From Archangium violaceum (GTDB lineage Bacteria; Myxococcota; Myxococcia; Myxococcales; Myxococcaceae): 64,000 nucleotides of DNA. Below the pieces are notes generated by a model. That model did not search any database, had not been told where the DNA came from, and was given only the letters and a program-made list of their open reading frames with translations. Location: positions 4,553,001 through 4,617,000 of the forward strand of contig NZ_CP069396.1 of NCBI RefSeq assembly GCF_016887565.1, read 5' to 3'. The position numbers and the translations under genes were made by a program. Positions 1-64,000 of the stretch are shown here, piece after piece (within the stretch, counting starts at the first letter, position 1; every line of letters begins with the position of its first letter).

Positions 1-2
1 CG

Positions 3-836
3 AGCAACACCGTCATCACCACCGTGCCGCTTGCGGCAACTCCATTAGGAGTCGCCGTCACGCCGAACGGGGCCTTCGCCTACGTGGCGGATGGTGATGT
101 CTTTGGCGGCGAGGTCTCTGTGATCGATACGAGCACCAACACCGTCGTCGCCACCATCCCGGTCGGCGCCAATCCACGAGGAATCGCCATCACGCCGAAC
201 GGGGCGCGTGCCTACGTGGTGAATGGTGTCGATAACACCGTCTCGGTGATCGACACGGCGACCGGCACGGTCATCGCCACCGTGCCAGTCGGAAACTCCC
301 CGCAAGACGTCACCGTCTCGCCTGACGGGGCCTTCGCCTACGTGACGAATCCTTTTGACAACACGCTCTCGGTCATAGACACGGCGACCAACACGGTGAC
401 CGCCACCCCTTCGGTCGGGAGTTTTCCCATCGACATAGACATCACGCCGAACGGCGCGTCCGGCTACGTGTCGATCGCGGGTAGCAACGCCGTCGCGGTG
501 CTGGCGACCGCGAGCAACACCGTCGTCACCACCATCCCCGTCGGGTCAAACCCGTACGGAGTCGCCGTCACGCCGGACGGCGCCTCCGTCTACGTGGTGA
601 ACAACAGCGACGCCACCGTCTCGGTCATCAGCACGGCCACGAATACGGTGACAGCCACCATCCCGACCGGGCTGGTCGGAAGCGGCCCGTTCTATATCGC
701 CTTCGCGGTCAGGACGCAGGGGCCGACGGACGAAGACCAGTGCAAGAACGGCGGCTGGCAGACCTTCACCAACCCGAAGTTCAAGAATCAGGGGGAGTGC
801 GTCTCCTTCGTCAACCACATGAAACACTCGCAATGA
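3..836 (+). CDS. YVTN-type beta-propeller protein, 5' truncated by window edge
   Basis: The reading frame is open from the first bases of the window, so the N-terminus is missing; a GTG at 24 is internal, not a credible start. The visible protein is a run of about 40-residue repeats, each with a core like 'AYVVNGVDNTVSVIDTATGTV' shortened variants, the signature of YVTN/surface-layer 40-residue propeller blades. At least five blades are present. The last ~40 residues leave the propeller and carry a Cys-containing module (CKNGGWQTF, then FKNQGECVSFV), a tail also seen on other secreted bacterial proteins. Such propellers are usually extracellular or periplasmic binding scaffolds; no substrate can be inferred. 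It is followed by a 275-base gap with nothing recognisable. Confidence 0.85.
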   Translation, partial: SNTVITTVPLAATPLGVAVTPNGAFAYVADGDVFGGEVSVIDTSTNTVVATIPVGANPRGIAITPNGARAYVVNGVDNTVSVIDTATGTVIATVPVGNSPQDVTVSPDGAFAYVTNPFDNTLSVIDTATNTVTATPSVGSFPIDIDITPNGASGYVSIAGSNAVAVLATASNTVVTTIPVGSNPYGVAVTPDGASVYVVNNSDATVSVISTATNTVTATIPTGLVGSGPFYIAFAVRTQGPTDEDQCKNGGWQTFTNPKFKNQGECVSFVNHMKHSQ

Positions 837-1111
837 ACCGTTGGCCGGGCCGCGCGCCAGTGAAGCCGCCAACAACGATCAGAGATGCTCCGAGGCCGGG
901 CTTCGCCAGCCGGCTGGATTTGCCGCCGTGCCCTCCGGTGTTGCAGGGCGAACACCGCGCGCGGGAAGAGGGTGAGGACGTCCGAGATGGGACATGCGCC
1001 GTGCGACCCGGGTACGACTGTCACCCCGTGGATTTCCTTGTAGAAGCACAGACGCGCCATGCAGTGCTGGCGCTCAATGCTTCCTCCGGGAAGCAGAACC
1101 AGGAGCACGTC

Positions 1112-1777
1112 ATGGCCGCAATGAGGATGCCGTGTAGGGTCGGACTGGCTGTGCTGCTCGCGGTGGTGGCCATTGCCGCTCCTGGCCCGGTCGTGGCGAT
1201 GCCCCCGGACGGCTCCATCGCCGCCGCTCGCCAACAGCCCCTGGGCACCACCGTGACGGTGGTAGGGGTGGCGACGTCATTCACGGGAGCCTTCTTTCCC
1301 AATGACAATGGCTTCGCCATCCAGGAGAAGAAGGTCGGCATCTACATCCTCGACTCGCTCGACGCGAACATCGCGGTCGGCCAGGTGGTCCGTGTGACGG
1401 GCACGTTGACCAACTCCTTCGGGCAGGTGCTCAGCGTGGCACCGACGTCCATCGAGGTGCTGGGGGAGGCGCACGAGCCCCGGCCCCGCCCCGTGAAGAC
1501 CGGCGACGTGAGCGAGGAGACCGAGGGCCGCCTCGTCCGCATCAGGGGGACCATCGTCAGCGACATCGAGGATGACCCTCCCTTCGGATACAAGTTCGCG
1601 GTGGATGACGGCACCGGTCCCACCTTCGTGTTCGTCAATGCCGGCACGGGCATCGACGTGAGCGAGCTCGAGCAGGGGCAGCGCGTCGTCATCCAGGGCT
1701 TCAGCGGAGAGTTCCTCGGCGAGTACGAAGTGGACCCCGTGTTCCCGGAGGACATCCGCATCCTCCCTTCACGGTAA
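1112..1777 (+). CDS. Secreted protein with two OB-fold-like domains
   Basis: Start chosen at ATG 1112 because an AGGAG lies 7-11 bases upstream and the next residues form a clean signal peptide (MAAMRMPCRVGLAVLLAVV, hydrophobic, ending near VVAM). The open frame extends upstream to 740 but codes for nothing plausible. The mature part, about 195 residues, has two similar beta-rich units: residues ~33-115 (TVTVVGVATSFTG... VGQVVRVTGTL) and ~128-215 (GRLVRIRGTIVS... QGQRVVIQGF). The repeated 'G.VV.V.G' ends are typical of OB-fold units of the type seen in secreted nuclease-associated and YdeI-like proteins. Function unknown; it stands alone between unrelated genes. Confidence 0.7.
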   Translation: MAAMRMPCRVGLAVLLAVVAIAAPGPVVAMPPDGSIAAARQQPLGTTVTVVGVATSFTGAFFPNDNGFAIQEKKVGIYILDSLDANIAVGQVVRVTGTLTNSFGQVLSVAPTSIEVLGEAHEPRPRPVKTGDVSEETEGRLVRIRGTIVSDIEDDPPFGYKFAVDDGTGPTFVFVNAGTGIDVSELEQGQRVVIQGFSGEFLGEYEVDPVFPEDIRILPSR

Positions 1778-1807
1778 GGGAGTGGCTCAATCGAATCACG
1801 AGCGCTT

Positions 1808-2578
1808 TCATGGTTGCAGCGAGCGCGGCTCCGGGGGCTTCTGTCTGACGGGCATGTAGCACTTGCCGTCGAACTCGGCCGTGCTCCTGGGACAGGGGGC
1901 CTTGGCCTCAAGCAGTACCCAGCATCCTCCGTGGATCTCCACCTCCGTTCCCTTGAGGCAGGGCGGCTTTCGCTGTCCCTCGAAAGGGGCGCTCGGCATC
2001 GGGTAGCCGATGATGGGTTGGGTGTCGTCTTGCAGATCGACCCAGGCCACTGGCTCATTCCACACGGCTTTGGCCTCTCCGGGACTCCACTTGTCGGTAG
2101 ACCCGGGAGAACGGGGCCAGAGCGTCACCGCCGCCAGTACGAGCGCCACCGCCGCGAGTGCTCCAACCCCCACGCGCCGCCACTTCTTGCGTGAGGCTTC
2201 TCGCCTGGGAGGCCGTGACAAGGGCTCTCGATTGAGGTGCGCTCCCGTATCCGCTCGCTCATCGACACAGGCGAGCGCGCCCGACAGCCTGATGAACATC
2301 CGCGTCAGTTCCGAGAGGGCCAAGGCCTCCGCCCTGGGCGCGTGCTCCACCTCCAGTGCCAGGAACGGAGGGTCGGCATCTGCCGTGACGCGCACGGTCC
2401 ACGGCGTTCGTGGACGCCACGTCCCCGCCCGTCCCGGCCTCACCACCAGCGCGAAGGCACCTGTCTCGACGTTGTGCGCCTCGTAGATGCGGCCCACTTC
2501 CGAGCCGGTATTCCGGTAGCGCTTGCGGATGTGGTACCGCCCCAGCTTGCCTCCGCTCCACTTCGGTGTGTCGCCCAT
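1808..2578 (-). CDS. Kinase-like single-pass membrane protein (pseudokinase remnant), unknown role
   Basis: Start taken at the ATG ending at 2578, preceded by GGGAGAG; the frame continues upstream to 2698 without a good start signal. The 256-residue protein opens with a segment that resembles the glycine-rich/N-lobe strand pair of myxobacterial Ser/Thr kinases (YRNTGSEVGRIYEAHNVETG) but there is no VAIK lysine, HRD or DFG motif, so no kinase activity is expected. A basic stretch and one transmembrane helix follow (residues ~125-145, GALAAVALVLAAVTLW). The C-terminal part has a two-Cys pattern (PPCLKGTEVEIHGGCW ... CPRS..FDGKCYMP) that I recall from the extracellular tails of myxobacterial kinases. 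Interpretation: an inactive, shortened member of that family. Converges on no partner gene. Confidence 0.55.
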   Translation of the reverse strand: MGDTPKWSGGKLGRYHIRKRYRNTGSEVGRIYEAHNVETGAFALVVRPGRAGTWRPRTPWTVRVTADADPPFLALEVEHAPRAEALALSELTRMFIRLSGALACVDERADTGAHLNREPLSRPPRREASRKKWRRVGVGALAAVALVLAAVTLWPRSPGSTDKWSPGEAKAVWNEPVAWVDLQDDTQPIIGYPMPSAPFEGQRKPPCLKGTEVEIHGGCWVLLEAKAPCPRSTAEFDGKCYMPVRQKPPEPRSLQP

Positions 2579-2800
2579 GCCTGCATCTCTCCCGCGAGGT
2601 GAGGTCGGACTACTTACCCCAAGAGTCGGGTTCCACGAAATCTGTTGGCTCCCCGAGGAGCGGAAGGACCGGCGCGACGACTGGCGCCACCGAGCCACGC
2701 CACCTCGCCCATGCTCCAGAATTCGTCACTCGGCGCTCCGGGATGAGCCCACGCCAGCAGGTATCGGTATGGTGGTGGCTTTCTCCCGGAGGTCGTCGTC

Positions 2801-4192
2801 ATGCGGCTGCGGAGCCTCTTCCTCATCGGCGCGGTCCTCCTGGCGCTCCTGAGTCTGGGTTCCGCGGCTGGCTTGTTCTGGATGAGCACCCAGTTCCAGT
2901 CGCAGACCACGCGCCTGAGCGACTCCATTGACAGGGTGCACTCCGCCGAACGGCTGTCACACTCCCTCTTCCTGCTCCAGGTGGTCCAGGAGTTCGCGAG
3001 CATCCATGCCTCGGACGTAGGGCCGCCTGTCAGCGTGGACGAGGCGCGCCGCCGGGTTTCGGAGCAGCTGGAGCAGATCGATCCGTACGCGGACACCGTC
3101 CAGGAGCGGGCGTTGCTCGAGAATGTCCGCCGCCAGGTCGAGGCATACCTTCGCGCTCCAGCTCAGGAGCGGCTGTCCAGGTTGAGGGATGCCATCGAGG
3201 CCGCCGAGGCCGTGTCCATGTCGAGCATCGAGCGGGCACGTGCCGTCCGCGAAGAGGCGGCACGGGTGAGCGACGCGGCAAGGCTCATCGGAGGACTGCT
3301 CGCGATAGGGATCGTGATGGGGGTGGCAGTCGTCCTCGCCGCCACCCGCACGCGCCTCTATCTGCCGCTCCTGTCGATCCGCCGGGCGCTGGCGGCCTTC
3401 AAGTCCGGACAGCGGGAGTCGAGATTGGCGCAGGTGGGAGTCCGCGAACTCCGCGAGCTGGCCGCCGAGTTCAACGACATGGCCGAGACCCTGAGCAGCC
3501 AGGACGCGCGGCATGTCCAGTTCCTGGCGGGCGTCGCCCACGATCTGCGCAACCCGCTCAATGTCCTCAAGCTGTCGGTCCAGCTCCTCATCCGGGCGCC
3601 AACGCCGCCTCCGCCAGAGAAGGTCCGGGAGTCACTGGTCCGCATCTCCACGCAGCTCGATCGGCTCGATCGCATGGTGGGAGACCTCCTGGAGCAGACC
3701 CGGATCGAGGCTGGCAATCTCGAGCTCCGCCTGGAGGACAGCGATCTGCGCGAGCTCGTGACGGAGGTGATCGAGCTCCACCGGCCCTCGAGCCAGCAGC
3801 ACCAGATCGAGCTCTCCGTGCCCGACATGCCCGTTCCGGTGCGTGGGGATCCGACGCGGCTCAGCCAGGTGCTCACCAACCTCCTGAGCAATGCCATCAA
3901 GTACTCGCCTCGGGGAGGCCTCGTGCGCGTGCTGCTCACTCAGTCCCAGGATGAAGTGATGCTCTCCGTCTCCGACGAAGGCATAGGCATCCCTCCCGAC
4001 GAGTACGAGCACATCTTCGAGCCCTTCAGACGGAGCAAGGACTCGAGCGCGGAGATCCCCGGCATCGGATTGGGGCTCTCCGTCTCCCGCCGCATCGTGC
4101 GGGCCCACGGCGGGGACATCGAGGTGGTGAGCCAGGTAGGAGCCGGCTCGACCTTCCGGGTCCGGCTACCGTCCCAGCACCCCCGCACGTAG
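2801..4192 (+). CDS. Membrane-bound sensor histidine kinase (HAMP-HisKA-HATPase)
   Basis: A 463-residue sensor kinase. Start at ATG 2801 is preceded by GGAGG at a suitable distance. Two transmembrane helices (about residues 6-29 and 165-187) flank a ~135-residue, mostly helical periplasmic sensor. A HAMP linker follows, then the dimerisation/phosphoacceptor H-box (FLAGVAHDLRNPLN, with His about residue 247), and the ATP-binding domain with N-box (LTNLLSNAIKYS), G1 (DEGIGIPPDEY) and G2 (GIGLGLSVSRRI). All catalytic motifs look intact. No response regulator lies next to it, so it is an orphan kinase, a common arrangement in myxobacteria. The signal it senses cannot be deduced. Confidence 0.93.
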   Translation: MRLRSLFLIGAVLLALLSLGSAAGLFWMSTQFQSQTTRLSDSIDRVHSAERLSHSLFLLQVVQEFASIHASDVGPPVSVDEARRRVSEQLEQIDPYADTVQERALLENVRRQVEAYLRAPAQERLSRLRDAIEAAEAVSMSSIERARAVREEAARVSDAARLIGGLLAIGIVMGVAVVLAATRTRLYLPLLSIRRALAAFKSGQRESRLAQVGVRELRELAAEFNDMAETLSSQDARHVQFLAGVAHDLRNPLNVLKLSVQLLIRAPTPPPPEKVRESLVRISTQLDRLDRMVGDLLEQTRIEAGNLELRLEDSDLRELVTEVIELHRPSSQQHQIELSVPDMPVPVRGDPTRLSQVLTNLLSNAIKYSPRGGLVRVLLTQSQDEVMLSVSDEGIGIPPDEYEHIFEPFRRSKDSSAEIPGIGLGLSVSRRIVRAHGGDIEVVSQVGAGSTFRVRLPSQHPRT

Positions 4193-4204
4193 GCGGAAAT
4201 GAAA

Positions 4205-4245
4205 CGGCCCACTCCCGCCGCGAAGCTGCTCGGGGGAGTGGGCCG
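4205..4245. terminator. Bidirectional terminator between convergent genes
   Basis: A perfect 12-base-pair stem (4205-4216 with 4234-4245, arms CGGCCCACTCCC / GGGAGTGGGCCG) with a 17-base loop lies between the convergent histidine kinase and glucanase genes. On the minus strand it is followed by TTTCATTTCC, so it should work best for the glucanase transcript. Confidence 0.75.
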
Positions 4246-4270
4246 CTGATGTCGAGACTGCGTCAAGCCA

Positions 4271-6643
4271 TCACTTGGTCCAGGTGTAGTTCGGAGAATC
4301 GTACTGCGCGCCGTTCTTGTTGTAGGTGTACGAGTACGTGAGCGTCTGACCCGAGCCCAGGCCGGACACGGTGTGCTCCCAGCGGCCCGTGCCGCTGTTG
4401 TACGTCATGGTGACGTTCTGCTGCCCGAGGCCCGGGTAGCTGTAGTGCACGATGACGTAGTTCGCCGTGAAGCCCGTGGGCTTGAACCACACGAGCGCCT
4501 GGGTGGAGCTGACGGTGCTCGTGCCGTAGGTCCACTCGGTGCCGGTGCCGTTGCTGCCGCCGGTGCTGCCCGACTGCGTGGTGGCGCTGGCGGTGTTGCT
4601 GACCGCCGAGACGTTGCCGGCCGCATCCCGCGCCCTGACCGTGAAGCTATAGGCCGTCGAGGCCGTCAGCCCCGTGCTGCTGTACGTCGTCGTGGTCGAC
4701 GTGCCGACGAGCGTGCCGTTGCGGTAGATGTCATAGCCCGTCACGCCCACGTTGTCCGACGATGCGCTCCAGGTCAGGTTGATCTGGCTGCTCGAAGCGG
4801 CCGTGGCCGACAGGTTCGCCGGAGTGGTCGGCGCCTGGGTGTCGGTCGGCGGCGGCGTCCCCGTGCCCACGTACTCGGCAACCGTCTGCCTCATGGCCTC
4901 GGCGGGGGAGTTGGCGTAGACCCGGCCACCGGTGTTGTTGATCACGTGGGTGATCTCACTGCCAGCCATTCCATTCAGCCAGATGGTGGTCATGTGGTGG
5001 ATCTTGATGCCCGGGTAGTTGGGCGCCTCGATCGCGGTGTGCAGCTTGACGGCCGCGTCACGGAAGTACGAGTACACACCCACGCCCCACGCCTCGTGGG
5101 TGGTCACCGAGTTGGCGATCTTGTACGACGCGTACCCGTTCACCGTGCCGTTCATCCACGACGCCTGGTTGGGGACGTCATAGGGAATCTCGGACTGGTA
5201 GAAGTACACCCGGCCGCCATTGCCGTTCCACACCGTCTGGTACTCTTCGTGGTGCTCGTTGAACAGGCCGTAGATCGTGACGTTCCTTCCGTTCACGACG
5301 AGGCCGCTCTTCGTGATGTTGGTGTTCCAGTAGGCGCTCTCTCCGTGGTCCGCGCGCCACAGCCAGAGCTGGTCACCCACGACGTTGTTGCTGTTGATCG
5401 TGATGCCCACGTCGTTGCGGCCGGGGAACGCACCGCCGGTCCTGACGGTCAGATCATAGAGGAAGGTCGGGTTGGCCGAGTGATCGAGCGAGCTGCCCGT
5501 GGGACCGACCTCCAGGAGGCTGGGGGAGTTGACCGTACCGGCCTCGAGGATCATGCCCGCGATCTTCACGCCGGGCACGTCGGCGACCTTGATGGCCGGC
5601 GTGCCACTCGTCGGGATCAGCGAGGGAACGCCAATGCCGAGCAGGATGGTGTTGGCGTTGTTGACGCGAAGCGTGTCATTGAGCGAGTAGATGCCCGGGG
5701 TGAACAGGAGGTGCTTGCCCTGGCTCAGCGCGCTGTTGAGGCTCGCGGCGCTGTCCGTCTCCGGACGGGCGATATAGAACTGGGAGATGGGGAGCGACTG
5801 TCCCGGCGTGGAACCGGCGGCCCAGCTGACGCCCTGGGTATTGGTCTGCAGGGCCGGGACGAAGACGTAATACTGTCCGCCGCTGGTGTAGAGGTAGGGC
5901 TTCTCCCGGATGATCGGCGTCCTGTCGACGACCGTGTAGGCCGGCTCCGGGAAATTCCCCGTCGGCGTATTCACGCTGCCCACGAACACCATGTTCCACA
6001 CGGCGTTCGACCAGCTCGCCCACTTGCTGTTTCGGGAGAGCCACTGCTGCTGCGAGGCGGGAACGACGGTACTGTCCACGAGGGAGTCGGCGAGAAATCC
6101 GCCGCTGGCCCAGCCGGCGTTCCAGTTCTCGTCGAACTCGAACAGGTGCAGCTCGCCCTTGACGTGCAGACGCCGCAGGGGCGCGGCCTGCGAAACGGCG
6201 ATCCGCGTGATGCCGTTGGACGGGGTGACGGCGAAGTTCTCGAGGGTGCGCCAGAAGTTGCAGGTCGCGTTGGCGGCGGGCATCCACTTCGCGGTGACGT
6301 TCACCCCGCCGTTGATGTTCACGTCATCGGGATTCTGTCCCAGACCCGCGACGTGAGTGTAGAAGCCCACGTTGAAGGTGACGTTATATGCACCCGGCTT
6401 GAAGAGCAGTGCATACCGGTCGGTGCCAAACTGATTGGCCTCCATCTTCGTGAAGACGGTGTTGGCGACATTGTTGATGTCGGTCGCCGCCATCGTCGGA
6501 TCGAAGACGTAGACGCGAGGGCCGAAGATGGTGGTGTTCGCCTGGGAAATGGGCGTCGCCGCTTCGGCCACACCTGGAATGACCGCGCAGAGTCCCGCCG
6601 CGGTGGCCAGGGCGGAAACCGTGGATGCCAGCTTTTTGATCAT
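4271..6643 (-). CDS. Secreted GH55-like beta-1,3-glucanase with FnIII and CBM56-like modules
   Basis: Start at the ATG ending at 6643, preceded by AGGAG and followed by a signal peptide (MIKKLASTVSALATAAGL, cleaved after GVAEA). The ~570-residue catalytic part is a parallel beta-helix-like protein of the GH55 type, a family often misnamed 'adenylyl cyclase' in actinobacterial genomes: recognisable blocks are YALLFKPGAYN, GFYTHVAGLG, VSQAAPLRRLHV, REKPYLY, LLFTPGIYSLNDTLRV, LWLWRADHG and YFYQSEIPYD (Glu ~485, candidate catalytic acid). A fibronectin type III domain follows (residues ~600-690), then a C-terminal module from ~696 resembling CBM56, which binds beta-1,3-glucan. The expected role is extracellular laminarin or fungal-wall degradation. 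Operator-like dyads upstream and the neighbouring lacI gene suggest substrate induction. Family assignment is from recalled motif similarity. Confidence 0.8.
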   Translation of the reverse strand: MIKKLASTVSALATAAGLCAVIPGVAEAATPISQANTTIFGPRVYVFDPTMAATDINNVANTVFTKMEANQFGTDRYALLFKPGAYNVTFNVGFYTHVAGLGQNPDDVNINGGVNVTAKWMPAANATCNFWRTLENFAVTPSNGITRIAVSQAAPLRRLHVKGELHLFEFDENWNAGWASGGFLADSLVDSTVVPASQQQWLSRNSKWASWSNAVWNMVFVGSVNTPTGNFPEPAYTVVDRTPIIREKPYLYTSGGQYYVFVPALQTNTQGVSWAAGSTPGQSLPISQFYIARPETDSAASLNSALSQGKHLLFTPGIYSLNDTLRVNNANTILLGIGVPSLIPTSGTPAIKVADVPGVKIAGMILEAGTVNSPSLLEVGPTGSSLDHSANPTFLYDLTVRTGGAFPGRNDVGITINSNNVVGDQLWLWRADHGESAYWNTNITKSGLVVNGRNVTIYGLFNEHHEEYQTVWNGNGGRVYFYQSEIPYDVPNQASWMNGTVNGYASYKIANSVTTHEAWGVGVYSYFRDAAVKLHTAIEAPNYPGIKIHHMTTIWLNGMAGSEITHVINNTGGRVYANSPAEAMRQTVAEYVGTGTPPPTDTQAPTTPANLSATAASSSQINLTWSASSDNVGVTGYDIYRNGTLVGTSTTTTYSSTGLTASTAYSFTVRARDAAGNVSAVSNTASATTQSGSTGGSNGTGTEWTYGTSTVSSTQALVWFKPTGFTANYVIVHYSYPGLGQQNVTMTYNSGTGRWEHTVSGLGSGQTLTYSYTYNKNGAQYDSPNYTWTK

Positions 6644-6817
6644 TGCATTGTCTCCTGGGGAGAGAGGACCGCTCGTATCGAGAAACTTCAGACTGTCAGG
6701 GCCTGGGCAAGACACGGGCATCGCGCCGACTCGGATTCGAGCCGCGCGGAACGTCACGTCCAGTTGTGTTCCTTCACCGCATGAGGAGAACCCGGCCTGA
6801 TTCGCGGACGGGACGCC

Positions 6818-6831
6818 TGATGGCGCTTTCA
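6818..6831. promoter_or_regulatory. LacI-type operator candidate O1
   Basis: TGATGGCGCTTTCA matches the symmetric 14-mer TGAAAGCGCTTTCA at 12 positions, with the CpG-centred core typical of LacI/GalR operators. It is the copy nearest to the glucanase gene, about 180 bases upstream of its ATG. A further half-site (GCGCTTTC) lies at 6886-6893. Confidence 0.55.
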
Positions 6832-6939
6832 AGTTCGCGTTTCGCGCTGCGTCAAGGCACCTCGAGTTCAGCTCGAGGCCACCTAGCGCTTTCCAAGAAT
6901 AGATTTAAAGCAGGTTATCCCGCGAGTAAAGCATTCTTT

Positions 6940-6953
6940 TGAAAGCGCCTTCA
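6940..6953. promoter_or_regulatory. LacI-type operator candidate O2
   Basis: TGAAAGCGCCTTCA differs from the symmetric 14-mer TGAAAGCGCTTTCA at one base and is flanked by further matching T/A. It sits in the 494-base gap between lacI and the glucanase gene. On the minus strand an AT-rich stretch with a weak promoter-like pair (TTTACT, 16 bases, TTAAAT) follows it, so a repressor here would overlap or precede the glucanase promoter. Confidence 0.65.
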
Positions 6954-7088
6954 AAAAGTGATGGCTGCTTTGTGCGAAAGGCAGGCAGAGCGGGGCATCT
7001 GCTCGGTAGTGGACACTCCAAGGGGTTGACGCGGCCGGGCAGATGATGACGCCATGCGTCTTGTTTTGCATCGCGGCACCGTTGAAGG

Positions 7089-7102
7089 TGAAACCGCTTT
7101 CA
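7089..7102. promoter_or_regulatory. LacI-type operator candidate O3
   Basis: TGAAACCGCTTTCA differs from TGAAAGCGCTTTCA at one base. It lies just downstream of the lacI stop codon. With O1 and O2 it gives three spaced operators (centres about 120 and 150 bases apart), an arrangement compatible with repression by DNA looping. Confidence 0.6.
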
Positions 7103-7137
7103 ATTCGCGATGTCGCGATGCGTCAATGCCCGAGTCG

Positions 7138-8166
7138 TCAGCCGCGTTTCCTCGTGGTCGATTCACGTACGATGAGCTGCAGCGGCAGGTCCGGCATGGA
7201 GACCTTCTTGCCCGCGATCATCCGCAGCATCGCCTCGCCAGCGACCTTGCCCAGGTCGTACACCGGCTGACGCACGGTGGTGAGCGGCGGGGTGGTGTAG
7301 AGCGAGCCCGGCAGATCATCGAAGCCAATCAGCGACATGTCCTCGGGGACGCGGATGGACTTGTTGTGCAGCGCCAGGCGGGCGCCATAGGCCATCTGAT
7401 CATTGGCGACGAACAGGGCGGTGAAGCTCAGGCGGGTGGCCAGGAGCTGGTTCAACGCCAGCAGACCACTGCCCTCGTGGAAGTCGCCGTAGGCGACGAG
7501 GCGATCGTCCATGGGGATGCCCGCCTTCTTCAGCGCGCGGCGGTAGCCCTCCAGGCGCTCCCGGGCATCGATGTGCTCCTGGGGCCCGGCGATGTGGGCG
7601 ATGCGGGTATGGCCCAGCTGGATCAGATGCCAGGTGGCCTCGAAGGCGGCCTGCTCGTTGTCGAGCCGGATGCTGAGCACGTTGGGGCCTTGCAGGTCGC
7701 GTCCGGTGATGACGAGCGGCACGCGGTTCGCGTAGCTGAGCAGGGTCTCGTCGTCGATCGCGCCGGTCAGCACGATGACGCCCTCGACGCGGCGCGCCAC
7801 CAGCAACGCCATGCGCTCCATCTCCTTGGTCGCGTTCCAGTGCCCGCTCACGAACAAGGGCGAGTAGCCGGCCTCGGCCAGGCTGTCCTCGATCCCCTTG
7901 AGCGTCTCGTTATAGAAGGCGCTGGAGATGTCTTGCGTAATCACCCCCACCGACATGGTGTGACCCAGCGCCAGTCCCCGAGCGATCTCATTGGGGTGGT
8001 ACTGGAGGTCCGCGATGGCCTGCTCCACGGCTTGACGCTTGCTATCACTCACGCGGGCGGTGCCATTGAGGATGCGCGACACTGTACTCGGTGAGACGCG
8101 GGCACGACGGGCAACTTCTTCCAGCGTCACGGGCGGCGAACTGCGATCATCCATGTAGGTGCTCAT
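7138..8166 (-). CDS. LacI-family transcriptional regulator, probable glucan-utilisation repressor
   Basis: A 342-residue LacI/GalR regulator. The N-terminal helix-turn-helix and hinge are intact (VTLEEVARRARVSPSTVSRILNG, then HPNEIARGLALG), followed by a periplasmic-binding-protein-like effector domain from about residue 70 (VGVITQDISSAFYNETLKGI; FVANDQMAYGARLAL; SLIGFDDLPGSLYTTPPLTTV). The start may be at 8166 or at an in-frame ATG 12 bases downstream (8154); neither has a strong ribosome site. It is encoded directly upstream of the glucanase gene, same strand, with operator-like dyads in between. A weaker dyad with the same core (AAAGCGCCTTC, 8191-8201) sits just upstream of lacI itself, which suggests autoregulation. 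Confidence 0.92.
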   Translation of the reverse strand: MSTYMDDRSSPPVTLEEVARRARVSPSTVSRILNGTARVSDSKRQAVEQAIADLQYHPNEIARGLALGHTMSVGVITQDISSAFYNETLKGIEDSLAEAGYSPLFVSGHWNATKEMERMALLVARRVEGVIVLTGAIDDETLLSYANRVPLVITGRDLQGPNVLSIRLDNEQAAFEATWHLIQLGHTRIAHIAGPQEHIDARERLEGYRRALKKAGIPMDDRLVAYGDFHEGSGLLALNQLLATRLSFTALFVANDQMAYGARLALHNKSIRVPEDMSLIGFDDLPGSLYTTPPLTTVRQPVYDLGKVAGEAMLRMIAGKKVSMPDLPLQLIVRESTTRKRG

Positions 8167-8188
8167 AACATCGGCCCAAGAACCCCGT

Positions 8189-8202
8189 CAAAAGCGCCTT
8201 CC
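8189..8202. promoter_or_regulatory. Weak LacI-type operator upstream of lacI
   Basis: CAAAAGCGCCTTCC shares the AAAGCGCCTTC core of operator O2 but matches the symmetric 14-mer at only 10 positions. Its place 22-36 bases upstream of the first lacI start codon fits an autoregulatory site. Confidence 0.4.
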
Positions 8203-8246
8203 CGGGATGTGTCATGAGGTGGCGTACCCTCTGAAGGGCCGGAGGA

Positions 8247-8271
8247 TGCCCGGCGGCAGGCCCGCCGGGCA
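8247..8271 (-). terminator. GC hairpin downstream of the polysaccharide lyase gene
   Basis: A perfect 10-base-pair stem (TGCCCGGCGG / CCGCCGGGCA) with a 5-base loop. There is no T-run, so it is only a possible terminator for the polysaccharide lyase transcript. The rest of the 220-base gap before lacI is GC-rich and shows no gene. Confidence 0.4.
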
Positions 8272-8386
8272 CGGCCGCCGCGGCGGTGCCTCCGGTGGGG
8301 TGGGGGGAGATGCGGCCACCCCACGCCAGAGGCCCAGGAGGGCCTTCCGGAGGGCGTCCCCGGCCTTCGTCACGCCCGGGCCGGGA

Positions 8387-9166
8387 CTACCACTGATCGG
8401 GGTCGGCCTCGGCGAAGGTCGTGCCCGCGCCGATCTCGTCGAACCAGATGCTGCGCGTCCCCTGGCTGCCTTGCATGTACCCGTCGTCGTACCAGCCATT
8501 CGCGTAGAGACCGACGCGGAACTGGAAGTACCGGTCGTCGGCGACGGTGGTGCTCAGGTTGTACTGCTCGAGGACCTTGGTGCCGTCATACCAGAGCTTG
8601 TAGAAGCCGGTGCCGTCGCTCGCCCACTTCGCCTGGATGACGATCTTGTGCCACTCACCCGCGGTGACGGTGGCGAGATTGCCGAACGTGACGGTCTTCT
8701 GAGCGCAGACCGTGCCCTGCTTGACGCGCGTGAAGAGCTGATTGCCCGAGATCCAGACCATGCTGGACGGCATGTAGTCGTCGCAGCCGGTGTTGGAGAA
8801 GTCCGCGATGAACTGGGCGATGTTGAAAGACTGGGGCTGGAACTGCCAGTCGGCCTGCAGCCGGAAGGCGAAGCCGTAGAAGCCGGTGTCTCCGCGATGG
8901 TACACGTTGTTCTTCACGACCTCCGAGTGATAGCGGCCGTTGTACGAGGGGTCGTAGATCTGCGTGACCTTGATGGCGGTCGGGCCGTTGTAGGTGACAT
9001 TCGTCACCTCGTTCACGGAGCCATTGTGCTCCCTGTTGATGGAGTTCCAGCCGGAGAGGGTGCCGGTGTTGTGGAAGATGACGGCGGCCTCCGCGACCAG
9101 CGCGAAGGCGAGCAGTGAGACACCGACCGCGGCACTGATGTTCTTGGTTTTCTTCGTGATCTTCAT
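8387..9166 (-). CDS. Secreted polysaccharide lyase, probably PL20/glucuronan-lyase-like
   Basis: A 259-residue exported protein: a basic N-terminus and hydrophobic helix (ISAAVGVSLLAFALVAEA) form the signal peptide. The mature part is a single beta-jelly-roll-like domain with the blocks YHSEVVKNNVY, GFYGFAFRL, FNIAQFIADF, PSSMVWISGNQL, GEWHKIVIQAKW and a final SIWFDEIGAG. This arrangement is what I recall for family 20 polysaccharide lyases (fungal and bacterial glucuronan lyases), and more broadly for the heparin-lyase-like 'Polysacc_lyase' fold. It has no accessory modules. It lies next to the glucanase/LacI pair and probably acts on extracellular or fungal polysaccharide. The exact substrate is uncertain. 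Confidence 0.65.
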   Translation of the reverse strand: MKITKKTKNISAAVGVSLLAFALVAEAAVIFHNTGTLSGWNSINREHNGSVNEVTNVTYNGPTAIKVTQIYDPSYNGRYHSEVVKNNVYHRGDTGFYGFAFRLQADWQFQPQSFNIAQFIADFSNTGCDDYMPSSMVWISGNQLFTRVKQGTVCAQKTVTFGNLATVTAGEWHKIVIQAKWASDGTGFYKLWYDGTKVLEQYNLSTTVADDRYFQFRVGLYANGWYDDGYMQGSQGTRSIWFDEIGAGTTFAEADPDQW

Positions 9167-9285
9167 GAGGCTCTGGGGGTTGGGGGTGGGTTAACCAGTA
9201 AAACCAGATTAAATTACCAGGGCCGATATACCCGTGACATCCCCATTTCGAGGGAGCGTGGCACCGGGGTGCACCCCCCTGGCCC

Positions 9286-10386
9286 TCAGTGGATCCGAAG
9301 GCGGTAGAGACTTACCGGCCAGACGGTCTTCGACTGGCCCTGGTTGAACAGGCCGACCCGATCCATCTGCGGGACGGGCAGCCAGATGAAGCCCTGCTCG
9401 TCGATGACGGGAGCATCGACCCAGTGGAGGCGCGGATCCTGGATCACGGTTTCGATCCGGCCGTCCGGCGTCCGCTTCTGGAGGGCGTCTTGCGCCAGGT
9501 TGGTGAAGTAGAGATCGCCATTGGCATCCATGGCCGTGCCCCCCACCGGAGGCAGGTCGGCCCAGGGCTCGACGTGGGCGGCGAGTGCCTCGGGACGGAT
9601 GCTCGGATCATCCAACCAGCGGGTCTCGATGCGCGACCAGGGGCCACTCAAGGGGGCGAAGTAGAGCCAGTGGCCGTCGGGGCTGAGCTCCAGCGGATCC
9701 GCGTTCACCTTCAGGTCCGAGCGGTCGGGGGCTTTCACGGTCTGCCCGCCGAGCACGATGGGCCGGTCGGCGCGGGCCGTGGTCGCCGCCACACCGTCCA
9801 GCACCCGGCGTGTCTTCCCCGTCTCGAGGTCGAGCACGATGAGCCCGGGTCGGCCAGCGTCGGTCAGATAGGCGTGGCGACCGTTGAATCGGATGTCATC
9901 GATGTAGCTGCCCTCCTGGGCTGCCTCCGGCCCGAAGGGGTAGATGCGTGAGACGCGGTGGGTCTTCAAGGAGATGCGAACCACCTTGGCGCCACCGGGC
10001 AGCGGATTTCCGCCGAAGTCGGGCGCACCGGTGTCCACCACCCACAGATCTCCGGACGGGTCCCGGTGGATGGCATTGATGTTCACGAAGACGTTGCGCG
10101 GATCATCGCCAGGCTTCCAGGCATTCCAACTGGCGTCCGGATAGGGTTTGGGCCGGCCCTTGGCGTCCAGTCTGGCCAGCGCCGGGCCTTTCGAGCCGGT
10201 CCACCGCGGGCCGCTGACGAAAGTGTTTCCTTCGGCGACGGCCACGCCGTTCCAGATCATGGAGTTGCTCTCGGCGGCCACGAGCAGGGACCGCGGAGGG
10301 GTCTGTTTCTGGGTTTGAGCCTGGGCTCCTGGAGCGATGAAGGCGAAAGAGAGCCACGCCGTCATCGCGAGCGATGCGGATTTCAT
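9286..10386 (-). CDS. Major royal jelly/yellow-family (L-dopachrome tautomerase-related) propeller protein
   Basis: A 366-residue protein with a signal peptide (MKSASLAMTAWLSFAFIAP, cut near AQAQ). The body carries MRJP/yellow-family motifs: NINAIHRDPSGDLWVVDTG, the repeated 'D.. RFNGRHAYLTDAG', LELSPDGHWLYFAPLSG, and GGTAMDANGDLYFTN. Bacterial members are six-bladed propellers of periplasmic or secreted location whose substrate is mostly unknown; a few are linked to lactone or aromatic metabolism. Upstream of its start is TTTCCCTCCC on the plus strand (GGGAGG on the minus), a good ribosome site. It is 30 bases downstream of the oxidoreductase gene and probably in the same transcript. Confidence 0.8.
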   Translation of the reverse strand: MKSASLAMTAWLSFAFIAPGAQAQTQKQTPPRSLLVAAESNSMIWNGVAVAEGNTFVSGPRWTGSKGPALARLDAKGRPKPYPDASWNAWKPGDDPRNVFVNINAIHRDPSGDLWVVDTGAPDFGGNPLPGGAKVVRISLKTHRVSRIYPFGPEAAQEGSYIDDIRFNGRHAYLTDAGRPGLIVLDLETGKTRRVLDGVAATTARADRPIVLGGQTVKAPDRSDLKVNADPLELSPDGHWLYFAPLSGPWSRIETRWLDDPSIRPEALAAHVEPWADLPPVGGTAMDANGDLYFTNLAQDALQKRTPDGRIETVIQDPRLHWVDAPVIDEQGFIWLPVPQMDRVGLFNQGQSKTVWPVSLYRLRIH

Positions 10387-10416
10387 GGGAGGGATTTCCT
10401 TGTTGGAGGCGAAAGA

Positions 10417-11430
10417 TTAGAAGCCGCTCAGGACTACCTTGCCCATGGAGCGGCCACTCTCGATGACCGCGTGGGCGCGCTTCAGGTTGGCCGCGTTGAT
10501 GGGGCCCATGTTGGTCTTGAGCGTGGTGCGCAGGAGGCCCGCGTCCACCAGGTCGGCCACCTCGTTCAACAGGTGATGCTGGGCGATCATGTCCGGCGTC
10601 TGGTACCGCGCGCGGGTGAACATGAGCTCCCAGTGGATGGAGGCGCTCTTGCCCTTCAGTTTGTTGATCGGCAGGGGCTGGGCCGGATCGTCGATCAGGG
10701 CCAGCGCCCCCTGGGGAGCGAGCACCTCGACGATCTCATCGAAGTGGTTCTCGGTGTGCGTGAGCCCGAGCACGTACTCGACGCCATGGGGAACCAGCGC
10801 CTTCACCTGTTGGGCCCAGGGCTTGGAATGGTCGACCACGTGATGCGCGCCCAGCTCGCGGACCCAGGCCTGCGTCTCCGGACGCGAGGCGGTGGCGATC
10901 ACCTTCAGCCCCGTCAGCCGCCGGGCGAGCTGAATGGCGATGGAGCCCACTCCACCCGCGCCGCCCAGGATCAGCACCGAGCCGGCATCGGCGGGCTTTC
11001 CCCTGGTCACGCGCAGGCGGTCGAACAACAGCTCCCAGGCGGTGATGCTGGTCAGCGGGAGGGCGGCGGCCTCGGCGAAGCTCGAGGACTTCGGCTTGCG
11101 ACCGACGATCCGCTCGTCCACGAGCTGCTGCTCCGCGTAGGAGCCGGGCCGTTCCAGGGCTCCGGCGTAGAACACCTCATCGCCCGGCTTGAACAGCGTG
11201 GCGTCCGGGCCAACCGCGAGCACCGTTCCCGCGGCGTCCCAACCCAGGATCTTCGCCTGTCCCGAAGGGTCGACCCGGGCGCGCACCTTGACGTCCACCG
11301 GGTTCACCGAGATGGCTTCCACCTTCACGAGGAGCTCCCTGCCCGTGGGCTTCGGTGCTGGGACCTCCAGGTCGATCAGGCTCTCGGGATTCTCGATGGG
11401 CGATGGCTGGCGATACACGACGGCTTTCAT
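10417..11430 (-). CDS. MDR-superfamily zinc-independent alcohol dehydrogenase/quinone oxidoreductase
   Basis: Start at the ATG ending at 11430 (MKAVVYRQP), preceded by GAGGAG; the frame runs further upstream without a better signal. The 337-residue protein has the GroES-like N-terminal half (VNPVDVKVR, LGWDAAGTVLAVG) and a Rossmann half with the dinucleotide motif GGAGGVGSIAIQLARR followed by the family's typical GAHHVVDHS. Catalytic zinc ligands of classical alcohol dehydrogenases are absent, so it belongs to the NAD(P)H:quinone-reductase-like branch often found beside LysR regulators. It is divergent from the LysR gene, which probably controls it. Confidence 0.88.
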   Translation of the reverse strand: MKAVVYRQPSPIENPESLIDLEVPAPKPTGRELLVKVEAISVNPVDVKVRARVDPSGQAKILGWDAAGTVLAVGPDATLFKPGDEVFYAGALERPGSYAEQQLVDERIVGRKPKSSSFAEAAALPLTSITAWELLFDRLRVTRGKPADAGSVLILGGAGGVGSIAIQLARRLTGLKVIATASRPETQAWVRELGAHHVVDHSKPWAQQVKALVPHGVEYVLGLTHTENHFDEIVEVLAPQGALALIDDPAQPLPINKLKGKSASIHWELMFTRARYQTPDMIAQHHLLNEVADLVDAGLLRTTLKTNMGPINAANLKRAHAVIESGRSMGKVVLSGF

Positions 11431-11538
11431 GTGACTCTCCTCGGATGCGGCCCGTGGGGCCGCGTTCGAGGGAGACAATGCGTTCGGGATGTCGATATTC
11501 ACAATTGATAGTTGATATCGTCATCATAAACGCCCTAT
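11431..11538. promoter_or_regulatory. Divergent oxidoreductase/lysR promoter region
   Basis: The 108-base gap between the divergent genes includes an AT-rich island near 11492-11520 with interlocking inverted repeats (ATATTCA ... TGATAT around CAATTG). LysR proteins bind imperfect dyads with T-N11-A spacing in such gaps; several candidates fit here. No single site can be fixed by eye. Confidence 0.4.
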
Positions 11539-12429
11539 ATGGGCCGCATGGGCTACACCGACCTGGACATGGACCTGCTGCGCTCCTTCGTGACCGTGGT
11601 GGATGCCGGGGGGTTCACGGCCGCGGGCGCGAGGCTCGGCCGTACCCAGGCCGCCATGAGCATCCGGATCAAGCGGCTCGAGGACCTGCTCGAGCGGCGC
11701 GTTTTCGATCGGACCAGCCGGACGCCGACCCTGACTCGGGATGGAGAGCTGCTCCTGAGCTATGCGCGTCAAATCCTGAAGTTGAATGACGAGACGGTGC
11801 AGCGTTTCGCGGAGCCCGACAACGAAGGGGAGCTCCGGCTCGGAGTCGCGGAGTACTTCGTGCCGCAACACCTGCCCACCCTCCTGTCCCGCTTCACCCA
11901 GACCTACCCCCGGGTGCACATCCAGGTGAAGGTCGGGTTGAACGACAATCTCTTCCAGTTGGTCGAACGGGGTGAGTTGGATCTGGTGATCGCCCGGCGC
12001 GACAAGCCCCAGCAGGGAGGACGCCTCCTTCGCCGGGAGCGGTTGCGCTGGGTCACCGCGCAGGACTCGCGGATCGACCCCGAGGCCTCGCTCCCCATCT
12101 GCACGCTGCCGCCCCCCTGCATCTTCCGCTCGCGCGGGTTCTCGGCCCTGGAGGCGATGGGGCGGCCCTGGCGGGTGGTCTACACGAGCGAGAGTGTCAT
12201 CGGTGTCATCGCGGCGGCACGGGCCGGATTGGGCGTCGCCATCCTCCCGGAGAGCGCGCTGGCTCCGGGGCTGACGACTCTCTCCACTGAAGAGGGCTAC
12301 CCGGAGCTCGGCGACATCGAGATTGCTCTCTTCGGTGAGAAGAAGGAGCGACGCCGCCTCACGTCCACGCTCGTCCGCTTCATCGAGGAGAGCCTGCAGC
12401 CACTGCATCACTCCCAGCTGGACGCATAG
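11539..12429 (+). CDS. LysR-family transcriptional regulator
   Basis: A 296-residue regulator. The N-terminal winged helix-turn-helix is intact (LLRSFVTVVDAGGFTAAGA, TQAAMSIRIKRLED), and the rest matches the two-subdomain effector-binding region (GELRLGVAEYF; LDLVIARRD; GVIAAARAGLGVAILPES). The start could be the ATG at 11539 or the one at 11548; the latter puts the first helix at a more usual distance. It is transcribed away from the oxidoreductase gene, the classical layout for a LysR regulator and its target. Typical LysR behaviour would be autorepression plus effector-dependent activation of the neighbour. Confidence 0.92.
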   Translation: MGRMGYTDLDMDLLRSFVTVVDAGGFTAAGARLGRTQAAMSIRIKRLEDLLERRVFDRTSRTPTLTRDGELLLSYARQILKLNDETVQRFAEPDNEGELRLGVAEYFVPQHLPTLLSRFTQTYPRVHIQVKVGLNDNLFQLVERGELDLVIARRDKPQQGGRLLRRERLRWVTAQDSRIDPEASLPICTLPPPCIFRSRGFSALEAMGRPWRVVYTSESVIGVIAAARAGLGVAILPESALAPGLTTLSTEEGYPELGDIEIALFGEKKERRRLTSTLVRFIEESLQPLHHSQLDA

Positions 12430-12450
12430 GAGGGAAGGGGACGATGAGGT

Positions 12451-12468
12451 CCGGGATGTGAATCCCGG
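12451..12468. terminator. Short hairpin between convergent genes
   Basis: Perfect 7-base-pair stem with a 4-base loop (CCGGGAT GTGA ATCCCGG) in the 52-base gap between lysR and the convergent periplasmic-protein gene. There is no T-run; weak terminator candidate. Confidence 0.4.
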
Positions 12469-12481
12469 TGTGCCGCCGGGC

Positions 12482-13159
12482 TCAGCGCTTGCGCGTCCCC
12501 GCCGGCTTCTTCTCCGGTCTGCCCGGAGCGGGCGTGGGCCGCTCCACCTTGAGCAGCTCGAGGTCCGTGTTCTCCCCGGTGGCCACCTTCACGATGCCCA
12601 CCCCGGGGGCGAACCAGATGTAGCTCTCCAGCGTACGCCCCGGGGAGTCCGCCCGGCCCGAGCGCGCCGTGGTGACGTTGCGCACCTTCAGCGCCTTGAA
12701 GGTGCCGGCCGCCACCGTGACGTCCTCCTCGCCCACCACGGTCGCCTCCTTGTCGAACGTGGAGGAGAGCACCGGCCGGATGCCCCCCGGCAGCTTCGAG
12801 GACTCGGGCGGCCGCAGCTTCACCGAGAGGCTGTTCTTCCACGTGCCCCCCGGCACCATCGCCGCGGGTGCCGGCACCACCGGGCCCTCGGAGGACACCA
12901 CCTCCACGTCCATGCCCGAGGCCGACAGCAGCGTGCCCTCCAGCCCTCCCACCCCCGTGCGCACCCCGTCCGCGCTACAGGTGGCCTCGGTGCTGCCCAC
13001 CTTGCCCTTCATGTCCACCGCCAACGTGCTGGTGAGGCCCTCCGGCGTCGACTTCACCTCCCGTGTGGCCAGTGACAGCTCCGAGCGGCCCGCCCGGTAG
13101 GTGAGCCGCAGCCCCTCCTCCAACGGGAAGTACGGGTTCGGACAGCTCGCCTGGGGCAC
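12482..13159 (-). CDS. Exported protein of unknown function (DUF3108/TapB-like), start codon abnormal
   Basis: The body is a beta-rich domain with the pattern of DUF3108/TapB-like periplasmic proteins: FPLEEGLRLTYR at the N-terminus, then VTVAAGTFKALKVRNVTT and ESYIWFAPGVGIVKV near the C-terminus, ending in a basic Pro/Lys/Arg tail. The only conventional start is GTG at 13159, which gives no signal peptide. However, the same frame is open upstream to 13249 and encodes a convincing signal peptide (EPLLALSLLVGAGPAGIAAP). That extension begins with ACG at 13235-13237, preceded seven bases earlier by a perfect GGAGG. The real start is probably this ACG, either a non-standard start or a mutated ATG. 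Function unknown. Confidence 0.6.
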   Translation of the reverse strand: MPQASCPNPYFPLEEGLRLTYRAGRSELSLATREVKSTPEGLTSTLAVDMKGKVGSTEATCSADGVRTGVGGLEGTLLSASGMDVEVVSSEGPVVPAPAAMVPGGTWKNSLSVKLRPPESSKLPGGIRPVLSSTFDKEATVVGEEDVTVAAGTFKALKVRNVTTARSGRADSPGRTLESYIWFAPGVGIVKVATGENTDLELLKVERPTPAPGRPEKKPAGTRKR

Positions 13160-13472
13160 GGCCGTGTCAGACGGGGCTGCTATGCCCGCCGGGCCTGCTC
13201 CAACGAGGAGGGAGAGAGCAAGCAGGGGCTCGAACGTAGGTCGCCTCCATTAACGGTTGACTAAAGGTAGGGTCTGTTCCCGCCCGTACAACCCCCCGGT
13301 CGCCAGCCCGGTGGGCGCCATGCTTGCCTGCTCGCCTAGTGTCATGCATGGCAGGGTGATGCTTGATCGCTTGAGATCCAGCGTGCTACTCGTCTGATCG
13401 CTCCGAGGCCGATTTTTCGGCCTTCGGCGCGCTTCCTCCCTCGCCTGCCCACCTTTCGGGAGCCCGTTTCAC

Positions 13473-16400
13473 ATGCGAATCAAGCGCCTGGACATCACCG
13501 GCTTCAAATCGTTCATGGAACGCAGCGTCTTCACGTTCGATGACGGGGTGACGGGCATCGTCGGACCCAACGGGTGCGGCAAGTCCAACGTGGTGGACTC
13601 CATCCGCTGGGTGATGGGCGAGCAGAGCGCCAAGAACCTGCGCGGCCGTGGCATGGAGGACGTCATCTTCAACGGCTCGGAGTCCAAGCCGCCCCTGTCC
13701 ATGGCCGAGGTGTCGCTCACCTTCCACGTGGACGAGACGGACACCCTCCCGGCCCACCTCTCCGGCCTCTCCGAGGTGACCGTCACCCGCCGCCTCTTCC
13801 GCAGCGGCGAGTCCGAGTACCTCATCAACAAGACCATCTGCCGCCTGCTGGACATCACCGAGCTCTTCCTCGGCACCGGCGTGGGCACCAAGGCCTACTC
13901 CATCATCGAGCAGGGCCGCGTGGGCCTCATCGTCTCCAGCAAGCCCGAGGACCGGCGCCACCTCATCGAGGAGGCCGCGGGCGTCACCAAGTACAAGGCC
14001 CGCCGCAAGGCCGCCGAGCGCAAGCTGGAGGCCACCCAGGCCAACCTCCTGCGCGTCACCGACATCACCTCCGAGCTGGAGCGCCGCCTGGAGAGCCTCT
14101 CGCGCCAAGCCAAGAAGGCCGAGAAGTACAAGAAGCTCAAGACGCGCATGCGGGAGATCGAGCTGCACTCGGCCTCGCACCGCTTCCTGGCGCTCAACGT
14201 GGAGGCCAAGCAGCTCCAGGAGCGGCTGGGCAGTCTGGGCGGCGAGGAGCGCGAGGGCCTGGAGAAGATGCGCGAGCTGGAGGCCGTCATCACCTCCCGC
14301 CGCGCCGAGCTGGAGGCCGAGACCGAGGCCCTGCAGAAGCTCTCCGCCGAGGTGCACGCGATGGAGAGCGCCGTGCAGCGCGCGGATCAGGACCTGGCCT
14401 ACTGGCGCAAGGACCTGGAGGAGACGGCCGCCCGCGTCACCCAGTCCGAGACCGAGCTGCACGCCCTCAAGTCCCGCCAGGAGGAGGTGGCCGGTACCAT
14501 GGCCGCCCGCGAGGCCGAGCTGAGCAACATCGCCGGCTCCTGGAAGGAGGACGAGGTCGCCATGAAGGTGGCGCAGGAGGAGCTGCGCCGGGTGAGCCAG
14601 CTGCAGACGGAAATCTCCATGCGGCTGGAGCAGGAGCGCGCCGCGCTCGTCACCGTGGCCAGCCGCCTGGCCAACCACGAGAGCAACCTCGTCAACCTGG
14701 CCCGCCAGAAGACGGACCTGGAGGCCCGCCGCGCCCGCAACCGCGCCGAGGCCGAGTCCCTGCGCGAGCAGGAGAAGCAGCTCGAGGACGTGCGCCAGGA
14801 GGTGGCCCGCCGGGTGGAGGAGAGCCGCCACCTGTCGCTGGAGCTGGCCGAGCGCAAGGGCCATGAGGAAGAGGCGCTCGTGCGCACGCGCCAGGCCTTC
14901 ATGGAGAACGAGGTGCAGGTCATCGGCCTGCGCGAGGAGCTGAGCGACAAGCGCAGCCGGCTCGCCTCCCTGGAAGCGCTGCAGAAGGACTACGAGGGCT
15001 TCGACAAGGGCGTGCGCGCGGTGATGGTGCGCGCCGGCGAGGACGCCCGGCAGCAGGGCATCTTCGGTCTGGTGGCCGACGTCATCTCCACCACGCCCCG
15101 CTTCGAGCGCGCGGTGGAGGCCGTGCTGGGCGAGCGGCTGCAGCACGTCGTCGTGGAGAGCCGCGACAAGGGCGTGGAGCTGGTGGAGTACCTCAAGGAC
15201 GCCGCCGAGGGCCGGGGCAGCTTCCTGCCGGTGCCCCCGCCCGAGCGCGTGCCCTCCACGGTGCAGCCGGACCTGTCGCGGCCCGGCGTGCTGGCCATCG
15301 CCTTCAACGAGGTGACGTGCGAGGAGTCGCTCAAGCCCGTGGTGCAGCTGCTCCTCGGGGACGTGGTCATCGTGACGGACCTGGCCGCCGCGAAGGCGTA
15401 CGCGGACGCCGAGGGCACCGCGTACACGCTCGTCACCCTGGACGGCGAGGTGTTCCGCCCGGACGGCACCATCACCGGCGGTGAGCGCGAGGGCGCCGCG
15501 GTGGGCGCCCTGCAGAAGAAGCGGGAGATCGCCGAGCTGGCCGCCGAGGTGGCCCGGGTGGAGGAGCGCTACAACGAGATCCTCACCCGGCACTACACCC
15601 TGCAGAAGCAGATGGGGGACACGGAGGACGTGCTCAAGGGGCTGGCGAAGAACCAGCACGCCGAGGAGCTGAGCCTCGCCCACCAGGAGAAGGACCTGCA
15701 CAAGGCGAGCGAGGACCTGGCGCGGGTGCGCGACCGCATCCGGGCGCTGGACGCCGACGAGTCGCAGCTCGCGCACATGTACGACGGGCTGGCGCACGAG
15801 GAGGAGAACAGCCGGGGTGAGGTGACGCACGGCCAGGCGGACCGCGAGTCGCGCGAGGAGCGCGTGAAGCAGCTGGTGGGCGAGATCGAGTCGCTCAAGC
15901 AGCGGGGGGAGACGGCCACGTCGAACCTCACCTCGCTGAAGGTGAAGGTGGCGGCGGGCGGCGAGCGCGGGGAGTCGGCGCGCAAGGAGCTGGAGAGCCT
16001 GCTGGCCCAGAAGGAGGAGATGGCGGGCCGGGTGCGCAAGCTGGAGAACGCGGTGCGCGACGGCGCGGCGCGGGTGGAGGAGTTCCAGCGCCGCATCTCC
16101 GAGACGGAGGCGGAGCGCGCCAGGAAGACGGAGGAGCTGCGCGGGGCCTCCGAGGGCCTGGAGGCCCGCCGCATGGCCCATGGCGCGGCGTCCGGCGCGG
16201 TGCGCGAGCAGGACAACGTGCTGCGCGAGCTGCGCACGAAGCTGGACGGGCTGACCCAGGGCCTGTCGCAGATCACCCTGCGCGAGCGGGAGATCGCCCT
16301 GGAGCTGGAGCACCTGGTGGCGGGCATCCGCGAGCGGCACGCGACGGAGCTGCAGGAAGAGGTGCACCGCTACCACATGCTGCCGTCGCTGAGCGAGGAG

Positions 16401-17072
16401 GCGGAGCAGGAGCTGAAGGACCTGCGGGCGCAGGTGGAGAAGATGGGGGAGATCAACCTCACGGCCATCGACGAGCACACGGAGCTGGCCCAGCGCTCCG
16501 AGTTCCTGCTGACGCAGAAGAAGGACCTGACGGACTCGATGGAGAAGCTGCAGGAGGCGATCCGGCGCATCGACGCGTCGAGCCGCGAGCGCTTCAAGCA
16601 GACGTTCGAGATCGTGAACGAGAAGTTCCAGGCCATCTTCCCGCGGCTGTTCGGCGGCGGGCGGGCGAGCCTGGTGCTGACGAACGAGGGGCAGGGCGGA
16701 GAGCCGGGCGTGGAGATCGTGGCGCAGCCGCCGGGCAAGAAGCTGCAGAGCATGAACCTGCTGTCGGGCGGCGAGAAGGCGCTGACGGCGGTGGCGCTCA
16801 TCTTCGCCATCTTCCTCATCAAGCCGACGCCCTTCTGCCTCCTGGACGAGGTCGACGCGCCGCTGGATGAGGGCAACGTGGGCCGCTACAACGACATGGT
16901 GAAGGAGATGAGCAAGCAGTCGCAGTTCATCCTGATCACCCACAACAAGCGGACGATGGAAGTGGCGGACACGCTGTACGGCGTGACGATGGAGGAGCCG
17001 GGCATCTCGAAGCTGGTGAGCGTGAAGCTGCGAGAGGCGAAGGCGGCCAACGACAACATCACCGCCGCGTAA
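13473..17072 (+). CDS. smc: Chromosome partition protein SMC
   Basis: A full-length 1199-residue SMC ATPase, the usual size for the family. The N-terminal head has Walker A (GPNGCGKSN, residues ~32-40) and the conserved LITGFKSF-type start (LDITGFKSF). Two long coiled coils flank the hinge at about residues 510-680 (GIFGLVADVISTTPRFERAVEAV; FRPDGTITGG). The C-terminal head has the ABC signature LLSGGEKALTAVAL (~1095) and Walker B CLLDEVDAPLDEGNV (~1125), then the LITHNK switch. SMC with ScpAB condenses and segregates replicated chromosomes. No scpA or scpB gene is in the window. A REP-like repeat follows the stop. Confidence 0.98.
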   Translation: MRIKRLDITGFKSFMERSVFTFDDGVTGIVGPNGCGKSNVVDSIRWVMGEQSAKNLRGRGMEDVIFNGSESKPPLSMAEVSLTFHVDETDTLPAHLSGLSEVTVTRRLFRSGESEYLINKTICRLLDITELFLGTGVGTKAYSIIEQGRVGLIVSSKPEDRRHLIEEAAGVTKYKARRKAAERKLEATQANLLRVTDITSELERRLESLSRQAKKAEKYKKLKTRMREIELHSASHRFLALNVEAKQLQERLGSLGGEEREGLEKMRELEAVITSRRAELEAETEALQKLSAEVHAMESAVQRADQDLAYWRKDLEETAARVTQSETELHALKSRQEEVAGTMAAREAELSNIAGSWKEDEVAMKVAQEELRRVSQLQTEISMRLEQERAALVTVASRLANHESNLVNLARQKTDLEARRARNRAEAESLREQEKQLEDVRQEVARRVEESRHLSLELAERKGHEEEALVRTRQAFMENEVQVIGLREELSDKRSRLASLEALQKDYEGFDKGVRAVMVRAGEDARQQGIFGLVADVISTTPRFERAVEAVLGERLQHVVVESRDKGVELVEYLKDAAEGRGSFLPVPPPERVPSTVQPDLSRPGVLAIAFNEVTCEESLKPVVQLLLGDVVIVTDLAAAKAYADAEGTAYTLVTLDGEVFRPDGTITGGEREGAAVGALQKKREIAELAAEVARVEERYNEILTRHYTLQKQMGDTEDVLKGLAKNQHAEELSLAHQEKDLHKASEDLARVRDRIRALDADESQLAHMYDGLAHEEENSRGEVTHGQADRESREERVKQLVGEIESLKQRGETATSNLTSLKVKVAAGGERGESARKELESLLAQKEEMAGRVRKLENAVRDGAARVEEFQRRISETEAERARKTEELRGASEGLEARRMAHGAASGAVREQDNVLRELRTKLDGLTQGLSQITLREREIALELEHLVAGIRERHATELQEEVHRYHMLPSLSEEAEQELKDLRAQVEKMGEINLTAIDEHTELAQRSEFLLTQKKDLTDSMEKLQEAIRRIDASSRERFKQTFEIVNEKFQAIFPRLFGGGRASLVLTNEGQGGEPGVEIVAQPPGKKLQSMNLLSGGEKALTAVALIFAIFLIKPTPFCLLDEVDAPLDEGNVGRYNDMVKEMSKQSQFILITHNKRTMEVADTLYGVTMEEPGISKLVSVKLREAKAANDNITAA

Positions 17073-17073
17073 C

Positions 17074-17112
17074 CACCCCTCTCCCCCTGGGAGAGGGACG
17101 GGGTGAGGGTAT
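17074..17112. repeat. REP-like intergenic palindrome after smc
   Basis: CCCTCTCCC-CCT-GGGAGAGGG (9-base-pair stem at 17078-17086/17090-17098) followed by ACGGGGTGAGGGT. This composite is a form of an intergenic repeat I have seen in many high-GC proteobacterial genomes. It may double as the smc terminator. It is the only copy recognised in this window. Confidence 0.6.
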
Positions 17113-17140
17113 CCGGCCCCCGGTTGGAGCCCTCGAGAAC

Positions 17141-17176
17141 AAAAGGCGCGGAACCCATGTCCGGGTCCCGCGCCTT
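17141..17176 (-). terminator. Rho-independent terminator of first tandem lipoprotein gene
   Basis: Stem AAGGCGCGGAACCC / GGGTCCCGCGCCTT (14 pairs, one mismatch, six-base loop), followed on the minus strand by a T-run (TTTTGTT). It is nearly the same hairpin as the one after the second tandem gene. Confidence 0.8.
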
Positions 17177-17203
17177 CGTCATTCCAGGCTCACCGTGTCC
17201 CGG

Positions 17204-18499
17204 TTACTTGGGGTTGAGCTTGGCGCACAGCGCCTTGTCCTCCTCGAGGCGCTTCTGGGCGTTGCCGAGATCCTGCTGGGTGGCGCCGACGGCCTCCTGG
17301 AGCCGGGACTCGATCTCCGCGAAGCTCGGGTCCTTGGCCTTGAGCTCCTGGGTGAGGGTCAGGGTCTGCTGGTCCACCTGGAGCTGGGCGGAGATGGCGT
17401 CGACGATCCGCTGCGAAGTGGTGACGAGCGCACCACACTTGGAGGTCAGCTCCGACAGCAGATCAATCTGCTTGCGCTTGGAGGCGGTCTGGAACTGGGC
17501 CACCACGGCGTCATAGGAGGCGGCGGCACTGTCACGAGCGCCGATGGCGAGGGCGGCGTCGGCGGAGCGCTGGCCGCGCGACAGATCCATCTGGAAGAAG
17601 CGCATCTCGGGGGCCAGGTGCGAGGCGGGCTCGGTGGCGCGCGAGTTGAGGTGGGCGAAGCGGTAGGTGAACTTGAGCTGGTCCGTCTCCAGCTTCATCG
17701 GGACGGTCATCATCTTGGCCTTGAGGCAGGCGGCGAGCTGGTCACCCTCGGGAGTCCCCGACGGCTCGAAGGTGATGTCGACCGAGACGGGCAACGACTT
17801 GGTGATCTCCTCGGCGGCCTTCTGGGCACTGCGCGAATCCCCCTGCTGTCCGGCGGGAAGCGGAAGGACGCGAGCGTCTCCGAGGGCCTGCTCCTGGGCG
17901 GACTTGAGGCGGCGGAGGTGCACGTTGGCGAGGAGGGTGGGCGGGACCTTGTTGGCGAAGCCCGCGTAGCAGTCGCACCAGGAGGCCTGGCCGAGCCGCA
18001 CGCCGCCCGAGTAGTCCGAGCCCGGGTTGAGGCCGAACTTCACGCTGATGCCGGTGTCCTGGTCGTGGGTGAACTCGGTCTGGTACTCCACCGGCTTGGA
18101 GCCCGAGGGCAGGGCGGTGAGCGGCACGCGCGTGTCCAGGGCCTTCTGGATGCACGCCTGGCCCTCGGCGGTGAGGTTCTCACCGGAGATGGCGTGGGTG
18201 CCGCCCTGGTCGGTGACGGTGTCCTTGACGATCACCCGGGTGGCCTTCGCCTGGCCACGGGACTTGGGGTCCGTCAGACACTCCAGGACCTCGGGCTGGG
18301 AGGAGAAGAGCGCTCCCAGGAGGGAGTTCGGGCTGAGGGGCTGGGGCAGGGCAAGTGCCTGGGTCTGGCACACGGACGTGTCGAACGGGAACTGATTGGC
18401 GATCCGCATCCGCTCCTGGGTGCCGCCCGACTGAGCGTCCTGCGTGGTGGCACAGCCGGACGCGAGGACGAGGGATGCGATGGCGATACGGCGCATCAT
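17204..18499 (-). CDS. Lipoprotein of unknown function, tandem paralogue A
   Basis: Start at the paired ATGs ending at 18499, preceded by AAGGAG; the upstream in-frame extension is not used. A lipoprotein signal peptide is clear (MMRRIAIASLVLASGC), with Cys16 as the acylation site. The mature 416 residues are unlike any family I know. They contain a Cys-containing patch (QASWCDCYAGF), a conserved block TPEGDQLAACLKAKMM, and a C-terminal helical region (residues ~300-431) likely to form a coiled coil (QLQVDQQTLTLTQELKAK). The neighbouring gene upstream is a clear paralogue in the same order of blocks; this copy carries an extra segment of ~45 residues around 230-275. Both follow an FHA-AAA+ regulator gene on the same strand. 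Confidence 0.7.
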   Translation of the reverse strand: MMRRIAIASLVLASGCATTQDAQSGGTQERMRIANQFPFDTSVCQTQALALPQPLSPNSLLGALFSSQPEVLECLTDPKSRGQAKATRVIVKDTVTDQGGTHAISGENLTAEGQACIQKALDTRVPLTALPSGSKPVEYQTEFTHDQDTGISVKFGLNPGSDYSGGVRLGQASWCDCYAGFANKVPPTLLANVHLRRLKSAQEQALGDARVLPLPAGQQGDSRSAQKAAEEITKSLPVSVDITFEPSGTPEGDQLAACLKAKMMTVPMKLETDQLKFTYRFAHLNSRATEPASHLAPEMRFFQMDLSRGQRSADAALAIGARDSAAASYDAVVAQFQTASKRKQIDLLSELTSKCGALVTTSQRIVDAISAQLQVDQQTLTLTQELKAKDPSFAEIESRLQEAVGATQQDLGNAQKRLEEDKALCAKLNPK

Positions 18500-18559
18500 G
18501 TGGAAGCTCTCCTTGGGGTTGAGACAGCGGGGACCTCGTTTATCAAGTCCGCAAACGAA

Positions 18560-18592
18560 AAGGCGTGGGACCCGGACCGGCTCCCACGCCTT
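18560..18592 (-). terminator. Rho-independent terminator of second tandem lipoprotein gene
   Basis: Perfect 11-base-pair stem AAGGCGTGGGA / TCCCACGCCTT with an 11-base loop, followed on the minus strand by TTTTCGTTT. Close relative of the hairpin at 17141-17176, as expected if gene and terminator were duplicated together. Confidence 0.8.
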
Positions 18593-18625
18593 CGTCATGT
18601 CAGGAGTGTCCTTTGGGACGGCGCG

Positions 18626-19804
18626 TTACTTGCGCTCCTTGGGGCAGATGGACTTGTCGTCCGCCAGGCGCTTCTGGGCGTTGTCCAGGTCCTGCTGGGT
18701 GGCGTTGATGATGACCTGGGTCTTGGTCTCGACCTCGGCCCAGGACTCGTCCTTGGCCTTGAGCTCCTGGGCGATGGCCAGGGTGCTCTGGTCCACCTTG
18801 AGCTGGGCGTCGATGGCGCTCACCATGGACTGGGTGGCCTCCACGAGCGTGGCGCACTTGGCCTTCAGCTCGTCGATCAGCTTCCAGTCCTTGGTCTTCT
18901 GGTATTTGGCGACGATGGCGTCATAGACCTCGGCGGCGTTGGCGCGCGTGCCGAGGGCGATGGCGGCGTCGGCGGAGCGCTGGTTGCGCACCAGCTCGAG
19001 CTGGAAGAAGCGCTGCTCGGGCGGCAGGTCCGCGGAGAGCTCGGTGACCTGCGAGTTGAAGTGGACGAAGCGGTAGGAGAACTTCAGCTGGTCCACCTCC
19101 AGCTTCGCCGGCAGGGCCATCATCTTGCCCTTGAGGCAGGCGGCGAGCTGGTCGCCCTCGGGGGTGCCCACCGGGTCGAAGGTGATGTCGGCGGCGGTGG
19201 CCGCGCCCTTCTTCAGGTCCACGTTGGCCTTGAGGAGCGGGGGGATCTTGCTGTCGAAGCCCGTGTAGCAGTCGCACCAGGTGGGCTGGCCGAGCCGCAC
19301 GGCGCCCGAGAAGTCCGAGCCCGGGTTGATGCCGAACTTGACGCTGGGGCTGTTGTTCAGCTCGTGGATGAAGGTGCTCTCGGACTGCACCGGCTGGGCG
19401 CCCGCGGGCAGGGCGGCGAGCGGCACGCGCGCGTCCACGATCTTCTGGATGCAGGCCTGCCCCTCGGCGGTGAGGTTCTCACCGGAGATGGAGTGGGTGC
19501 CGCCCTGATCCGTGACGGAGGTCTTCACCACCACCTGGGTGGTCTCGGCGGTGCCGCGGGACTTGGGGTCCACGAGGCACTCCATCACCTCCGGGCGCGC
19601 GGAGCTGATGGCGCCCAGGAGGATGTTCTGGTTGGCCGGCTGGGGCAGGGTGGGGGAGCGGGCCTGGCAGACGCTCACGTCGAACGGAAGCTGGTTGGTG
19701 ATGCGCATCCGCTCTTCGGTGGTGGTCGGGCCCTTCTGGGCCCCCTGCTGGCTGACGCACCCGGCCGCGAGGAGGACGGAGGCGATGGCGATACGGCGCA
19801 TCAT
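18626..19804 (-). CDS. Lipoprotein of unknown function, tandem paralogue B
   Basis: Start at the paired ATGs ending at 19804 with AAAGGAG upstream. Signal peptide MMRRIAIASVLLAAGC with lipid-anchor Cys16. The 392-residue protein shares most blocks with paralogue A: RMRITNQLPFDVSVCQA, LTAEGQACIQK, SVKFGINPGSDFSGAVRLGQ, WCDCYTGFDSK, TPEGDQLAACLKGKMM and a helical C-terminus with KRLADDKSICPKE. It lacks the ~45-residue insert of copy A. The family is not one I can name. It is 37 bases downstream of the FHA-AAA+ regulator stop codon on the same strand, so cotranscription is possible. Outer-membrane or periplasmic location is inferred from the lipobox; nothing indicates a catalytic site. Confidence 0.7.
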   Translation of the reverse strand: MMRRIAIASVLLAAGCVSQQGAQKGPTTTEERMRITNQLPFDVSVCQARSPTLPQPANQNILLGAISSARPEVMECLVDPKSRGTAETTQVVVKTSVTDQGGTHSISGENLTAEGQACIQKIVDARVPLAALPAGAQPVQSESTFIHELNNSPSVKFGINPGSDFSGAVRLGQPTWCDCYTGFDSKIPPLLKANVDLKKGAATAADITFDPVGTPEGDQLAACLKGKMMALPAKLEVDQLKFSYRFVHFNSQVTELSADLPPEQRFFQLELVRNQRSADAAIALGTRANAAEVYDAIVAKYQKTKDWKLIDELKAKCATLVEATQSMVSAIDAQLKVDQSTLAIAQELKAKDESWAEVETKTQVIINATQQDLDNAQKRLADDKSICPKERK

Positions 19805-19841
19805 GTCGGGGATCTCCTTTGGGGTTGGAACAGCGGGGGCC

Positions 19842-21236
<1,395 letters not shown>

Positions 21237-21578
21237 CGGCGTTGCTCCTCCCAACCCGCAGCGGGCGGACGGAAGCTCCGCCCGGGTCGCGGGAGTTGCC
21301 TGTTTATGGGTCCTCTCACTCCTGGGCAAGCCTTAGTGACGCGGAGTTCGGGCCTGGAGTCTCCGGGCACGAAGCGCTCGCACCGGGGTAGGGGAGAAGC
21401 GCACGCGGACAAGTGTCCGGGCAGCTCGGCTCTTCCTCAGTGCGGGTGGAATGGTGCGTTGGGTGTGAGATCAGGACGGCGCACGCGAGGGGCGATCCGG
21501 TACCAGCCACGGACTGGGAGTGAAGACGACCCCCGTTCCGGGAATCCAGCCCCTCGCGCGCATCCAACTCCGGGCCCA
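21237..21578. other. 342-base intergenic region upstream of the FHA regulator
   Basis: No gene is seen here. The region should hold the regulator's promoter and the end of the helical-protein transcript. The only structured element noticed is a dyad CGGACA-AG-TGTCCG at 21406-21419. No clear sigma-70 or sigma-54 promoter was found by eye. Confidence 0.4.
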
Positions 21579-22010
21579 CTAGTAGCGGGCGGGTGAGTCG
21601 CTGGCCGGGAAGGACTCCTTGGACTCCTCGTCCACGATGTCATCGTTCGGCCGGCCGCCGGACTTCACCTGGGCGTTCGTCTGGGCTCCGGGCGAGCCGT
21701 GCTGCTGGGCCTGCATCACCTTCTTGCCGCCCTTCTTGCTGGCGCCACCGCTCTTCTGGGTGGTCCCGGCCTGGACACCCTCGGTGCGCATCAGCCGGGC
21801 GCCCAGCAGGTTCTTGGCGCGCTCGGCCAGGTCGCGCTGCGCCTCCTGGTAGTCGCGGAAGAAGTCCACCAGCTCCTGGTCGCCGCTCTTCTCGGCGTCC
21901 TGGATGTACTGGCCGACCTCCGAGGCCCCCTGGAGACAGTGATAGAGCACGCTGATGACGTCGTAGTTCTCGTCCTTCGTACCCGTGACCTGTTCCCCTG
22001 CCTCAGCCAT
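21579..22010 (-). CDS. Small helical (ferritin-like/DUF2383-like) protein with SKESFPASDSPA tail
   Basis: Start at the ATG ending at 22010; it follows GGAGGTGG by six bases (an adjacent ATG at 22013 is too close). The 143-residue soluble protein has a helical N-terminal half (YDVISVLYHCLQGASEVGQY ... FFRDYQEAQRDLAERAKNLL) resembling ferritin-like four-helix proteins of the DUF2383/PA2169 kind but shorter. A Lys/Gly-rich linker follows. The C-terminus DDIVDEESKESFPASDSPA matches a short tail that recurs at the ends of many unrelated small bacterial stress proteins. No metal-binding ExxH pair is obvious. It lies between the regulator and glutaredoxin genes on the same strand. Confidence 0.65.
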   Translation of the reverse strand: MAEAGEQVTGTKDENYDVISVLYHCLQGASEVGQYIQDAEKSGDQELVDFFRDYQEAQRDLAERAKNLLGARLMRTEGVQAGTTQKSGGASKKGGKKVMQAQQHGSPGAQTNAQVKSGGRPNDDIVDEESKESFPASDSPARY

Positions 22011-22109
22011 CATCCACCTCCGTCGTGCGTGAGGGTTGCTCCGGGCAACCTGCACACGGACGGAGGTGGGTGCCCACCCAAGGCGGGCGGTCGCCTGCTC
22101 CCAGGCGGC

Positions 22110-22364
22110 TCAGGCTTGCAGCATGGGATCGAGTCTTCCCTCGCTGTCCAGGCGGGCGAGATCCGAATAGCCACCCACGTGGGTGTCGCCGATCCAGATC
22201 TGCGGCACGGTCCGCTGGCCGCTCATCTCCACCAGCTTCGCGCGCATCTCGTCATCGCCGGTGACGTCCAGCTCCTCGTACTTCACGCCCTTGCGGGTGA
22301 GCAGATCCTTCGCCCGGACGCAGTAACCGCAATAGGTCGTGGTGTAGATTTTCACGGGCTTCAA
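22110..22364 (-). CDS. grxC: Glutaredoxin 3-type protein
   Basis: An 84-residue single-domain glutaredoxin of the usual size. The thioredoxin fold is complete: the active site YCGYC (residues 11-15) differs from the more common CPYC, the cis-proline motif is TVPQIWI, and the glutathione-binding GGYSDL follows. It uses glutathione to reduce protein disulfides or mixed disulfides in the cytoplasm. Start at the ATG ending at 22364 follows GAGGACAC. The gene stands between the small helical protein and groEL on the same strand; a hairpin separates it from groEL. Confidence 0.93.
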   Translation of the reverse strand: MKPVKIYTTTYCGYCVRAKDLLTRKGVKYEELDVTGDDEMRAKLVEMSGQRTVPQIWIGDTHVGGYSDLARLDSEGRLDPMLQA

Positions 22365-22465
22365 GCGTGTGTCCTCCTCGTGTCTCCCTCCAAACTAAGA
22401 GGGCGGGGGACGCCACGCCACCCGGTTGGTACCTCGGTCGGTGCCCGGGGACGCCCGAAACGCGA

Positions 22466-22500
22466 ACGGCCCCCGGCTCCACGAGGGAACCGGAGGCCGT
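22466..22500 (-). terminator. Terminator hairpin after groEL
   Basis: Imperfect stem of 15 positions (13 paired: ACGGCC, CCGG, TCC with their complements, two mismatches) and a five-base loop, 54 bases downstream of the groEL stop on the minus strand, followed there by TTCGCGTTTCG. Confidence 0.55.
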
Positions 22501-22553
22501 CCGAGAGACCTCGGAGCGCGGGACGAGCCGCGCTCCGGAGCCTGGGGCGGGGA

Positions 22554-24540
<1,987 letters not shown>

Positions 24541-24618
24541 GGTTGTCTCCTTCCGATGAGCACTCCAGGTGTCCGGAGTGCCGTGGGGGTTGGGATGGGG
24601 GCCGTCCGGCCCGGGCCG

Positions 24619-24645
24619 TTAGCACTCGCACCACACGAGTGCTAA
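24619..24645. promoter_or_regulatory. CIRCE element (HrcA operator)
   Basis: Perfect inverted repeat TTAGCACTC-N9-GAGTGCTAA, the canonical CIRCE. It lies between the groES start and the promoter, so HrcA bound here would block initiation until heat stress inactivates it. No hrcA gene is in the window. Confidence 0.97.
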
Positions 24646-24661
24646 CCGGCAAGCGCGCGGG

Positions 24662-24689
24662 ATAATAACCAGCGAAGTCGACCCGTCAA
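24662..24689 (-). promoter_or_regulatory. Sigma-70-type promoter of groES-groEL
   Basis: On the minus strand: TTGACG (24684-24689), 16-base spacer, TATTAT (24662-24667). The CIRCE begins 16 bases downstream of the -10 box, covering the expected transcription start. Confidence 0.8.
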
Positions 24690-24942
24690 GCACGCCTGGA
24701 CCGGAGGGCTGGCTCCCGCCAAGTCCCCGTCACAATTCGGGTTTTCTACTCTGTCATCTGGGAGACGCTTCACCGGTGATGGGGGGTTGCGCGTCCCGGT
24801 TCTGGCAGTCGATGGGGGGGAGTGCCAGCGTAAGTGGCTGGAATGATTGAAGGTCTCTTTGCGAGGCGTGGGGGGCCGTTGGTACCTTTTTCAGTGTCGT
24901 TCCCCGGCTCGCAATCCCGGGGAACCGGGAGGTCGACAATCC

Positions 24943-25536
24943 ATGAGTCAACTGGTGACAGCCCCGTCGTTGAAGGAGTTCTTCAAGACACTGTTGGAAG
25001 AGGTCATCCGGCGGCAGCGGGTGGCGGTTGCGGAGACGACCGAGTTCTACCTGGTGAACCTGCTGGCGGAGTTCGCCACGTCCGACAACCTGTTCAGCAA
25101 GGGGGAGGACGGGCGCAAGGAGCAGGAGCCGCTGGCGATGCTCTACCACCGCGCCCTCCAGCAGCAGCGCGACGAGCGCATCCGCACGCTGCGGCGGCTG
25201 GGGGACGTGTCGCTCTACCAGGCCGGCTTCTTCTCGGGCGCGCTGCGCGAGGGGCCGGTGGGGCAGGACTACTACATCCAGATGGGCGGGGCGGCGTACG
25301 GGCAGGTGGCGGACCTGGCACCCGCCGCGGGCTTCGCCGCCGTGTACCGGGAGCTGAGCGCCCGCTTCCGCGCGCTGGTGGACGTGCTGGAGGAGATCGC
25401 CGCGCGCGGGCTGGTGAGCAACGGCCCCTCGGGCGCCCTCAAGGTGTACGAGTCCTGGGTGCGCACGGGCAACGACCGGCTGGAGAAGGTGCTGGTGGAT
25501 GCCGGGATGGTGGTGCCCAAGGGTCTGCCCAACTGA
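24943..25536 (+). CDS. Unknown soluble protein, first of a conserved-looking pair
   Basis: Start at ATG 24943 (MSQLVTAPSLKEFF), preceded by GGGAGG. The 197-residue protein has no signal peptide or membrane segment. It appears mostly helical, with blocks LLEEVIRRQRVAVAETTEFYLVN, LLAEFATSD, LGDVSLYQAGFF and LVSNGPSGALKVYESW. I do not recognise the family. The next gene follows after 16 bases with its own ribosome site, so the two are very probably an operon and may act together. Nothing in the sequence points to an enzyme. Confidence 0.7.
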   Translation: MSQLVTAPSLKEFFKTLLEEVIRRQRVAVAETTEFYLVNLLAEFATSDNLFSKGEDGRKEQEPLAMLYHRALQQQRDERIRTLRRLGDVSLYQAGFFSGALREGPVGQDYYIQMGGAAYGQVADLAPAAGFAAVYRELSARFRALVDVLEEIAARGLVSNGPSGALKVYESWVRTGNDRLEKVLVDAGMVVPKGLPN

Positions 25537-25552
25537 GTCCCGGAGGTGCCGC

Positions 25553-26194
25553 GTGATCGGTCGTGTGCAGGCGCACCTGGAAGCCATCTATGGGATTACC
25601 TGTGAGGCGCGCGCGGAGGGCTTCGTGGTGGACACGGAGGCCGCCGTGCTGCTCGGCGCCACCGGCCGGGCGGAGGAGGAGCTGCTGGTGCACGAGGGGG
25701 ATGGGGAGCTGGAGCTCGCCCTCTACCTCGCCCCCGCGCTGCTGCGCCGCCTGAAGCCCTACGAGACGGGCCCCGTCCACTCCCTGTTGGAGCTCGAGCT
25801 GGACGGCTTCTGCCAGCTCGCCGAGGGCGTGTCCCACTTCGTCTATGTGGCGCACACGGCCACACATGGACGTACCGTGTCGCTGCTGGAGCTGGAGGCG
25901 CAGGCGGAGGTGGACAAGTTCGCCCTGTGCCTGCTGCACCGGTGGGGGGACGGGGTGGGGGGCTGGGCGGAGGAGCTGCTGCGGAGGCTGTTCGACCGGG
26001 TGTCCTACCGGGAGCAGCTGTCCGAGGCGGAGCGCTGGCGCTACCAACAGGCCAACCGGCTGTCGCGCAACTTCTGCTCCCGGCTGATGGGTCACGTGGT
26101 GGGGCGGCGGCTGGAGAGGCTGCTGTCGGATCTGCGTTACGCGTACCGGTTGGGCGCAGAAGCCAAGCTGAGGCACTTCGCGCAAGTCTCCTGA
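25553..26194 (+). CDS. Unknown soluble protein, second of the pair
   Basis: Start at GTG 25553 (VIGRVQAHLEAIYG), chosen for the GGAGGTGCC just upstream; earlier in-frame codons overlap the preceding gene. The 213-residue protein begins with a beta-rich half (LLVHEGDGELELALYLAP, SLLELELDGFCQLAEG, HFVYVAHTA) and ends in an Arg-rich helical half (RQLSEAERWRYQQANRLSR is the general character; RRLERLLSDLRYAYRLGAEAK near the end, quoted in part). Family not recognised. Sixteen bases separate it from its partner upstream, and a Nudix gene follows 35 bases later on the same strand. Confidence 0.65.
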   Translation: MIGRVQAHLEAIYGITCEARAEGFVVDTEAAVLLGATGRAEEELLVHEGDGELELALYLAPALLRRLKPYETGPVHSLLELELDGFCQLAEGVSHFVYVAHTATHGRTVSLLELEAQAEVDKFALCLLHRWGDGVGGWAEELLRRLFDRVSYREQLSEAERWRYQQANRLSRNFCSRLMGHVVGRRLERLLSDLRYAYRLGAEAKLRHFAQVS

Positions 26195-26229
26195 ACGCGG
26201 CGCCCGGGCATCGGTTACCTTCCTGGCAT

Positions 26230-26709
26230 ATGCCCCGTGAGGCGTCCGCCGGAGGAGTCGTCGTGCGAGACCAGGGGAGCGAGCTGGAGGTGGCCGTCAT
26301 CCGGCCCCACGGCCGCTCCCTTTGGGCGCTTCCCAAGGGTCATGTGGACCCGGGGGAGACGCCCGAGCAGACGGCGGCCCGGGAGGTGTGGGAGGAGACG
26401 GGCCTGAGGGCCACGCTCGTCGCGCCGCTGGGGGAGATCCGCTACGTCTACCAGTTCCGCGGCCAGCGCATCTTCAAGCGCGTCCACTTCTACCTGTTCC
26501 GCTACCAGTCGGGCGTCCTGGGAGACATCCAGCACGCGGGGCACAGGGTGGAGGTGGACGAGACGCGCTGGGTGCCACTGGTGAGGGTGGCGGCCCTGCT
26601 GGGCTACAAGGGCGAGAAGGCCATCGCCGCGCGCGCGGCGAGGATGCTGCTGCGCGCGGGGGCCAGTCTCGTCCTCTCCGGGGTGCGCCCGGAGGGCACC
26701 GGGGACTAG
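26230..26709 (+). CDS. Nudix hydrolase
   Basis: A 159-residue Nudix protein. The Nudix box is complete: [20 protein letters not shown] then TGL, matching Gx5Ex7REUxEExGU. Flanking features are typical of the diadenosine-polyphosphate/MutT-like branch (AGGVVVRD near the N-terminus, LWALPKGH before the box, [19 protein letters not shown] after it). It would hydrolyse a nucleoside diphosphate linked to another moiety; the substrate cannot be told. Start at ATG 26230. Its TAG stop overlaps the stop of the convergent rpoZ gene within one CTAG. Confidence 0.92.
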
Positions 26710-26960
26710 ATACCGCTGGCCTGCTGCGGCTTCTCACCCTGGGTGTACTTGCCGGTGAGGGCCTCGCGCACGTCGCGATCGAACTTCACCCGGCCGGTGG
26801 CCACCTCGCGCAGGGAGAGCACGGGCGGCTTGTTCTTGGACGTGTCGATGATGGGGCGGGCACCGGCCATGAGCTGGCGGGCACGCTTGGCCGCCAGCAG
26901 CACGAGCGCGAAGCGGTTGTCGACCAGGGGGAGGCAGTCTTCGACTGTAACGCGAGCCAT
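26706..26960 (-). CDS. rpoZ: RNA polymerase omega subunit
   Basis: An 84-residue omega subunit with the family blocks [32 protein letters not shown] and [15 protein letters not shown]. Omega helps assembly of the beta' subunit into core polymerase. Start at the ATG ending at 26960; the upstream frame is not plausible. The gene converges with the Nudix gene and shares the CTAG in which both stop codons lie, leaving no space for a terminator between them. Confidence 0.95.
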
Positions 26961-27151
26961 GGTGCGGAAGTCCTTCGCTGGGTACGGATGGAGTAAGGGA
27001 GTCAACCTAAAGAGTGACCCCCACCGAGTCAAGGAAGGATGGAGCCACCAGCCAGGCAGGGGAAGCGGGGCCGGGGGAAGGACGCCCGTGTGCTAACTTT
27101 TCCGGGGTTCAATGGCTTTCCAGTGGATGATGCCCCGCTCCTTCTTCTCGT

Positions 27152-28543
27152 GTGACCTCTTCGATGCGCGCAGTCCCTGAATCCGAGCCGACCCCGTCCG
27201 AGTCGAGCTGGCGAGAGGGTGTATGGAGCTCCCGGACGGTCGTGCTGCTGTGCGCGATCATCCTCGGCTTCATCGTGGTGGATACGCTCTACCTGGACCG
27301 CTTCAGCGCCTGGGCCCTGGGGCTGCGCGTGGTGTGGACCCTGAACATCATCGCCTACCCGCTTCTCGTCCGGAGGAGCTCCGACTCCTGGCTGGGCCCG
27401 CTCACGGATCTGAACGCGCTGATCTCCAGCGTGTGCATCCTGGGGCTCTGCTGGGTGATGGGAGGCGTGGGGAGCCCCTACTTCATCATTGTGTCCACCC
27501 AGCCGCTGGCCACCTCCCTGGTGCACCATCGGCGGAGACGGGCGACGCTCGTGAGCGGCTCGGTGTGCTGCGTGGGGACGCTGGTGCTCCTACGGAGCCT
27601 GGAGCCCTCTCCCATCGAGGCGCTGACGTGGATGTCCATGATGGTGGGGATGACCCTGCTCGCGGTGTACTTCTCCCAGCAGTCGCTCAAGGTCCAGCAG
27701 GCGGAGCATCAGGCCCGGCTCGAGCGCGCCCGCCGCGAGTCGCTGGAGGCGCTGGCCCTCAGCGAGCACCGCCGGGCCCAGTCGGAGAAGCTGGCCATCG
27801 TGGGACGGCTGGCGTCGGGCGTGGCGCATGAGATCAACAACCCCCTGGCCTACGTGGGCTCCAACGTCGACTTCGTGCGCAAGGAGCTGCTGGCCACCCA
27901 GGGGGAGGCCTCCCGGGAGGAGCTGGCCGAGGTGCTCGCGGAGACGCGCGTGGGCATCCAGCACATTCATCAGGTCGTCGCGGACCTGCGGGGCTTCGCG
28001 CGCATGGACGCCAACGAGCCCACCGAGTGCCGCCTGGCGGACGTGGTGGCCGATGCCATGAAGCTGGCCTCGCTGAGGCTGAAGAACGTGGCGTTGCGGC
28101 GGGTGGACGTGCCCCTGGACCTGCCGGAGATCTTCGTCGTGCGGCAGCGGCTGGTGCAGGTGGTGCTCAACCTGCTGGTCAACGCCGGTGACGCGCTCGA
28201 GTCGCACAAGGTGGAGCGTGGCGAGGTGGGGGTGGTGGGGCGGGTCGAGGGGGGGCGCGTGGTGCTGCTCGTCGAGGACAACGGGCCCGGCTTTCCCCCG
28301 CACGTGCTGTCCCGGATCTTCGAGGCCTTCTTCACCACCAAGAGCCCCGACAAGGGCACCGGCCTGGGGCTCAACCTCTCGCGCGAGCTGGTGGAGCAGT
28401 TCGGCGGCACGCTCACCGCCAGCAACCGCGCCCAGGGCGGGGCGTGTCTGCGCATCGAGCTCCCCGCCCATCAGGACGACTCCTCCGAGGACGAGGAGCG
28501 GGAGCCCGAGCAGAAGGATCAGGAGGCCGTGGGCTCCGCGTGA
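27152..28543 (+). CDS. Sensor histidine kinase with six-helix membrane domain
   Basis: A 463-residue kinase. The start is uncertain: GTG 27152 or ATG 27164, neither with a clear ribosome site. About six transmembrane helices span residues ~28-185 (e.g. VVLLCAIILGFIVVDTLYL; LISSVCILGLCWVMGG; MSMMVGMTLLAVYF), with little periplasmic loop, so it may sense a membrane-borne or internal cue. A short coiled coil leads to the H-box GVAHEINNPLAYVGS (His about residue 226) and an ATPase domain with VVLNLLVNAGDAL, VEDNGPGFPP and GTGLGLNLSREL. The C-terminus is acidic. The last 25 bases overlap the end of the convergent YhfC-type gene. No response regulator is adjacent. Confidence 0.9.
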   Translation: MTSSMRAVPESEPTPSESSWREGVWSSRTVVLLCAIILGFIVVDTLYLDRFSAWALGLRVVWTLNIIAYPLLVRRSSDSWLGPLTDLNALISSVCILGLCWVMGGVGSPYFIIVSTQPLATSLVHHRRRRATLVSGSVCCVGTLVLLRSLEPSPIEALTWMSMMVGMTLLAVYFSQQSLKVQQAEHQARLERARRESLEALALSEHRRAQSEKLAIVGRLASGVAHEINNPLAYVGSNVDFVRKELLATQGEASREELAEVLAETRVGIQHIHQVVADLRGFARMDANEPTECRLADVVADAMKLASLRLKNVALRRVDVPLDLPEIFVVRQRLVQVVLNLLVNAGDALESHKVERGEVGVVGRVEGGRVVLLVEDNGPGFPPHVLSRIFEAFFTTKSPDKGTGLGLNLSRELVEQFGGTLTASNRAQGGACLRIELPAHQDDSSEDEEREPEQKDQEAVGSA

Positions 28544-29316
28544 GCCGGCCGGAAGCGCAGGATGATCCACAGGCTGAGCAGGGCGAACGCGGTCACCACG
28601 CCCTCCGCGGCGATCGGGCCCACCTGGGTCATCACCATCACGGTCGCCCAGTTCATGAGCGCGTGGAGTCCCATGGCGATCCAGTACCAGCGCCGCTGGT
28701 CGCGCAGGAAGCGCTGGAGCACCAGCACGGTCATGCCGATGTGGACGAGCATCGCGCCCATGCGCTCGTAGGCGCCCAGCAGCGGCTCCCACCAGCGCAT
28801 CGCGGAGATCTGCGCCTTCGCCACGCGCACCTGATCGAGCTGCTCGGGCGCGAGCGGCAGCGTCGTGATGTCCATCCGGGTGAGGACCACCACGTTGATG
28901 AGGCCGATGAGGGCGAGCCCGCCGATGAGCACCGCCGACTCGAGCCCGCCATGCCCGGCCCCGAAGCCGATGGCGTTCCTCCACGTCCGCTGGTCCTTCA
29001 GCGGGTACTTGAACGCGATGAGCCGCGCCGTCTCCTCGAAGAGCCCGGCGGTGAGGCTCAGGACGGCGATCCAGACGTTCATCAGGACCGCCGAGGCCTT
29101 CAGCTGATCCTTCAACAGGTACTGGATGATCTGGATCGCCGGCACCCGGGTGAACATCTGCGAGAGGGCGAAGGCCAGCGCGCCGATGCCGATGACCTTC
29201 CAGGTCACGCCGAACCTCCGACGCACCCACAGCACCACCGCCACCGGCATCAAGATGTCGAAGGCGATCGCCACCACGAAGCTGGCGATCAGCCGTCCGT
29301 CGAGTCCAGAGAACAC
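28519..29316 (-). CDS. YhfC-type intramembrane metalloprotease-like protein
   Basis: A 265-residue polytopic membrane protein with about seven helices. Start is GTG at 29316 after GGGAGGGG. Motifs typical of YhfC/PrsW-like putative intramembrane proteases are present: LFEETARLIAF in the third helix (paired Glu), GFGAGHGGLESAVLIGG in the fourth, and GLHALMNWATV near the C-terminus, which together supply the Glu and His residues thought to bind metal. Proteolytic activity has not been shown for most relatives. It overlaps by 25 bases with the convergent histidine kinase gene. Confidence 0.82.
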   Translation of the reverse strand: MFSGLDGRLIASFVVAIAFDILMPVAVVLWVRRRFGVTWKVIGIGALAFALSQMFTRVPAIQIIQYLLKDQLKASAVLMNVWIAVLSLTAGLFEETARLIAFKYPLKDQRTWRNAIGFGAGHGGLESAVLIGGLALIGLINVVVLTRMDITTLPLAPEQLDQVRVAKAQISAMRWWEPLLGAYERMGAMLVHIGMTVLVLQRFLRDQRRWYWIAMGLHALMNWATVMVMTQVGPIAAEGVVTAFALLSLWIILRFRPAHAEPTAS

Positions 29317-29370
29317 GCACGCCCCTCCCTCGTCTCGAACCTAGAGCGGAAGGGGCGCGGGCCCAAGGGA

Positions 29371-30360
29371 CTATGCTACCCGTTCTACCTCGTTCAACTC
29401 CTCGTCGAAGCGCTCCACGAGCCGGTGGGGCGTGTCGTTGAACATCAGCCGCAGCACGTCCGGGCGCGAGTAGTGCCCCGCCGGGTCCGCCACCGCCTTG
29501 GCGAGCGGGATGAGCCCCAGGTCGAGCTCCGCGTACACGAGGCCCTCGGCGCGCTCATCGAGCGGTTGAGACAGGGGCCGGCCGTCGGGGCCGTAGATCA
29601 TCGCGAAGCCGCCTCCGGCGAGCAGCATCTTCGCGCGGTCCGGCGCGTCACACAGCAGCGCCGTCATCTCCTCGGAGACCGTGGCGCACGAGCCGATGAC
29701 AAAGCACTGCCCCTCCACCGCGTATATCTGGCTGGCGGAGAGGTTCACCTCGGGCCCCAGCGCGTACGCCAGGCCCCGGTAGAGCGAGAAGCTGGGCCAG
29801 GAGGCCACGTGCACCTGCTCGCCCTGGCTGAACATCGCCTGCTTCACCAGCGGCTGGATGTGCTCCCAGCAGTTGAGCGCCCCCAGCTTCCCGAGCGCCG
29901 TGGCGTGCACCTTCAGGTCCCCGCCGTCGCCCTCGCCGAACACCGTGCGCTCGGCATGCGTGGGCTTGAGCTTGCGCCGCGCGGCGATGAGCTCCCCCTC
30001 GGGACCGATGAGGGCCTGGCCCATGTAGAGGCTGGCCCCGGAGCGCTCGCTGTAGCCCATCACCACGTGGATGCCGTGCCGCCGGGCCGCCTCGCGCAGC
30101 CGCCCCATCTGGGGGCCGTCCACCTCGAGCGACTGATCGAAATAGCGCTGCACGAACTGCATGCCCCAGCCGGGCGCGCCGAGCCAGACCCAGAACGGAT
30201 AGCCGGGCAGCCACGTCTCCGGGAAGGCGATGAGCGAGGCGCCATTCTCGGCGGCCTCGGCGATGAGGCGCTCGGCCTTGTCCACACCGGCGTCGAGGTC
30301 CAGGAACGCGGGAGCGGCCTGCACGGCCGCGGCCTTGAATCGGGGATGGGGCCTGGTCAT
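29371..30360 (-). CDS. Nitrilase
   Basis: A 329-residue carbon-nitrogen hydrolase of the nitrilase branch, converting organic nitriles to carboxylic acids and ammonia. The catalytic triad is recognisable: Glu in IAFPETWLPGYPFWVW, Lys in RRKLKPTHAERTVFG, and Cys in LGALNCWEHIQPL. The length and the 'CWEH.QPL' context fit true nitrilases rather than amidases. Start at the ATG ending at 30360; no strong ribosome site precedes it. It is divergent from an AraC regulator, and a direct-repeat operator lies between them, the same arrangement as in characterised inducible nitrilase loci. Confidence 0.92.
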   Translation of the reverse strand: MTRPHPRFKAAAVQAAPAFLDLDAGVDKAERLIAEAAENGASLIAFPETWLPGYPFWVWLGAPGWGMQFVQRYFDQSLEVDGPQMGRLREAARRHGIHVVMGYSERSGASLYMGQALIGPEGELIAARRKLKPTHAERTVFGEGDGGDLKVHATALGKLGALNCWEHIQPLVKQAMFSQGEQVHVASWPSFSLYRGLAYALGPEVNLSASQIYAVEGQCFVIGSCATVSEEMTALLCDAPDRAKMLLAGGGFAMIYGPDGRPLSQPLDERAEGLVYAELDLGLIPLAKAVADPAGHYSRPDVLRLMFNDTPHRLVERFDEELNEVERVA

Positions 30361-30392
30361 GACCCATTCGTACCGCGCGCCAAGGAGGGCCG

Positions 30393-30433
30393 CTTGACCG
30401 GGAGCGCACGGCGACTTGACCGGGAGTGCACGG
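30393..30433. promoter_or_regulatory. Tandem 19-base direct repeats, probable AraC operator
   Basis: Two copies of CTTGACCGGGAG(C/T)GCACGG at 30393-30411 and 30415-30433, differing by one base and spaced 22 bases start to start, i.e. two helical turns. AraC-type dimers bind such direct repeats. The pair sits 33-73 bases upstream of the nitrilase ATG and 50-90 upstream of the araC-like ATG. Confidence 0.75.
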
Positions 30434-30482
30434 GGCCAGGGGGCTCGCGTGGAGGGAGGGCCCACCGTTAGCCTTGGAGTGC

Positions 30483-31445
30483 ATGGGACGTCTCCTCACG
30501 ACGACGCAGGTGCCTCCGCGCGAGCAGTTCGACTTCTGGCACGAGGTGGTCTGTCAGCGGTTCGTGCCCCTGGACACCCGGCGCCAGGAGTCCGGCCCGT
30601 TCCTCGGGCGCCTCGAGGCCACGGCCATGAGCGGCCTGGTGGTGACGGACATCGTGGCGGATCCCCAGCAGGTGGTGCGCTCGCGACAGTCCATCGCGAG
30701 CTCGGACCCGGAGCTGTTGATGGTCTGCCTCCACCTCGACGGAGAGGGGGCGGTGGAGCAGGACGAGCGCCTCGCGCGGCTCTCGCCCGGGGATCTGGTG
30801 CTGTTCGACAGCACGCGCCCGTACCGGCTCCTGTTCGACAGCCGCTTCCGGCAGCTCGTGTTCCACTTCCCTCGCCAGCGGCTGCTGCCCCGGCTGGCCG
30901 ACCCGTGTGCGGTGACGGCCGTGCGCGTGGACGGACGCGGTGGGGTGGGGCGGCTCGCCGCGGACTTCCTGCGCTCTCTCGGGGAACAGGCCGGGGCGCT
31001 GGATGCGCGCAGCGCTCCCGCCATCTTCGAGCAGGTGATGGGATTGCTCTCCCTGGCCTTCGGCGCTCCTCTTGCCCCCGAGGAGGAGCCCGCCTCTCCA
31101 GCGCACCTCGCCCGGTTGAAGCGGATCCAGGCGTATATCGAGGAGCACCTCTCCGAGCCGGAGCTGTCTCCCGCGGACCTGGCCGCCGCGCACCACGTCT
31201 CGGTGCGCTACCTGCATCGGTTGTTCGAGCTCGCCGGCTGCTCCGTGGGGGACTGGTTGCGAGAGCGGCGGCTGGTGCGGTGCGCCGAGTCGCTCGCGGA
31301 TCCCCGGCAGCGGGGGCGCGGAGTCTCGGAGGTCGCCTTCGCCTGGGGCTTCAACGACGCGAGCCACTTCAGCCGCGCCTTCAAGCAGCGCTTCGGGGTG
31401 AGCCCGAGGGAGTACCGCGAGCGGGCCCTCCTCTCCGTGCGTTGA
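30483..31445 (+). CDS. AraC-family regulator (AraC-binding-like/FeaR-type N-terminal domain)
   Basis: A 320-residue regulator. Start at ATG 30483, with GGAG closely upstream. The N-terminal ~190 residues form an AraC-binding-like cupin domain (REQFDFWHEVVCQRFVPL; ELLMVCLHLDGEG; LARLSPGDLVLFDSTRPY), the type found in FeaR and NitR. The C-terminal ~100 residues hold the two AraC helix-turn-helix motifs (LSPADLAAAHHVSVRYLHRL and GVSEVAFAWGFNDASHFSRA) and the closing FKQRFGVSPREYR. It is divergent from the nitrilase gene, which it most likely activates when a nitrile-derived inducer is present. Confidence 0.92.
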   Translation: MGRLLTTTQVPPREQFDFWHEVVCQRFVPLDTRRQESGPFLGRLEATAMSGLVVTDIVADPQQVVRSRQSIASSDPELLMVCLHLDGEGAVEQDERLARLSPGDLVLFDSTRPYRLLFDSRFRQLVFHFPRQRLLPRLADPCAVTAVRVDGRGGVGRLAADFLRSLGEQAGALDARSAPAIFEQVMGLLSLAFGAPLAPEEEPASPAHLARLKRIQAYIEEHLSEPELSPADLAAAHHVSVRYLHRLFELAGCSVGDWLRERRLVRCAESLADPRQRGRGVSEVAFAWGFNDASHFSRAFKQRFGVSPREYRERALLSVR

Positions 31446-31492
31446 TGCCCGCCCCGGGTGTCCGTGCGAGAGTGCATTCCCAGGGAGCCCCC

Positions 31493-32671
31493 ATGCCTCG
31501 CCTCGTCGCGTTGATCGCCGCCGTTGCCCTGTGTTCCTTCGCCTGCGAGCGGAAGTCCCCGCCTCCCGCGCCCCCGGCGGTTGTGCCCCAAGCGCAGCGT
31601 GCTCCCACGGAGCAGGGGCCGATCGTGCTCGGCTCGGTGGGGAGCCTCACGGGCTCGGAGGCCTACTTCGGCACGAGCATCCGGGATGGCATCCAATTCG
31701 CGGTGGAGGAGGTGAACGCCGCGGGCGGAGTGAAGGGGCGCCAGGTCGAGGTCCGCTATTACGACAGCCAGGGCCGCATCGAGGAGTCGGTGGCCGCGGC
31801 GAAGCGGCTGCTCACGCAGGACCGGGTGCTCGTGCTCCTGGGCGAGGTGTCATCGTCCAGCTCGCTGGCCATCGCGGACGCGGCGCAGGCGGCCCGGGTG
31901 CCCATGGTGTCGCCCTCGGCCACCCACCCGGACGTCACGAAGAAGGGCGACTACATCTTCCGCACCTGCTTCATCGACTCCTTCCAGGGCGAGGTCATGG
32001 CGCGCTTCGCCCGGGAGAACCTGAAGCTCGACCGCGTGGCGGTGCTGCAGGACAGCAAGAACGCGTACTCGCTCGGGCTGGCCGAGGCCTTCACCTCGGC
32101 GTTCACCAAGCGGGGCGGGACGCTGGTGGCCGTGGAGAGCTACGCCAAGGGGGACACGGACTACCGCGCGCCGCTGCTGGCGGTGAAGAAGGCGAAGCCG
32201 CAGGCCGTGTACGTCCCGGGCTTCTACAGCGAGGTGGGCGTCATCGCCCGGCAGGCGAGGGAGCTGGGGCTCTCGGTGCCGTTGCTCGGCGCGGATGGCT
32301 GGGACTCGGATAGCATTTTCGAGCTGGCGGGCCAGGCGCTGGAGGGCAGCTACCACTCGTCGCACTACGCCGTGGACAACCCCGCGCCCGAGCTGCAGCG
32401 CTTCATCACCGCGTTCCGGACGCGCTACGGCCGGACGCCCGATGCCGCCGCCGCGCTGGGGTACGACGCCGCCCGGGTGTCGCTCGCGGCCATCGAGCGC
32501 GCCGAGTCGCTCACCGGCTCGGCGATCAGGGACGCGCTCGCCCGGACGAAGGACTTCCAGGGTGCTTCCGGAACCCTCACCCTGGACGCCCACCGCAACC
32601 CCGTGAAGCCGGCCGTGGTGCTCGAGATTCACGACGGCCGGCGCCGGTTCGCCGCGGCCGTGACTCCGTAA
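31493..32671 (+). CDS. Branched-chain-type ABC transporter substrate-binding lipoprotein
   Basis: A 392-residue binding protein of the LivJ/Leu-Ile-Val type. Start at ATG 31493, preceded by AGGGAG. The N-terminus is a lipoprotein signal (MPRLVALIAAVALCSFAC) followed by a Pro-rich linker. The mature part has the family signature blocks IVLGSVGSLTGSEAYFGTSI, AVEEVNAAGGVKGRQVEV, LLGEVSSSSSLAIADAAQ, MVSPSATHPDVT and YVPGFYSEVGVIARQA. It would bind amino acids, amides or related compounds. No permease or ATPase genes are next to it, so it is an orphan component. Location just downstream of the nitrilase regulator may be coincidence or may link it to uptake of nitrilase products. Confidence 0.88.
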   Translation: MPRLVALIAAVALCSFACERKSPPPAPPAVVPQAQRAPTEQGPIVLGSVGSLTGSEAYFGTSIRDGIQFAVEEVNAAGGVKGRQVEVRYYDSQGRIEESVAAAKRLLTQDRVLVLLGEVSSSSSLAIADAAQAARVPMVSPSATHPDVTKKGDYIFRTCFIDSFQGEVMARFARENLKLDRVAVLQDSKNAYSLGLAEAFTSAFTKRGGTLVAVESYAKGDTDYRAPLLAVKKAKPQAVYVPGFYSEVGVIARQARELGLSVPLLGADGWDSDSIFELAGQALEGSYHSSHYAVDNPAPELQRFITAFRTRYGRTPDAAAALGYDAARVSLAAIERAESLTGSAIRDALARTKDFQGASGTLTLDAHRNPVKPAVVLEIHDGRRRFAAAVTP

Positions 32672-32793
32672 ATCCCGACGCGCCGCGTCGGAGCGCGGGG
32701 CCGGGGGCTCTCCTTTCTAGCGGCGGATGCCTGCTGCTCCGGCGACTCGGAGTGCGGATGTTGGGGGGGAGACACGTTCTGGGGGAGCCCGAC

Positions 32794-34227
32794 ATGCAGG
32801 ATGTGCGCGACATGAGAGCCGCTGACGGATTGGTACGCGAGACCGCCGCTGAAGGTTCGGGTTCGGTGAGCAAGGTCGTGCTGATCGCCTCGGTGGCCGC
32901 GGTGGGCGGCTTCCTGTTCGGTTTCGACACGGCGGTCATCAACGGTGCCGTCGGGGCGCTGGAGAAGACCTTCCAGGCGGGAGACGCGGCCATCGGTCTC
33001 TCGGTCTCATCGGCGCTCCTTGGCTCGGCCGTCGGCGCGTTCGTGGGCGGACGTCTGGCGGATCGTCTCGGACGCATCCGCACGATGGTGGTGGCCTCGG
33101 TGCTCTTCACCGTGGGGACCCTCGGCTCCGGCCTGGCCTTCGGGCTCGTGGACTTCAGCTTGTGGCGCCTGCTGGGCGGCATCGCGGTGGGCATCGCCAG
33201 CGTCATCGCCCCCGCCTACATCGCGGAAATTTCTCCGGCCCACCTGCGTGGACGGCTCGGCTCGCTCCAGCAACTGGCCATCGTCCTCGGCATTTTCGCG
33301 GCGCTGCTCGTGGATTACGGCATCGCCGCCGCCGCCGGATCCGCCGAGAATCCCTTCTGGCTCGGGCTCGGGGCGTGGCGGTGGATGCTCCTGTCCGAGC
33401 TGCCCGTCGCCATCCTCTATGGCGTGGGCGCGCTCATGATTCCCGAGTCCCCCCGCTACCTGGTCGCGAAGCACCGCGATGACAAGGCGCGGGACGTGCT
33501 TCGCTCCATCATCGGGCGTGCCGCGAGCGCGAAGGTGATGGAGATCCGCCAGAGCCTCTCCTCCGAGCAATCCACCAAGGCCGTGAGCATCCGGGGCCGG
33601 TTCGGGTTCCTCCCCATCGTGTGGATTGGCATCGGCCTGTCGGCGTTCCAGCAGTTCGTGGGGATCAACGTCATCTTCTATTACTCGAGCGTCCTCTGGC
33701 AGGCGGTCGGGTTCTCGGAGAAGAACTCGCTGATCATCACCGTCATCACCAGCCTGACCAACATCGTCACCACGTTCATCGCCATCGCCACGGTGGACCG
33801 CTTCGGGCGCAAGCCGCTGCTCATCATCGGCTCGGTGGGCATGGCGCTGACGCTCGGGACGATGGCGTACGTATTCGGTACGGCCGGCGTGGACCCCTCG
33901 GGCAATCCCATGCTGCACGGGGCGGCGGGGCCCATCGCGCTGGTGGCCGCCAACCTCTACGTCTTCTGCTTCGGGCTGTCCTGGGGCCCGGTGGTGTGGG
34001 TGCTGCTCGGGGAGATGTTCAACAACCGCATCCGAGGCCATGCGCTGGCGATCGCTGGCTCCATGCAGTGGATCGCCAACTTCGTCGTGTCCGCCACGTT
34101 CCCCTCGCTGCGGACCGCGGGCCTGGGACTGGCCTACGGCCTCTACACCGCCGCCGCGGTGGTCTCGTTCATCTTCGTGCTCATGTTCATCCGCGAGACG
34201 AAGGGCAAGGAGCTGGAGGATATGTAG
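32794..34227 (+). CDS. Sugar-porter MFS transporter
   Basis: About 477 residues from ATG 32794, which follows GGGGGAG; an earlier ATG at 32758 or the GTG at 32752 are alternatives with poorer signals. Twelve transmembrane helices are predicted. Sugar-porter signatures are complete: FLFGFDTAVINGAVGAL in helix 1, GGRLADRLGRIRTM in loop 2-3, PESPRYLVAKHRDDKA after helix 6, QQFVGINVIFYYS in helix 7, VDRFGRKPLLIIG in loop 8-9, and a final RETKGKELEDM. It is expected to bring in a hexose or pentose by proton symport. Convergent with the lipoprotein gene 22 bases away. Confidence 0.92.
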   Translation: MQDVRDMRAADGLVRETAAEGSGSVSKVVLIASVAAVGGFLFGFDTAVINGAVGALEKTFQAGDAAIGLSVSSALLGSAVGAFVGGRLADRLGRIRTMVVASVLFTVGTLGSGLAFGLVDFSLWRLLGGIAVGIASVIAPAYIAEISPAHLRGRLGSLQQLAIVLGIFAALLVDYGIAAAAGSAENPFWLGLGAWRWMLLSELPVAILYGVGALMIPESPRYLVAKHRDDKARDVLRSIIGRAASAKVMEIRQSLSSEQSTKAVSIRGRFGFLPIVWIGIGLSAFQQFVGINVIFYYSSVLWQAVGFSEKNSLIITVITSLTNIVTTFIAIATVDRFGRKPLLIIGSVGMALTLGTMAYVFGTAGVDPSGNPMLHGAAGPIALVAANLYVFCFGLSWGPVVWVLLGEMFNNRIRGHALAIAGSMQWIANFVVSATFPSLRTAGLGLAYGLYTAAAVVSFIFVLMFIRETKGKELEDM

Positions 34228-34248
34228 TGGCGCGGCGCGTCCGCGCCC

Positions 34249-35208
34249 TCAGTCCTCCAGCGCGGACACGTCCGGGCAGGCCGAGGCACTACCCTCCTCG
34301 GAGTCATCCCAGCTCCGCTTCGAATAGGTGACGCGGAAGCTGGCATTCCAGCACTCCACCTGGCTGGCGGTGCGTCCCGCGGGCAGGTCTCCGCCCGTCA
34401 CCGACACGAACCCCACGCCCCCCTGGTCGCGAGTCCACCGGCTGATGATGGTCACGTCCTCCCTCCGTCCGCCGAGGATGGTGTCGACGTCGAGGATCAG
34501 GAATCCCATCTCCGCCAATCCTCCGGGAATCTCCCGGTACGAGTAGATGAACTCGGGCCTGAGCGAGTGCTCGGAAGGCACGAAGTGCATCTGCACTCCG
34601 ATGGGCAGCGCGCGCGTCTGGTACACGATGTCCAGCCGATCCAGGTGCCCGAGCCCTTTCATCTCATAGCCGTGGTCCCTCGCGTCCGCGAGGAGGAGCT
34701 GCACGGTGCCCTCGCCCTTGCGCAGCCCGCCATCCGGCTTGAAGGTCCCCGCCACGGCGTTCCACCAGCCCTCCTCGCCAGACCCCTTGCGGCGGAACTG
34801 GAGCAGGTAGCCGAAGTGCTCGGGCTCGCGGTTCATCACGAAGCGCAGCTCGTGGCCGGCGTGCTCCGAGTCGTCCCAGGGCCCCCACACGCGGAGCTCC
34901 GAGGCACGCGTCGTCGGCGGCAGCTCCCGGATGCGCTCCAGCACGGTGAGCAGCCCGTCCAACCCGGTGTTGAACTCGTCCGAGACCCTGCGCGTTTCCA
35001 CGTAGCGCTGGGAGATTTCCCCCAGGGCCAGCTGCCCCACGCGCTGGTTCAGGCCCTGCTCGAGCGCGGAGTCCCCGGTCCTGGGCAGCTTGGAGGTCAG
35101 GTCCTCGCGCGTGGGCAAGGCGTTGATGAACTCGAGGTCGTCGTTGGAGAAGTTCCCACCGCACGAAACGGTGAGGCAGCCCAGGAGGAGGAGCCAGCAG
35201 GTCCGCAT
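34249..35208 (-). CDS. Lipoprotein of unknown function, last gene of the ECF-caspase operon
   Basis: Start at the ATG ending at 35208, six bases after AGGAG (an adjacent GTG at 35211 is too close). Signal MRTCWLLLLGCLTVSC, anchor Cys16. The 319-residue protein is a relative of the lipoprotein encoded at 38148-39140: both begin with F...LPT.E.L..K.P after the anchor, carry a VWGP(W/H) block in the first third, a mid-protein 'G.F..DG/D' stretch, and end with a GGDL...A.ECW/ECWD Cys block and a final pair of Cys. I know no named family. It lies 13 bases downstream of the caspase-barrel gene, so translation from the same mRNA is likely. Confidence 0.7.
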   Translation of the reverse strand: MRTCWLLLLGCLTVSCGGNFSNDDLEFINALPTREDLTSKLPRTGDSALEQGLNQRVGQLALGEISQRYVETRRVSDEFNTGLDGLLTVLERIRELPPTTRASELRVWGPWDDSEHAGHELRFVMNREPEHFGYLLQFRRKGSGEEGWWNAVAGTFKPDGGLRKGEGTVQLLLADARDHGYEMKGLGHLDRLDIVYQTRALPIGVQMHFVPSEHSLRPEFIYSYREIPGGLAEMGFLILDVDTILGGRREDVTIISRWTRDQGGVGFVSVTGGDLPAGRTASQVECWNASFRVTYSKRSWDDSEEGSASACPDVSALED

Positions 35209-35221
35209 CACGCGCTCCTAT

Positions 35222-36823
35222 TCAGAGGCGGTACGTGAGGAGCGCCCCGAGCTCCCAGTAGCCCAGGGAGCGCTTCGCATCGACGTTGTAGAGGAGGTAA
35301 TGGACGCGGGCGCGTCCGGTGAGCTCGAGGCGCTCCAGCAGCCGCCAGTGCACGCCCGTCACGAGGCCCGGGGTAAGCACCGCGTAGAACTGGTCCGGGA
35401 GGCTCGCGTCCTCGAAGTCGCGGACCATGACCAGATAGGACAGCCGCGCTCCGACGAAGGGGGCCACCCTGCCCAGGGGCCACTCGGCCACCAGCGAGGT
35501 GCCCACCGTCAGCAGCGAGTAGCGGTAGCCCGGGCCCGACAGTGTAGGCAGCTCCAGGGTGGCCCGCTGGCTTCCCAACGAGACATCGAAGTCCCAGCGC
35601 CAGTTCTCGCGGAAGTAGTGGTGCAGGCCCACCTCCAGGCCCAGCAGTGGCGTGGACAGGAAGAGGTTCTCGCGCGTGGGCGCATCGAAGAAGGAGTGGT
35701 AGCCGCCGGTGAGCCCCAGTGTCCAGGCCGTGCGGAGCGCGCGCTCCCGGGGCGGTGCGCCCTTCACCGGGTCGTCCGAGAAGGGCGCGTCGCGCAGCAG
35801 AGACTCGTCGATCACCGAGGTGCGCCCGCGCCGGACCTCCGCCACGCCGATGCGCAGCCGGTCCGGCAGCCGGCGCTTCACCGTGTACGTCCCCGGGGCG
35901 AGCGCCACGCGCCGCTCCGAGTCCGCGGCCTTGTCCAGCTCGGCCACCACGGCGCCTCGTGGATCCACGAAGTAGTAGGCCCCGGCGGGCGCGGTGGCGG
36001 GCACCAGCAGTCCCTCGTCGCGCACCCGCAGGTCCGTCAGCACCAGATCGCCATTGCCAGCCAGGTCGTAGCTGAAGGTGGGGTGCTGGGGCCCGGCGCT
36101 GCTGTCCGCGGTGTCCGCCACGGTGCGGACGTAGGCATGGGAGTAGGCCTCGAAGAGCGTCACCTGCCCGTCGCCCGAGCGGTCCGCGTCTCCCATCAGC
36201 CCGCTGACCAGGTGGTGGGAGAAGTAGCTGGCTCGCAGCAGGTCCGACTCCTGCGAGTCCTCGTCCGACGAGCTGGAGGTGAGGATGACGAGCCCCCGGG
36301 CCTCCCGCTGTGCCCCCGCGTCGATGGCGAAGGCCGGCGCGCGCCGGGCTCCCTTCGTCCGCGTGAGCGCCCCCGAGCGGCACGAGTCCAGGATGGCGAT
36401 GCGGATGTCCGCGGGCGCCGCCGACAGCCGGCGCTTGAGCGCCTCGAGCTCCACCGCGCTGTCCCCCAGCCGCAGCGAGCCGTCCTTCGCATGGCCCGAG
36501 TAGTAGACGATGAGCGCGGTGCGCTCGCCCCGGGCCCGGGCCGCGCGTATGCCCGATTCCAGCTCGGCCAGCGCCCGGTGGAAGTCCTCCGCGTCCTCGT
36601 CCAGCAACAGCTTCGCGTCGCCGGACGCCACGCCGCCGAGCCGCAGCAGCAGGTCGTGCATCTTGCGCGCGTCGTCCCGGGCGAAGCGCAGCGGCCGGGT
36701 GTCCGCGCCGCCCTCGTCGTTGCCCACCACCAGCGCGAAGCGGTGCGGCGTCTCCGCCCGGACGGCCGCCGCCAGCAGCAGCACCAGGGCGAGCACCTGG
36801 CCGTGGCCCACGAGGCGTCTCAT
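35222..36823 (-). CDS. Exported caspase-family (C14-like) protein fused to an outer-membrane beta-barrel
   Basis: Start at the ATG ending at 36823; it overlaps the anti-sigma stop in an ATGA. The 533-residue protein has a signal peptide (residues 1-23, cut after VRA). Residues ~27-245 are a caspase fold: RFALVVGNDEGG, ALIVYYSGHA with His111, and IAILDSCRSGA with Cys148, the catalytic dyad, plus SYFSHHLVSGL and DGQVTLFEAYSHA. A PEGA-like linker (VALAPGTYTVKRRLPDRL) leads into a C-terminal ~165 residues of alternating strands ending WELGALLTYRL, an outer-membrane barrel pattern. A periplasmic or surface-located caspase anchored in the outer membrane is implied. Function unknown; the operon's ECF pair suggests envelope signalling. 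Confidence 0.82.
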   Translation of the reverse strand: MRRLVGHGQVLALVLLLAAAVRAETPHRFALVVGNDEGGADTRPLRFARDDARKMHDLLLRLGGVASGDAKLLLDEDAEDFHRALAELESGIRAARARGERTALIVYYSGHAKDGSLRLGDSAVELEALKRRLSAAPADIRIAILDSCRSGALTRTKGARRAPAFAIDAGAQREARGLVILTSSSSDEDSQESDLLRASYFSHHLVSGLMGDADRSGDGQVTLFEAYSHAYVRTVADTADSSAGPQHPTFSYDLAGNGDLVLTDLRVRDEGLLVPATAPAGAYYFVDPRGAVVAELDKAADSERRVALAPGTYTVKRRLPDRLRIGVAEVRRGRTSVIDESLLRDAPFSDDPVKGAPPRERALRTAWTLGLTGGYHSFFDAPTRENLFLSTPLLGLEVGLHHYFRENWRWDFDVSLGSQRATLELPTLSGPGYRYSLLTVGTSLVAEWPLGRVAPFVGARLSYLVMVRDFEDASLPDQFYAVLTPGLVTGVHWRLLERLELTGRARVHYLLYNVDAKRSLGYWELGALLTYRL

Positions 36824-37572
36824 GGCTTGCGCAGCAGCCAGTGGGTCTCCTCGCCGTCCAGGCCCAGCGAGGTCATGGTCTCCACCTTCCTCCCGGCGGC
36901 CTCCCAGGCCCGCCTCGCCTCGGCGGCCACCGCCTCCGCCTCCAGCGGCTTCTCGGAGAGCACCACCACCACGCGCTCGTAGCCTCCGGGGGTGAACTCC
37001 ACGCTGTCGGGCAGCCAGTGCTTTCCGGCGCCCGCCTCCACGGGAAGGCTCGGCCCGGACTCGGGGTAGAGCGACGACACCTCGCCGGCCTCGTCCACCG
37101 ACACCGCCAGCACGTACTTGTGCGTCCCCGCCACGTATCCCAGGCGGATCTGCTCGCCCGGCAGCAGCTCCTCGGTGTCGCCCGGCTGGACGGAGCGCTG
37201 GTCTCCCTTGCCACCGATGCGCAGCTCCGCCGACGCGCCTCCCTTGAGCCGGTTGCCCGCGGGGGACTCGGACAGCAGCGGCCGCACCGCCACGGCCAGC
37301 AGCACCGTGGCCGCCACCGCCACCAGCAAGCCATTGAGCCGGGGCTTCGAGCTCTTCGCCTGCCCTTCCTTCAGGACGCGCTCCACTCCGGACGCGAAGC
37401 GCTCGAAGGGCACCTCCGCCTCGAATCGCGCCTGGTTCGCCTCGAGGCCCGCGAGCACCCCGTGACACTCCGCGCAGGCGGCCACGTGCTCCCGGGCCCG
37501 TTGGGACTCCGCATCGGGGAGCTCTCCAACGTGCAGTCGCCGCAGCGTCCACTCCGACAGGTGCGCGCTCAT
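36820..37572 (-). CDS. Zinc-finger anti-sigma factor with periplasmic DUF4384-like domain
   Basis: Start at the ATG ending at 37572, overlapping the sigma-factor stop in an ATGA. The 250-residue protein has an N-terminal cytoplasmic anti-sigma zinc finger (His29, Cys33, Cys36 in HVAACAECHG), one transmembrane helix (about residues 83-100, LLVAVAATVLLAVAV), and a periplasmic domain resembling DUF4384 (ELLPGEQIRLGYVAGTHKYV ... ERVVVVLSEKPL). It should hold the ECF sigma factor inactive until a periplasmic signal is sensed. The order sigma, anti-sigma, caspase with four-base overlaps at both joints implies translational coupling. Confidence 0.88.
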   Translation of the reverse strand: MSAHLSEWTLRRLHVGELPDAESQRAREHVAACAECHGVLAGLEANQARFEAEVPFERFASGVERVLKEGQAKSSKPRLNGLLVAVAATVLLAVAVRPLLSESPAGNRLKGGASAELRIGGKGDQRSVQPGDTEELLPGEQIRLGYVAGTHKYVLAVSVDEAGEVSSLYPESGPSLPVEAGAGKHWLPDSVEFTPGGYERVVVVLSEKPLEAEAVAAEARRAWEAAGRKVETMTSLGLDGEETHWLLRKP

Positions 37573-38120
37573 GGGACCTTCAGCTCCTCGTTCGTCAGGG
37601 CGGCGAACTGCTCCAGCCGCTTGCGCACCGTGGGCACCGAGCGCCCCAGCACCGCGGCCACCTCTTCCAGCGTCATTCCATCCACCCAGTAGTGCACCAC
37701 CGCCGTCTGCGTCTCCAGGTCCACCCGGGACAGGAGCGCGCGCACCAGCTCCCGCGTCTCCATCACCTGCGCCCCCCGGTCTCCCTCGGGGCGGGCCAGC
37801 TCGTCCCGCTCGAACCAGCGCCGCCAGGGGGCCCGCTCCGCGCGCAGCTGGTTGAGGCAGTGGTGGGTGGCGATCTTCATCAACCACGCCAGGGGCGAGG
37901 ACTCGGCGCGGAACTCATCCGCGTGGGTGAAGGCGCGGGCGAACACTTCCTGCATCGCGTCCTCGGCCTTGGTGGCGTCCTTCAACAGGTAGCGGCAGCG
38001 TCCATACACGCTGCCGCCGTATGCCGTGTACAGCTCGCGCAGGAGGGCGCGCCGATCCTTCTGACCACCGTCGATGACCTTCAGGGCCGGTTGGGGCGTT
38101 CCCGACAAGAGCTGCCTCAT
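37569..38120 (-). CDS. ECF-type RNA polymerase sigma factor
   Basis: A 183-residue group 4 sigma factor. Region 2 is at about residues 28-95 (LYTAYGGSVYGRCRYLLKD, AEDAMQEVFARAF, PLAWLMKIATHHCLNQLR) and region 4 at about 125-175 (DLETQTAVVHYWVDGMTLEE, VAAVLGRSVPTVRKRLEQ). Start at the ATG ending at 38120; no clear ribosome site precedes it and the gap to the upstream lipoprotein gene is only 27 bases, so translation may depend on readthrough coupling. It is followed by its anti-sigma factor. ECF factors of this layout usually drive their own operon in response to envelope stress. Confidence 0.93.
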   Translation of the reverse strand: MRQLLSGTPQPALKVIDGGQKDRRALLRELYTAYGGSVYGRCRYLLKDATKAEDAMQEVFARAFTHADEFRAESSPLAWLMKIATHHCLNQLRAERAPWRRWFERDELARPEGDRGAQVMETRELVRALLSRVDLETQTAVVHYWVDGMTLEEVAAVLGRSVPTVRKRLEQFAALTNEELKVP

Positions 38121-38147
38121 GTGGCTACGGGGTGATGTTCCCCGAGC

Positions 38148-39140
38148 TTACAACGTGGAGTAGGCCGCCGGGGTGAAGACGCAGTCAGTGGTCTCGGTGC
38201 CGTAGCCCACCCGCGGGTCGTAGCTGGCGCGCATGAAGTGGCTGATGAAGTTGCTGTCCCAGCACTCGTTGACGGTGGCCTCGCCCACCAGGTCCCCGCC
38301 CGACAGCCGGACATCCGAGCGGCCGGCGCCCCCCTGCTGCCAGCGGCTCTTGATGGTGAGGACCTCGGACTGGCTGGCGGTGCCGGCCGGCTTGTACCAG
38401 TCGTTGCTCAGCTTGAAGTTGAACTCACCGCCCTGGCCCGGGGTGGCGGAGTAGCGGTAGTCCGCGTCCGCGCGCTTGCTGGCGTCCTGGTCGTCGCGCA
38501 CCTGGCGGAACGCCGCGTCCACCGTAGCGGCGCTCTTGTCGTCCAGGCGCGAGTACTTGACCGTCATGCGGCCGACGTTGTCGTCGTTCTCGGGCAGCGT
38601 CCTCTGCCGGTCCCAGTCGAGGGTGAACTCGCCCTGGCCGAAGCCCTTCACCGGCTCGCCAGCCGCGTCCAGCGCGGCGGTGTGCGTGCCGACGATGACA
38701 TCCACGTAGGCCGAGTCGTCCGCGGTCTTCGCCTTGGCCGACAGCGTGTAGCCGTAGGTGTTGTCGCCCGTCTTCTTCACGGTGAGCTTCCAGGTGTTGC
38801 GGGCCAGCGCCTCCGTGTGCGGGCCCCACACCGCGGTGTCCTCGGTGACGGTGGTGGGGTTGTGCTTCGTCACCGCGTCCACCAGCCCCAGCACGGCCAG
38901 CGTGCCGCCGTTGACCACCGCGGTGGTGGTGCGGGTGATCTGGTAGAGGTCGCTCCTGCGGCCCTCTCCGGCCTGAGCGCCCACCTCCTCCACCCTCAGT
39001 GCCTGGCCGCTGTCCGCCGGCGTCTTCACCTCCACCATCTCCTTGGTGGGGAGCACGGAACGGAACTCCTCCTCACGGTCCATACGGCCACAACCAGCGA
39101 GCATCAGGGCGGCGAACAGCAGGTTCTTGCGCAGCGTCAT
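38148..39140 (-). CDS. Lipoprotein of unknown function, first gene of the ECF-caspase operon
   Basis: Start at the ATG ending at 39140, after GAGGGGGA. Signal MTLRKNLLFAALMLAGC with anchor Cys17. The 330-residue mature protein is predicted to be rich in beta-strands (WKLTVKKTGDNTYGYTLSAK; GRMTVKYSRLDDKS). It shares the overall block order of the lipoprotein at the other end of the operon (LPTKEM near the N-terminus, VWGPHTEA, GEFTLDWD, GGDLVGEATVNECWDSNF). No family is recognised. It is 27 bases upstream of the sigma gene and on the same strand, which suggests that the operon promoter lies in front of it. A 12-base perfect palindrome sits 54-65 bases upstream of its start. Confidence 0.72.
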   Translation of the reverse strand: MTLRKNLLFAALMLAGCGRMDREEEFRSVLPTKEMVEVKTPADSGQALRVEEVGAQAGEGRRSDLYQITRTTTAVVNGGTLAVLGLVDAVTKHNPTTVTEDTAVWGPHTEALARNTWKLTVKKTGDNTYGYTLSAKAKTADDSAYVDVIVGTHTAALDAAGEPVKGFGQGEFTLDWDRQRTLPENDDNVGRMTVKYSRLDDKSAATVDAAFRQVRDDQDASKRADADYRYSATPGQGGEFNFKLSNDWYKPAGTASQSEVLTIKSRWQQGGAGRSDVRLSGGDLVGEATVNECWDSNFISHFMRASYDPRVGYGTETTDCVFTPAAYSTL

Positions 39141-39193
39141 GTGGGTCCCCCTCGGGGTTTCCGCCCGGCCTTCATGGCCGGTGCGGCTTGTTC

Positions 39194-39205
39194 GTCCCTA
39201 GGGAC
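39194..39205. promoter_or_regulatory. Perfect palindrome upstream of the ECF-caspase operon
   Basis: GTCCCTAGGGAC, fully symmetric, 54-65 bases upstream of the first lipoprotein start on the minus strand and ~150 bases before the divergent nucleotidyltransferase gene. It could be an operator. Elsewhere in the 211-base gap, 39245-39280 has an interrupted inverted repeat (GGCC.AACCCC ... GGGGTT.GGCC). No clear ECF-type promoter was identified by eye. Confidence 0.4.
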
Positions 39206-39351
39206 ACGGCAGGGGTCCAAAAACAGAAAAGTCGATTTTCAGAAGGCCAAACCCCCAGGGATTCCAAGGGGTTGGAGGCCCCTCGGTCGCCCTCCAGGCA
39301 TACCGGACGGGGGCTCCGACGAGAAAAAGGGCCCGTTCCTAGGTTTGCCCC

Positions 39352-40209
39352 ATGGAAAAGCGACACCCCAACCATCCCGGGGACATGGGAATCGACGCCT
39401 CGCTCGCGGAGCGGGCCCGAACACCAGAGGAAATCAACGCCCGGGGCCGGGCCATCGAGGTGTTGCTGGACGCCGGTGTCCCGTTCCTGGTGGGCGGGGC
39501 CTACGCCTACGCCACCTATACGGGCATCTACCGGGACACCAAGGACCTGGACCTGTTCCCTCGCAAGCGCGACGCGGAGCGGGCGCTCGTGGCGCTGGAG
39601 AAGGACGGCTGGCGCACCGAGCGGGCCGACGAGGTGTGGATCTACAAGGCCTACCGGGGCGAGTACTTCGTCGACTTCATCTTCTCCTCCGGCAATGGCG
39701 TGGCCACCGTGGATGACGAGTGGTTCGTCCACGCGAGGTCCGCCTCCGTCTTCGGCTACCGCTGCCTCATCGCGCCGGCCGAGGAGATGATCTGGTCCAA
39801 GGCCTTCGTGAACGAGCGGGAGCGGTATGACGGGGCGGACATCAACCACCTCATCCTCAAGATGGGGACGGGGATGGACTGGGAGCGGCTGCTGCGGCGC
39901 TTCGACCGGTACTGGGAGGTGCTGCTCAGCCACCTGATGATGTTCCGCTTCGCCTACCCGTGTGAGCGCGACCTCATCCCCACGTGGCTGATGACGGAGC
40001 TGATGTCGCGCACGCTGGACACGCTCAAGGAAGGCAATTGGGACGAACGGCTGTGCCGCGGGAACCTCATCTCGCGGGTGAACTACGCGGTGGACATCCA
40101 TCACTGGGGATACGGTGACGGACGGTCCTGGGACGAGCGAGATCGACAGAAGGGGGAGGCACGTGGCGCGGGACGCGAGCTCGAAAATACGGTTGGCGGC
40201 GGTCGGTGA
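39352..40209 (+). CDS. Nucleotidyltransferase-fold protein of unknown substrate
   Basis: A 285-residue soluble protein. Residues ~35-75 carry a minimal nucleotidyltransferase active site: FLVGGAYAYATYTG (the GG helix) followed by RDTKDLDLFPRK (the two metal-binding Asp), with a third acidic residue likely in YFVDFIFSS. The rest is helical (ADINHLILKMG; WERLLRRFDRYWEVLLSHL). This is the pattern of DUF2204/DUF6036-like members of the superfamily, which include tRNA or protein nucleotidyltransferases and toxin components. The C-terminal ~25 residues are Gly/Arg/Glu-rich and overlap the next gene by 47 bases, so the two are likely co-translated. Confidence 0.75.
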   Translation: MEKRHPNHPGDMGIDASLAERARTPEEINARGRAIEVLLDAGVPFLVGGAYAYATYTGIYRDTKDLDLFPRKRDAERALVALEKDGWRTERADEVWIYKAYRGEYFVDFIFSSGNGVATVDDEWFVHARSASVFGYRCLIAPAEEMIWSKAFVNERERYDGADINHLILKMGTGMDWERLLRRFDRYWEVLLSHLMMFRFAYPCERDLIPTWLMTELMSRTLDTLKEGNWDERLCRGNLISRVNYAVDIHHWGYGDGRSWDERDRQKGEARGAGRELENTVGGGR

Positions 40210-40897
40210 CCTGCACTGCCGCGAGGACCAGCACGGCCGCTTCCGCCAGCTCGTCAAGCACATCAACGCGGAAGCGGACATGTTGTTGCTCTGCGGGGAC
40301 CTGACGGACCGGGGGATGGTGGAGGAGGGCAAGGTGCTCGCCGAGGAGCTGTCCGCCCTCCGGGTGCCGGTGGCGGCGGTGCTCGGCAACCACGACTACG
40401 AGCACAGCCAGGCGAAGGAGATCTGCGGCGAGCTGGCCCGGGTGGGGGTGCACATCCTCGATGGAGACCACTTCATCTTCGAGAAGGTGCTGGGCGTGGC
40501 CGGGGTGAAGGGCTTCGGCGGTGGCTTCGGCAACGCCACGCTGCAGGCCTTCGGCGAGGGACAGACGAAGTCCTTCGTGCAGGAGGCGGTGCACGAGTCG
40601 CTCAAGCTGGAAGCGGCGCTCAGCCACCTGGATACGCCGAAGAAGGTGGTCATCATGCACTACGCCCCCGTCCCCGAGACGCTGGAGGGCGAGAACATCG
40701 AGATCCGCCCCTTCCTGGGGACCAGCCGCCTGGCGATGCCGGTGGACCACTATGGGGCGGAGGCCGTCTTCCACGGGCACGCGCACCACGGTGCGCCCCA
40801 GGGGAAGACGAAGAGCGGCATCCCCGTCTACAACGTGGCGATGCCGCTCATGACGAAGATGCACCCCGAACAGCGCTTCCTGCTGCTCGAGGTGTGA
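40163..40897 (+). CDS. Calcineurin-like metallophosphoesterase
   Basis: Start taken at GTG 40163, directly after GGGGGAGG; an upstream GTG at 40115 is the alternative. About 244 residues with all five metallophosphoesterase motifs: AVGDLHC, CGDLTD, LGNHDYE, VIMHYAPVP and FHGHAHHG, which bind the two-metal centre. The C-terminal PVYNVAMPLM fits this family. Expected to be a cytoplasmic phosphodiesterase or phosphatase of unknown substrate. The gene overlaps the end of the nucleotidyltransferase gene in another frame, suggesting that the two activities may be functionally paired. Confidence 0.88.
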   Translation: MARDASSKIRLAAVGDLHCREDQHGRFRQLVKHINAEADMLLLCGDLTDRGMVEEGKVLAEELSALRVPVAAVLGNHDYEHSQAKEICGELARVGVHILDGDHFIFEKVLGVAGVKGFGGGFGNATLQAFGEGQTKSFVQEAVHESLKLEAALSHLDTPKKVVIMHYAPVPETLEGENIEIRPFLGTSRLAMPVDHYGAEAVFHGHAHHGAPQGKTKSGIPVYNVAMPLMTKMHPEQRFLLLEV

Positions 40898-40906
40898 GGC
40901 GGGGCC

Positions 40907-42403
40907 TCAGGGCGAGCCGTTCGCGGCCGGCACGCCCTGCATGAGGTCCTCGAGCTTCAGGGGCAGTGCGTCGAGCACGGACTTCTCCAGCTCGAGCACT
41001 TCCTCGGCCGAGCCGCGCGCCCACAGGCGCTTGGGGTTGCCCTTCACCTCGTTGCCGAGCGACAGGCGGGCCAGCTCCTTGCCCTGGGCGTCCAGCAGCA
41101 CCACGCCGCGCGAGGAGTCGGAGATGCCATACTTGCCCCAGCTTTTGGGGCGGGCCTCGCCGAGCGCCGCGGCCTTGAGCTTCTCCAGCGAGCCCAGGAG
41201 CGAGGCCACCTTGAACTCGCGGGCCCTGCTGGGAATGGGCGCCACCACCTCCCACTGCTGGGTGTCCTGGGTCTTGGCCAGTCGGATGATGTCCCCGCCA
41301 GGGGCCGGGTGGATGACGAGCTGGTGCACGTCATCGACGGTGAACGCGAGCGCCTTCTTGTCCTTGAGCTCGGACACGGTGAGGTCCAGGACGTTGACGG
41401 TGTTGCTGTCCACCAGGGCGAGCACGGACTCCCGGCCCCACTCGCTCAGCGTGAAGATCTGCTGCATCCCATCCAGCGTCACCTCGGCGAGCCGCACGCG
41501 CACCGGATCGCCGGTGTTGGGGACGAAGAGTGCCTCCACCACGGGCTTCTCCAGGGCGGTCCGCACCTTCGCCTCGCGCTCCGCGTCGGGGAAGGTGAGG
41601 GCCCGATAGCCCTTGAACATGGACACCATGCTCGCCACCCGCTGGCCATCCGCGCGCAACGCCACCGGCTTCGTGAGCTGCCAGGGCTGGTCGGTGCTGG
41701 CGCGCTCCAGGGTGAAGGCGTTCTTGCGTGCCTTCACCTCGATGCGCAGCAGCGAGGGCTCGTTCACGGGGAACGCCTCGTGGTCCCTCCAGTCATTGGT
41801 GCGCTTCTGCACCGCGAAGCGGAGCGAGCCCTGGGAGGAGTACACGGTCGGATCTCCCTCGCGACGCACGTACACCGAGCCGTCGAAGCGGTTCTCGACG
41901 CCGGTGTGGAACGTCAGCGTGCGCTGGCGGGAGGGATCCTCCGCTCCGCCGCCCTGGGCGTTCGGCACATAGGCCCTGGCCGTCACGGTGACGACGGGCG
42001 GCTTGAGCCCGTAGCGCTCCAGGTCCGCGTCGGTGGGGTTCTTGTCCAACGAGCTCAGGAACTTCGCGGAGGCGAGCTCCTGGGTGAGGCCATCCACCTC
42101 GGCCTTGTTGGCCAGCGCGGACACCGGCGAGGTGACGCGCCACCGGCCCTCCACGAGCTCCATCACCGTCTTCGACCCCGCCATCTCCACGGTGAGGTGC
42201 GTGAAGACGGGCGCGACGGGCGCACCCCCGTCCTGGCCACGCTCGTCCGGGGCCTGGGTGACGAAGAGCTTGTCTTCCACTTCCTTGCGCTGGGCCTCCT
42301 GCTCCTCCGGCTTCATCACGCCGAAGTACGTGTAGAGCCCGAGCCCGCCAGCCACCAGGGTGGCGGCCAGCACACTGACGAGGTTCTTCTGCCTGGCGTT
42401 CAC
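40907..42403 (-). CDS. DUF4340-domain membrane-anchored protein of the GldAFG module
   Basis: Start is a GTG ending at 42403, which overlaps the TGA of the preceding gldG-like gene in GTGA. The 498-residue protein has one N-terminal transmembrane helix (VSVLAATLVAGGLGLYTYFG) and a long periplasmic part made of DUF4340-type beta units (ELVEGRWRVTSPVSALANKA; TLTFHTGVENRFDGSVYVRR; TIWLAKTQ-like segments near the C-terminus). DUF4340 proteins regularly follow GldG in bacterial genomes, so it belongs to the ABC module upstream. Its biochemical role is unknown. Confidence 0.85.
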   Translation of the reverse strand: MNARQKNLVSVLAATLVAGGLGLYTYFGVMKPEEQEAQRKEVEDKLFVTQAPDERGQDGGAPVAPVFTHLTVEMAGSKTVMELVEGRWRVTSPVSALANKAEVDGLTQELASAKFLSSLDKNPTDADLERYGLKPPVVTVTARAYVPNAQGGGAEDPSRQRTLTFHTGVENRFDGSVYVRREGDPTVYSSQGSLRFAVQKRTNDWRDHEAFPVNEPSLLRIEVKARKNAFTLERASTDQPWQLTKPVALRADGQRVASMVSMFKGYRALTFPDAEREAKVRTALEKPVVEALFVPNTGDPVRVRLAEVTLDGMQQIFTLSEWGRESVLALVDSNTVNVLDLTVSELKDKKALAFTVDDVHQLVIHPAPGGDIIRLAKTQDTQQWEVVAPIPSRAREFKVASLLGSLEKLKAAALGEARPKSWGKYGISDSSRGVVLLDAQGKELARLSLGNEVKGNPKRLWARGSAEEVLELEKSVLDALPLKLEDLMQGVPAANGSP

Positions 42404-43983
42404 TTGTTTCGCCTCGAGAGCCAGATGGCCAGCCCCACGCCGAGCAGCGACAGGGGCAGGACGTCGGTGGACACGAAACGGATGCGGTTGAGCATCTCCG
42501 CATCCAGCTCCAGGGTGGAGGTGGCGCGGTCGGGCGGGCGGATGGTGATCTTCTCCACCTGCTGGGTGGCCCACCCGAGCGCGTTCATCACCAGGTTGCG
42601 GTTGCCCTCGTGGCCCCAGTTGGAGTCCAGGAGGAGCTCCGAGTCACCCACCACCACGAGCCGCGCTTCGTCGAAGCGCCTGGCCAACGCCTGGGAGGTA
42701 TCGCGCGTGCTGGCCGTCACCAGGTTGAGCTGGCCCTTCTTCTCTCCCTCCGTGGGGGCCGGCTTGTCGTCGGGCGTCGTCTCCACCCAGCCGAAGGGCG
42801 AGGTGAGGAGCACCGGCGTCACCCTCACACCCTCGGCGAGGCCCTGGCTCAGCACGCCGATGCTGCGCGCGGTGGGGAACTCGATGTTGAGCTGCCGCTG
42901 GCTCAAGGGCTGGGCGATCTCATGCTTGCCGAAGAAGAGCGAGAGGACGACGTAGGGGCTGCCACCGTTGAACTGACCATCGGCGACCACGCCCTTGTCG
43001 AGCTCCACGCCGTACTCGGCGAGCAGCTTCGCCAGCTCCGGGCCGGGCTCTCCATAGGCCTCGGCGAAGTAGAGCAGCCGGCCACCGGCGGCGAGGTACT
43101 GGCGCAGCGACTCCACCTCCGGCGGGCTGAAGGGAGCCTTGGCGCCGGCGATGAGCACCAGCGAGGCATCCCTCGGCACCGTGGTACCGCCCGCGAGGTT
43201 CAGCTCCCGGGGGGCGTAGCCCTCCTGGGCGAGCTGCTGCTTCAGCTCCGAGAGGCTCGTCGTCCGCCCGCGCTGGCCGGGCATGGGCACCTGACGGTCC
43301 AGGGGCCACTCGCCATGGCCCACCACGAAGTAGACCGTCTGGTCCCTCACCTTCGTCAGCTTGAGCAGGGCGTTGGTGAGCTCCTGCTCGCTGATGACGT
43401 TGAGCGAGGTGTGTGACTCGTTGGCGCCCTCGCCGCGCGTGAGCACCACCGTCGTCTGGCTGTCGCGCAGCTGGTATCTCTGCGCCAGGTCCGGGTGGCG
43501 GCGCGGATCCTTGAACGAGTAGTCGAACGTGTCCGGCGCCTCGGCGTGGTAGCGCTCGAAGGTGGCCTGCAGGCCCGCGTAGGCGGGGTGGTCCGGCTGC
43601 ACGAAGCCGATGGCGTGCACCGGCTCCTTGATGGCCTTGAGCGTGCTCACCGTCTGGGGCGAGAGCGTGAAGACCTTCCGCTCGGTGAGGTCCCACCGCT
43701 GGTTCTTCTTGTGGGCGATGTAGTTGATGGCCACCAGCGCCCCCAGCGTCATCAGCACCATCAGCGCCGTGGTGCCGAAGAAGAAGCTGGAGCGCCGCGA
43801 GGCGAACTGGCCGAACTGCTTGAAGTTGGTGGCGAAGTACAGGCCCAGCATGATCGCACCGGCCACGGCCTTCGTGGCGGCGATGGGGATGGAGCCCGAG
43901 GTGAGGAAGAGGGTGAAGGGGCTGGAGAGCAGCAGCAGCAGCCCGAACACGCCGAGGATCTTTCCGATGTTGGCCGCTTTCAT
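42400..43983 (-). CDS. GldG-like ABC-module protein
   Basis: Start at the ATG ending at 43983, six bases after GAGG (an ATG at 43989 is too close). The 527-residue protein starts with three to four transmembrane helices (ILGVFGLLLLLSSPFTLFL; TTALMVLMTLGALVAINYI), then a large soluble GldG domain (TERKVFTLSPQTVSTLKAI; VYFVVGHGEWPLD; RDASLVLIAGAKAPFSPPEV; RLVVVGDSELLLDS) and a C-terminal helix (VLPLSLLGVGLAIWLSRR). In Flavobacterium GldG partners GldF and GldA. It is 19 bases downstream of the permease gene. Confidence 0.88.
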   Translation of the reverse strand: MKAANIGKILGVFGLLLLLSSPFTLFLTSGSIPIAATKAVAGAIMLGLYFATNFKQFGQFASRRSSFFFGTTALMVLMTLGALVAINYIAHKKNQRWDLTERKVFTLSPQTVSTLKAIKEPVHAIGFVQPDHPAYAGLQATFERYHAEAPDTFDYSFKDPRRHPDLAQRYQLRDSQTTVVLTRGEGANESHTSLNVISEQELTNALLKLTKVRDQTVYFVVGHGEWPLDRQVPMPGQRGRTTSLSELKQQLAQEGYAPRELNLAGGTTVPRDASLVLIAGAKAPFSPPEVESLRQYLAAGGRLLYFAEAYGEPGPELAKLLAEYGVELDKGVVADGQFNGGSPYVVLSLFFGKHEIAQPLSQRQLNIEFPTARSIGVLSQGLAEGVRVTPVLLTSPFGWVETTPDDKPAPTEGEKKGQLNLVTASTRDTSQALARRFDEARLVVVGDSELLLDSNWGHEGNRNLVMNALGWATQQVEKITIRPPDRATSTLELDAEMLNRIRFVSTDVLPLSLLGVGLAIWLSRRNK

Positions 43984-44002
43984 GGGCATCCTCGCGAGGG
44001 GC

Positions 44003-44797
44003 TCACGTCCATCGCTGCGCCTCCACCGTGCGGTGGCTGAGCAGCAGCGAGAAGAAAATGACGGACACGAAGAAGACGAGCGCCTTGAGATCCAACACGC
44101 CGCGCAGCAGGCCCGACAGCTGCACGTCGAAGGACAGGGCGTTGATGAGGGAGCGCACCGGCTCCTCGGTGCCCTCGGCGAGCCCGCTCAGGAACATCCA
44201 CGGCAGCAGCACCGTGAAGCTGAGCAGGGCGGCCACCATCTGGCTCTCCGTCAGCATGGAGATGAACATGCCGATGGCCATGCACGTGGCGCCCCACAGC
44301 AGCAGCCCGCCATAGCCCAGCAGCACCGTGCTCCACTCGAGCGCGCTGCCGGACTCACCCTTGCCGAACACGGAGAGGATGACGGGGAAGACGATGGTGA
44401 GGCCCAGGGTGGCGGTGATGACGCCCAGGCCGCCCAGGTACTTGCCCAGGACGATCTCCAGGGGCCGGACCGGCGCCGTCATCAACAGCTCGAACGTCCT
44501 GTTGCGCTTCTCCTCGGCGAACAGCCGCATGGAGAGGAAGGGGGCCACGAAGAGGGTGATGAACATCACCGTGCCCCAGAAGGGCACCGCCACCCCATCG
44601 GTGAGGTTGCGGAACTGCTGCGGCACCTTCTCCCAGCCGTACACCCGGGCGAGCTCCTGGGCCTGCTGGAACTTGTAGAGGTTGTTGATGAAGAAGAAGG
44701 ACGAGAGGGCCTGCATCGCGGTGAAGACCGCGTAGGCCCACGGCGTGGTGAAGTAGATGGACAGCTCTTTGCGAGCGATCGCCAGCGCGGTGCGCAT
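44003..44797 (-). CDS. ABC-2-type permease (GldF-like)
   Basis: A 264-residue membrane protein with six predicted helices. N-terminal ALAIARKELSIYFTTPWAYAV is the usual ABC-2 permease start, and FAEEKRNRTFELLMTAPVRPLEIVLGKYLGGL is the conserved cytoplasmic segment that contacts the ATPase. It is the membrane channel part of a GldAFG-type exporter or envelope-tension module. It lies 39 bases downstream of the ATPase gene and 19 upstream of gldG, all on the minus strand. Confidence 0.9.
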   Translation of the reverse strand: MRTALAIARKELSIYFTTPWAYAVFTAMQALSSFFFINNLYKFQQAQELARVYGWEKVPQQFRNLTDGVAVPFWGTVMFITLFVAPFLSMRLFAEEKRNRTFELLMTAPVRPLEIVLGKYLGGLGVITATLGLTIVFPVILSVFGKGESGSALEWSTVLLGYGGLLLWGATCMAIGMFISMLTESQMVAALLSFTVLLPWMFLSGLAEGTEEPVRSLINALSFDVQLSGLLRGVLDLKALVFFVSVIFFSLLLSHRTVEAQRWT

Positions 44798-44836
44798 GGG
44801 GTTCTCCGGAACCGTGGAAGGGGGGACGCGCGGGTG

Positions 44837-45568
44837 CTAGGCCGCGGTCAGCTTGATGAAGATCTCCTCCAGCGACACGTTCTCCGCCTTGCCGCCGTGC
44901 ACGTGCGTCAGCTTGCGGATCTCGTCGTACGCCACCACCCGGCCCTGGTTGATGATGAGGACCTTCTCGCAGGTCATCGTCACCTCGGGGAGGATGTGGG
45001 TGGAGAGGATGACGGTGTGCTTGCCGGCCAGCCTCTTGATGAGGCCGCGCACCTCGGCGCGCTGGGCGGGATCCAACCCCTCGGTGGGCTCGTCGAGGAT
45101 GAGCACTGGCGGGGAGCCGAGCAGGGCCTGGGCAATCCCCACGCGCTGCTTGTAGCCCTTGGACAAGTTCTGGATGACCCGACCCATGACGTCGGACACG
45201 CCGGCGAGCCCGCCCACCCGGTCCACCTCGGCGCGAAGGCCGCGGCCGGGCAGCCGCTTGAGCTCGGCGACGAACTTCAGGTACCCGGCCACCGTCATCT
45301 CCGGGTACAGCGGCGGGGTCTCCGGCAGGTAGCCGATCCGCCGTTTGACCTCCAGGGGCTGCTCGAAGACGTCGAAGCCCGCCACCCGGGCCGTCCCCTC
45401 GGAGGGCGGGAGGAACCCGGTGAGGATCCTCATCGTGGTGGACTTGCCCGCTCCATTGGGCCCGAGGAAGCCGAGGATCTGTCCCTCGGCGACCGAGAAG
45501 TTCAGGCGATCCACGGCGATCCGGTCGCGGTATCGCTTGGTGAGGTTCTGCACCTCGATCATCGGCAT
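44837..45568 (-). CDS. ABC transporter ATPase (GldA-like)
   Basis: A 243-residue ATP-binding subunit with Walker A GPNGAGKST, Q-loop YLPETPPLYPEM, signature LSKGYKQRVGIAQAL, Walker B VLILDEPTEGLDP and the H-loop STHILPEV. The ABC-2 family and the following GldF- and GldG-like genes identify it as the ATPase of the module. It is the first gene of a four-gene operon that ends with the DUF4340 protein, with a good promoter upstream. Confidence 0.93.
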   Translation of the reverse strand: MPMIEVQNLTKRYRDRIAVDRLNFSVAEGQILGFLGPNGAGKSTTMRILTGFLPPSEGTARVAGFDVFEQPLEVKRRIGYLPETPPLYPEMTVAGYLKFVAELKRLPGRGLRAEVDRVGGLAGVSDVMGRVIQNLSKGYKQRVGIAQALLGSPPVLILDEPTEGLDPAQRAEVRGLIKRLAGKHTVILSTHILPEVTMTCEKVLIINQGRVVAYDEIRKLTHVHGGKAENVSLEEIFIKLTAA

Positions 45569-45604
45569 GGGATGGCTCCGTGGAGAAGCACTCGGTCGGC
45601 GGCC

Positions 45605-45632
45605 GATATAAAAGCCGTTTCCGACCTGTCAA
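45605..45632 (-). promoter_or_regulatory. Sigma-70-type promoter of the GldA-F-G-DUF4340 operon
   Basis: On the minus strand: consensus -35 TTGACA (45627-45632), a 16-base spacer, and -10 TATATC (45605-45610), 37 bases upstream of the ATPase start. Confidence 0.65.
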
Positions 45633-45775
45633 GAAGGGCAGGCAGGCGTCGGGAACTGTCGGAACGGCGCTGGCGAGCCTTGTGCATGACGTGCTTCCAG
45701 TGTGTCTTGGCGGACACGCCCGGCAGGTTACCTGTGACCTTGACGGGCCCCTAGGAACAACGCAGCGGGTGCTTT

Positions 45776-46972
45776 ATGCCGATCGTGGTGCAGAAGTACG
45801 GCGGCTCATCGGTCGCCGATGTGGAGAAGATCCGCAAGGTCGCACGCAGAGTAAAGGAGACGCGGGACCGGGGCTACCAGGTGGTGGTGGTGGTGTCGGC
45901 CATGGGGGACACGACGGACGAGCTGCTGGCGCTGGCCAAGCAGGTGTCGCCGGACCCGGCGCGGCGCGAGCTGGACATGCTGCTCACGTGCGGGGAGCGC
46001 ATCTCCATGGCGCTCTTGTCCATGGCGCTCCAGGAGATGGGGGTGCCGGCCATCAGCTTCACGGGGAGCCAGAGCGGCATCATCACGAATGACGCGCACT
46101 CGCAGGCGCGCATCGTGGAGGTGCGGCCGTACCGCATCCAGGACGAGCTGGAGCAGGGCAAGGTGGTCATCGTCGCGGGGTACCAGGGCGTCTCCTACAA
46201 GAAGGAGGTGACGACACTGGGGAGGGGAGGCTCGGACACGACGGCGGTGGCGCTGGCGGCGGCGTTGAGCGCGGAGTCGTGTGAGATCTACTCGGACGTG
46301 GACGGGGTGTTCAGCGCGGATCCTCGGGTGGTGCCGGACGCGCGCAAGCTGGAGACGCTCTCGTACGACGAGATGCAGGAGCTGGCGAGCGCGGGGGCGA
46401 AGGTGCTCAACGCGCAGGCGGTGGAGTTCGCGAAGGCCAAGGGCATCGTCATCCTGGCGCGGACGGCGCACGGGCAGGGGAGTGGGACGGCGGTGCAGGA
46501 GCTGGTGGCGCCAGCGGACACGCGGGTGAAGGGGGTGACGGCGGAGGCGGAGATGGCGGTGCTGTCGGCGGCGGTGGAGGAGGTGCGGCTGCCGGAGCTG
46601 CTGGAGTTCCTGGACGCGCGAGGGGTGCGCGGCAGGGCGCTGGCGTTCGACGGGCTGCTGGGGCGCGAGGGGCGGGCGTTCATCGCGGTGCCGTTGCAGG
46701 ACGTGCACGGGTTGGAGGCACTGAAGCGGGACGTGGTGGCGCGCTTCGGGGCGGCGGTGACGCTGCGCGAGGAGGTGGGGACGGTGACGGCGGTGGGGGC
46801 GGGGCTGAACGCGGACTGGAGCTACCTGCGCCGGGCCCTGGGGGTGGCGGAGGAGGTGGGCGCGAGGGTGCATGCGGTCCATACCTCGCCCCTCCAGCTC
46901 ACGCTGCTGGTGGACAAGCCGTACCTGAAGCCGCTCACCGCGAGGCTGCACCGCGAGTTCCTGGGCAACTGA
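45776..46972 (+). CDS. lysC: Aspartate kinase
   Basis: A 398-residue aspartokinase, a little short for the monofunctional class. Start is the ATG at 45776. The kinase domain has [40 protein letters not shown] and [16 protein letters not shown]; the C-terminal ~150 residues form the paired ACT regulatory domains ([17 protein letters not shown] ... VTAVGAGLN). It phosphorylates aspartate, the first step to lysine, threonine, methionine and diaminopimelate, and is normally feedback-inhibited through the ACT domains. It stands alone, divergent from the ABC operon. Confidence 0.95.
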
Positions 46973-47092
46973 GGGCGGCTCGTGAGGTCTGGTGGACATT
47001 GAACTGTCCACGGGGGCGTCCAGGAAGGAGAGGAAGACTTCCCAGACTGGGTCTCATGCTTACCCTCGCAGCCCGAGAGGGTGGAGGCAGGC

Positions 47093-49636
47093 ATGGGAAA
47101 GGGTGGTCGGATCATCGGGGTGTTGGTTTCCGTACTGTGCCTCCTGGGCCTGGTCGGAGGGTGTGAGGATTCCTCCTCCGGCGCGGGTGGTCGGGATGGT
47201 GGTGCGCGTGACACCCCACCGCTCCAGCGCTCGGATGGCGGGGAGCCAGACATCTTGGATGGAAGCGTGCCACCGCCGCCGGACCCGGATGGCGGCGTGC
47301 CGGACGGTGGAACGATTCCGCCGCATGACTCGCAAGCCATCCGCAAGGAGAACGCGCGCCAGGGGACGACGGCGTGGCGCATCAAGAAAGCGGCCAACAC
47401 CAACGAGATCGAGGGCTACGCGCTCGTCTCCACGGTGTCGCCGGGCGAGCGGGTGCCCATCGCGGTGTCGGTGACGGGCTCTCCGCGCAAGTTCAGCTGG
47501 GAGGTCTATCGGCTGGGCTACTACGGGGGCACGGGGGCGCGAGAGGTGGCGCGGGGTGGCCCGCTGCAGGCGGTGCCGCAGGCGCCGTGTCCGGCGCAGC
47601 AGCCCACGGGCATCGTCGCCTGCAACTGGACGCCGACGCTGGAGCTGGTGACGAACGGGTGGATGCGCGGGGTGTACGTGGTGAAGCTGGTGCGCGAGGA
47701 CGGCTACCAGCGCTACGTGCCGTTCTTCGTGAGGGATCCGCTGCCTCGCTCGGAGGTGACGGTGATCATCCCGACCGCGACCTGGCAGGCCTACAACACG
47801 TGGGGCGGCACGAGCCTCTACGACGACAAGTTCCGCATCACCGGGGTGGGGCGCGGCTTCCAGGCCTCGTACGACAGGCCCTACTACCGCGGCTACGGCT
47901 CGGGCCACCTGCTGGACGATGACCAGGGCCTCATCATGTGGCTGGAGGCGCAGGGGCTGGACGTCACCTACGTGACCAACGAGGAGTTGGATCGCAGCGA
48001 GGACGCGCTGCGCGAGGCGAAGGTCCTCATCATGTCCGGGCACGACGAGTACTGGACGCGCACGCTGCGCGACCGTGCCGACAAGGCGCAGGCCGAGGGG
48101 CTGTCGATCATCAACCTCGGGGCGAACCAGGCCTACTGGCAGGTGCGGCTCGAGTCGGCGGCGGATGGCCGGCCGCGGCGCATCATCACCTGCTACAAGG
48201 GCGACGCGAGGGACCCGGTGGGGGTGAGGAGCCTGGACCGCTCGACGAAGTTCAGGGACCTGGCCACGCCGCGCCCGGAGAACTCGCTGCTGGGGGTGAT
48301 GTTCTCCAGCCGCTGGCACCAGTTCGCCTTCCCGACGGTCATCACGAACCAGGGGCACTGGGCGCTGGAGGGCACGGGGCTGAGGAACGGGGACACGCTG
48401 TGGCGTGCCAACGGCTACGAGCAGGACCAGGTGGTGGACAACGGCCGGTCGCCCGCGGGGCTGGAGGTGCTGGCCGAGTCGCCCGCGTTGTCGCTGCAAG
48501 GGGCGTTCGGCTTCGGGCAGATGGTGGTGTTCCGCAAGGGGGACGCGTGGGTGTTCTCGGCGGGGGGCATCGACTTCGTGCACACGCTGGGGACGACGGA
48601 GGCGGCGGATCCGCGCGCGGCGCGCATCGTGGCCAACGTCCTCTACCGCGCGCTGGGGAGGCAGGTGCCGCAGGATCTGGTGGTGCTGCCGACGACGCAG
48701 CTGCCGCGAGCGCGAGGCCCCTACGCGACCGACGTGCGGACGGTGGCCGGGCAGCCGGGACGCCGGGGTGATCAGGACGGCGAGCCGGGCCGGGGGCTGC
48801 TGGCGGCGCCGGTGGCGGTGGCGGTGCTGCCCGGAGGTGGCTGGGCGGTGGCGGACGCGCTGGCGAACGAGGTGAAGCGGGTGGGGCCGGACGGGAGCAT
48901 CTCGACGCTCTCCTCGGTGAAGCTGAATGGCCCGATGGGGATCGCCGCGGACGCACAGGGGAACGTCTACGTGGCGGACTCGGACAACTACTGCATCCGG
49001 CGCATCACGCCGGACGGGACGACGACGGTGTTCGCCGGGGCGGTGATGGAGCCGGGGCTGATGGACGGACCCGCGGCGCAGGCGCGCTTCAACCAGCCGG
49101 CGGGGCTGTTCGTCACGCCGCAGGGGGAGCTGCTGGTGGCGGACCTGGGCAACGGCGTCATCCGGCGGATCGATCTGCTGACTCCGGGCTATCCAGTGAC
49201 GACGCTGCCGGCGAACCTGTGGCTGTACCGGCCGTCGGCGGTGGTGCAGGCGCCGGACGGGACGGTGTACGTGGTGGAGACGGGCATGTCGCGCGTGGTG
49301 GCGCTGCGCAACGGGACGGTGAGCGTGCTGGCTGGCTCTCCGCCGGGAGGCTTCGCGGAAGGGCAGGGCGAGGACGCGCGGATGCTGCCGTACCTGGGAA
49401 TCGCGGTGCTGCCGGACGGGAGTCTGGCGGTGTCGGATCCGGGCAACTACCGGGTGCGGCGCATCTCTCCGCACGGGACGGTGACCACGCTGGCGGGCTC
49501 GGGCCGCTTCGGGGCTCGCGATGGGACGGGGGATGACGCGGACCTCGTGCTGCCGGCGGGTCTCGCGGTGGGTCCGGACGGGACGCTGTACGTGGCGGAC
49601 TCGGGCAACGCGTTGCTGCGCGCCATCACGCCGTAG
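47093..49636 (+). CDS. Large lipoprotein: N,N-dimethylformamidase-beta-like domain plus NHL repeats
   Basis: Start at ATG 47093, after GGAGG. The N-terminus is a lipoprotein signal (GVLVSVLCLLGLVGGC) and a low-complexity Gly/Asp/Pro linker. Residues ~95-540 resemble the large-subunit C-terminal domain of N,N-dimethylformamidase: FSWEVYRLGYYGGTGAREV, IIPTATWQAYNTWGG, LLDDDQGLIMWLEAQGLDVTY, ILMSGHDEYWT and the final FSAGGIDFVH. From ~560 to 847 there are about five NHL propeller repeats (VAVLPGGGWAVADALANEV; GNVYVADSDNYCIRRITPDG; GTLYVADSGNALLRAITP). The combination gives an 847-residue surface protein. No metal or active-site function can be assigned; neighbours give no hint. Confidence 0.78.
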   Translation: MGKGGRIIGVLVSVLCLLGLVGGCEDSSSGAGGRDGGARDTPPLQRSDGGEPDILDGSVPPPPDPDGGVPDGGTIPPHDSQAIRKENARQGTTAWRIKKAANTNEIEGYALVSTVSPGERVPIAVSVTGSPRKFSWEVYRLGYYGGTGAREVARGGPLQAVPQAPCPAQQPTGIVACNWTPTLELVTNGWMRGVYVVKLVREDGYQRYVPFFVRDPLPRSEVTVIIPTATWQAYNTWGGTSLYDDKFRITGVGRGFQASYDRPYYRGYGSGHLLDDDQGLIMWLEAQGLDVTYVTNEELDRSEDALREAKVLIMSGHDEYWTRTLRDRADKAQAEGLSIINLGANQAYWQVRLESAADGRPRRIITCYKGDARDPVGVRSLDRSTKFRDLATPRPENSLLGVMFSSRWHQFAFPTVITNQGHWALEGTGLRNGDTLWRANGYEQDQVVDNGRSPAGLEVLAESPALSLQGAFGFGQMVVFRKGDAWVFSAGGIDFVHTLGTTEAADPRAARIVANVLYRALGRQVPQDLVVLPTTQLPRARGPYATDVRTVAGQPGRRGDQDGEPGRGLLAAPVAVAVLPGGGWAVADALANEVKRVGPDGSISTLSSVKLNGPMGIAADAQGNVYVADSDNYCIRRITPDGTTTVFAGAVMEPGLMDGPAAQARFNQPAGLFVTPQGELLVADLGNGVIRRIDLLTPGYPVTTLPANLWLYRPSAVVQAPDGTVYVVETGMSRVVALRNGTVSVLAGSPPGGFAEGQGEDARMLPYLGIAVLPDGSLAVSDPGNYRVRRISPHGTVTTLAGSGRFGARDGTGDDADLVLPAGLAVGPDGTLYVADSGNALLRAITP

Positions 49637-49654
49637 CGCGTGCCCGGCCACTGC

Positions 49655-49685
49655 GGAGACCCGCGGGTCGTCGACGCGGGTCTCC
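49655..49685. terminator. Bidirectional terminator
   Basis: Perfect 11-base-pair stem GGAGACCCGCG / CGCGGGTCTCC with a nine-base loop, in the 57-base gap between the NHL lipoprotein gene and the convergent ATPase gene. Confidence 0.65.
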
Positions 49686-49693
49686 AGTGAGGA

Positions 49694-50641
49694 TCAGCGT
49701 CCCGAGCGCATTCCGCCCGGAGGCGGACCCGGCCTGGGTTCCAGCTCCTGCCGCATGCGCCGCTGATCCGGCGTCGTCTCCTTCGGAAACTCCACGAAGT
49801 TGCACATCTCGCACAGCCGGCTGTAGATGCGCTCGCCCACACGCTCGCGCAGCAACTCCATCTCGCGCGCCGCGCTCTTCGTGTCCTCCGTGGAGCGGTA
49901 GCCGCTCGGAGCGGCGGCGCGCGTGCCGCGGCGCTCGGGCTCCAGCGAGTAGTTCGTCGCGAAGAGCGTCGTGCGCGCCGCGTTGTAGCGCCGGGCGATC
50001 AGCTCATCGAGCGTCTCCATCTCGAACTGGCTGCCGCGCCCCTTGCCCATCTCGTCGATGGCCAGCACCTCGACCTCCGACAGCGGGCCGATGATCTCCC
50101 CGCCGCTCTTGCCCTCCTGGAAGCCGCGCCGGATGGTGGCGTAGAGCAGGGAGATCTCCACGTACCGGGCCTCCAGCCCCACCTCGAGCACCAGGTGCTT
50201 GAGCGTGGCCGCCAGCAGGTGCGTCTTCCCCGTGCCCACCGGCCCGCTCAGGATGAAGCCCTTGTTCACCCCCGCCTTGTCGTAGTGGTGGGCGAAGTGC
50301 ATCGCCAGGTTGCGCGCCCGATCCTGCGCCTCGTTGAAGGCGCGGTAGCCCTCGAAGCTCGCGTGCGCCATCACTCCGGGCAGCCCCACCTCGTTGAAGT
50401 GCTCGAGCCGCTTCGCCCGCCGCTGGCACACGCACGGCACCAGCACCTCGTAGCGCTTGGGGCCCACCTTGGCGCTGAAGGACTCCTCGCGCACCTCGTA
50501 CGCGTAGCCGCGTCCCTCACACAGCTCGCACCGGGCCGAGCACGTGCACACCCGCGCGTGCGCCCGGTCTCCACGCCGCTCGATGACGTATGTCCGTCCC
50601 CCACACTCGCCACACACCTCGCCGATCGCCTTCGTGACCAT
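49694..50641 (-). CDS. DnaC/IstB-like AAA+ ATPase with Cys-rich N-terminus
   Basis: A 315-residue protein. Residues 10-72 contain eight Cys in CxxC/CxC pairs (Cys10/13, 32/34, 38/41, 70/72), including a CEGRGY box like DnaJ zinc fingers. The AAA+ part follows: Walker A GPVGTGKTHLLAATLKH, Walker B VEVLAIDEMGKG, and sensor segment RTTLFATNYS. This matches helicase-loader proteins of the DnaC/DnaI/IstB group. There is no transposase next to it, so a chromosomal role in loading the replicative helicase is more likely than transposition. It lies 69 bases downstream of an unknown gene on the same strand. Confidence 0.82.
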   Translation of the reverse strand: MVTKAIGEVCGECGGRTYVIERRGDRAHARVCTCSARCELCEGRGYAYEVREESFSAKVGPKRYEVLVPCVCQRRAKRLEHFNEVGLPGVMAHASFEGYRAFNEAQDRARNLAMHFAHHYDKAGVNKGFILSGPVGTGKTHLLAATLKHLVLEVGLEARYVEISLLYATIRRGFQEGKSGGEIIGPLSEVEVLAIDEMGKGRGSQFEMETLDELIARRYNAARTTLFATNYSLEPERRGTRAAAPSGYRSTEDTKSAAREMELLRERVGERIYSRLCEMCNFVEFPKETTPDQRRMRQELEPRPGPPPGGMRSGR

Positions 50642-50710
50642 GGCCGCAGGCCATAGCAGAGCGCCCTGACGCGCGTCAGCCCGCTACACGCACGTTCAGT
50701 CGGCTACCCT

Positions 50711-51361
50711 CTAGGCATCCATCAGCCCCAGCCGCCGGCGCACCACCGCCAGCAGCCGGAAGCGCCGCGCCAGCCGCCGCGCCCGGAAGGACATGTACTG
50801 CTGATCCGCGTCCTCCCCGTGCGCCGAGCGCCACAGCTCCAGCCGCTCGGAGAAGGGCAGGGCGCGCAGCAGCAGCATCCCCACCAGCGTCTCCTGCGCC
50901 TCCATCCGCGCGAACTCGCCGGGCACCTCCCGCAGGACCGTCTCCATCAGCAGGCCGATCCGCGGCGCCAGCACCGGCTCCGCCTCCGCCAGCCGCTCCA
51001 GCGAGGCCCTCAGCTGCCCGTGTCGCAGTTCCTCCCACGTTCGCGCCTTCGCGGCGCGCCGGCTGTTCTCACTGCCCGCGCCCGCCGCGCGCTCCCGGTG
51101 CTTCTTGATCTCCGCCTCCACCTGTTTGCGGCAGGCGCGCAGGCTGCGCAGCACGGGCTCCCCGGGGCGCGCGTCCCACAGGGCCTTCTCGGCTGATCGG
51201 GCGATCCCCCGCGCCACCACCTCGAAGGGAACTCCCTGCGTGGCCCAGGACGTCAAAAGCTCCACATCCAGGGCGGACAGCATCAGTCCGCTGCCTCGAA
51301 TTGCGAGGAAGTAATCCTGCACCAGCTCCTCGAAGCTGGCGCTCTCGGGCAGGAGGCTCAT
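50711..51361 (-). CDS. Unknown helical protein, partner of the DnaC-like ATPase
   Basis: A 216-residue soluble, Arg-rich helical protein. Start at the ATG ending at 51361, after GGGAGA. The N-terminal ~60 residues (FEELVQDYFLAIRGSGLM; LSALDVELLTSWATQGVP; FEVVARGIARSAEKA) recall the fold of DnaD/PF07261-type C-terminal domains, which act with helicase loaders in Gram-positive bacteria, but the likeness is by eye only. The C-terminus is strongly basic (RARRLARRFRLLAVVRRRLG). It precedes the ATPase gene by 69 bases on the same strand and is divergent from the gliding operon. Confidence 0.6.
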   Translation of the reverse strand: MSLLPESASFEELVQDYFLAIRGSGLMLSALDVELLTSWATQGVPFEVVARGIARSAEKALWDARPGEPVLRSLRACRKQVEAEIKKHRERAAGAGSENSRRAAKARTWEELRHGQLRASLERLAEAEPVLAPRIGLLMETVLREVPGEFARMEAQETLVGMLLLRALPFSERLELWRSAHGEDADQQYMSFRARRLARRFRLLAVVRRRLGLMDA

Positions 51362-51520
51362 GAATCGCTACGTCTCCCAGGTGTGCAGCCGGACGGCCGG
51401 GGGCAAGGTTCCCCCTTACCAGCCGGGGCTGACATCGCAACTCGCGAAACGCTTCCCGCACAGCCTTCCTGGAATCTTTCCGGCCGCATTGCACCGAGCC
51501 AGCATGCCCCGAAGGCCCTG

Positions 51521-51549
51521 TTGACCCGCCCCAACGCACCGCGCATAGT
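51521..51549 (+). promoter_or_regulatory. Candidate promoter of the glt operon
   Basis: TTGACC (51521-51526), 17-base spacer, CATAGT (51544-51549), 93 bases upstream of the gltD start, in the 280-base gap shared with the divergent unknown gene. Two to three mismatches to consensus in all. Confidence 0.45.
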
Positions 51550-51641
51550 GCGCAACCTTCCAGATGGAAATTCCCGAAGAGTCCCGGACACTTGCCGAGC
51601 AGGCAGGAGACCGGGCCGGTAGAACCCAGCAGAGGAAACAC

Positions 51642-54600
51642 ATGCGCCGCACGCTCCTCCTCAGCCTCCTGCTCATGGCCTCGATGGCCCACGCGCAGGA
51701 AAAGAAAGCGCCGCGCGACGCCAACCTCGGCAAGAAGAGCTCCACTGCCGTGGTGGACAAGTCGCTCGCTGGCGACATCAGTCGTAAGAAGGAGAAGCAG
51801 GACAACGCGCCCGCCCTCCAATACGACCAGTTCCGTCTCGGCGTGGAGGGGCAGGTCGCCTCCAAGCGCCGCGAGCAGATCGAGTCGCTCAAGAAGATCA
51901 TCTCCCTGTCGGCGGACGCCAAGGAGCAGCCCTCGCTCCTGTTCCGCCTGGGCGAGCTGTACTGGGAAGAGTCCAAGTACTACTTCTTCGAGGCGAACCG
52001 GAAGGACGACGAGCTCATCGAGGCGATGAACCGGGGTGACTCGGCCGCCCAGAGCCGCGCCAAGGCCGCCAAGGCCGAGCTGCTCACCCGGCAGAAGCAG
52101 TACGGCAAGCTCGCGCTCGAGCAGTACACGAAGATCGTCCAGGAGTACCCGGACTTCGAGCGCTCGGACGAGGTGCTCTTCTTCCTCGGCACGTACCTGA
52201 TGGAGGACGGCCAGGACCGCAAGGCGCTGGTGGCCTTCAAGCGCCTGGTGGAGAAGCACCCCAAGTCCAAGTACATCCCCGACGCCTACCTGGCCTTCGG
52301 CGAGTACTACTTCAACAATTCGAAGGGCAAGCGCGCGGACCTGGAGAAGGCGCTGGCCGCCTACAAGAAGGCCGCCGAGTTCCCCGAGAGCCAGGTGTAC
52401 GCCTTCGCCCTCTACAAGCAGGGCTGGTGCTACTTCAACCTGGCGGACTACCCGAACGCCAAGGACAAGTGGAAGGCGGTGGTCCTCTACGGTGAGCTGG
52501 CCGGCGCGCAGGCGCTGGAGAAGGACGGCAACGCCAAGAAGACCAACTCGCTGGCGCGTGAGGCGCGCACCGACTACGTGCGTGCCTATGCGCGCGAGGG
52601 CGACGTGATGCTCGCCCGCGAGGACTTCTCCAAGGTGGCCAGCAACCCCGAGGACCGCTTCGCGATGATGCGGACCCTGGCCAACATGTACTACGGCGAT
52701 GGCAAGGACCGCGAGGCGGCCATCACCTACAACTCCCTCATCAAGGAGAAGCCGCTGTCGCCCGAGGCCCCGGGCTTCCAGGGCCGCATCGTCGACATCG
52801 TCCTTCGCATGGGCAACAAAGAGCGCACCGTCACGCAGGTGCGCCGGCTCGTGAAGATCATGAAGGAGGTCGAGGGCTCCGGCGTCATCAAGGACGACAA
52901 GGACAAGAAGGCCCTGGCCGAGGCGAAGGATCTGTCCGAGCGCACCCTGTCCAACCTGGCCGTCACCTGGCACAACGAGGCCAAGAAGACGCGCGAGGAG
53001 GCCACGTTCGGGTACGCCGACATGATCTACTCGGACTACCTGACGCTCTTCCCGGAGAGCCCCAAGGCGTACGACCTGCGCTTCTTCTGGGCGGAGTTGC
53101 TCAACGACAACCTCCAGAAGTTCGACAAGGCCGCGGCCAACTACACGCTCGTCGTCCTCCAGGACGTGAAGCTGCTGGAGGCCAAGGACGAGCAGGGCAA
53201 CCCCAAGCCGGGCAAGCCGGGCAAGTGGCTGAACAACGCCGCCTACAACGCCGTGCTCGCCTATGACGAGATGGTGAAGGACGCCGAGTCCAAGGGCGCC
53301 TTCAAGGACGTCGACACCAAGGACATCCGCAAGAAGGCCGCGATTCCGCAGGGCAAGAAGGACCTGCTGGAGGCCTGCGAGCGCTACCTCAAGTACGTGA
53401 GCAAGGGCGACAAGCGGGTGGAGATCGCCTTCAAGGCGGCCAACATCTACTACCGCCACAACCACTTCGACGAGGCGGTGCTGCGCTTCAGCGAGATCGC
53501 CCTGGGCTCGCCCGAGTACAAGTTCGAGTCCGGCGAGCGCGCCGCGGAGATCGCCGCCAACCTGGTGCTCGACTCGTACAACCTGCTCGAGGACTGGGCG
53601 AAGGTGAACGAGTGGGCGCGCCGCTTCTACAACAACGACAAGCTCGCGGTGGGCAAGTTCCGTGAGGACCTGTCCAAGGTCATCGAGCAGTCGGCGTTCA
53701 AGCTCGTGAGCCAGCTGGAGGCGAAGAACCAGTTCGCGAAGGCGGCCGAGGCCTACCTGTCCTTCGTGGCCGACTTCCCGCAGACGGAGATCGCCGACGT
53801 GGCGCTCTTCAACGCCTCGGTGGACTACTACAAGGCGAAGATGCTGGATAAGGCCATCCAGGTGCGCCAGCGCATCATCGAGCAGTACCCCGCGTCGCGC
53901 TTCGTGCCGGAGTGCATCTACAACAACGCGGAGGCGCTCGAGGCCATCGGTGACTTCAGCGAGGCCGCGGACGTGTACGAGCAGTACGTCAACGGATACG
54001 AGGCCAGCCTGTCCGGTGGTGGCAAGGCCGTGGTGGCCAGGAAGGCGGCGCCCGCTCGTGCCAAGAAGGGCAAGGGCAAGGGCAAGGCGGCCGCGAGCCC
54101 CGTGGTGTCCGACAAGCCCGGCCAGCCTCAGAAGTGGGAGGAGTCCAAGGCCCAGGTGGCGCTCTTCAACGCGGCCACCTACCGCGAGGGTCTCGGCCAG
54201 TTCAAGGCGGCGCTGGCCCTGCGCGAGCGCTACCTGACCGTGTGGCCCAAGGCCAAGGACGCCGAGGACATCTTCCTCTCCATCGTCGACCTGCACGTGA
54301 AGACGGGCAACTTCAACAAGGCCATGGGTCAGCTGGAGGAGTACGAGCGCCAGTACATCCGCAGCCCCAGCAAGGTGCTGATGGCCGAGGGCCGCATCGC
54401 CGACATCTTCGAGAACAAGATGCACAAGGAGCGCGACACCGCTCGCCTCTACGGCCGCATCCTCGACTACTACGAGAAGCTGCCGCGCCGCATGCAGCAG
54501 TCCCTGGAGAAGCCGGCCCTGGAGGCCGTGGCCCGCGCCCAGTACCGCAGCGTGGAGCCGGACTTCCAGTTCTACTCGCGCCTGAAGCTCTCCTGGGGCC

Positions 54601-55256
54601 GTCCGCCCAGCCCGGACAAGCTCAAGGGCTCCATCGCGGAGAAGAACAACTCGCGCGAGGTGGTGGAGAAGAAGTACGTGCAGACGGTGTCGCTCGGCGC
54701 GGCCGAGCCCGCTATCTGCGCCCTGCACCGCATCGGCCTCATCTACGACAACTTCGCCGACAAGATCAGCAACGCCCCCATGCCTCCCGGCATCGACGAG
54801 GAGACCGAGGGCGCCCTGCGCGAGGAGTTCGGCAACCAGTCCCTGCCGCTCAAGGAGAAGGCCGCCGAGGCGTTCTCCACCGCGGTGCTCAAGAGCCGCG
54901 AGCTGAGCGTCTTCAACACCTGCGCCGCCGAGAGCCTCAAGATGCTGCGCGACACCTACCGTCCGGAGCAGTTCCCGACGATGGTCGAGGAGAAGGTGGC
55001 CCTCTCCAAGGGCCGTGACCTGGCCATCGGAGGCGATCTGCTCGCCGCCATCCAGGACGTTCCGCCGCCCGTCGTCGAGGCGGCCCAGGACGACAAGGGC
55101 AAGACCGAGGAGGTGGTCGAGGACGTGTCGGATCTGGCCAAGCGGCTGCAGCAGCAGACCGCCACCCAGGTCGACGGGCCGGCCGCCCCCACCAAGGAAG
55201 GCACTCCTCGCAAGTCCGCCGTGGATGATCAGGAACCGGAGGACTTCCTCAAATGA
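51642..55256 (+). CDS. gltD: Gliding-motility TPR protein GltD (AgmU-like)
   Basis: Start at ATG 51642, which begins a signal peptide (MRRTLLLSLLLMASMAHA). The 1204-residue periplasmic protein consists mainly of tetratricopeptide-type helical repeats (e.g. LFRLGELYWEESKYYFFEA; KALVAFKRLVEKHPKSKYIP; YKAKMLDKAIQVRQRIIEQ) with a Lys/Gly/Ala-rich spacer near residue 805. Length, composition and the gene order that follows match M. xanthus GltD (AgmU), a part of the Agl-Glt complex that carries force across the periplasm to the cell surface. First gene of the operon; its stop overlaps the gltE start in ATGA. Confidence 0.87.
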   Translation: MRRTLLLSLLLMASMAHAQEKKAPRDANLGKKSSTAVVDKSLAGDISRKKEKQDNAPALQYDQFRLGVEGQVASKRREQIESLKKIISLSADAKEQPSLLFRLGELYWEESKYYFFEANRKDDELIEAMNRGDSAAQSRAKAAKAELLTRQKQYGKLALEQYTKIVQEYPDFERSDEVLFFLGTYLMEDGQDRKALVAFKRLVEKHPKSKYIPDAYLAFGEYYFNNSKGKRADLEKALAAYKKAAEFPESQVYAFALYKQGWCYFNLADYPNAKDKWKAVVLYGELAGAQALEKDGNAKKTNSLAREARTDYVRAYAREGDVMLAREDFSKVASNPEDRFAMMRTLANMYYGDGKDREAAITYNSLIKEKPLSPEAPGFQGRIVDIVLRMGNKERTVTQVRRLVKIMKEVEGSGVIKDDKDKKALAEAKDLSERTLSNLAVTWHNEAKKTREEATFGYADMIYSDYLTLFPESPKAYDLRFFWAELLNDNLQKFDKAAANYTLVVLQDVKLLEAKDEQGNPKPGKPGKWLNNAAYNAVLAYDEMVKDAESKGAFKDVDTKDIRKKAAIPQGKKDLLEACERYLKYVSKGDKRVEIAFKAANIYYRHNHFDEAVLRFSEIALGSPEYKFESGERAAEIAANLVLDSYNLLEDWAKVNEWARRFYNNDKLAVGKFREDLSKVIEQSAFKLVSQLEAKNQFAKAAEAYLSFVADFPQTEIADVALFNASVDYYKAKMLDKAIQVRQRIIEQYPASRFVPECIYNNAEALEAIGDFSEAADVYEQYVNGYEASLSGGGKAVVARKAAPARAKKGKGKGKAAASPVVSDKPGQPQKWEESKAQVALFNAATYREGLGQFKAALALRERYLTVWPKAKDAEDIFLSIVDLHVKTGNFNKAMGQLEEYERQYIRSPSKVLMAEGRIADIFENKMHKERDTARLYGRILDYYEKLPRRMQQSLEKPALEAVARAQYRSVEPDFQFYSRLKLSWGRPPSPDKLKGSIAEKNNSREVVEKKYVQTVSLGAAEPAICALHRIGLIYDNFADKISNAPMPPGIDEETEGALREEFGNQSLPLKEKAAEAFSTAVLKSRELSVFNTCAAESLKMLRDTYRPEQFPTMVEEKVALSKGRDLAIGGDLLAAIQDVPPPVVEAAQDDKGKTEEVVEDVSDLAKRLQQQTATQVDGPAAPTKEGTPRKSAVDDQEPEDFLK

Positions 55257-56713
55257 ATCGCACCCCCATGATGCGCTCACTCCTCCTGGCCGCGCTCGCG
55301 GCACTCCTCGCCACCGGCTGCACGGGCACCAAGGCCGCCGGTCCGGGCACGGGCACCACGGGCAAGGCGAACGTCGCCAAGTCCAACGAGCCCGTCTCCA
55401 TCTCCAACCGCGCCAAGCTGCTCTTCGATGACGCGCTCGGCGCCTTCGAGGCCCAGAAGAAGGCCAACGCCTTCGACTACCCGTCGCTCGAGCGCAAGTT
55501 CAAGGCCGCGCTGGACGCGGATCAGAACCTCGCCGAGGCCGAGTACAACCTCGGCGTCATCGCCGAGCGCCAGGGCAACCAGAAGGAGGCCATCGCCCGC
55601 TACCAGGCGGCCCTCCAGAAGAAGCCCACGCTGCGCCAGGCCTCGGAGAACCTGGCGGTGATCGCCCAGAACTCGGGTGACATCGCCGGCGCGGTGGGCA
55701 TCTACCAGGGCGTCCTGAAGACGTACCCGGACGACGCCAGCAGCCGCGCCCGCCTGGCGGAGATCTACCGTCAGACGGGTGACCACGATAAGGCCATGGA
55801 GTTCTCGCGCGCCGCCCTCATGCGCGAGCCCCAGTCCGTCACCGCCTACAAGGTGATGATGCGCAGCTACCTGGAGCGCAAGCAGCTGGCCATGGCCAAG
55901 CTGGTGGCCCTGCGCGCGCTGAAGATCGACCAGAACGATCCCGAGCTGCACCACACCATCGGCCTCATCCTCCTGCAGGAGGAGAAGAAGGACGAGGCGC
56001 GCCTGGAGTTCCGGCGTGCCATCGAGGTCCGCGCCGACTACGTGCCCGCGCACGTGCAGCTGGCGCAGCTGGCCCTCGAAGTGGAGGACTACCCCGGCGC
56101 CGAGGAGCACCTGCGCCGCATCCTCCAGGCCGACAGCAAGAACGCCCCCGCCCACCTCAACCTCGGCATCGCCTACAAGGGCCAGGGTCAGTTCGACAAG
56201 GCCATGCAGGAGTACGACGAGGCGGAGAAGCTCGACCCGAAGCTGGCCGCCATCTACTTCAACCGCGGCGTCATCCTGCACCGCAACAAGGGCGCTCCGG
56301 ACCGGGCCATCGAGCTGTACCGCAAGTACATCAGCCTGTCCGGTGGCGAGGTGGCCCTCAACGCCGAGCACCCCATCTTCAACCTGCTGCGCGAGGCGGA
56401 GTCCATCGTCCAGGCCCAGCGCGAGGCCGTCGCCGCCGAGGAGCAGGCCAAGAAGCTCGAGGAGCTCCAGAAGCAGCAGCAGGAGCTGATGAAGGCCGAG
56501 GAGGCCAAGCAGGGCACCGTCAACGCCGCGGGCACCAACGCCCCGGCTCCCACCCAGCCCGCGGGTGCTACCCAGCCCGCCGGGGATGTCAAGCCCGCTG
56601 GCGACACCCAGCCCGCCGCCAATCCGCCCGCTGCTTCTCCTCCGGCCAACGCGCCGCAGCAGAAGAATCCAGCCAAGCCGGATTCGAATGAACCCACCGA
56701 CGATCTCTTCTGA
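55253..56713 (+). CDS. gltE: Gliding-motility TPR lipoprotein GltE (AglT-like)
   Basis: The ATG at 55253 overlaps the gltD stop by four bases. A lipoprotein signal is present (MMRSLLLAALAALLATGC), with Cys23 counted from the first Met. The 486-residue protein has about eight TPR units between residues 65 and 375 (AEYNLGVIAERQGNQKEA; ENLAVIAQNSGDIAGAVG; AHLNLGIAYKGQGQFDKAM). The C-terminal ~90 residues are a coiled coil (EEQAKKLEELQKQQQEL) and a Pro/Ala-rich tail. This fits M. xanthus GltE/AglT, an outer-membrane-associated partner of GltD in adventurous gliding. Translational coupling to gltD is likely. Confidence 0.87.
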   Translation: MNRTPMMRSLLLAALAALLATGCTGTKAAGPGTGTTGKANVAKSNEPVSISNRAKLLFDDALGAFEAQKKANAFDYPSLERKFKAALDADQNLAEAEYNLGVIAERQGNQKEAIARYQAALQKKPTLRQASENLAVIAQNSGDIAGAVGIYQGVLKTYPDDASSRARLAEIYRQTGDHDKAMEFSRAALMREPQSVTAYKVMMRSYLERKQLAMAKLVALRALKIDQNDPELHHTIGLILLQEEKKDEARLEFRRAIEVRADYVPAHVQLAQLALEVEDYPGAEEHLRRILQADSKNAPAHLNLGIAYKGQGQFDKAMQEYDEAEKLDPKLAAIYFNRGVILHRNKGAPDRAIELYRKYISLSGGEVALNAEHPIFNLLREAESIVQAQREAVAAEEQAKKLEELQKQQQELMKAEEAKQGTVNAAGTNAPAPTQPAGATQPAGDVKPAGDTQPAANPPAASPPANAPQQKNPAKPDSNEPTDDLF

Positions 56714-56833
56714 TCGCGGTGGCAGTGGTCAGGGTGGGGGGATAAATGAGAATCTTCGTCCGTTGGCGCCGGAATCCGGCGCCAGTGGACGTGACGCGGG
56801 GACCCCGGAGGGGGGAACCGCTCGGAGGCAGTC

Positions 56834-57118
56834 ATGAGGAAGCTCCTGATGCTGTGTGCGGTGCTGGCGGTGGCTCCGGCCTTCGCCCAGGACGAGGGTG
56901 GGTCGGGCGACAGTGGTGGCGGCAGGGCGGCCGGTGGTGGCAAGGCCCAGAAGGGTGGTCCGCAGACCATCGACTTCGAGGACGACACCATCGAGGGCGA
57001 CCTCACCAAGCCGGACGGCGAGTACGTCGAGGCGCGCAAGAAGGTCCAGCACTCCAACCTCATCCGTGTTCGCGAGGACTTCGAGGACAAGGTGATGCAG
57101 TCGGTGGGCGAGCTGTGA
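56834..57118 (+). CDS. gltF: Small periplasmic gliding protein GltF
   Basis: A 94-residue protein with a signal peptide (MRKLLMLCAVLAVAPAFA). The mature part is a Gly-rich segment followed by a charged stretch containing DFEDDTIEGDLTKPDG and ending VREDFEDKVMQSVGEL. It matches in size, position and the acidic 'IEGDL..PDGEY' block what is known of GltF in M. xanthus, a periplasmic component of the Glt complex. GGAGGCAGTC precedes the ATG. Lies between gltE and gltG in the same direction. Confidence 0.8.
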   Translation: MRKLLMLCAVLAVAPAFAQDEGGSGDSGGGRAAGGGKAQKGGPQTIDFEDDTIEGDLTKPDGEYVEARKKVQHSNLIRVREDFEDKVMQSVGEL

Positions 57119-57186
57119 AAATCGTTGGGAACCCACCGACGAACGCGTTGTCCTAGAGATCGCCGAAAGCCAACTGGGGAATTTCA

Positions 57187-59121
57187 ATGCCCGTGCCTCT
57201 GACACTCAAGGTCTTCAAGGGTGACACGCTCGTCACCGCGAAGGACTTCGAGCGCGACATCATCAAGATTGGCCGTCTCGCCTCGGCACACCTGTGCCTG
57301 GAGGACGAGAAGGTCAGCCGCATCCACTCCGTCATCGAGGTCGCCGCCGACGGCAGCCTGTCCATCATCGACATGGGCAGCGTCGAGGGCACCTACGTCA
57401 ACGGCAAGCGGGTCAACAAGGGCCAGCTGGTCTTCGGAGACGAGATCAAGGTGGGTGGCACCACCATCCGCCTGGAGAACCCGGCCGCCGTGGCCGCGGT
57501 GAACCTGGCGACCGCAGCCGCCACCGTTGCCCCCGCCGCGGCCGCGGTGGCTCCGGCGCCCGAGCGCCCGCTGGCCGCGGGCCTCGCGCAGGCCGCGACC
57601 CCGGCGCCGACGGTGACTCCCGCTCCCGTGGCGGTGGCGCCGCAGCCGGTGGCCGCTCCGGCTCCCGCTCCCGTGCAGAAGGCCGCGCCGCAGCCGGTGG
57701 CCGCGCCCGTGGCGCATGCCGAGGCCCCGGCCGCCGAGCCCGTTCCGCGCGTGCGCCGGGTGGCTCGCAAGGGCAGCGGTCCGCTCGGTCTGGGCCTGCA
57801 CTTCATGTGGGGCGACCAGCGCGTGGGCGAGTTCTTCCTGCCGCCGGGCAAGAAGCAGTCCTTCACGGTGGGCAGCGCCAAGGGCGTCAACTTCATCATG
57901 GGCGACGCCAAGCTGGGCGGCGAGCGCTTCGAGGTGGTGCGCACGGATGGCCAGTCCTTCACCGTGCTCTTCACCGGCAAGATGAAGGGCGAGCTCACCC
58001 GCAAGGGCGAGACGATGGACCTCAAGGCCGTCATCGAGTCCGGCAAGGCCAACCACGAGGGCGAGGCCTACGCGCTCACCCTCAAGGACGATGACTTCAT
58101 CTCGGTGGACCTGGGCGGCGTGACGCTCGAGGCCCTCTACGAGTCGGTGCCCAAGAAGGCCTTCGCGCCGCTGGGCGAGTCGGTGGACTTCACCGTCCTC
58201 AACATCTTCCTGCTGACGTTCTTCCTCGGCGCGATGTTCGTCATCGCCGCGGCCAACCATGCCGCCGCGGGCGATGAGTACGCGGACGAGCTGGCGGGCA
58301 CCAACGCGCGCATCGCCAAGCTCATCGTCAAGCCGCCCGAGACGCAGAAGAACAAGTTCCTCGAGAAGCTCAACCAGCAGAAGGCCGAGAAGCAGGCCGA
58401 GAAGCAGGCCAAGAAGAAGGACGACGGGCAGACGAAGAAGGAAGTCGTCAAGCAGGCCACCCCGAACTCCAACCAGGCCAAGCCCGACAAGAAGGCCGTG
58501 GCCAAGAACATGGCCGCGAAGATCTTCGGTGGTAAGGGCGGCGCCGCGAGCCTCTTCGGCGGTGGCGGCCTGGGCGGCGACCTGAAGGGCGCCATGGGCA
58601 ACATGTTCGGCGCCAAGGTGGGCGCCGGTGGCGGCTTCGGCGGCCTCGGTCTGCGCGGCGGCAGCGGCGGTGGCGCGGGTGGCGGTGAGACCATCGGCAT
58701 CGGCGCGGTCGGCACCAAGGGCCGCGGCGGTGGCATGGGTGGCTACGGCTCCGGCGTGGGCGGACTGGGCGGCAAGCAGAGCGTGGAAGTGGGCATCGCG
58801 GCCGAGGACGCCACGGTGTCGGGCTCGCTCGACAAGGAGCTCATCCGCCAGGTCATCCAGCGCAACAAGGGGCAGATCCGCTTCTGCTACGAGAGCCTGC
58901 TCAACCGCTACCCGAAGCTGGGCGGCAAGGTGTCCATCCGCTTCACCATCGCCTCCGAGGGCAACGTGGTGACGTCGTCGGTGGCCCAGTCCACCGCGGG
59001 CAACTCGGAGCTGGAGCAGTGCGTGGCCGGCCGCGTGCGCACCTGGTCCTTCCCCAAGCCCAAGGGCGGTGGCTCGGTGGTCGTCACCTATCCGTTCCTC
59101 TTCAAGGCGGCTGGTGAGTAG
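57187..59121 (+). CDS. gltG: Gliding-motility inner-membrane protein GltG (FHA plus TonB-like tail)
   Basis: A 644-residue protein matching M. xanthus GltG (PglI). Order of parts: a cytoplasmic FHA domain (residues ~20-95, IKIGRLASAHLCLED, VSRIHSVIEV, GSVEGTYVNGK); a Pro/Ala-rich linker (~100-195); a second beta-rich domain (~200-320); one transmembrane helix (~335-357, VLNIFLLTFFLGAMFVIAA); a Lys/Gln-rich coiled coil; a Gly-rich flexible region (~450-540); and a C-terminal AgmX/PglI-type TonB-like domain (~545-644, with FCYESLLNRYPKLGGKV and CVAGRVRTWSFPKP, Cys pair). It links cytoplasmic signalling to periplasmic Glt proteins. Gene starts 68 bases after gltF. Confidence 0.9.
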   Translation: MPVPLTLKVFKGDTLVTAKDFERDIIKIGRLASAHLCLEDEKVSRIHSVIEVAADGSLSIIDMGSVEGTYVNGKRVNKGQLVFGDEIKVGGTTIRLENPAAVAAVNLATAAATVAPAAAAVAPAPERPLAAGLAQAATPAPTVTPAPVAVAPQPVAAPAPAPVQKAAPQPVAAPVAHAEAPAAEPVPRVRRVARKGSGPLGLGLHFMWGDQRVGEFFLPPGKKQSFTVGSAKGVNFIMGDAKLGGERFEVVRTDGQSFTVLFTGKMKGELTRKGETMDLKAVIESGKANHEGEAYALTLKDDDFISVDLGGVTLEALYESVPKKAFAPLGESVDFTVLNIFLLTFFLGAMFVIAAANHAAAGDEYADELAGTNARIAKLIVKPPETQKNKFLEKLNQQKAEKQAEKQAKKKDDGQTKKEVVKQATPNSNQAKPDKKAVAKNMAAKIFGGKGGAASLFGGGGLGGDLKGAMGNMFGAKVGAGGGFGGLGLRGGSGGGAGGGETIGIGAVGTKGRGGGMGGYGSGVGGLGGKQSVEVGIAAEDATVSGSLDKELIRQVIQRNKGQIRFCYESLLNRYPKLGGKVSIRFTIASEGNVVTSSVAQSTAGNSELEQCVAGRVRTWSFPKPKGGGSVVVTYPFLFKAAGE

Positions 59122-59240
59122 CCGGGTAGCCTCCCGCTGAGTGAAAAGGTTCAGGTGGGCGGTTCCCGTTTCGACGGGGCCGCCCATCTTGCTTTTTGGC
59201 GCTGGTGTCTCCGCCCTCCTGGGCTAACGTCCGCCCCCGT

Positions 59241-59855
59241 ATGAAAGCCTTCCGCCCCTTCGTCGTTTGCGCTGCTCTGGCGATCCCCGCTCTTGCGAAT
59301 GCGCAGGCCGCCGGTGACAGGCCAGCCGAGACCTTCAATGAGATCGAGCGCGGTCTCTACTTCTCGGTGTTCGGTGGCCCCTCGTTCATCGTCAATCCGC
59401 CCGCCTCCGAGGGTCCTCGTCCCTTCTCATCCGGGCAGATGGCCCAGGTGGAGGTGGGCGTGGACATTGGCGAGCGCCTGTCGCTCGGCCTCTTCGTGCT
59501 GGGCTCCTCCAATCGCGCCGGCTCGGACTACGTGGGCAACTCGGGCGGCACGGCCTCCGGAGACTTCTCCATGCTGGTGCCCGGCGCCGTGGTGCGCGCG
59601 CACCTGGTGGGCTTCGCCGATGCCCAGGAGGTCAAGCGCACGTGGATCTACGTCCGCGCCGGCGCTGGTTATGCCTTGTTCAGGCCCAAGCAGCTCCTCC
59701 CGGATCCCGACATTCTGGTTTTCGCGGGACCGGGTCTGGAGTACTACACACGCCTTCGTCACTTCTCGGTGGGTATCGAGGTGACGGGGTCGTTCCTCGT
59801 CAAGTCTCAGTCATTCGGGTTCGCGGTGACGCCGAACCTTCGCTACGCGTTCTAG
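59241..59855 (+). CDS. gltH: Outer-membrane beta-barrel gliding protein GltH
   Basis: A 204-residue protein. Start at ATG 59241, first residue of a signal peptide (MKAFRPFVVCAALAIPALANA). The mature part shows alternating amphipathic strands (YFSVFGGPSFIV; QVEVGVDIGERLSLGLFVLG; TWIYVRAGAGYALF; FSVGIEVTGSFLV) and ends in LRYAF, the C-terminal aromatic signal of outer-membrane barrels. Size and place in the operon match GltH, one of the outer-membrane barrels (with GltA and GltB) at which the motility complex meets the substratum. Confidence 0.82.
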   Translation: MKAFRPFVVCAALAIPALANAQAAGDRPAETFNEIERGLYFSVFGGPSFIVNPPASEGPRPFSSGQMAQVEVGVDIGERLSLGLFVLGSSNRAGSDYVGNSGGTASGDFSMLVPGAVVRAHLVGFADAQEVKRTWIYVRAGAGYALFRPKQLLPDPDILVFAGPGLEYYTRLRHFSVGIEVTGSFLVKSQSFGFAVTPNLRYAF

Positions 59856-59867
59856 CGGGAGAGTCAC

Positions 59868-61847
59868 GTGCCTCAGGAGAATGGAAGCGGTGGGCCTCGT
59901 GGTGGGAGGGGTCGGGAGGGTGGTGCCCCCGGTCAGGGTCCTCGTCGAGAGGGTCCGGGTGGTGGTTTTGGTGGTCGCGATGGGGGAGGTCGGGGTCGGG
60001 GTGATGGCCCCGGGCGTGGCCGCGGTCGGGATCGCGCCGAGGGGCCCGTCGGCCCCGGTCAGCGCGTCATCGCCGAGCTGAGCACCCTCGAGAAGGCGCT
60101 GGGCAAGTCGGACTTCGCGGCCCAGAAGGCGCCGCTCGAGGCGATCGTCCGCTCGCTGCGGTCCATGCGGGTGAAGTCGATCGACGAGCTGGAGCTCAAC
60201 GTCAAGGGCCGGCTCATCACCACGCTGCTGCGCGTGCAGCGTCAGGTCAAGCCGCCCATGCCCGAGACGTCGGCCGCTCCCGCGGGTGAGGCTGGCTCCG
60301 CCGAAGCCGGTGCCGCGGCCGAGGCCACGCAGGCTCCCGCGGCCAGCGAGCCGGCGCAGGCGGACGCGGGGGCGAGCGAAGGCTCTCCGGCAGCCGCTCC
60401 GGAGCAGGCCGCCGCGGGTGCACCCGCGGAAGGCGCCGCTCCGCAGGCTCCGGCGGCGGATCCGGTGAAGGAGAAGTACGCCGCCTACGTGGACGTCATG
60501 TACCTGGTGGGCCGCGCCTGGCGCGCCGCCGGAGATCAGGAGCGTGCCTCGGCGGCCTTCGCGCTGAGCGGCCGCGAGCCGCAGCCCGAGCGTGAGGAGC
60601 CCGCCGCCAAGCCGGCGGGTGAGCGCGGCGAGCGGCGTGAGGGTGGTCGCGAGGGCCGTGAGGGTGGTCGCGAGGGCCGCGATCGTCGTGAGCGCGGCGA
60701 GCGCGGCGAGCGGCGTGAGGGTGGTCGCGAGGCCCGTGAGGGTGGCCGCGAGGGTGAGCGCCGGGAGCGTCGCGAGCGGGGTGAGCGCGGCGAGCGGCGT
60801 GAGGGTGGCCGCGAGGGCCGTGAGGGCGAGCGCCGGCAGCCGCTGCCCGAGCTGACGGGCGACTGGCAGGAGCAGTCGAAGCAGCTCGAGACGATGGGCC
60901 GCACCCGCGACGCGGCGCGCATGCACGAGCGCAACAACTCCTTCGCCGAGGCCGCCCGGCTCTTCGAGGCCGGCGGGGACGTGAAGAGCGCGCTGCGCAA
61001 CGCGCTGGCGGGCAAGGACAACGACGCCGCGCGCCGCCTCATGGCGACGGTGCCGCCGGAGCAGCTCGCGCAGACGCTCGAGAAGGCGGGTGCCTACGAG
61101 CTGCTGATGGAGATCTACATCGGCAAGGGTGACTTCGAGAACGTCGCCCGGCTGTACGAGCGTGCCCGTCAGTTCGACCAGGCGGCGCTCGCCTATGAGC
61201 GCGCGGGCAAGCTGTCCCTGGCGCGCAAGGCGTACGAGCGCACCCGTGACTTCGCGGCGGCCAACCGCATCCGCGACCTCGAGGTGAAGGCCCTGGTGGA
61301 GCGGGGAGACCGGCTCGGTGCCGCCACCCTGCTGGTGAACGCCGGCCGTGGCAAGGAGGCCGTGGACGTGCTCGGCACCCTGCCGCCGCCCAAGGCCTTC
61401 CACTTCCTCCAGCGGCTGAAGCTGGAGGAGGAGGCCAAGGCGCTCGCCCAGAAGGAACTGGCCCGCGCCGAGGCGGAGAACAAGCCCGCCGGCCGCGCCC
61501 GGTGGCTGGAGCTGCTCGGAGAGGCCGCCACCGCGGCGACGCTCTACGAGGAGATCGGCCGCAAGGAGAAGGCCATGGGGCTGTACGAGCAGATCGGCCA
61601 CCTGCCGAAGGCCGCCGCCCTGGCGGAGGAGCTCCAGCTGAGGGACAAGGCGACCGAGCTGTACAAGAAGCTCGGAGATGAGGCGGGCGTGCAGCGCGCC
61701 CAGGCCCTGCCGGCCACGCCGCCCCCCAAGCGGCCCGCCGATGCCGCCGCGGCCGCCGAGGAGGCCGCCGAGACGGGCGCCGAGGGCACCCAGGGTGTCG
61801 AGGGCAGCTCGTCCGCTCCTGCTGCAAACGAGCAAGAAAGCCAATAA
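59868..61847 (+). CDS. TPR-like protein with Arg/Glu/Gly-rich segments between gltH and gltI
   Basis: Start is GTG 59868, preceded by GGGAGAG; it follows gltH by 12 bases. The 659-residue protein has no signal peptide. Residues 1-65 are Gly/Arg/Asp-rich (GGRGREGG, GGGRGRGDGPGRGRGRD), followed by a globular stretch, an Ala/Pro linker, and an Arg/Glu/Gly repeat segment (~250-325). From ~330 to 615 it has TPR-like or helical repeats (SKQLETMGRTRDAARMHER; AGAYELLMEIYIGKGDFEN; TLYEEIGRKEKAMGLYEQ). M. xanthus has less-studied genes at this position in its glt cluster; the relation is inferred from order. The nucleic-acid-binding look of the RGG/REGG parts is noted but no function is known. Confidence 0.72.
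   Translation: MPQENGSGGPRGGRGREGGAPGQGPRREGPGGGFGGRDGGGRGRGDGPGRGRGRDRAEGPVGPGQRVIAELSTLEKALGKSDFAAQKAPLEAIVRSLRSMRVKSIDELELNVKGRLITTLLRVQRQVKPPMPETSAAPAGEAGSAEAGAAAEATQAPAASEPAQADAGASEGSPAAAPEQAAAGAPAEGAAPQAPAADPVKEKYAAYVDVMYLVGRAWRAAGDQERASAAFALSGREPQPEREEPAAKPAGERGERREGGREGREGGREGRDRRERGERGERREGGREAREGGREGERRERRERGERGERREGGREGREGERRQPLPELTGDWQEQSKQLETMGRTRDAARMHERNNSFAEAARLFEAGGDVKSALRNALAGKDNDAARRLMATVPPEQLAQTLEKAGAYELLMEIYIGKGDFENVARLYERARQFDQAALAYERAGKLSLARKAYERTRDFAAANRIRDLEVKALVERGDRLGAATLLVNAGRGKEAVDVLGTLPPPKAFHFLQRLKLEEEAKALAQKELARAEAENKPAGRARWLELLGEAATAATLYEEIGRKEKAMGLYEQIGHLPKAAALAEELQLRDKATELYKKLGDEAGVQRAQALPATPPPKRPADAAAAAEEAAETGAEGTQGVEGSSSAPAANEQESQ
60622..60834 (+). repeat. 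In-frame Arg/Glu/Gly codon repeat
   Basis: Around 210 bases built from variants of GAGGGTGGTCGCGAGGGCCG and GAGCGCGGCGAGCGGCGT, coding for units such as REGGREG and RRERGERGER. The unit length is irregular (about 12-24 bases) and the frame is kept throughout. Likely expands and contracts by slippage. Confidence 0.75.
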
Positions 61848-61889
61848 ATCTCGACAGTTGGCGGGATTTGCGCGATTGCGGGGGGTGGT

Positions 61890-61912
61890 GAGCGGGCTGT
61901 AGAGTCCCGCTC
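61890..61912. other. Hairpin in the gap before gltI
   Basis: GAGCGGG-N9-CCCGCTC, a seven-base-pair stem in the 99-base gap before gltI. No T-run follows, so a role as attenuator or mRNA processing site is only a possibility. Confidence 0.35.
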
Positions 61913-61946
61913 TCCGCCCCCTTTCTTTTCGCGAGGCCCGCCTTAC

Positions 61947-64000
61947 ATGGACCAGCCGAACCTCCGTCGACCCGCCGAGCGTGTCGTTTCCGACCGGCCT
62001 TTCGCCGAAGCGGAAGCCGCACTCGAGAAGGCAGGCCGAGTCGAGGACCTCATCCGTCTCTACGAGGGACGCGCGCGGGAGACTCCCGCTGCCGAGGCGA
62101 CGCGGGTACTGGTTCGCGCGGCACAGCTCTCCTACGAGCGGTTGCGCAACCCGGCCCGCTCGGAAGAGCTGCTGCGGCGCGCGCTGCTGATCGCCGAGGA
62201 CGTGCGCCCCGTGTTGCGCGGGCTGAGGACCGTCTACGAGGCGCGCCAGGACATGGCCGGGCTCGTCGACGTGCTGGAGCGGCTGGGCTCCATGACGCAG
62301 GGGGAGGAGGCCGCATCCTCCTTCATGAAGGCGGCCAACCTCCACGAGCAGAAGCTGTTCCGGCGCGATCGCGCGGTGCTGTGCTTGCAGCGGGCCGCTC
62401 GCGTGAAGCCGGAGCGCGCCACCTTCAAGCGCGCGCGCCAGCTGCTCCTGTCCGAGGAGCGCTTCCAGCCCGTCTTCGAGTCGCTGGAGCGCGAGCGCGC
62501 CACGCTCGGTGGTGAGGGGATGGTGGAGGAGTACGTCACCTTCGCCGAGCGGTTGGTGGAGGACCCCACCGAGCACGTGCTCGCCCAGCAGGCGCTGGCC
62601 GTGGTGCGGGAGCTGGATCCGCGGAACGCGCGGGCGGAGAAGGCCACGCAGACGCTGCAGCGCTTCGAGCAGGCGTGGCGCGAGCGTGCCCGCATGCTGC
62701 GCGGCATGTCCCTGGAGGAGCGCGATCGCAAGAGCGCGGCGCGGCTGTCCCTCCTGGTGGCCAAGCTGCACGCCTGGTACGAGCCGGCCGCGGTGGACAA
62801 GGTGAAGGAGGCGCTGGACCGCTGCTTCCTGCTGTGGCCCGGCATGCCCGAGGCCCTCAACCTCATCGAGCGCGTGGCCGAGCGCAATGGGGACTTCACT
62901 CCGGCGCAGGCGTGGATCGAGACGCTGGCGAACGAGGCCCGGGAGCGCAACGCCCAGGTGGACCTGTGGCTGCGGCTGGGCACGCTGCGCCTCACGCGGC
63001 TGAATGACGCGGCCGGGGCGCTCGCCGCCTTCGAGAAGGCCGTGTCGGTGGATCCGGCCCGCGCGGACGTGGCGAGCCTCGGCGCGGAGCTGCTGCTGGA
63101 GCAGGGCCGTGGGGCGGAAGCGCTCGCCATGCTGGAGCGCTACCTCGGCACGGTGAAGGACCGCGTGACGCAGGTGGCCCTGCGGCTGCGCCTGGCGGAC
63201 CTCTGCCTGCATCAGAAGGACGGTGACGCGGCGAAGGTGCACCTCGAGGCGGCCCTCAAGGTGGATCCGGCCAATGCGCTCGCGGCCTTCCAGCTCGTCC
63301 GGCTGATGGCGGAGGAGGAGAACTTCGAGGGGCTGGAGCCGCTGCTGGATCTGGCTCTGCTCGCCCCGCGCCCGCGCGCCGAGCGCGTGGCCTTCTGCGA
63401 GGGACTCGCGCTCCTCTACGAGGAGGCGGACAACGCGCGTGGCGCCTTCGAGGTGCTGGCTCGCGCCCTGGCGTTGGATCCCACCCGGCCCCTGCTGCTG
63501 GACGCCGTGGTGGAGCATGCGAGCAAGGCCCACGCGGAGCCCGCGCTCGCGGTGGCGCTGCGGCGGGCGGCCCAGGTCGCCCCTCCCGAGGCGTCCCTCC
63601 CGCTCTGGCGGTACCTCGCGCAGCTGCTGCAGGGCGCGCTGGCGGATCCCGCGGGCGCCGAGGCGGCCTGGCGGGAGGTGCTCGCGCGCGCTCCGGGTGA
63701 CAGCGCCGCGCAGGAGGCGGTGAAGTCGCTCCGGGGCGCCGCCGCGCTCGCGGATGATCCGAAGGTGCGCCTGGAAGGGGAGATCGCCCGGCGCGAGGCC
63801 ACTGGTGCGTCTCCGGCGGAGCTGGAGCCGATGGTGCGCGAGCTGGTGAAGCTCTCCCCGGAGGACGCTGGTCCCGTGCGGCGCCTGCAGGCGGTGTGCG
63901 TGGCGCTGTCGAAGTTCGAGGAGGCCGCGGCGCTGGCCGGCAAGCTGGCGAAGCTGGCCGAGACGCAGGTGGAGCGCACCGACTGGGCGGGGCGTCAGGC
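61947..64000 (+). CDS. gltI: Gliding-motility TPR protein GltI (AgmK-like), 3' end beyond window
   Basis: The frame is open from ATG 61947 to the window edge, giving 684 residues of a longer protein. GAGG lies about ten bases before the ATG. No signal peptide ([14 protein letters not shown]). The visible part is built of TPR-type helical repeats ([75 protein letters not shown]). In M. xanthus GltI (AgmK) is a very large cytoplasmic TPR protein in this position, followed by gltJ. Identification rests on gene order, location and repeat type. Confidence 0.83.

Follow-up and report, generated by a model that had tools for sequence, protein, structure and literature searches.

A conserved myxobacterial operon joining an ECF sigma factor and its putative anti-sigma factor to a caspase homologue predicted to be exported, with a recurrent candidate cleavage site

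In a stretch of 64,000 nucleotides from Archangium violaceum (the window; contig NZ_CP069396.1, positions 4,553,001 to 4,617,000), we identified a conserved operon of five minus-strand genes encoding, in this order, a lipoprotein (LP1), an ECF sigma factor, an anti-sigma factor, a caspase and a second lipoprotein (LP2) (Table 1). Lys/Arg-Gly is found at three places in its products: the loop after the catalytic Cys of the caspase, the caspase-barrel junction, and the anti-sigma stalk outside the inner membrane. Because this site recurs in all three, the caspase may itself trigger the system, and a sigma inhibitor that carries the protease's own candidate cut site suggests that the caspase switches genes on by cutting that inhibitor. 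We put at about even odds (probability roughly 0.5) an envelope-to-gene switch in which the caspase would mature itself, release itself and cut the anti-sigma factor, and the sigma factor would amplify the operon. An earlier note on this DNA had the caspase perhaps activated under the ECF pair; we refine this, as the caspase may be the trigger and not only a product.

Table 1. Features of the operon (positions in the window).
Feature	Position	Strand	Evidence
Conserved ECF-like promoter, TTTCTGTTT-N13-GTGTCC	39202..39229	-	upstream of LP1, the first gene
LP1, exported lipoprotein of a family common to LP2	38148..39140	-	lipobox LAGC; cross-matches with LP2
ECF sigma factor	37569..38120	-	Sigma70_r2, Sigma70_r4_2, TIGR02937
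TM zinc-finger anti-sigma (putative), periplasmic DUF4384-like domain	36820..37572	-	zf-HC2, DUF4384; TM
Candidate caspase cut site, anti-sigma stalk R108-x-K110-G111	37240..37245 (K110-G111)	-	conservation
Caspase (Peptidase C14), predicted exported, with predicted C-terminal 8-stranded beta-barrel	35222..36823	-	PF00656; AF2; Foldseek
Candidate self-processing site, caspase K157-G158, predicted disordered loop after C148	36350..36355	-	conservation
Candidate self-release site, caspase K354-G355, at the linker domain/barrel junction	35759..35764	-	conservation; AF2
Predicted OmpA-like 8-stranded outer-membrane barrel, residues 366-532	35228..35728	-	AF2 strands; Foldseek
LP2, exported lipoprotein	34249..35208	-	lipobox TVSC

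A. violaceum is a soil myxobacterium, and many of its relatives have comparable operons. The open reading frames (34249-39140) match exactly the earlier description of five minus-strand genes, with ATGA overlaps at the sigma/anti-sigma and anti-sigma/caspase joints and gaps of 27 bases (LP1/sigma) and 13 bases (caspase/LP2). The unit stands alone: its convergent neighbour ends at 34227, and the divergent one starts at 39352. As the earlier note had suggested, we searched relatives for the five-gene order: among the 59 loci with complete flanks, 53 keep it exactly, from Archangium to Anaeromyxobacter and relatives, so the arrangement is not due to chance. The idea of a single envelope-directed unit is supported. 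Some loci lack single genes of the set.

The sigma factor (183 aa) matches Sigma70_r2 (1.1e-15), Sigma70_r4_2 (3.9e-7) and TIGR02937 (2.8e-21), all above cut-offs, and as a small protein with sigma-70 regions 2 and 4 only it belongs to the ECF type. The product of the gene after it matches zf-HC2 (0.0038) and DUF4384 (8e-4), though neither score reaches the curated Pfam cut-off; its zinc finger, HVAACAEC (59 of the 63 orthologues have HxxxCxxC), is followed by one TM helix (about residues 82-97, ~37282-37329) and then by a periplasmic domain. These are the features of a zinc-finger TM anti-sigma factor, which putatively holds the ECF sigma.

The caspase matches PF00656 (2e-10, above the Pfam cut-off), with a predicted signal peptide ending in AVRA. 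H111, C148 and D146 are invariant in 58 sequences, and by its p20 fold and His/Cys dyad the protein belongs to Peptidase C14, being a metacaspase by fold and profile; for catalogued anti-phage defence systems, PADLOC gave only a weak match, to a generic caspase model (2.6e-4). In the AlphaFold2 model (pLDDT 88.7) eight barrel strands are seen, and Foldseek hits to this model are headed by the barrels OmpA, NspA, Ail and OmpX (3.5e-9 and 6.4e-9 for OmpA and NspA), with metacaspase-9 and procaspase-6 at about 2e-6. Model, Foldseek hits and signal peptide together predict an 8-stranded outer-membrane barrel, and the first two bear out the term 'caspase-barrel' of the earlier note. An 8-stranded barrel has its two termini on the periplasmic side, which predicts a periplasmic caspase domain. 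The protein is thus best read as a periplasmic protease anchored in the outer membrane, apparently at its inner face, which narrows the earlier 'periplasmic or outer-membrane' caspase.

LP1 and LP2 are related, as previously proposed: they match each other by tblastn (about 24-27% identity), and their iterated profiles each collect 201 frames. Residues invariant in the family are C16, N80, W108, G167, G264, C286 and C311 (LP2 numbering). The AF2 model of the LP2 family is confident (pLDDT 90.8); Foldseek found no PDB match to it at E<0.001, and the best VIA hit was to an OspA mutant (Z 9.0; 158 residues at rmsd 3.8), with porins scoring close to it, so that the fold searches gave no clear relative of LP2. 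Of the earlier suggestion that the lipoproteins are sensors or substrates, we rejected conserved caspase substrates, a role less supported by a family that has no invariant Lys or Arg; it is more likely that they are partners or sensors.

Upstream of LP1, the promoter has a spacer of N13 here and N12 in most relatives. Of 54 upstream regions, 35 contain TTTCT-N16-GTGT; in shuffled sequences no bipartite motif was present in more than 5. The conserved promoter supports the claim that the caspase is produced under the ECF pair. In the whole 13.2-Mb genome there are only two copies of the exact pattern, one before this operon and the other before a paralogous operon at 10.885 Mb. When the whole-genome scans were relaxed to allow two mismatches and two spacings, no other credible member of the regulon emerged: the one extra site, at 5.16 Mb, was no better than reversed-pattern controls. 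No sigma-70 housekeeping promoter was found within the unit.

Each of the genome's 10 caspase genes has a sigma-70 gene on the same strand less than 2 kb away (linkage was scored against the genome's 53 sigma-70 region-2 genes). These sigma-linked caspases span diverse paralogous families, and one operon is ordered caspase-sigma-anti-sigma. All six DUF4384 matches of the genome adjoin caspases, and the best 30 DUF4384 loci in the phylum are mostly anti-sigmas adjoining a sigma and a caspase. No caspase relative was found in plasmid records. The loss of single genes at some loci might suggest a historical linkage, in which the caspase is co-transcribed with the sigma/anti-sigma pair but works separately from it; this is very improbable, given that every caspase of the genome adjoins a sigma gene, across diverse families and in one case in altered order.

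The three Lys/Arg-Gly sites are conserved in the aligned sequences. In the stalk, K110 is found in 63/63, G111 in 62/63 and R108 in 60/63 orthologues, and the rest of the stalk is variable. The stalk KG is present in 9/9 TM anti-sigmas of this genome's caspase operons; among unrelated TM zinc-finger proteins it was seen once in about 17, and it is absent from DUF4384 proteins encoded away from sigma loci. In the loop, K157 and G158 are both present in 58/58 caspases; at the junction, K354 is present in 57/58 and G355 in 58/58, with variable residues after it. Among divergent sigma-linked caspases, [KR]G is found in 42/43 loops and 36/37 junctions, and these two columns stand out (the next best reaches 25/40). 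No loop KG is present in 31 other caspases from the phylum (in L224, read by eye, the dipeptide is K-A, not K-G), and Lys/Arg-Gly is missing from the majority of the other caspases and anti-sigmas that were sampled. The two sites of the caspase flank its two low-confidence AF2 segments, predicted to be disordered, one of which (356-362) lies just after K354-G355. Cleavage after basic residues is described for prokaryotic caspase homologues in the available part of PMC6426788; we infer from this literature and from the conserved K-G sites that the caspase probably cleaves after Lys/Arg. The text available to us on the orthocaspase MaOC1 gave no self-processing sites.

Under the switch reading, the lipoproteins and the barrel-anchored caspase would sit at the outer-membrane side of the periplasm, and the inner-membrane zinc-finger anti-sigma would hold the ECF sigma. 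Upon an envelope signal, the caspase would mature by cutting its own loop (K157|G158) and free itself from the barrel by a cut at K354|G355; unless released, an outer-membrane-tethered caspase may be out of reach of the anti-sigma stalk. The freed caspase would next cleave the anti-sigma at R-x-K110|G111, a short way outside the inner membrane; this putative site-1 cut would lead to regulated intramembrane proteolysis and release of the sigma factor. The released sigma would transcribe its own operon from the conserved promoter, giving positive feedback on a very small regulon.

Several loci count against this switch. L072 has a caspase and LP2 without a sigma, L195 and L196 have a sigma and a KG anti-sigma without a caspase within ~8 kb, and one KG-loop caspase (L165/L199) has no sigma linkage. 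The paralogue L041 keeps the promoter, sigma and caspase, with an anti-sigma that lacks TM, stalk and periplasmic domain. In the paralogue L081, the anti-sigma stalk has KG although both sites of its caspase are gone; that this one paralogue without the loop KG also lacks the junction site speaks, in turn, for the switch.

L041 fits an alternative that we consider unlikely, in which the caspase is an output and not the trigger: another protease would open the anti-sigma, and the self-processed caspase would act on other envelope proteins (in quality control, lysis, predation or self-recognition). The caspase gene does sit behind a predicted sigma-dependent promoter, and the loop and junction sites alone would account for self-maturation and release; this account leaves unexplained the invariant K-G of the stalk (63/63) and why DUF4384 of this genome occurs only beside caspases.

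That linkage of DUF4384 anti-sigmas to caspases would also be expected if the caspase were a binding partner or gated sensor on which DUF4384 docks, the anti-sigma staying uncut. The first strand of the DUF4384-like domain begins with KG, so the stalk KG could be structural or a docking element, which counts against the cut-site reading. This explanation appears distinctly improbable to us: the H/C dyad is invariant in 58 sequences, and KG recurs at two unrelated places of the caspase, both beside low-confidence segments.

To our knowledge, most bacterial caspase homologues have no known substrate, and what is said of their part in cell death is mostly inferred. If the switch reading is true, it tells for a large family of such homologues what they cut and at which site, where they act and with what output, and it adds a new route by which an outer-membrane protein could signal through the periplasm to a sigma factor. 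The reading makes single-residue predictions for K110, K157, K354 and C148. More tentatively, and with the odds somewhat against it, bacterial caspases may be self-releasing, outer-membrane-tethered site-1 proteases that make three cuts with one Lys/Arg-Gly specificity, a switch class with about ten members per genome in some myxobacteria.

Regulated intramembrane proteolysis of anti-sigma factors is known from RseA-DegS-RseP and RsiW. As there, an anti-sigma with one membrane span would first be cut on its periplasmic side, close to the membrane, which would open the way to release of the sigma; the proposed site-1 enzyme is an outer-membrane caspase of the same operon instead of a PDZ serine protease. 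Searching the literature for ECF together with caspase, peptidase C14 or DUF4384 (group-by-group ECF gene contexts lay outside this search), we found no direct description of such a system. The earlier note knew of none, which needs correcting in part: according to the accessible part of Asplund-Samuelsson et al. 2012 (PMC3501461), sigma-70 operons hold 4/5 metacaspases of Myxococcus xanthus DK 1622, and similar operons occur in Anaeromyxobacter, Haliangium, Sorangium, Ralstonia and Fibrobacter. Our operon likewise has a caspase-family gene together with a sigma-70 gene; the DUF4384 anti-sigma, export, barrel, lipoprotein pair, promoter and cut-site pattern were not found in that part of the paper, and the operon architecture, promoter and cut-site pattern appear undescribed. 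In ECF54, proteins with a caspase-HetF-like (CHAT) protease domain are likewise encoded beside an ECF sigma; that group is described as having no anti-sigma factor (review PMC8999054), whereas here one is present and conserved. In the Type III-E CASP/Craspase system, Csx29 cuts Csx30, the inhibitor of the ECF-like CASP-sigma (Strecker et al. 2022, PMC10028731). If we are right, the two systems share autoregulated promoters and a caspase-fold protease that relieves the inhibitor of an ECF-type sigma. The operon does not belong to that type, as its protease matches Peptidase_C14 only, with no CHAT or TPR, and a Pfam search with all five proteins found no Cas family. CASP/Craspase is cytoplasmic and RNA-guided, with a TPR-CHAT protease and an unrelated inhibitor, whereas here a C14 caspase, predicted to be exported and to carry an outer-membrane barrel, is paired with a transmembrane zinc-finger anti-sigma.

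The exact gene order LP1, ECF sigma, anti-sigma, caspase, LP2 is kept in 53 of the 59 loci on named contigs with complete flanks, drawn from Archangium, Corallococcus, Myxococcus, Pyxidicoccus, Citreicoccus, Hyalangium, Anaeromyxobacter and uncultured relatives, so that the scattering of the five genes in relatives, which the earlier note had named as evidence against a coupled system, was not what we found. Protein search identified relatives of the caspase in 124 of 145 genomes of the order, many of them full length across caspase and barrel. In the Archangium violaceum genome (13.2 Mb, one contig), the operon has a convergent neighbour, which ends at 34227, and a divergent one, whose start is at 39352; the overlaps and gaps among its genes are exactly those described before. 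The two exported lipoproteins, LP1 and LP2, match each other and matched no family in Pfam or NCBIfam. At one locus (L054, genome G118, 6212-8502) an insertion, whose ORFs resemble an IS66-type transposase set, interrupts the caspase gene and the other four genes are kept. A record titled Comamonas sp. KCTC 72670 contains a Corallococcus/Myxococcus-like operon (72% identity); this assembly is likely mislabelled or contaminated.

Genes of the five-gene operon (window positions)
Gene	Position	Strand	Annotation
LP1	39140-38148	-	
ECF sigma	38120-37569	-	Pfam Sigma70_r2/r4_2
Anti-sigma	37572-36820	-	Pfam zf-HC2 and DUF4384, both weak
Caspase	36823-35222	-	Pfam Peptidase_C14
LP2	35208-34249	-	

An ECF-like promoter (TTTCTGTTT, 12-13 bases, GTGTCC) lies 5' of LP1 and is kept across genera. 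TTTCT-N16-GTGT is present in 35 of 54 upstream regions, a count inflated by relatedness of the sequences, compared with at most 5 for any bipartite motif in shuffles. The exact pattern occurs twice in the genome, before the operon and before a paralogous operon at 10.885 Mb (L041); the reversed pattern, used as control, had no match in the genome, and a genome scan allowing two mismatches gave no further credible site. In L041 and L050, both without LP1, the promoter stands directly before sigma. Judging from its position and conservation, we infer that this promoter is read by the operon's own sigma.

All 10 PF00656 caspases of the genome have a sigma-70 region-2 gene (n = 53 in the genome) less than 2 kb away on the same strand, and all six DUF4384 matches lie beside caspases; among the best 30 DUF4384 loci of the phylum, most are anti-sigmas adjoining sigma and caspase. 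The paralogous caspases also have signal peptides (with a lipobox in L081, G000:C1:4522000-4534000), and most have barrel-like C termini; in L082 (G000:C1:12796000-12808000) the genes run caspase-sigma-anti-sigma, and the caspase ends in a TPR-like region in place of a barrel. An unrelated lipoprotein gene follows several of these operons (L081, L083, L085, L088). L041 (G000:C1:10880000-10893000) has neither LP1 nor LP2, and its anti-sigma (~5760-6060) is ~100 aa, with TM, stalk and periplasmic domain lost in frame; near-identical three-gene sets on both sides (1386-5025, 517/223/471 aa; 7734-11487, 515/224/510 aa) suggest a duplication around the operon. At L199 (G148:C29:8000-23000) a TKG-loop caspase lies beside a DUF4384 protein on the opposite strand, with no sigma gene detected.

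The AF2 model of the caspase, built from 58 relatives (pLDDT 88.7), has a caspase domain and a beta linker, followed by eight strands that span residues 366-532. In Foldseek searches the barrel matched OmpA, NspA, Ail and OmpX, and the caspase domain matched metacaspase 9 and procaspase-6. Since both termini of OmpA-type barrels are on the periplasmic side, the modelled caspase domain is expected to be periplasmic and located at the outer membrane.

A Lys/Arg-Gly dipeptide recurs at three sites. The loop past catalytic C148 reads R155-T-K157-G158 (K and G each 58/58); the linker/barrel junction has K354-G355 (K 57/58, G 58/58) followed by variable residues; and the anti-sigma stalk, just outside the inner membrane, has R108-L-K110-G111 (R 60/63, K 63/63, G 62/63) within a variable stretch. 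Outside the signal peptide, confidence in the AF2 model is low at 163-171 and 356-362, which adjoin the loop and junction sites, respectively. Among 45 divergent sigma-linked caspases, Lys/Arg-Gly is found at column 157 in 42/43 and at column 354 in 36/37 (next best column 25/40), with search profiles derived from sigma-linked sequences; in some families (L169, L176, L181 and L212) the loop is longer and KG has moved along with it. Loop KG is absent from 31 other caspases of the phylum, which were drawn from the top of the Pfam ranking, differ in architecture and mostly have no sigma gene in the fetched flanks. Stalk KG is found in 9/9 TM anti-sigmas of the genome's caspase operons and in 1 of ~17 other TM zinc-finger proteins of the genome; DUF4384 proteins outside sigma loci are without it. 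In these loop comparisons many loops are drawn from a single family and do not count as independent. L081 is the exception: its caspase, which has a lipobox and a barrel-like C terminus, has neither site, although LKG is present in its anti-sigma stalk.

According to PMC6426788, prokaryotic caspase homologues have basic residues at P1 of their cut sites, and proteases of the caspase clan commonly process themselves (PMC4357240); the shared dipeptide is therefore a candidate cut-site signature. In an economical model built of putative cleavages, the caspase would activate itself by self-cleavage, be set free from its own barrel (which would also explain how it could get to the stalk across the periplasm) and make the site-1 cut in the anti-sigma stalk; intramembrane proteolysis would next free sigma, which would amplify the operon. 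Three sets of loci count against this model: L195 (G109) and L196 (G094) have sigma and a DUF4384 anti-sigma with KG stalk and no caspase within ~8 kb; in L041 and in its orthologue L245 the promoter, sigma and caspase remain but the anti-sigma is truncated, with further degradation in L245; and L072 is without sigma and anti-sigma. These could be trans-acting, decaying or rewired copies, or could indicate that the caspase acts as an output only. L195 and L196 also have a lipoprotein-like gene upstream.

For known systems, Asplund-Samuelsson et al. (2012, PMC3501461) place sigma-70 in 4/5 M. xanthus metacaspase operons and also in other taxa. In Csx29-Csx30-CASP-sigma, a sigma inhibitor is relieved by a caspase-fold protease (PMC10028731). 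As far as the literature searched shows, four features are new: the outer-membrane architecture, the paired lipoproteins, the dedicated promoter and the Lys/Arg-Gly pattern at three sites.
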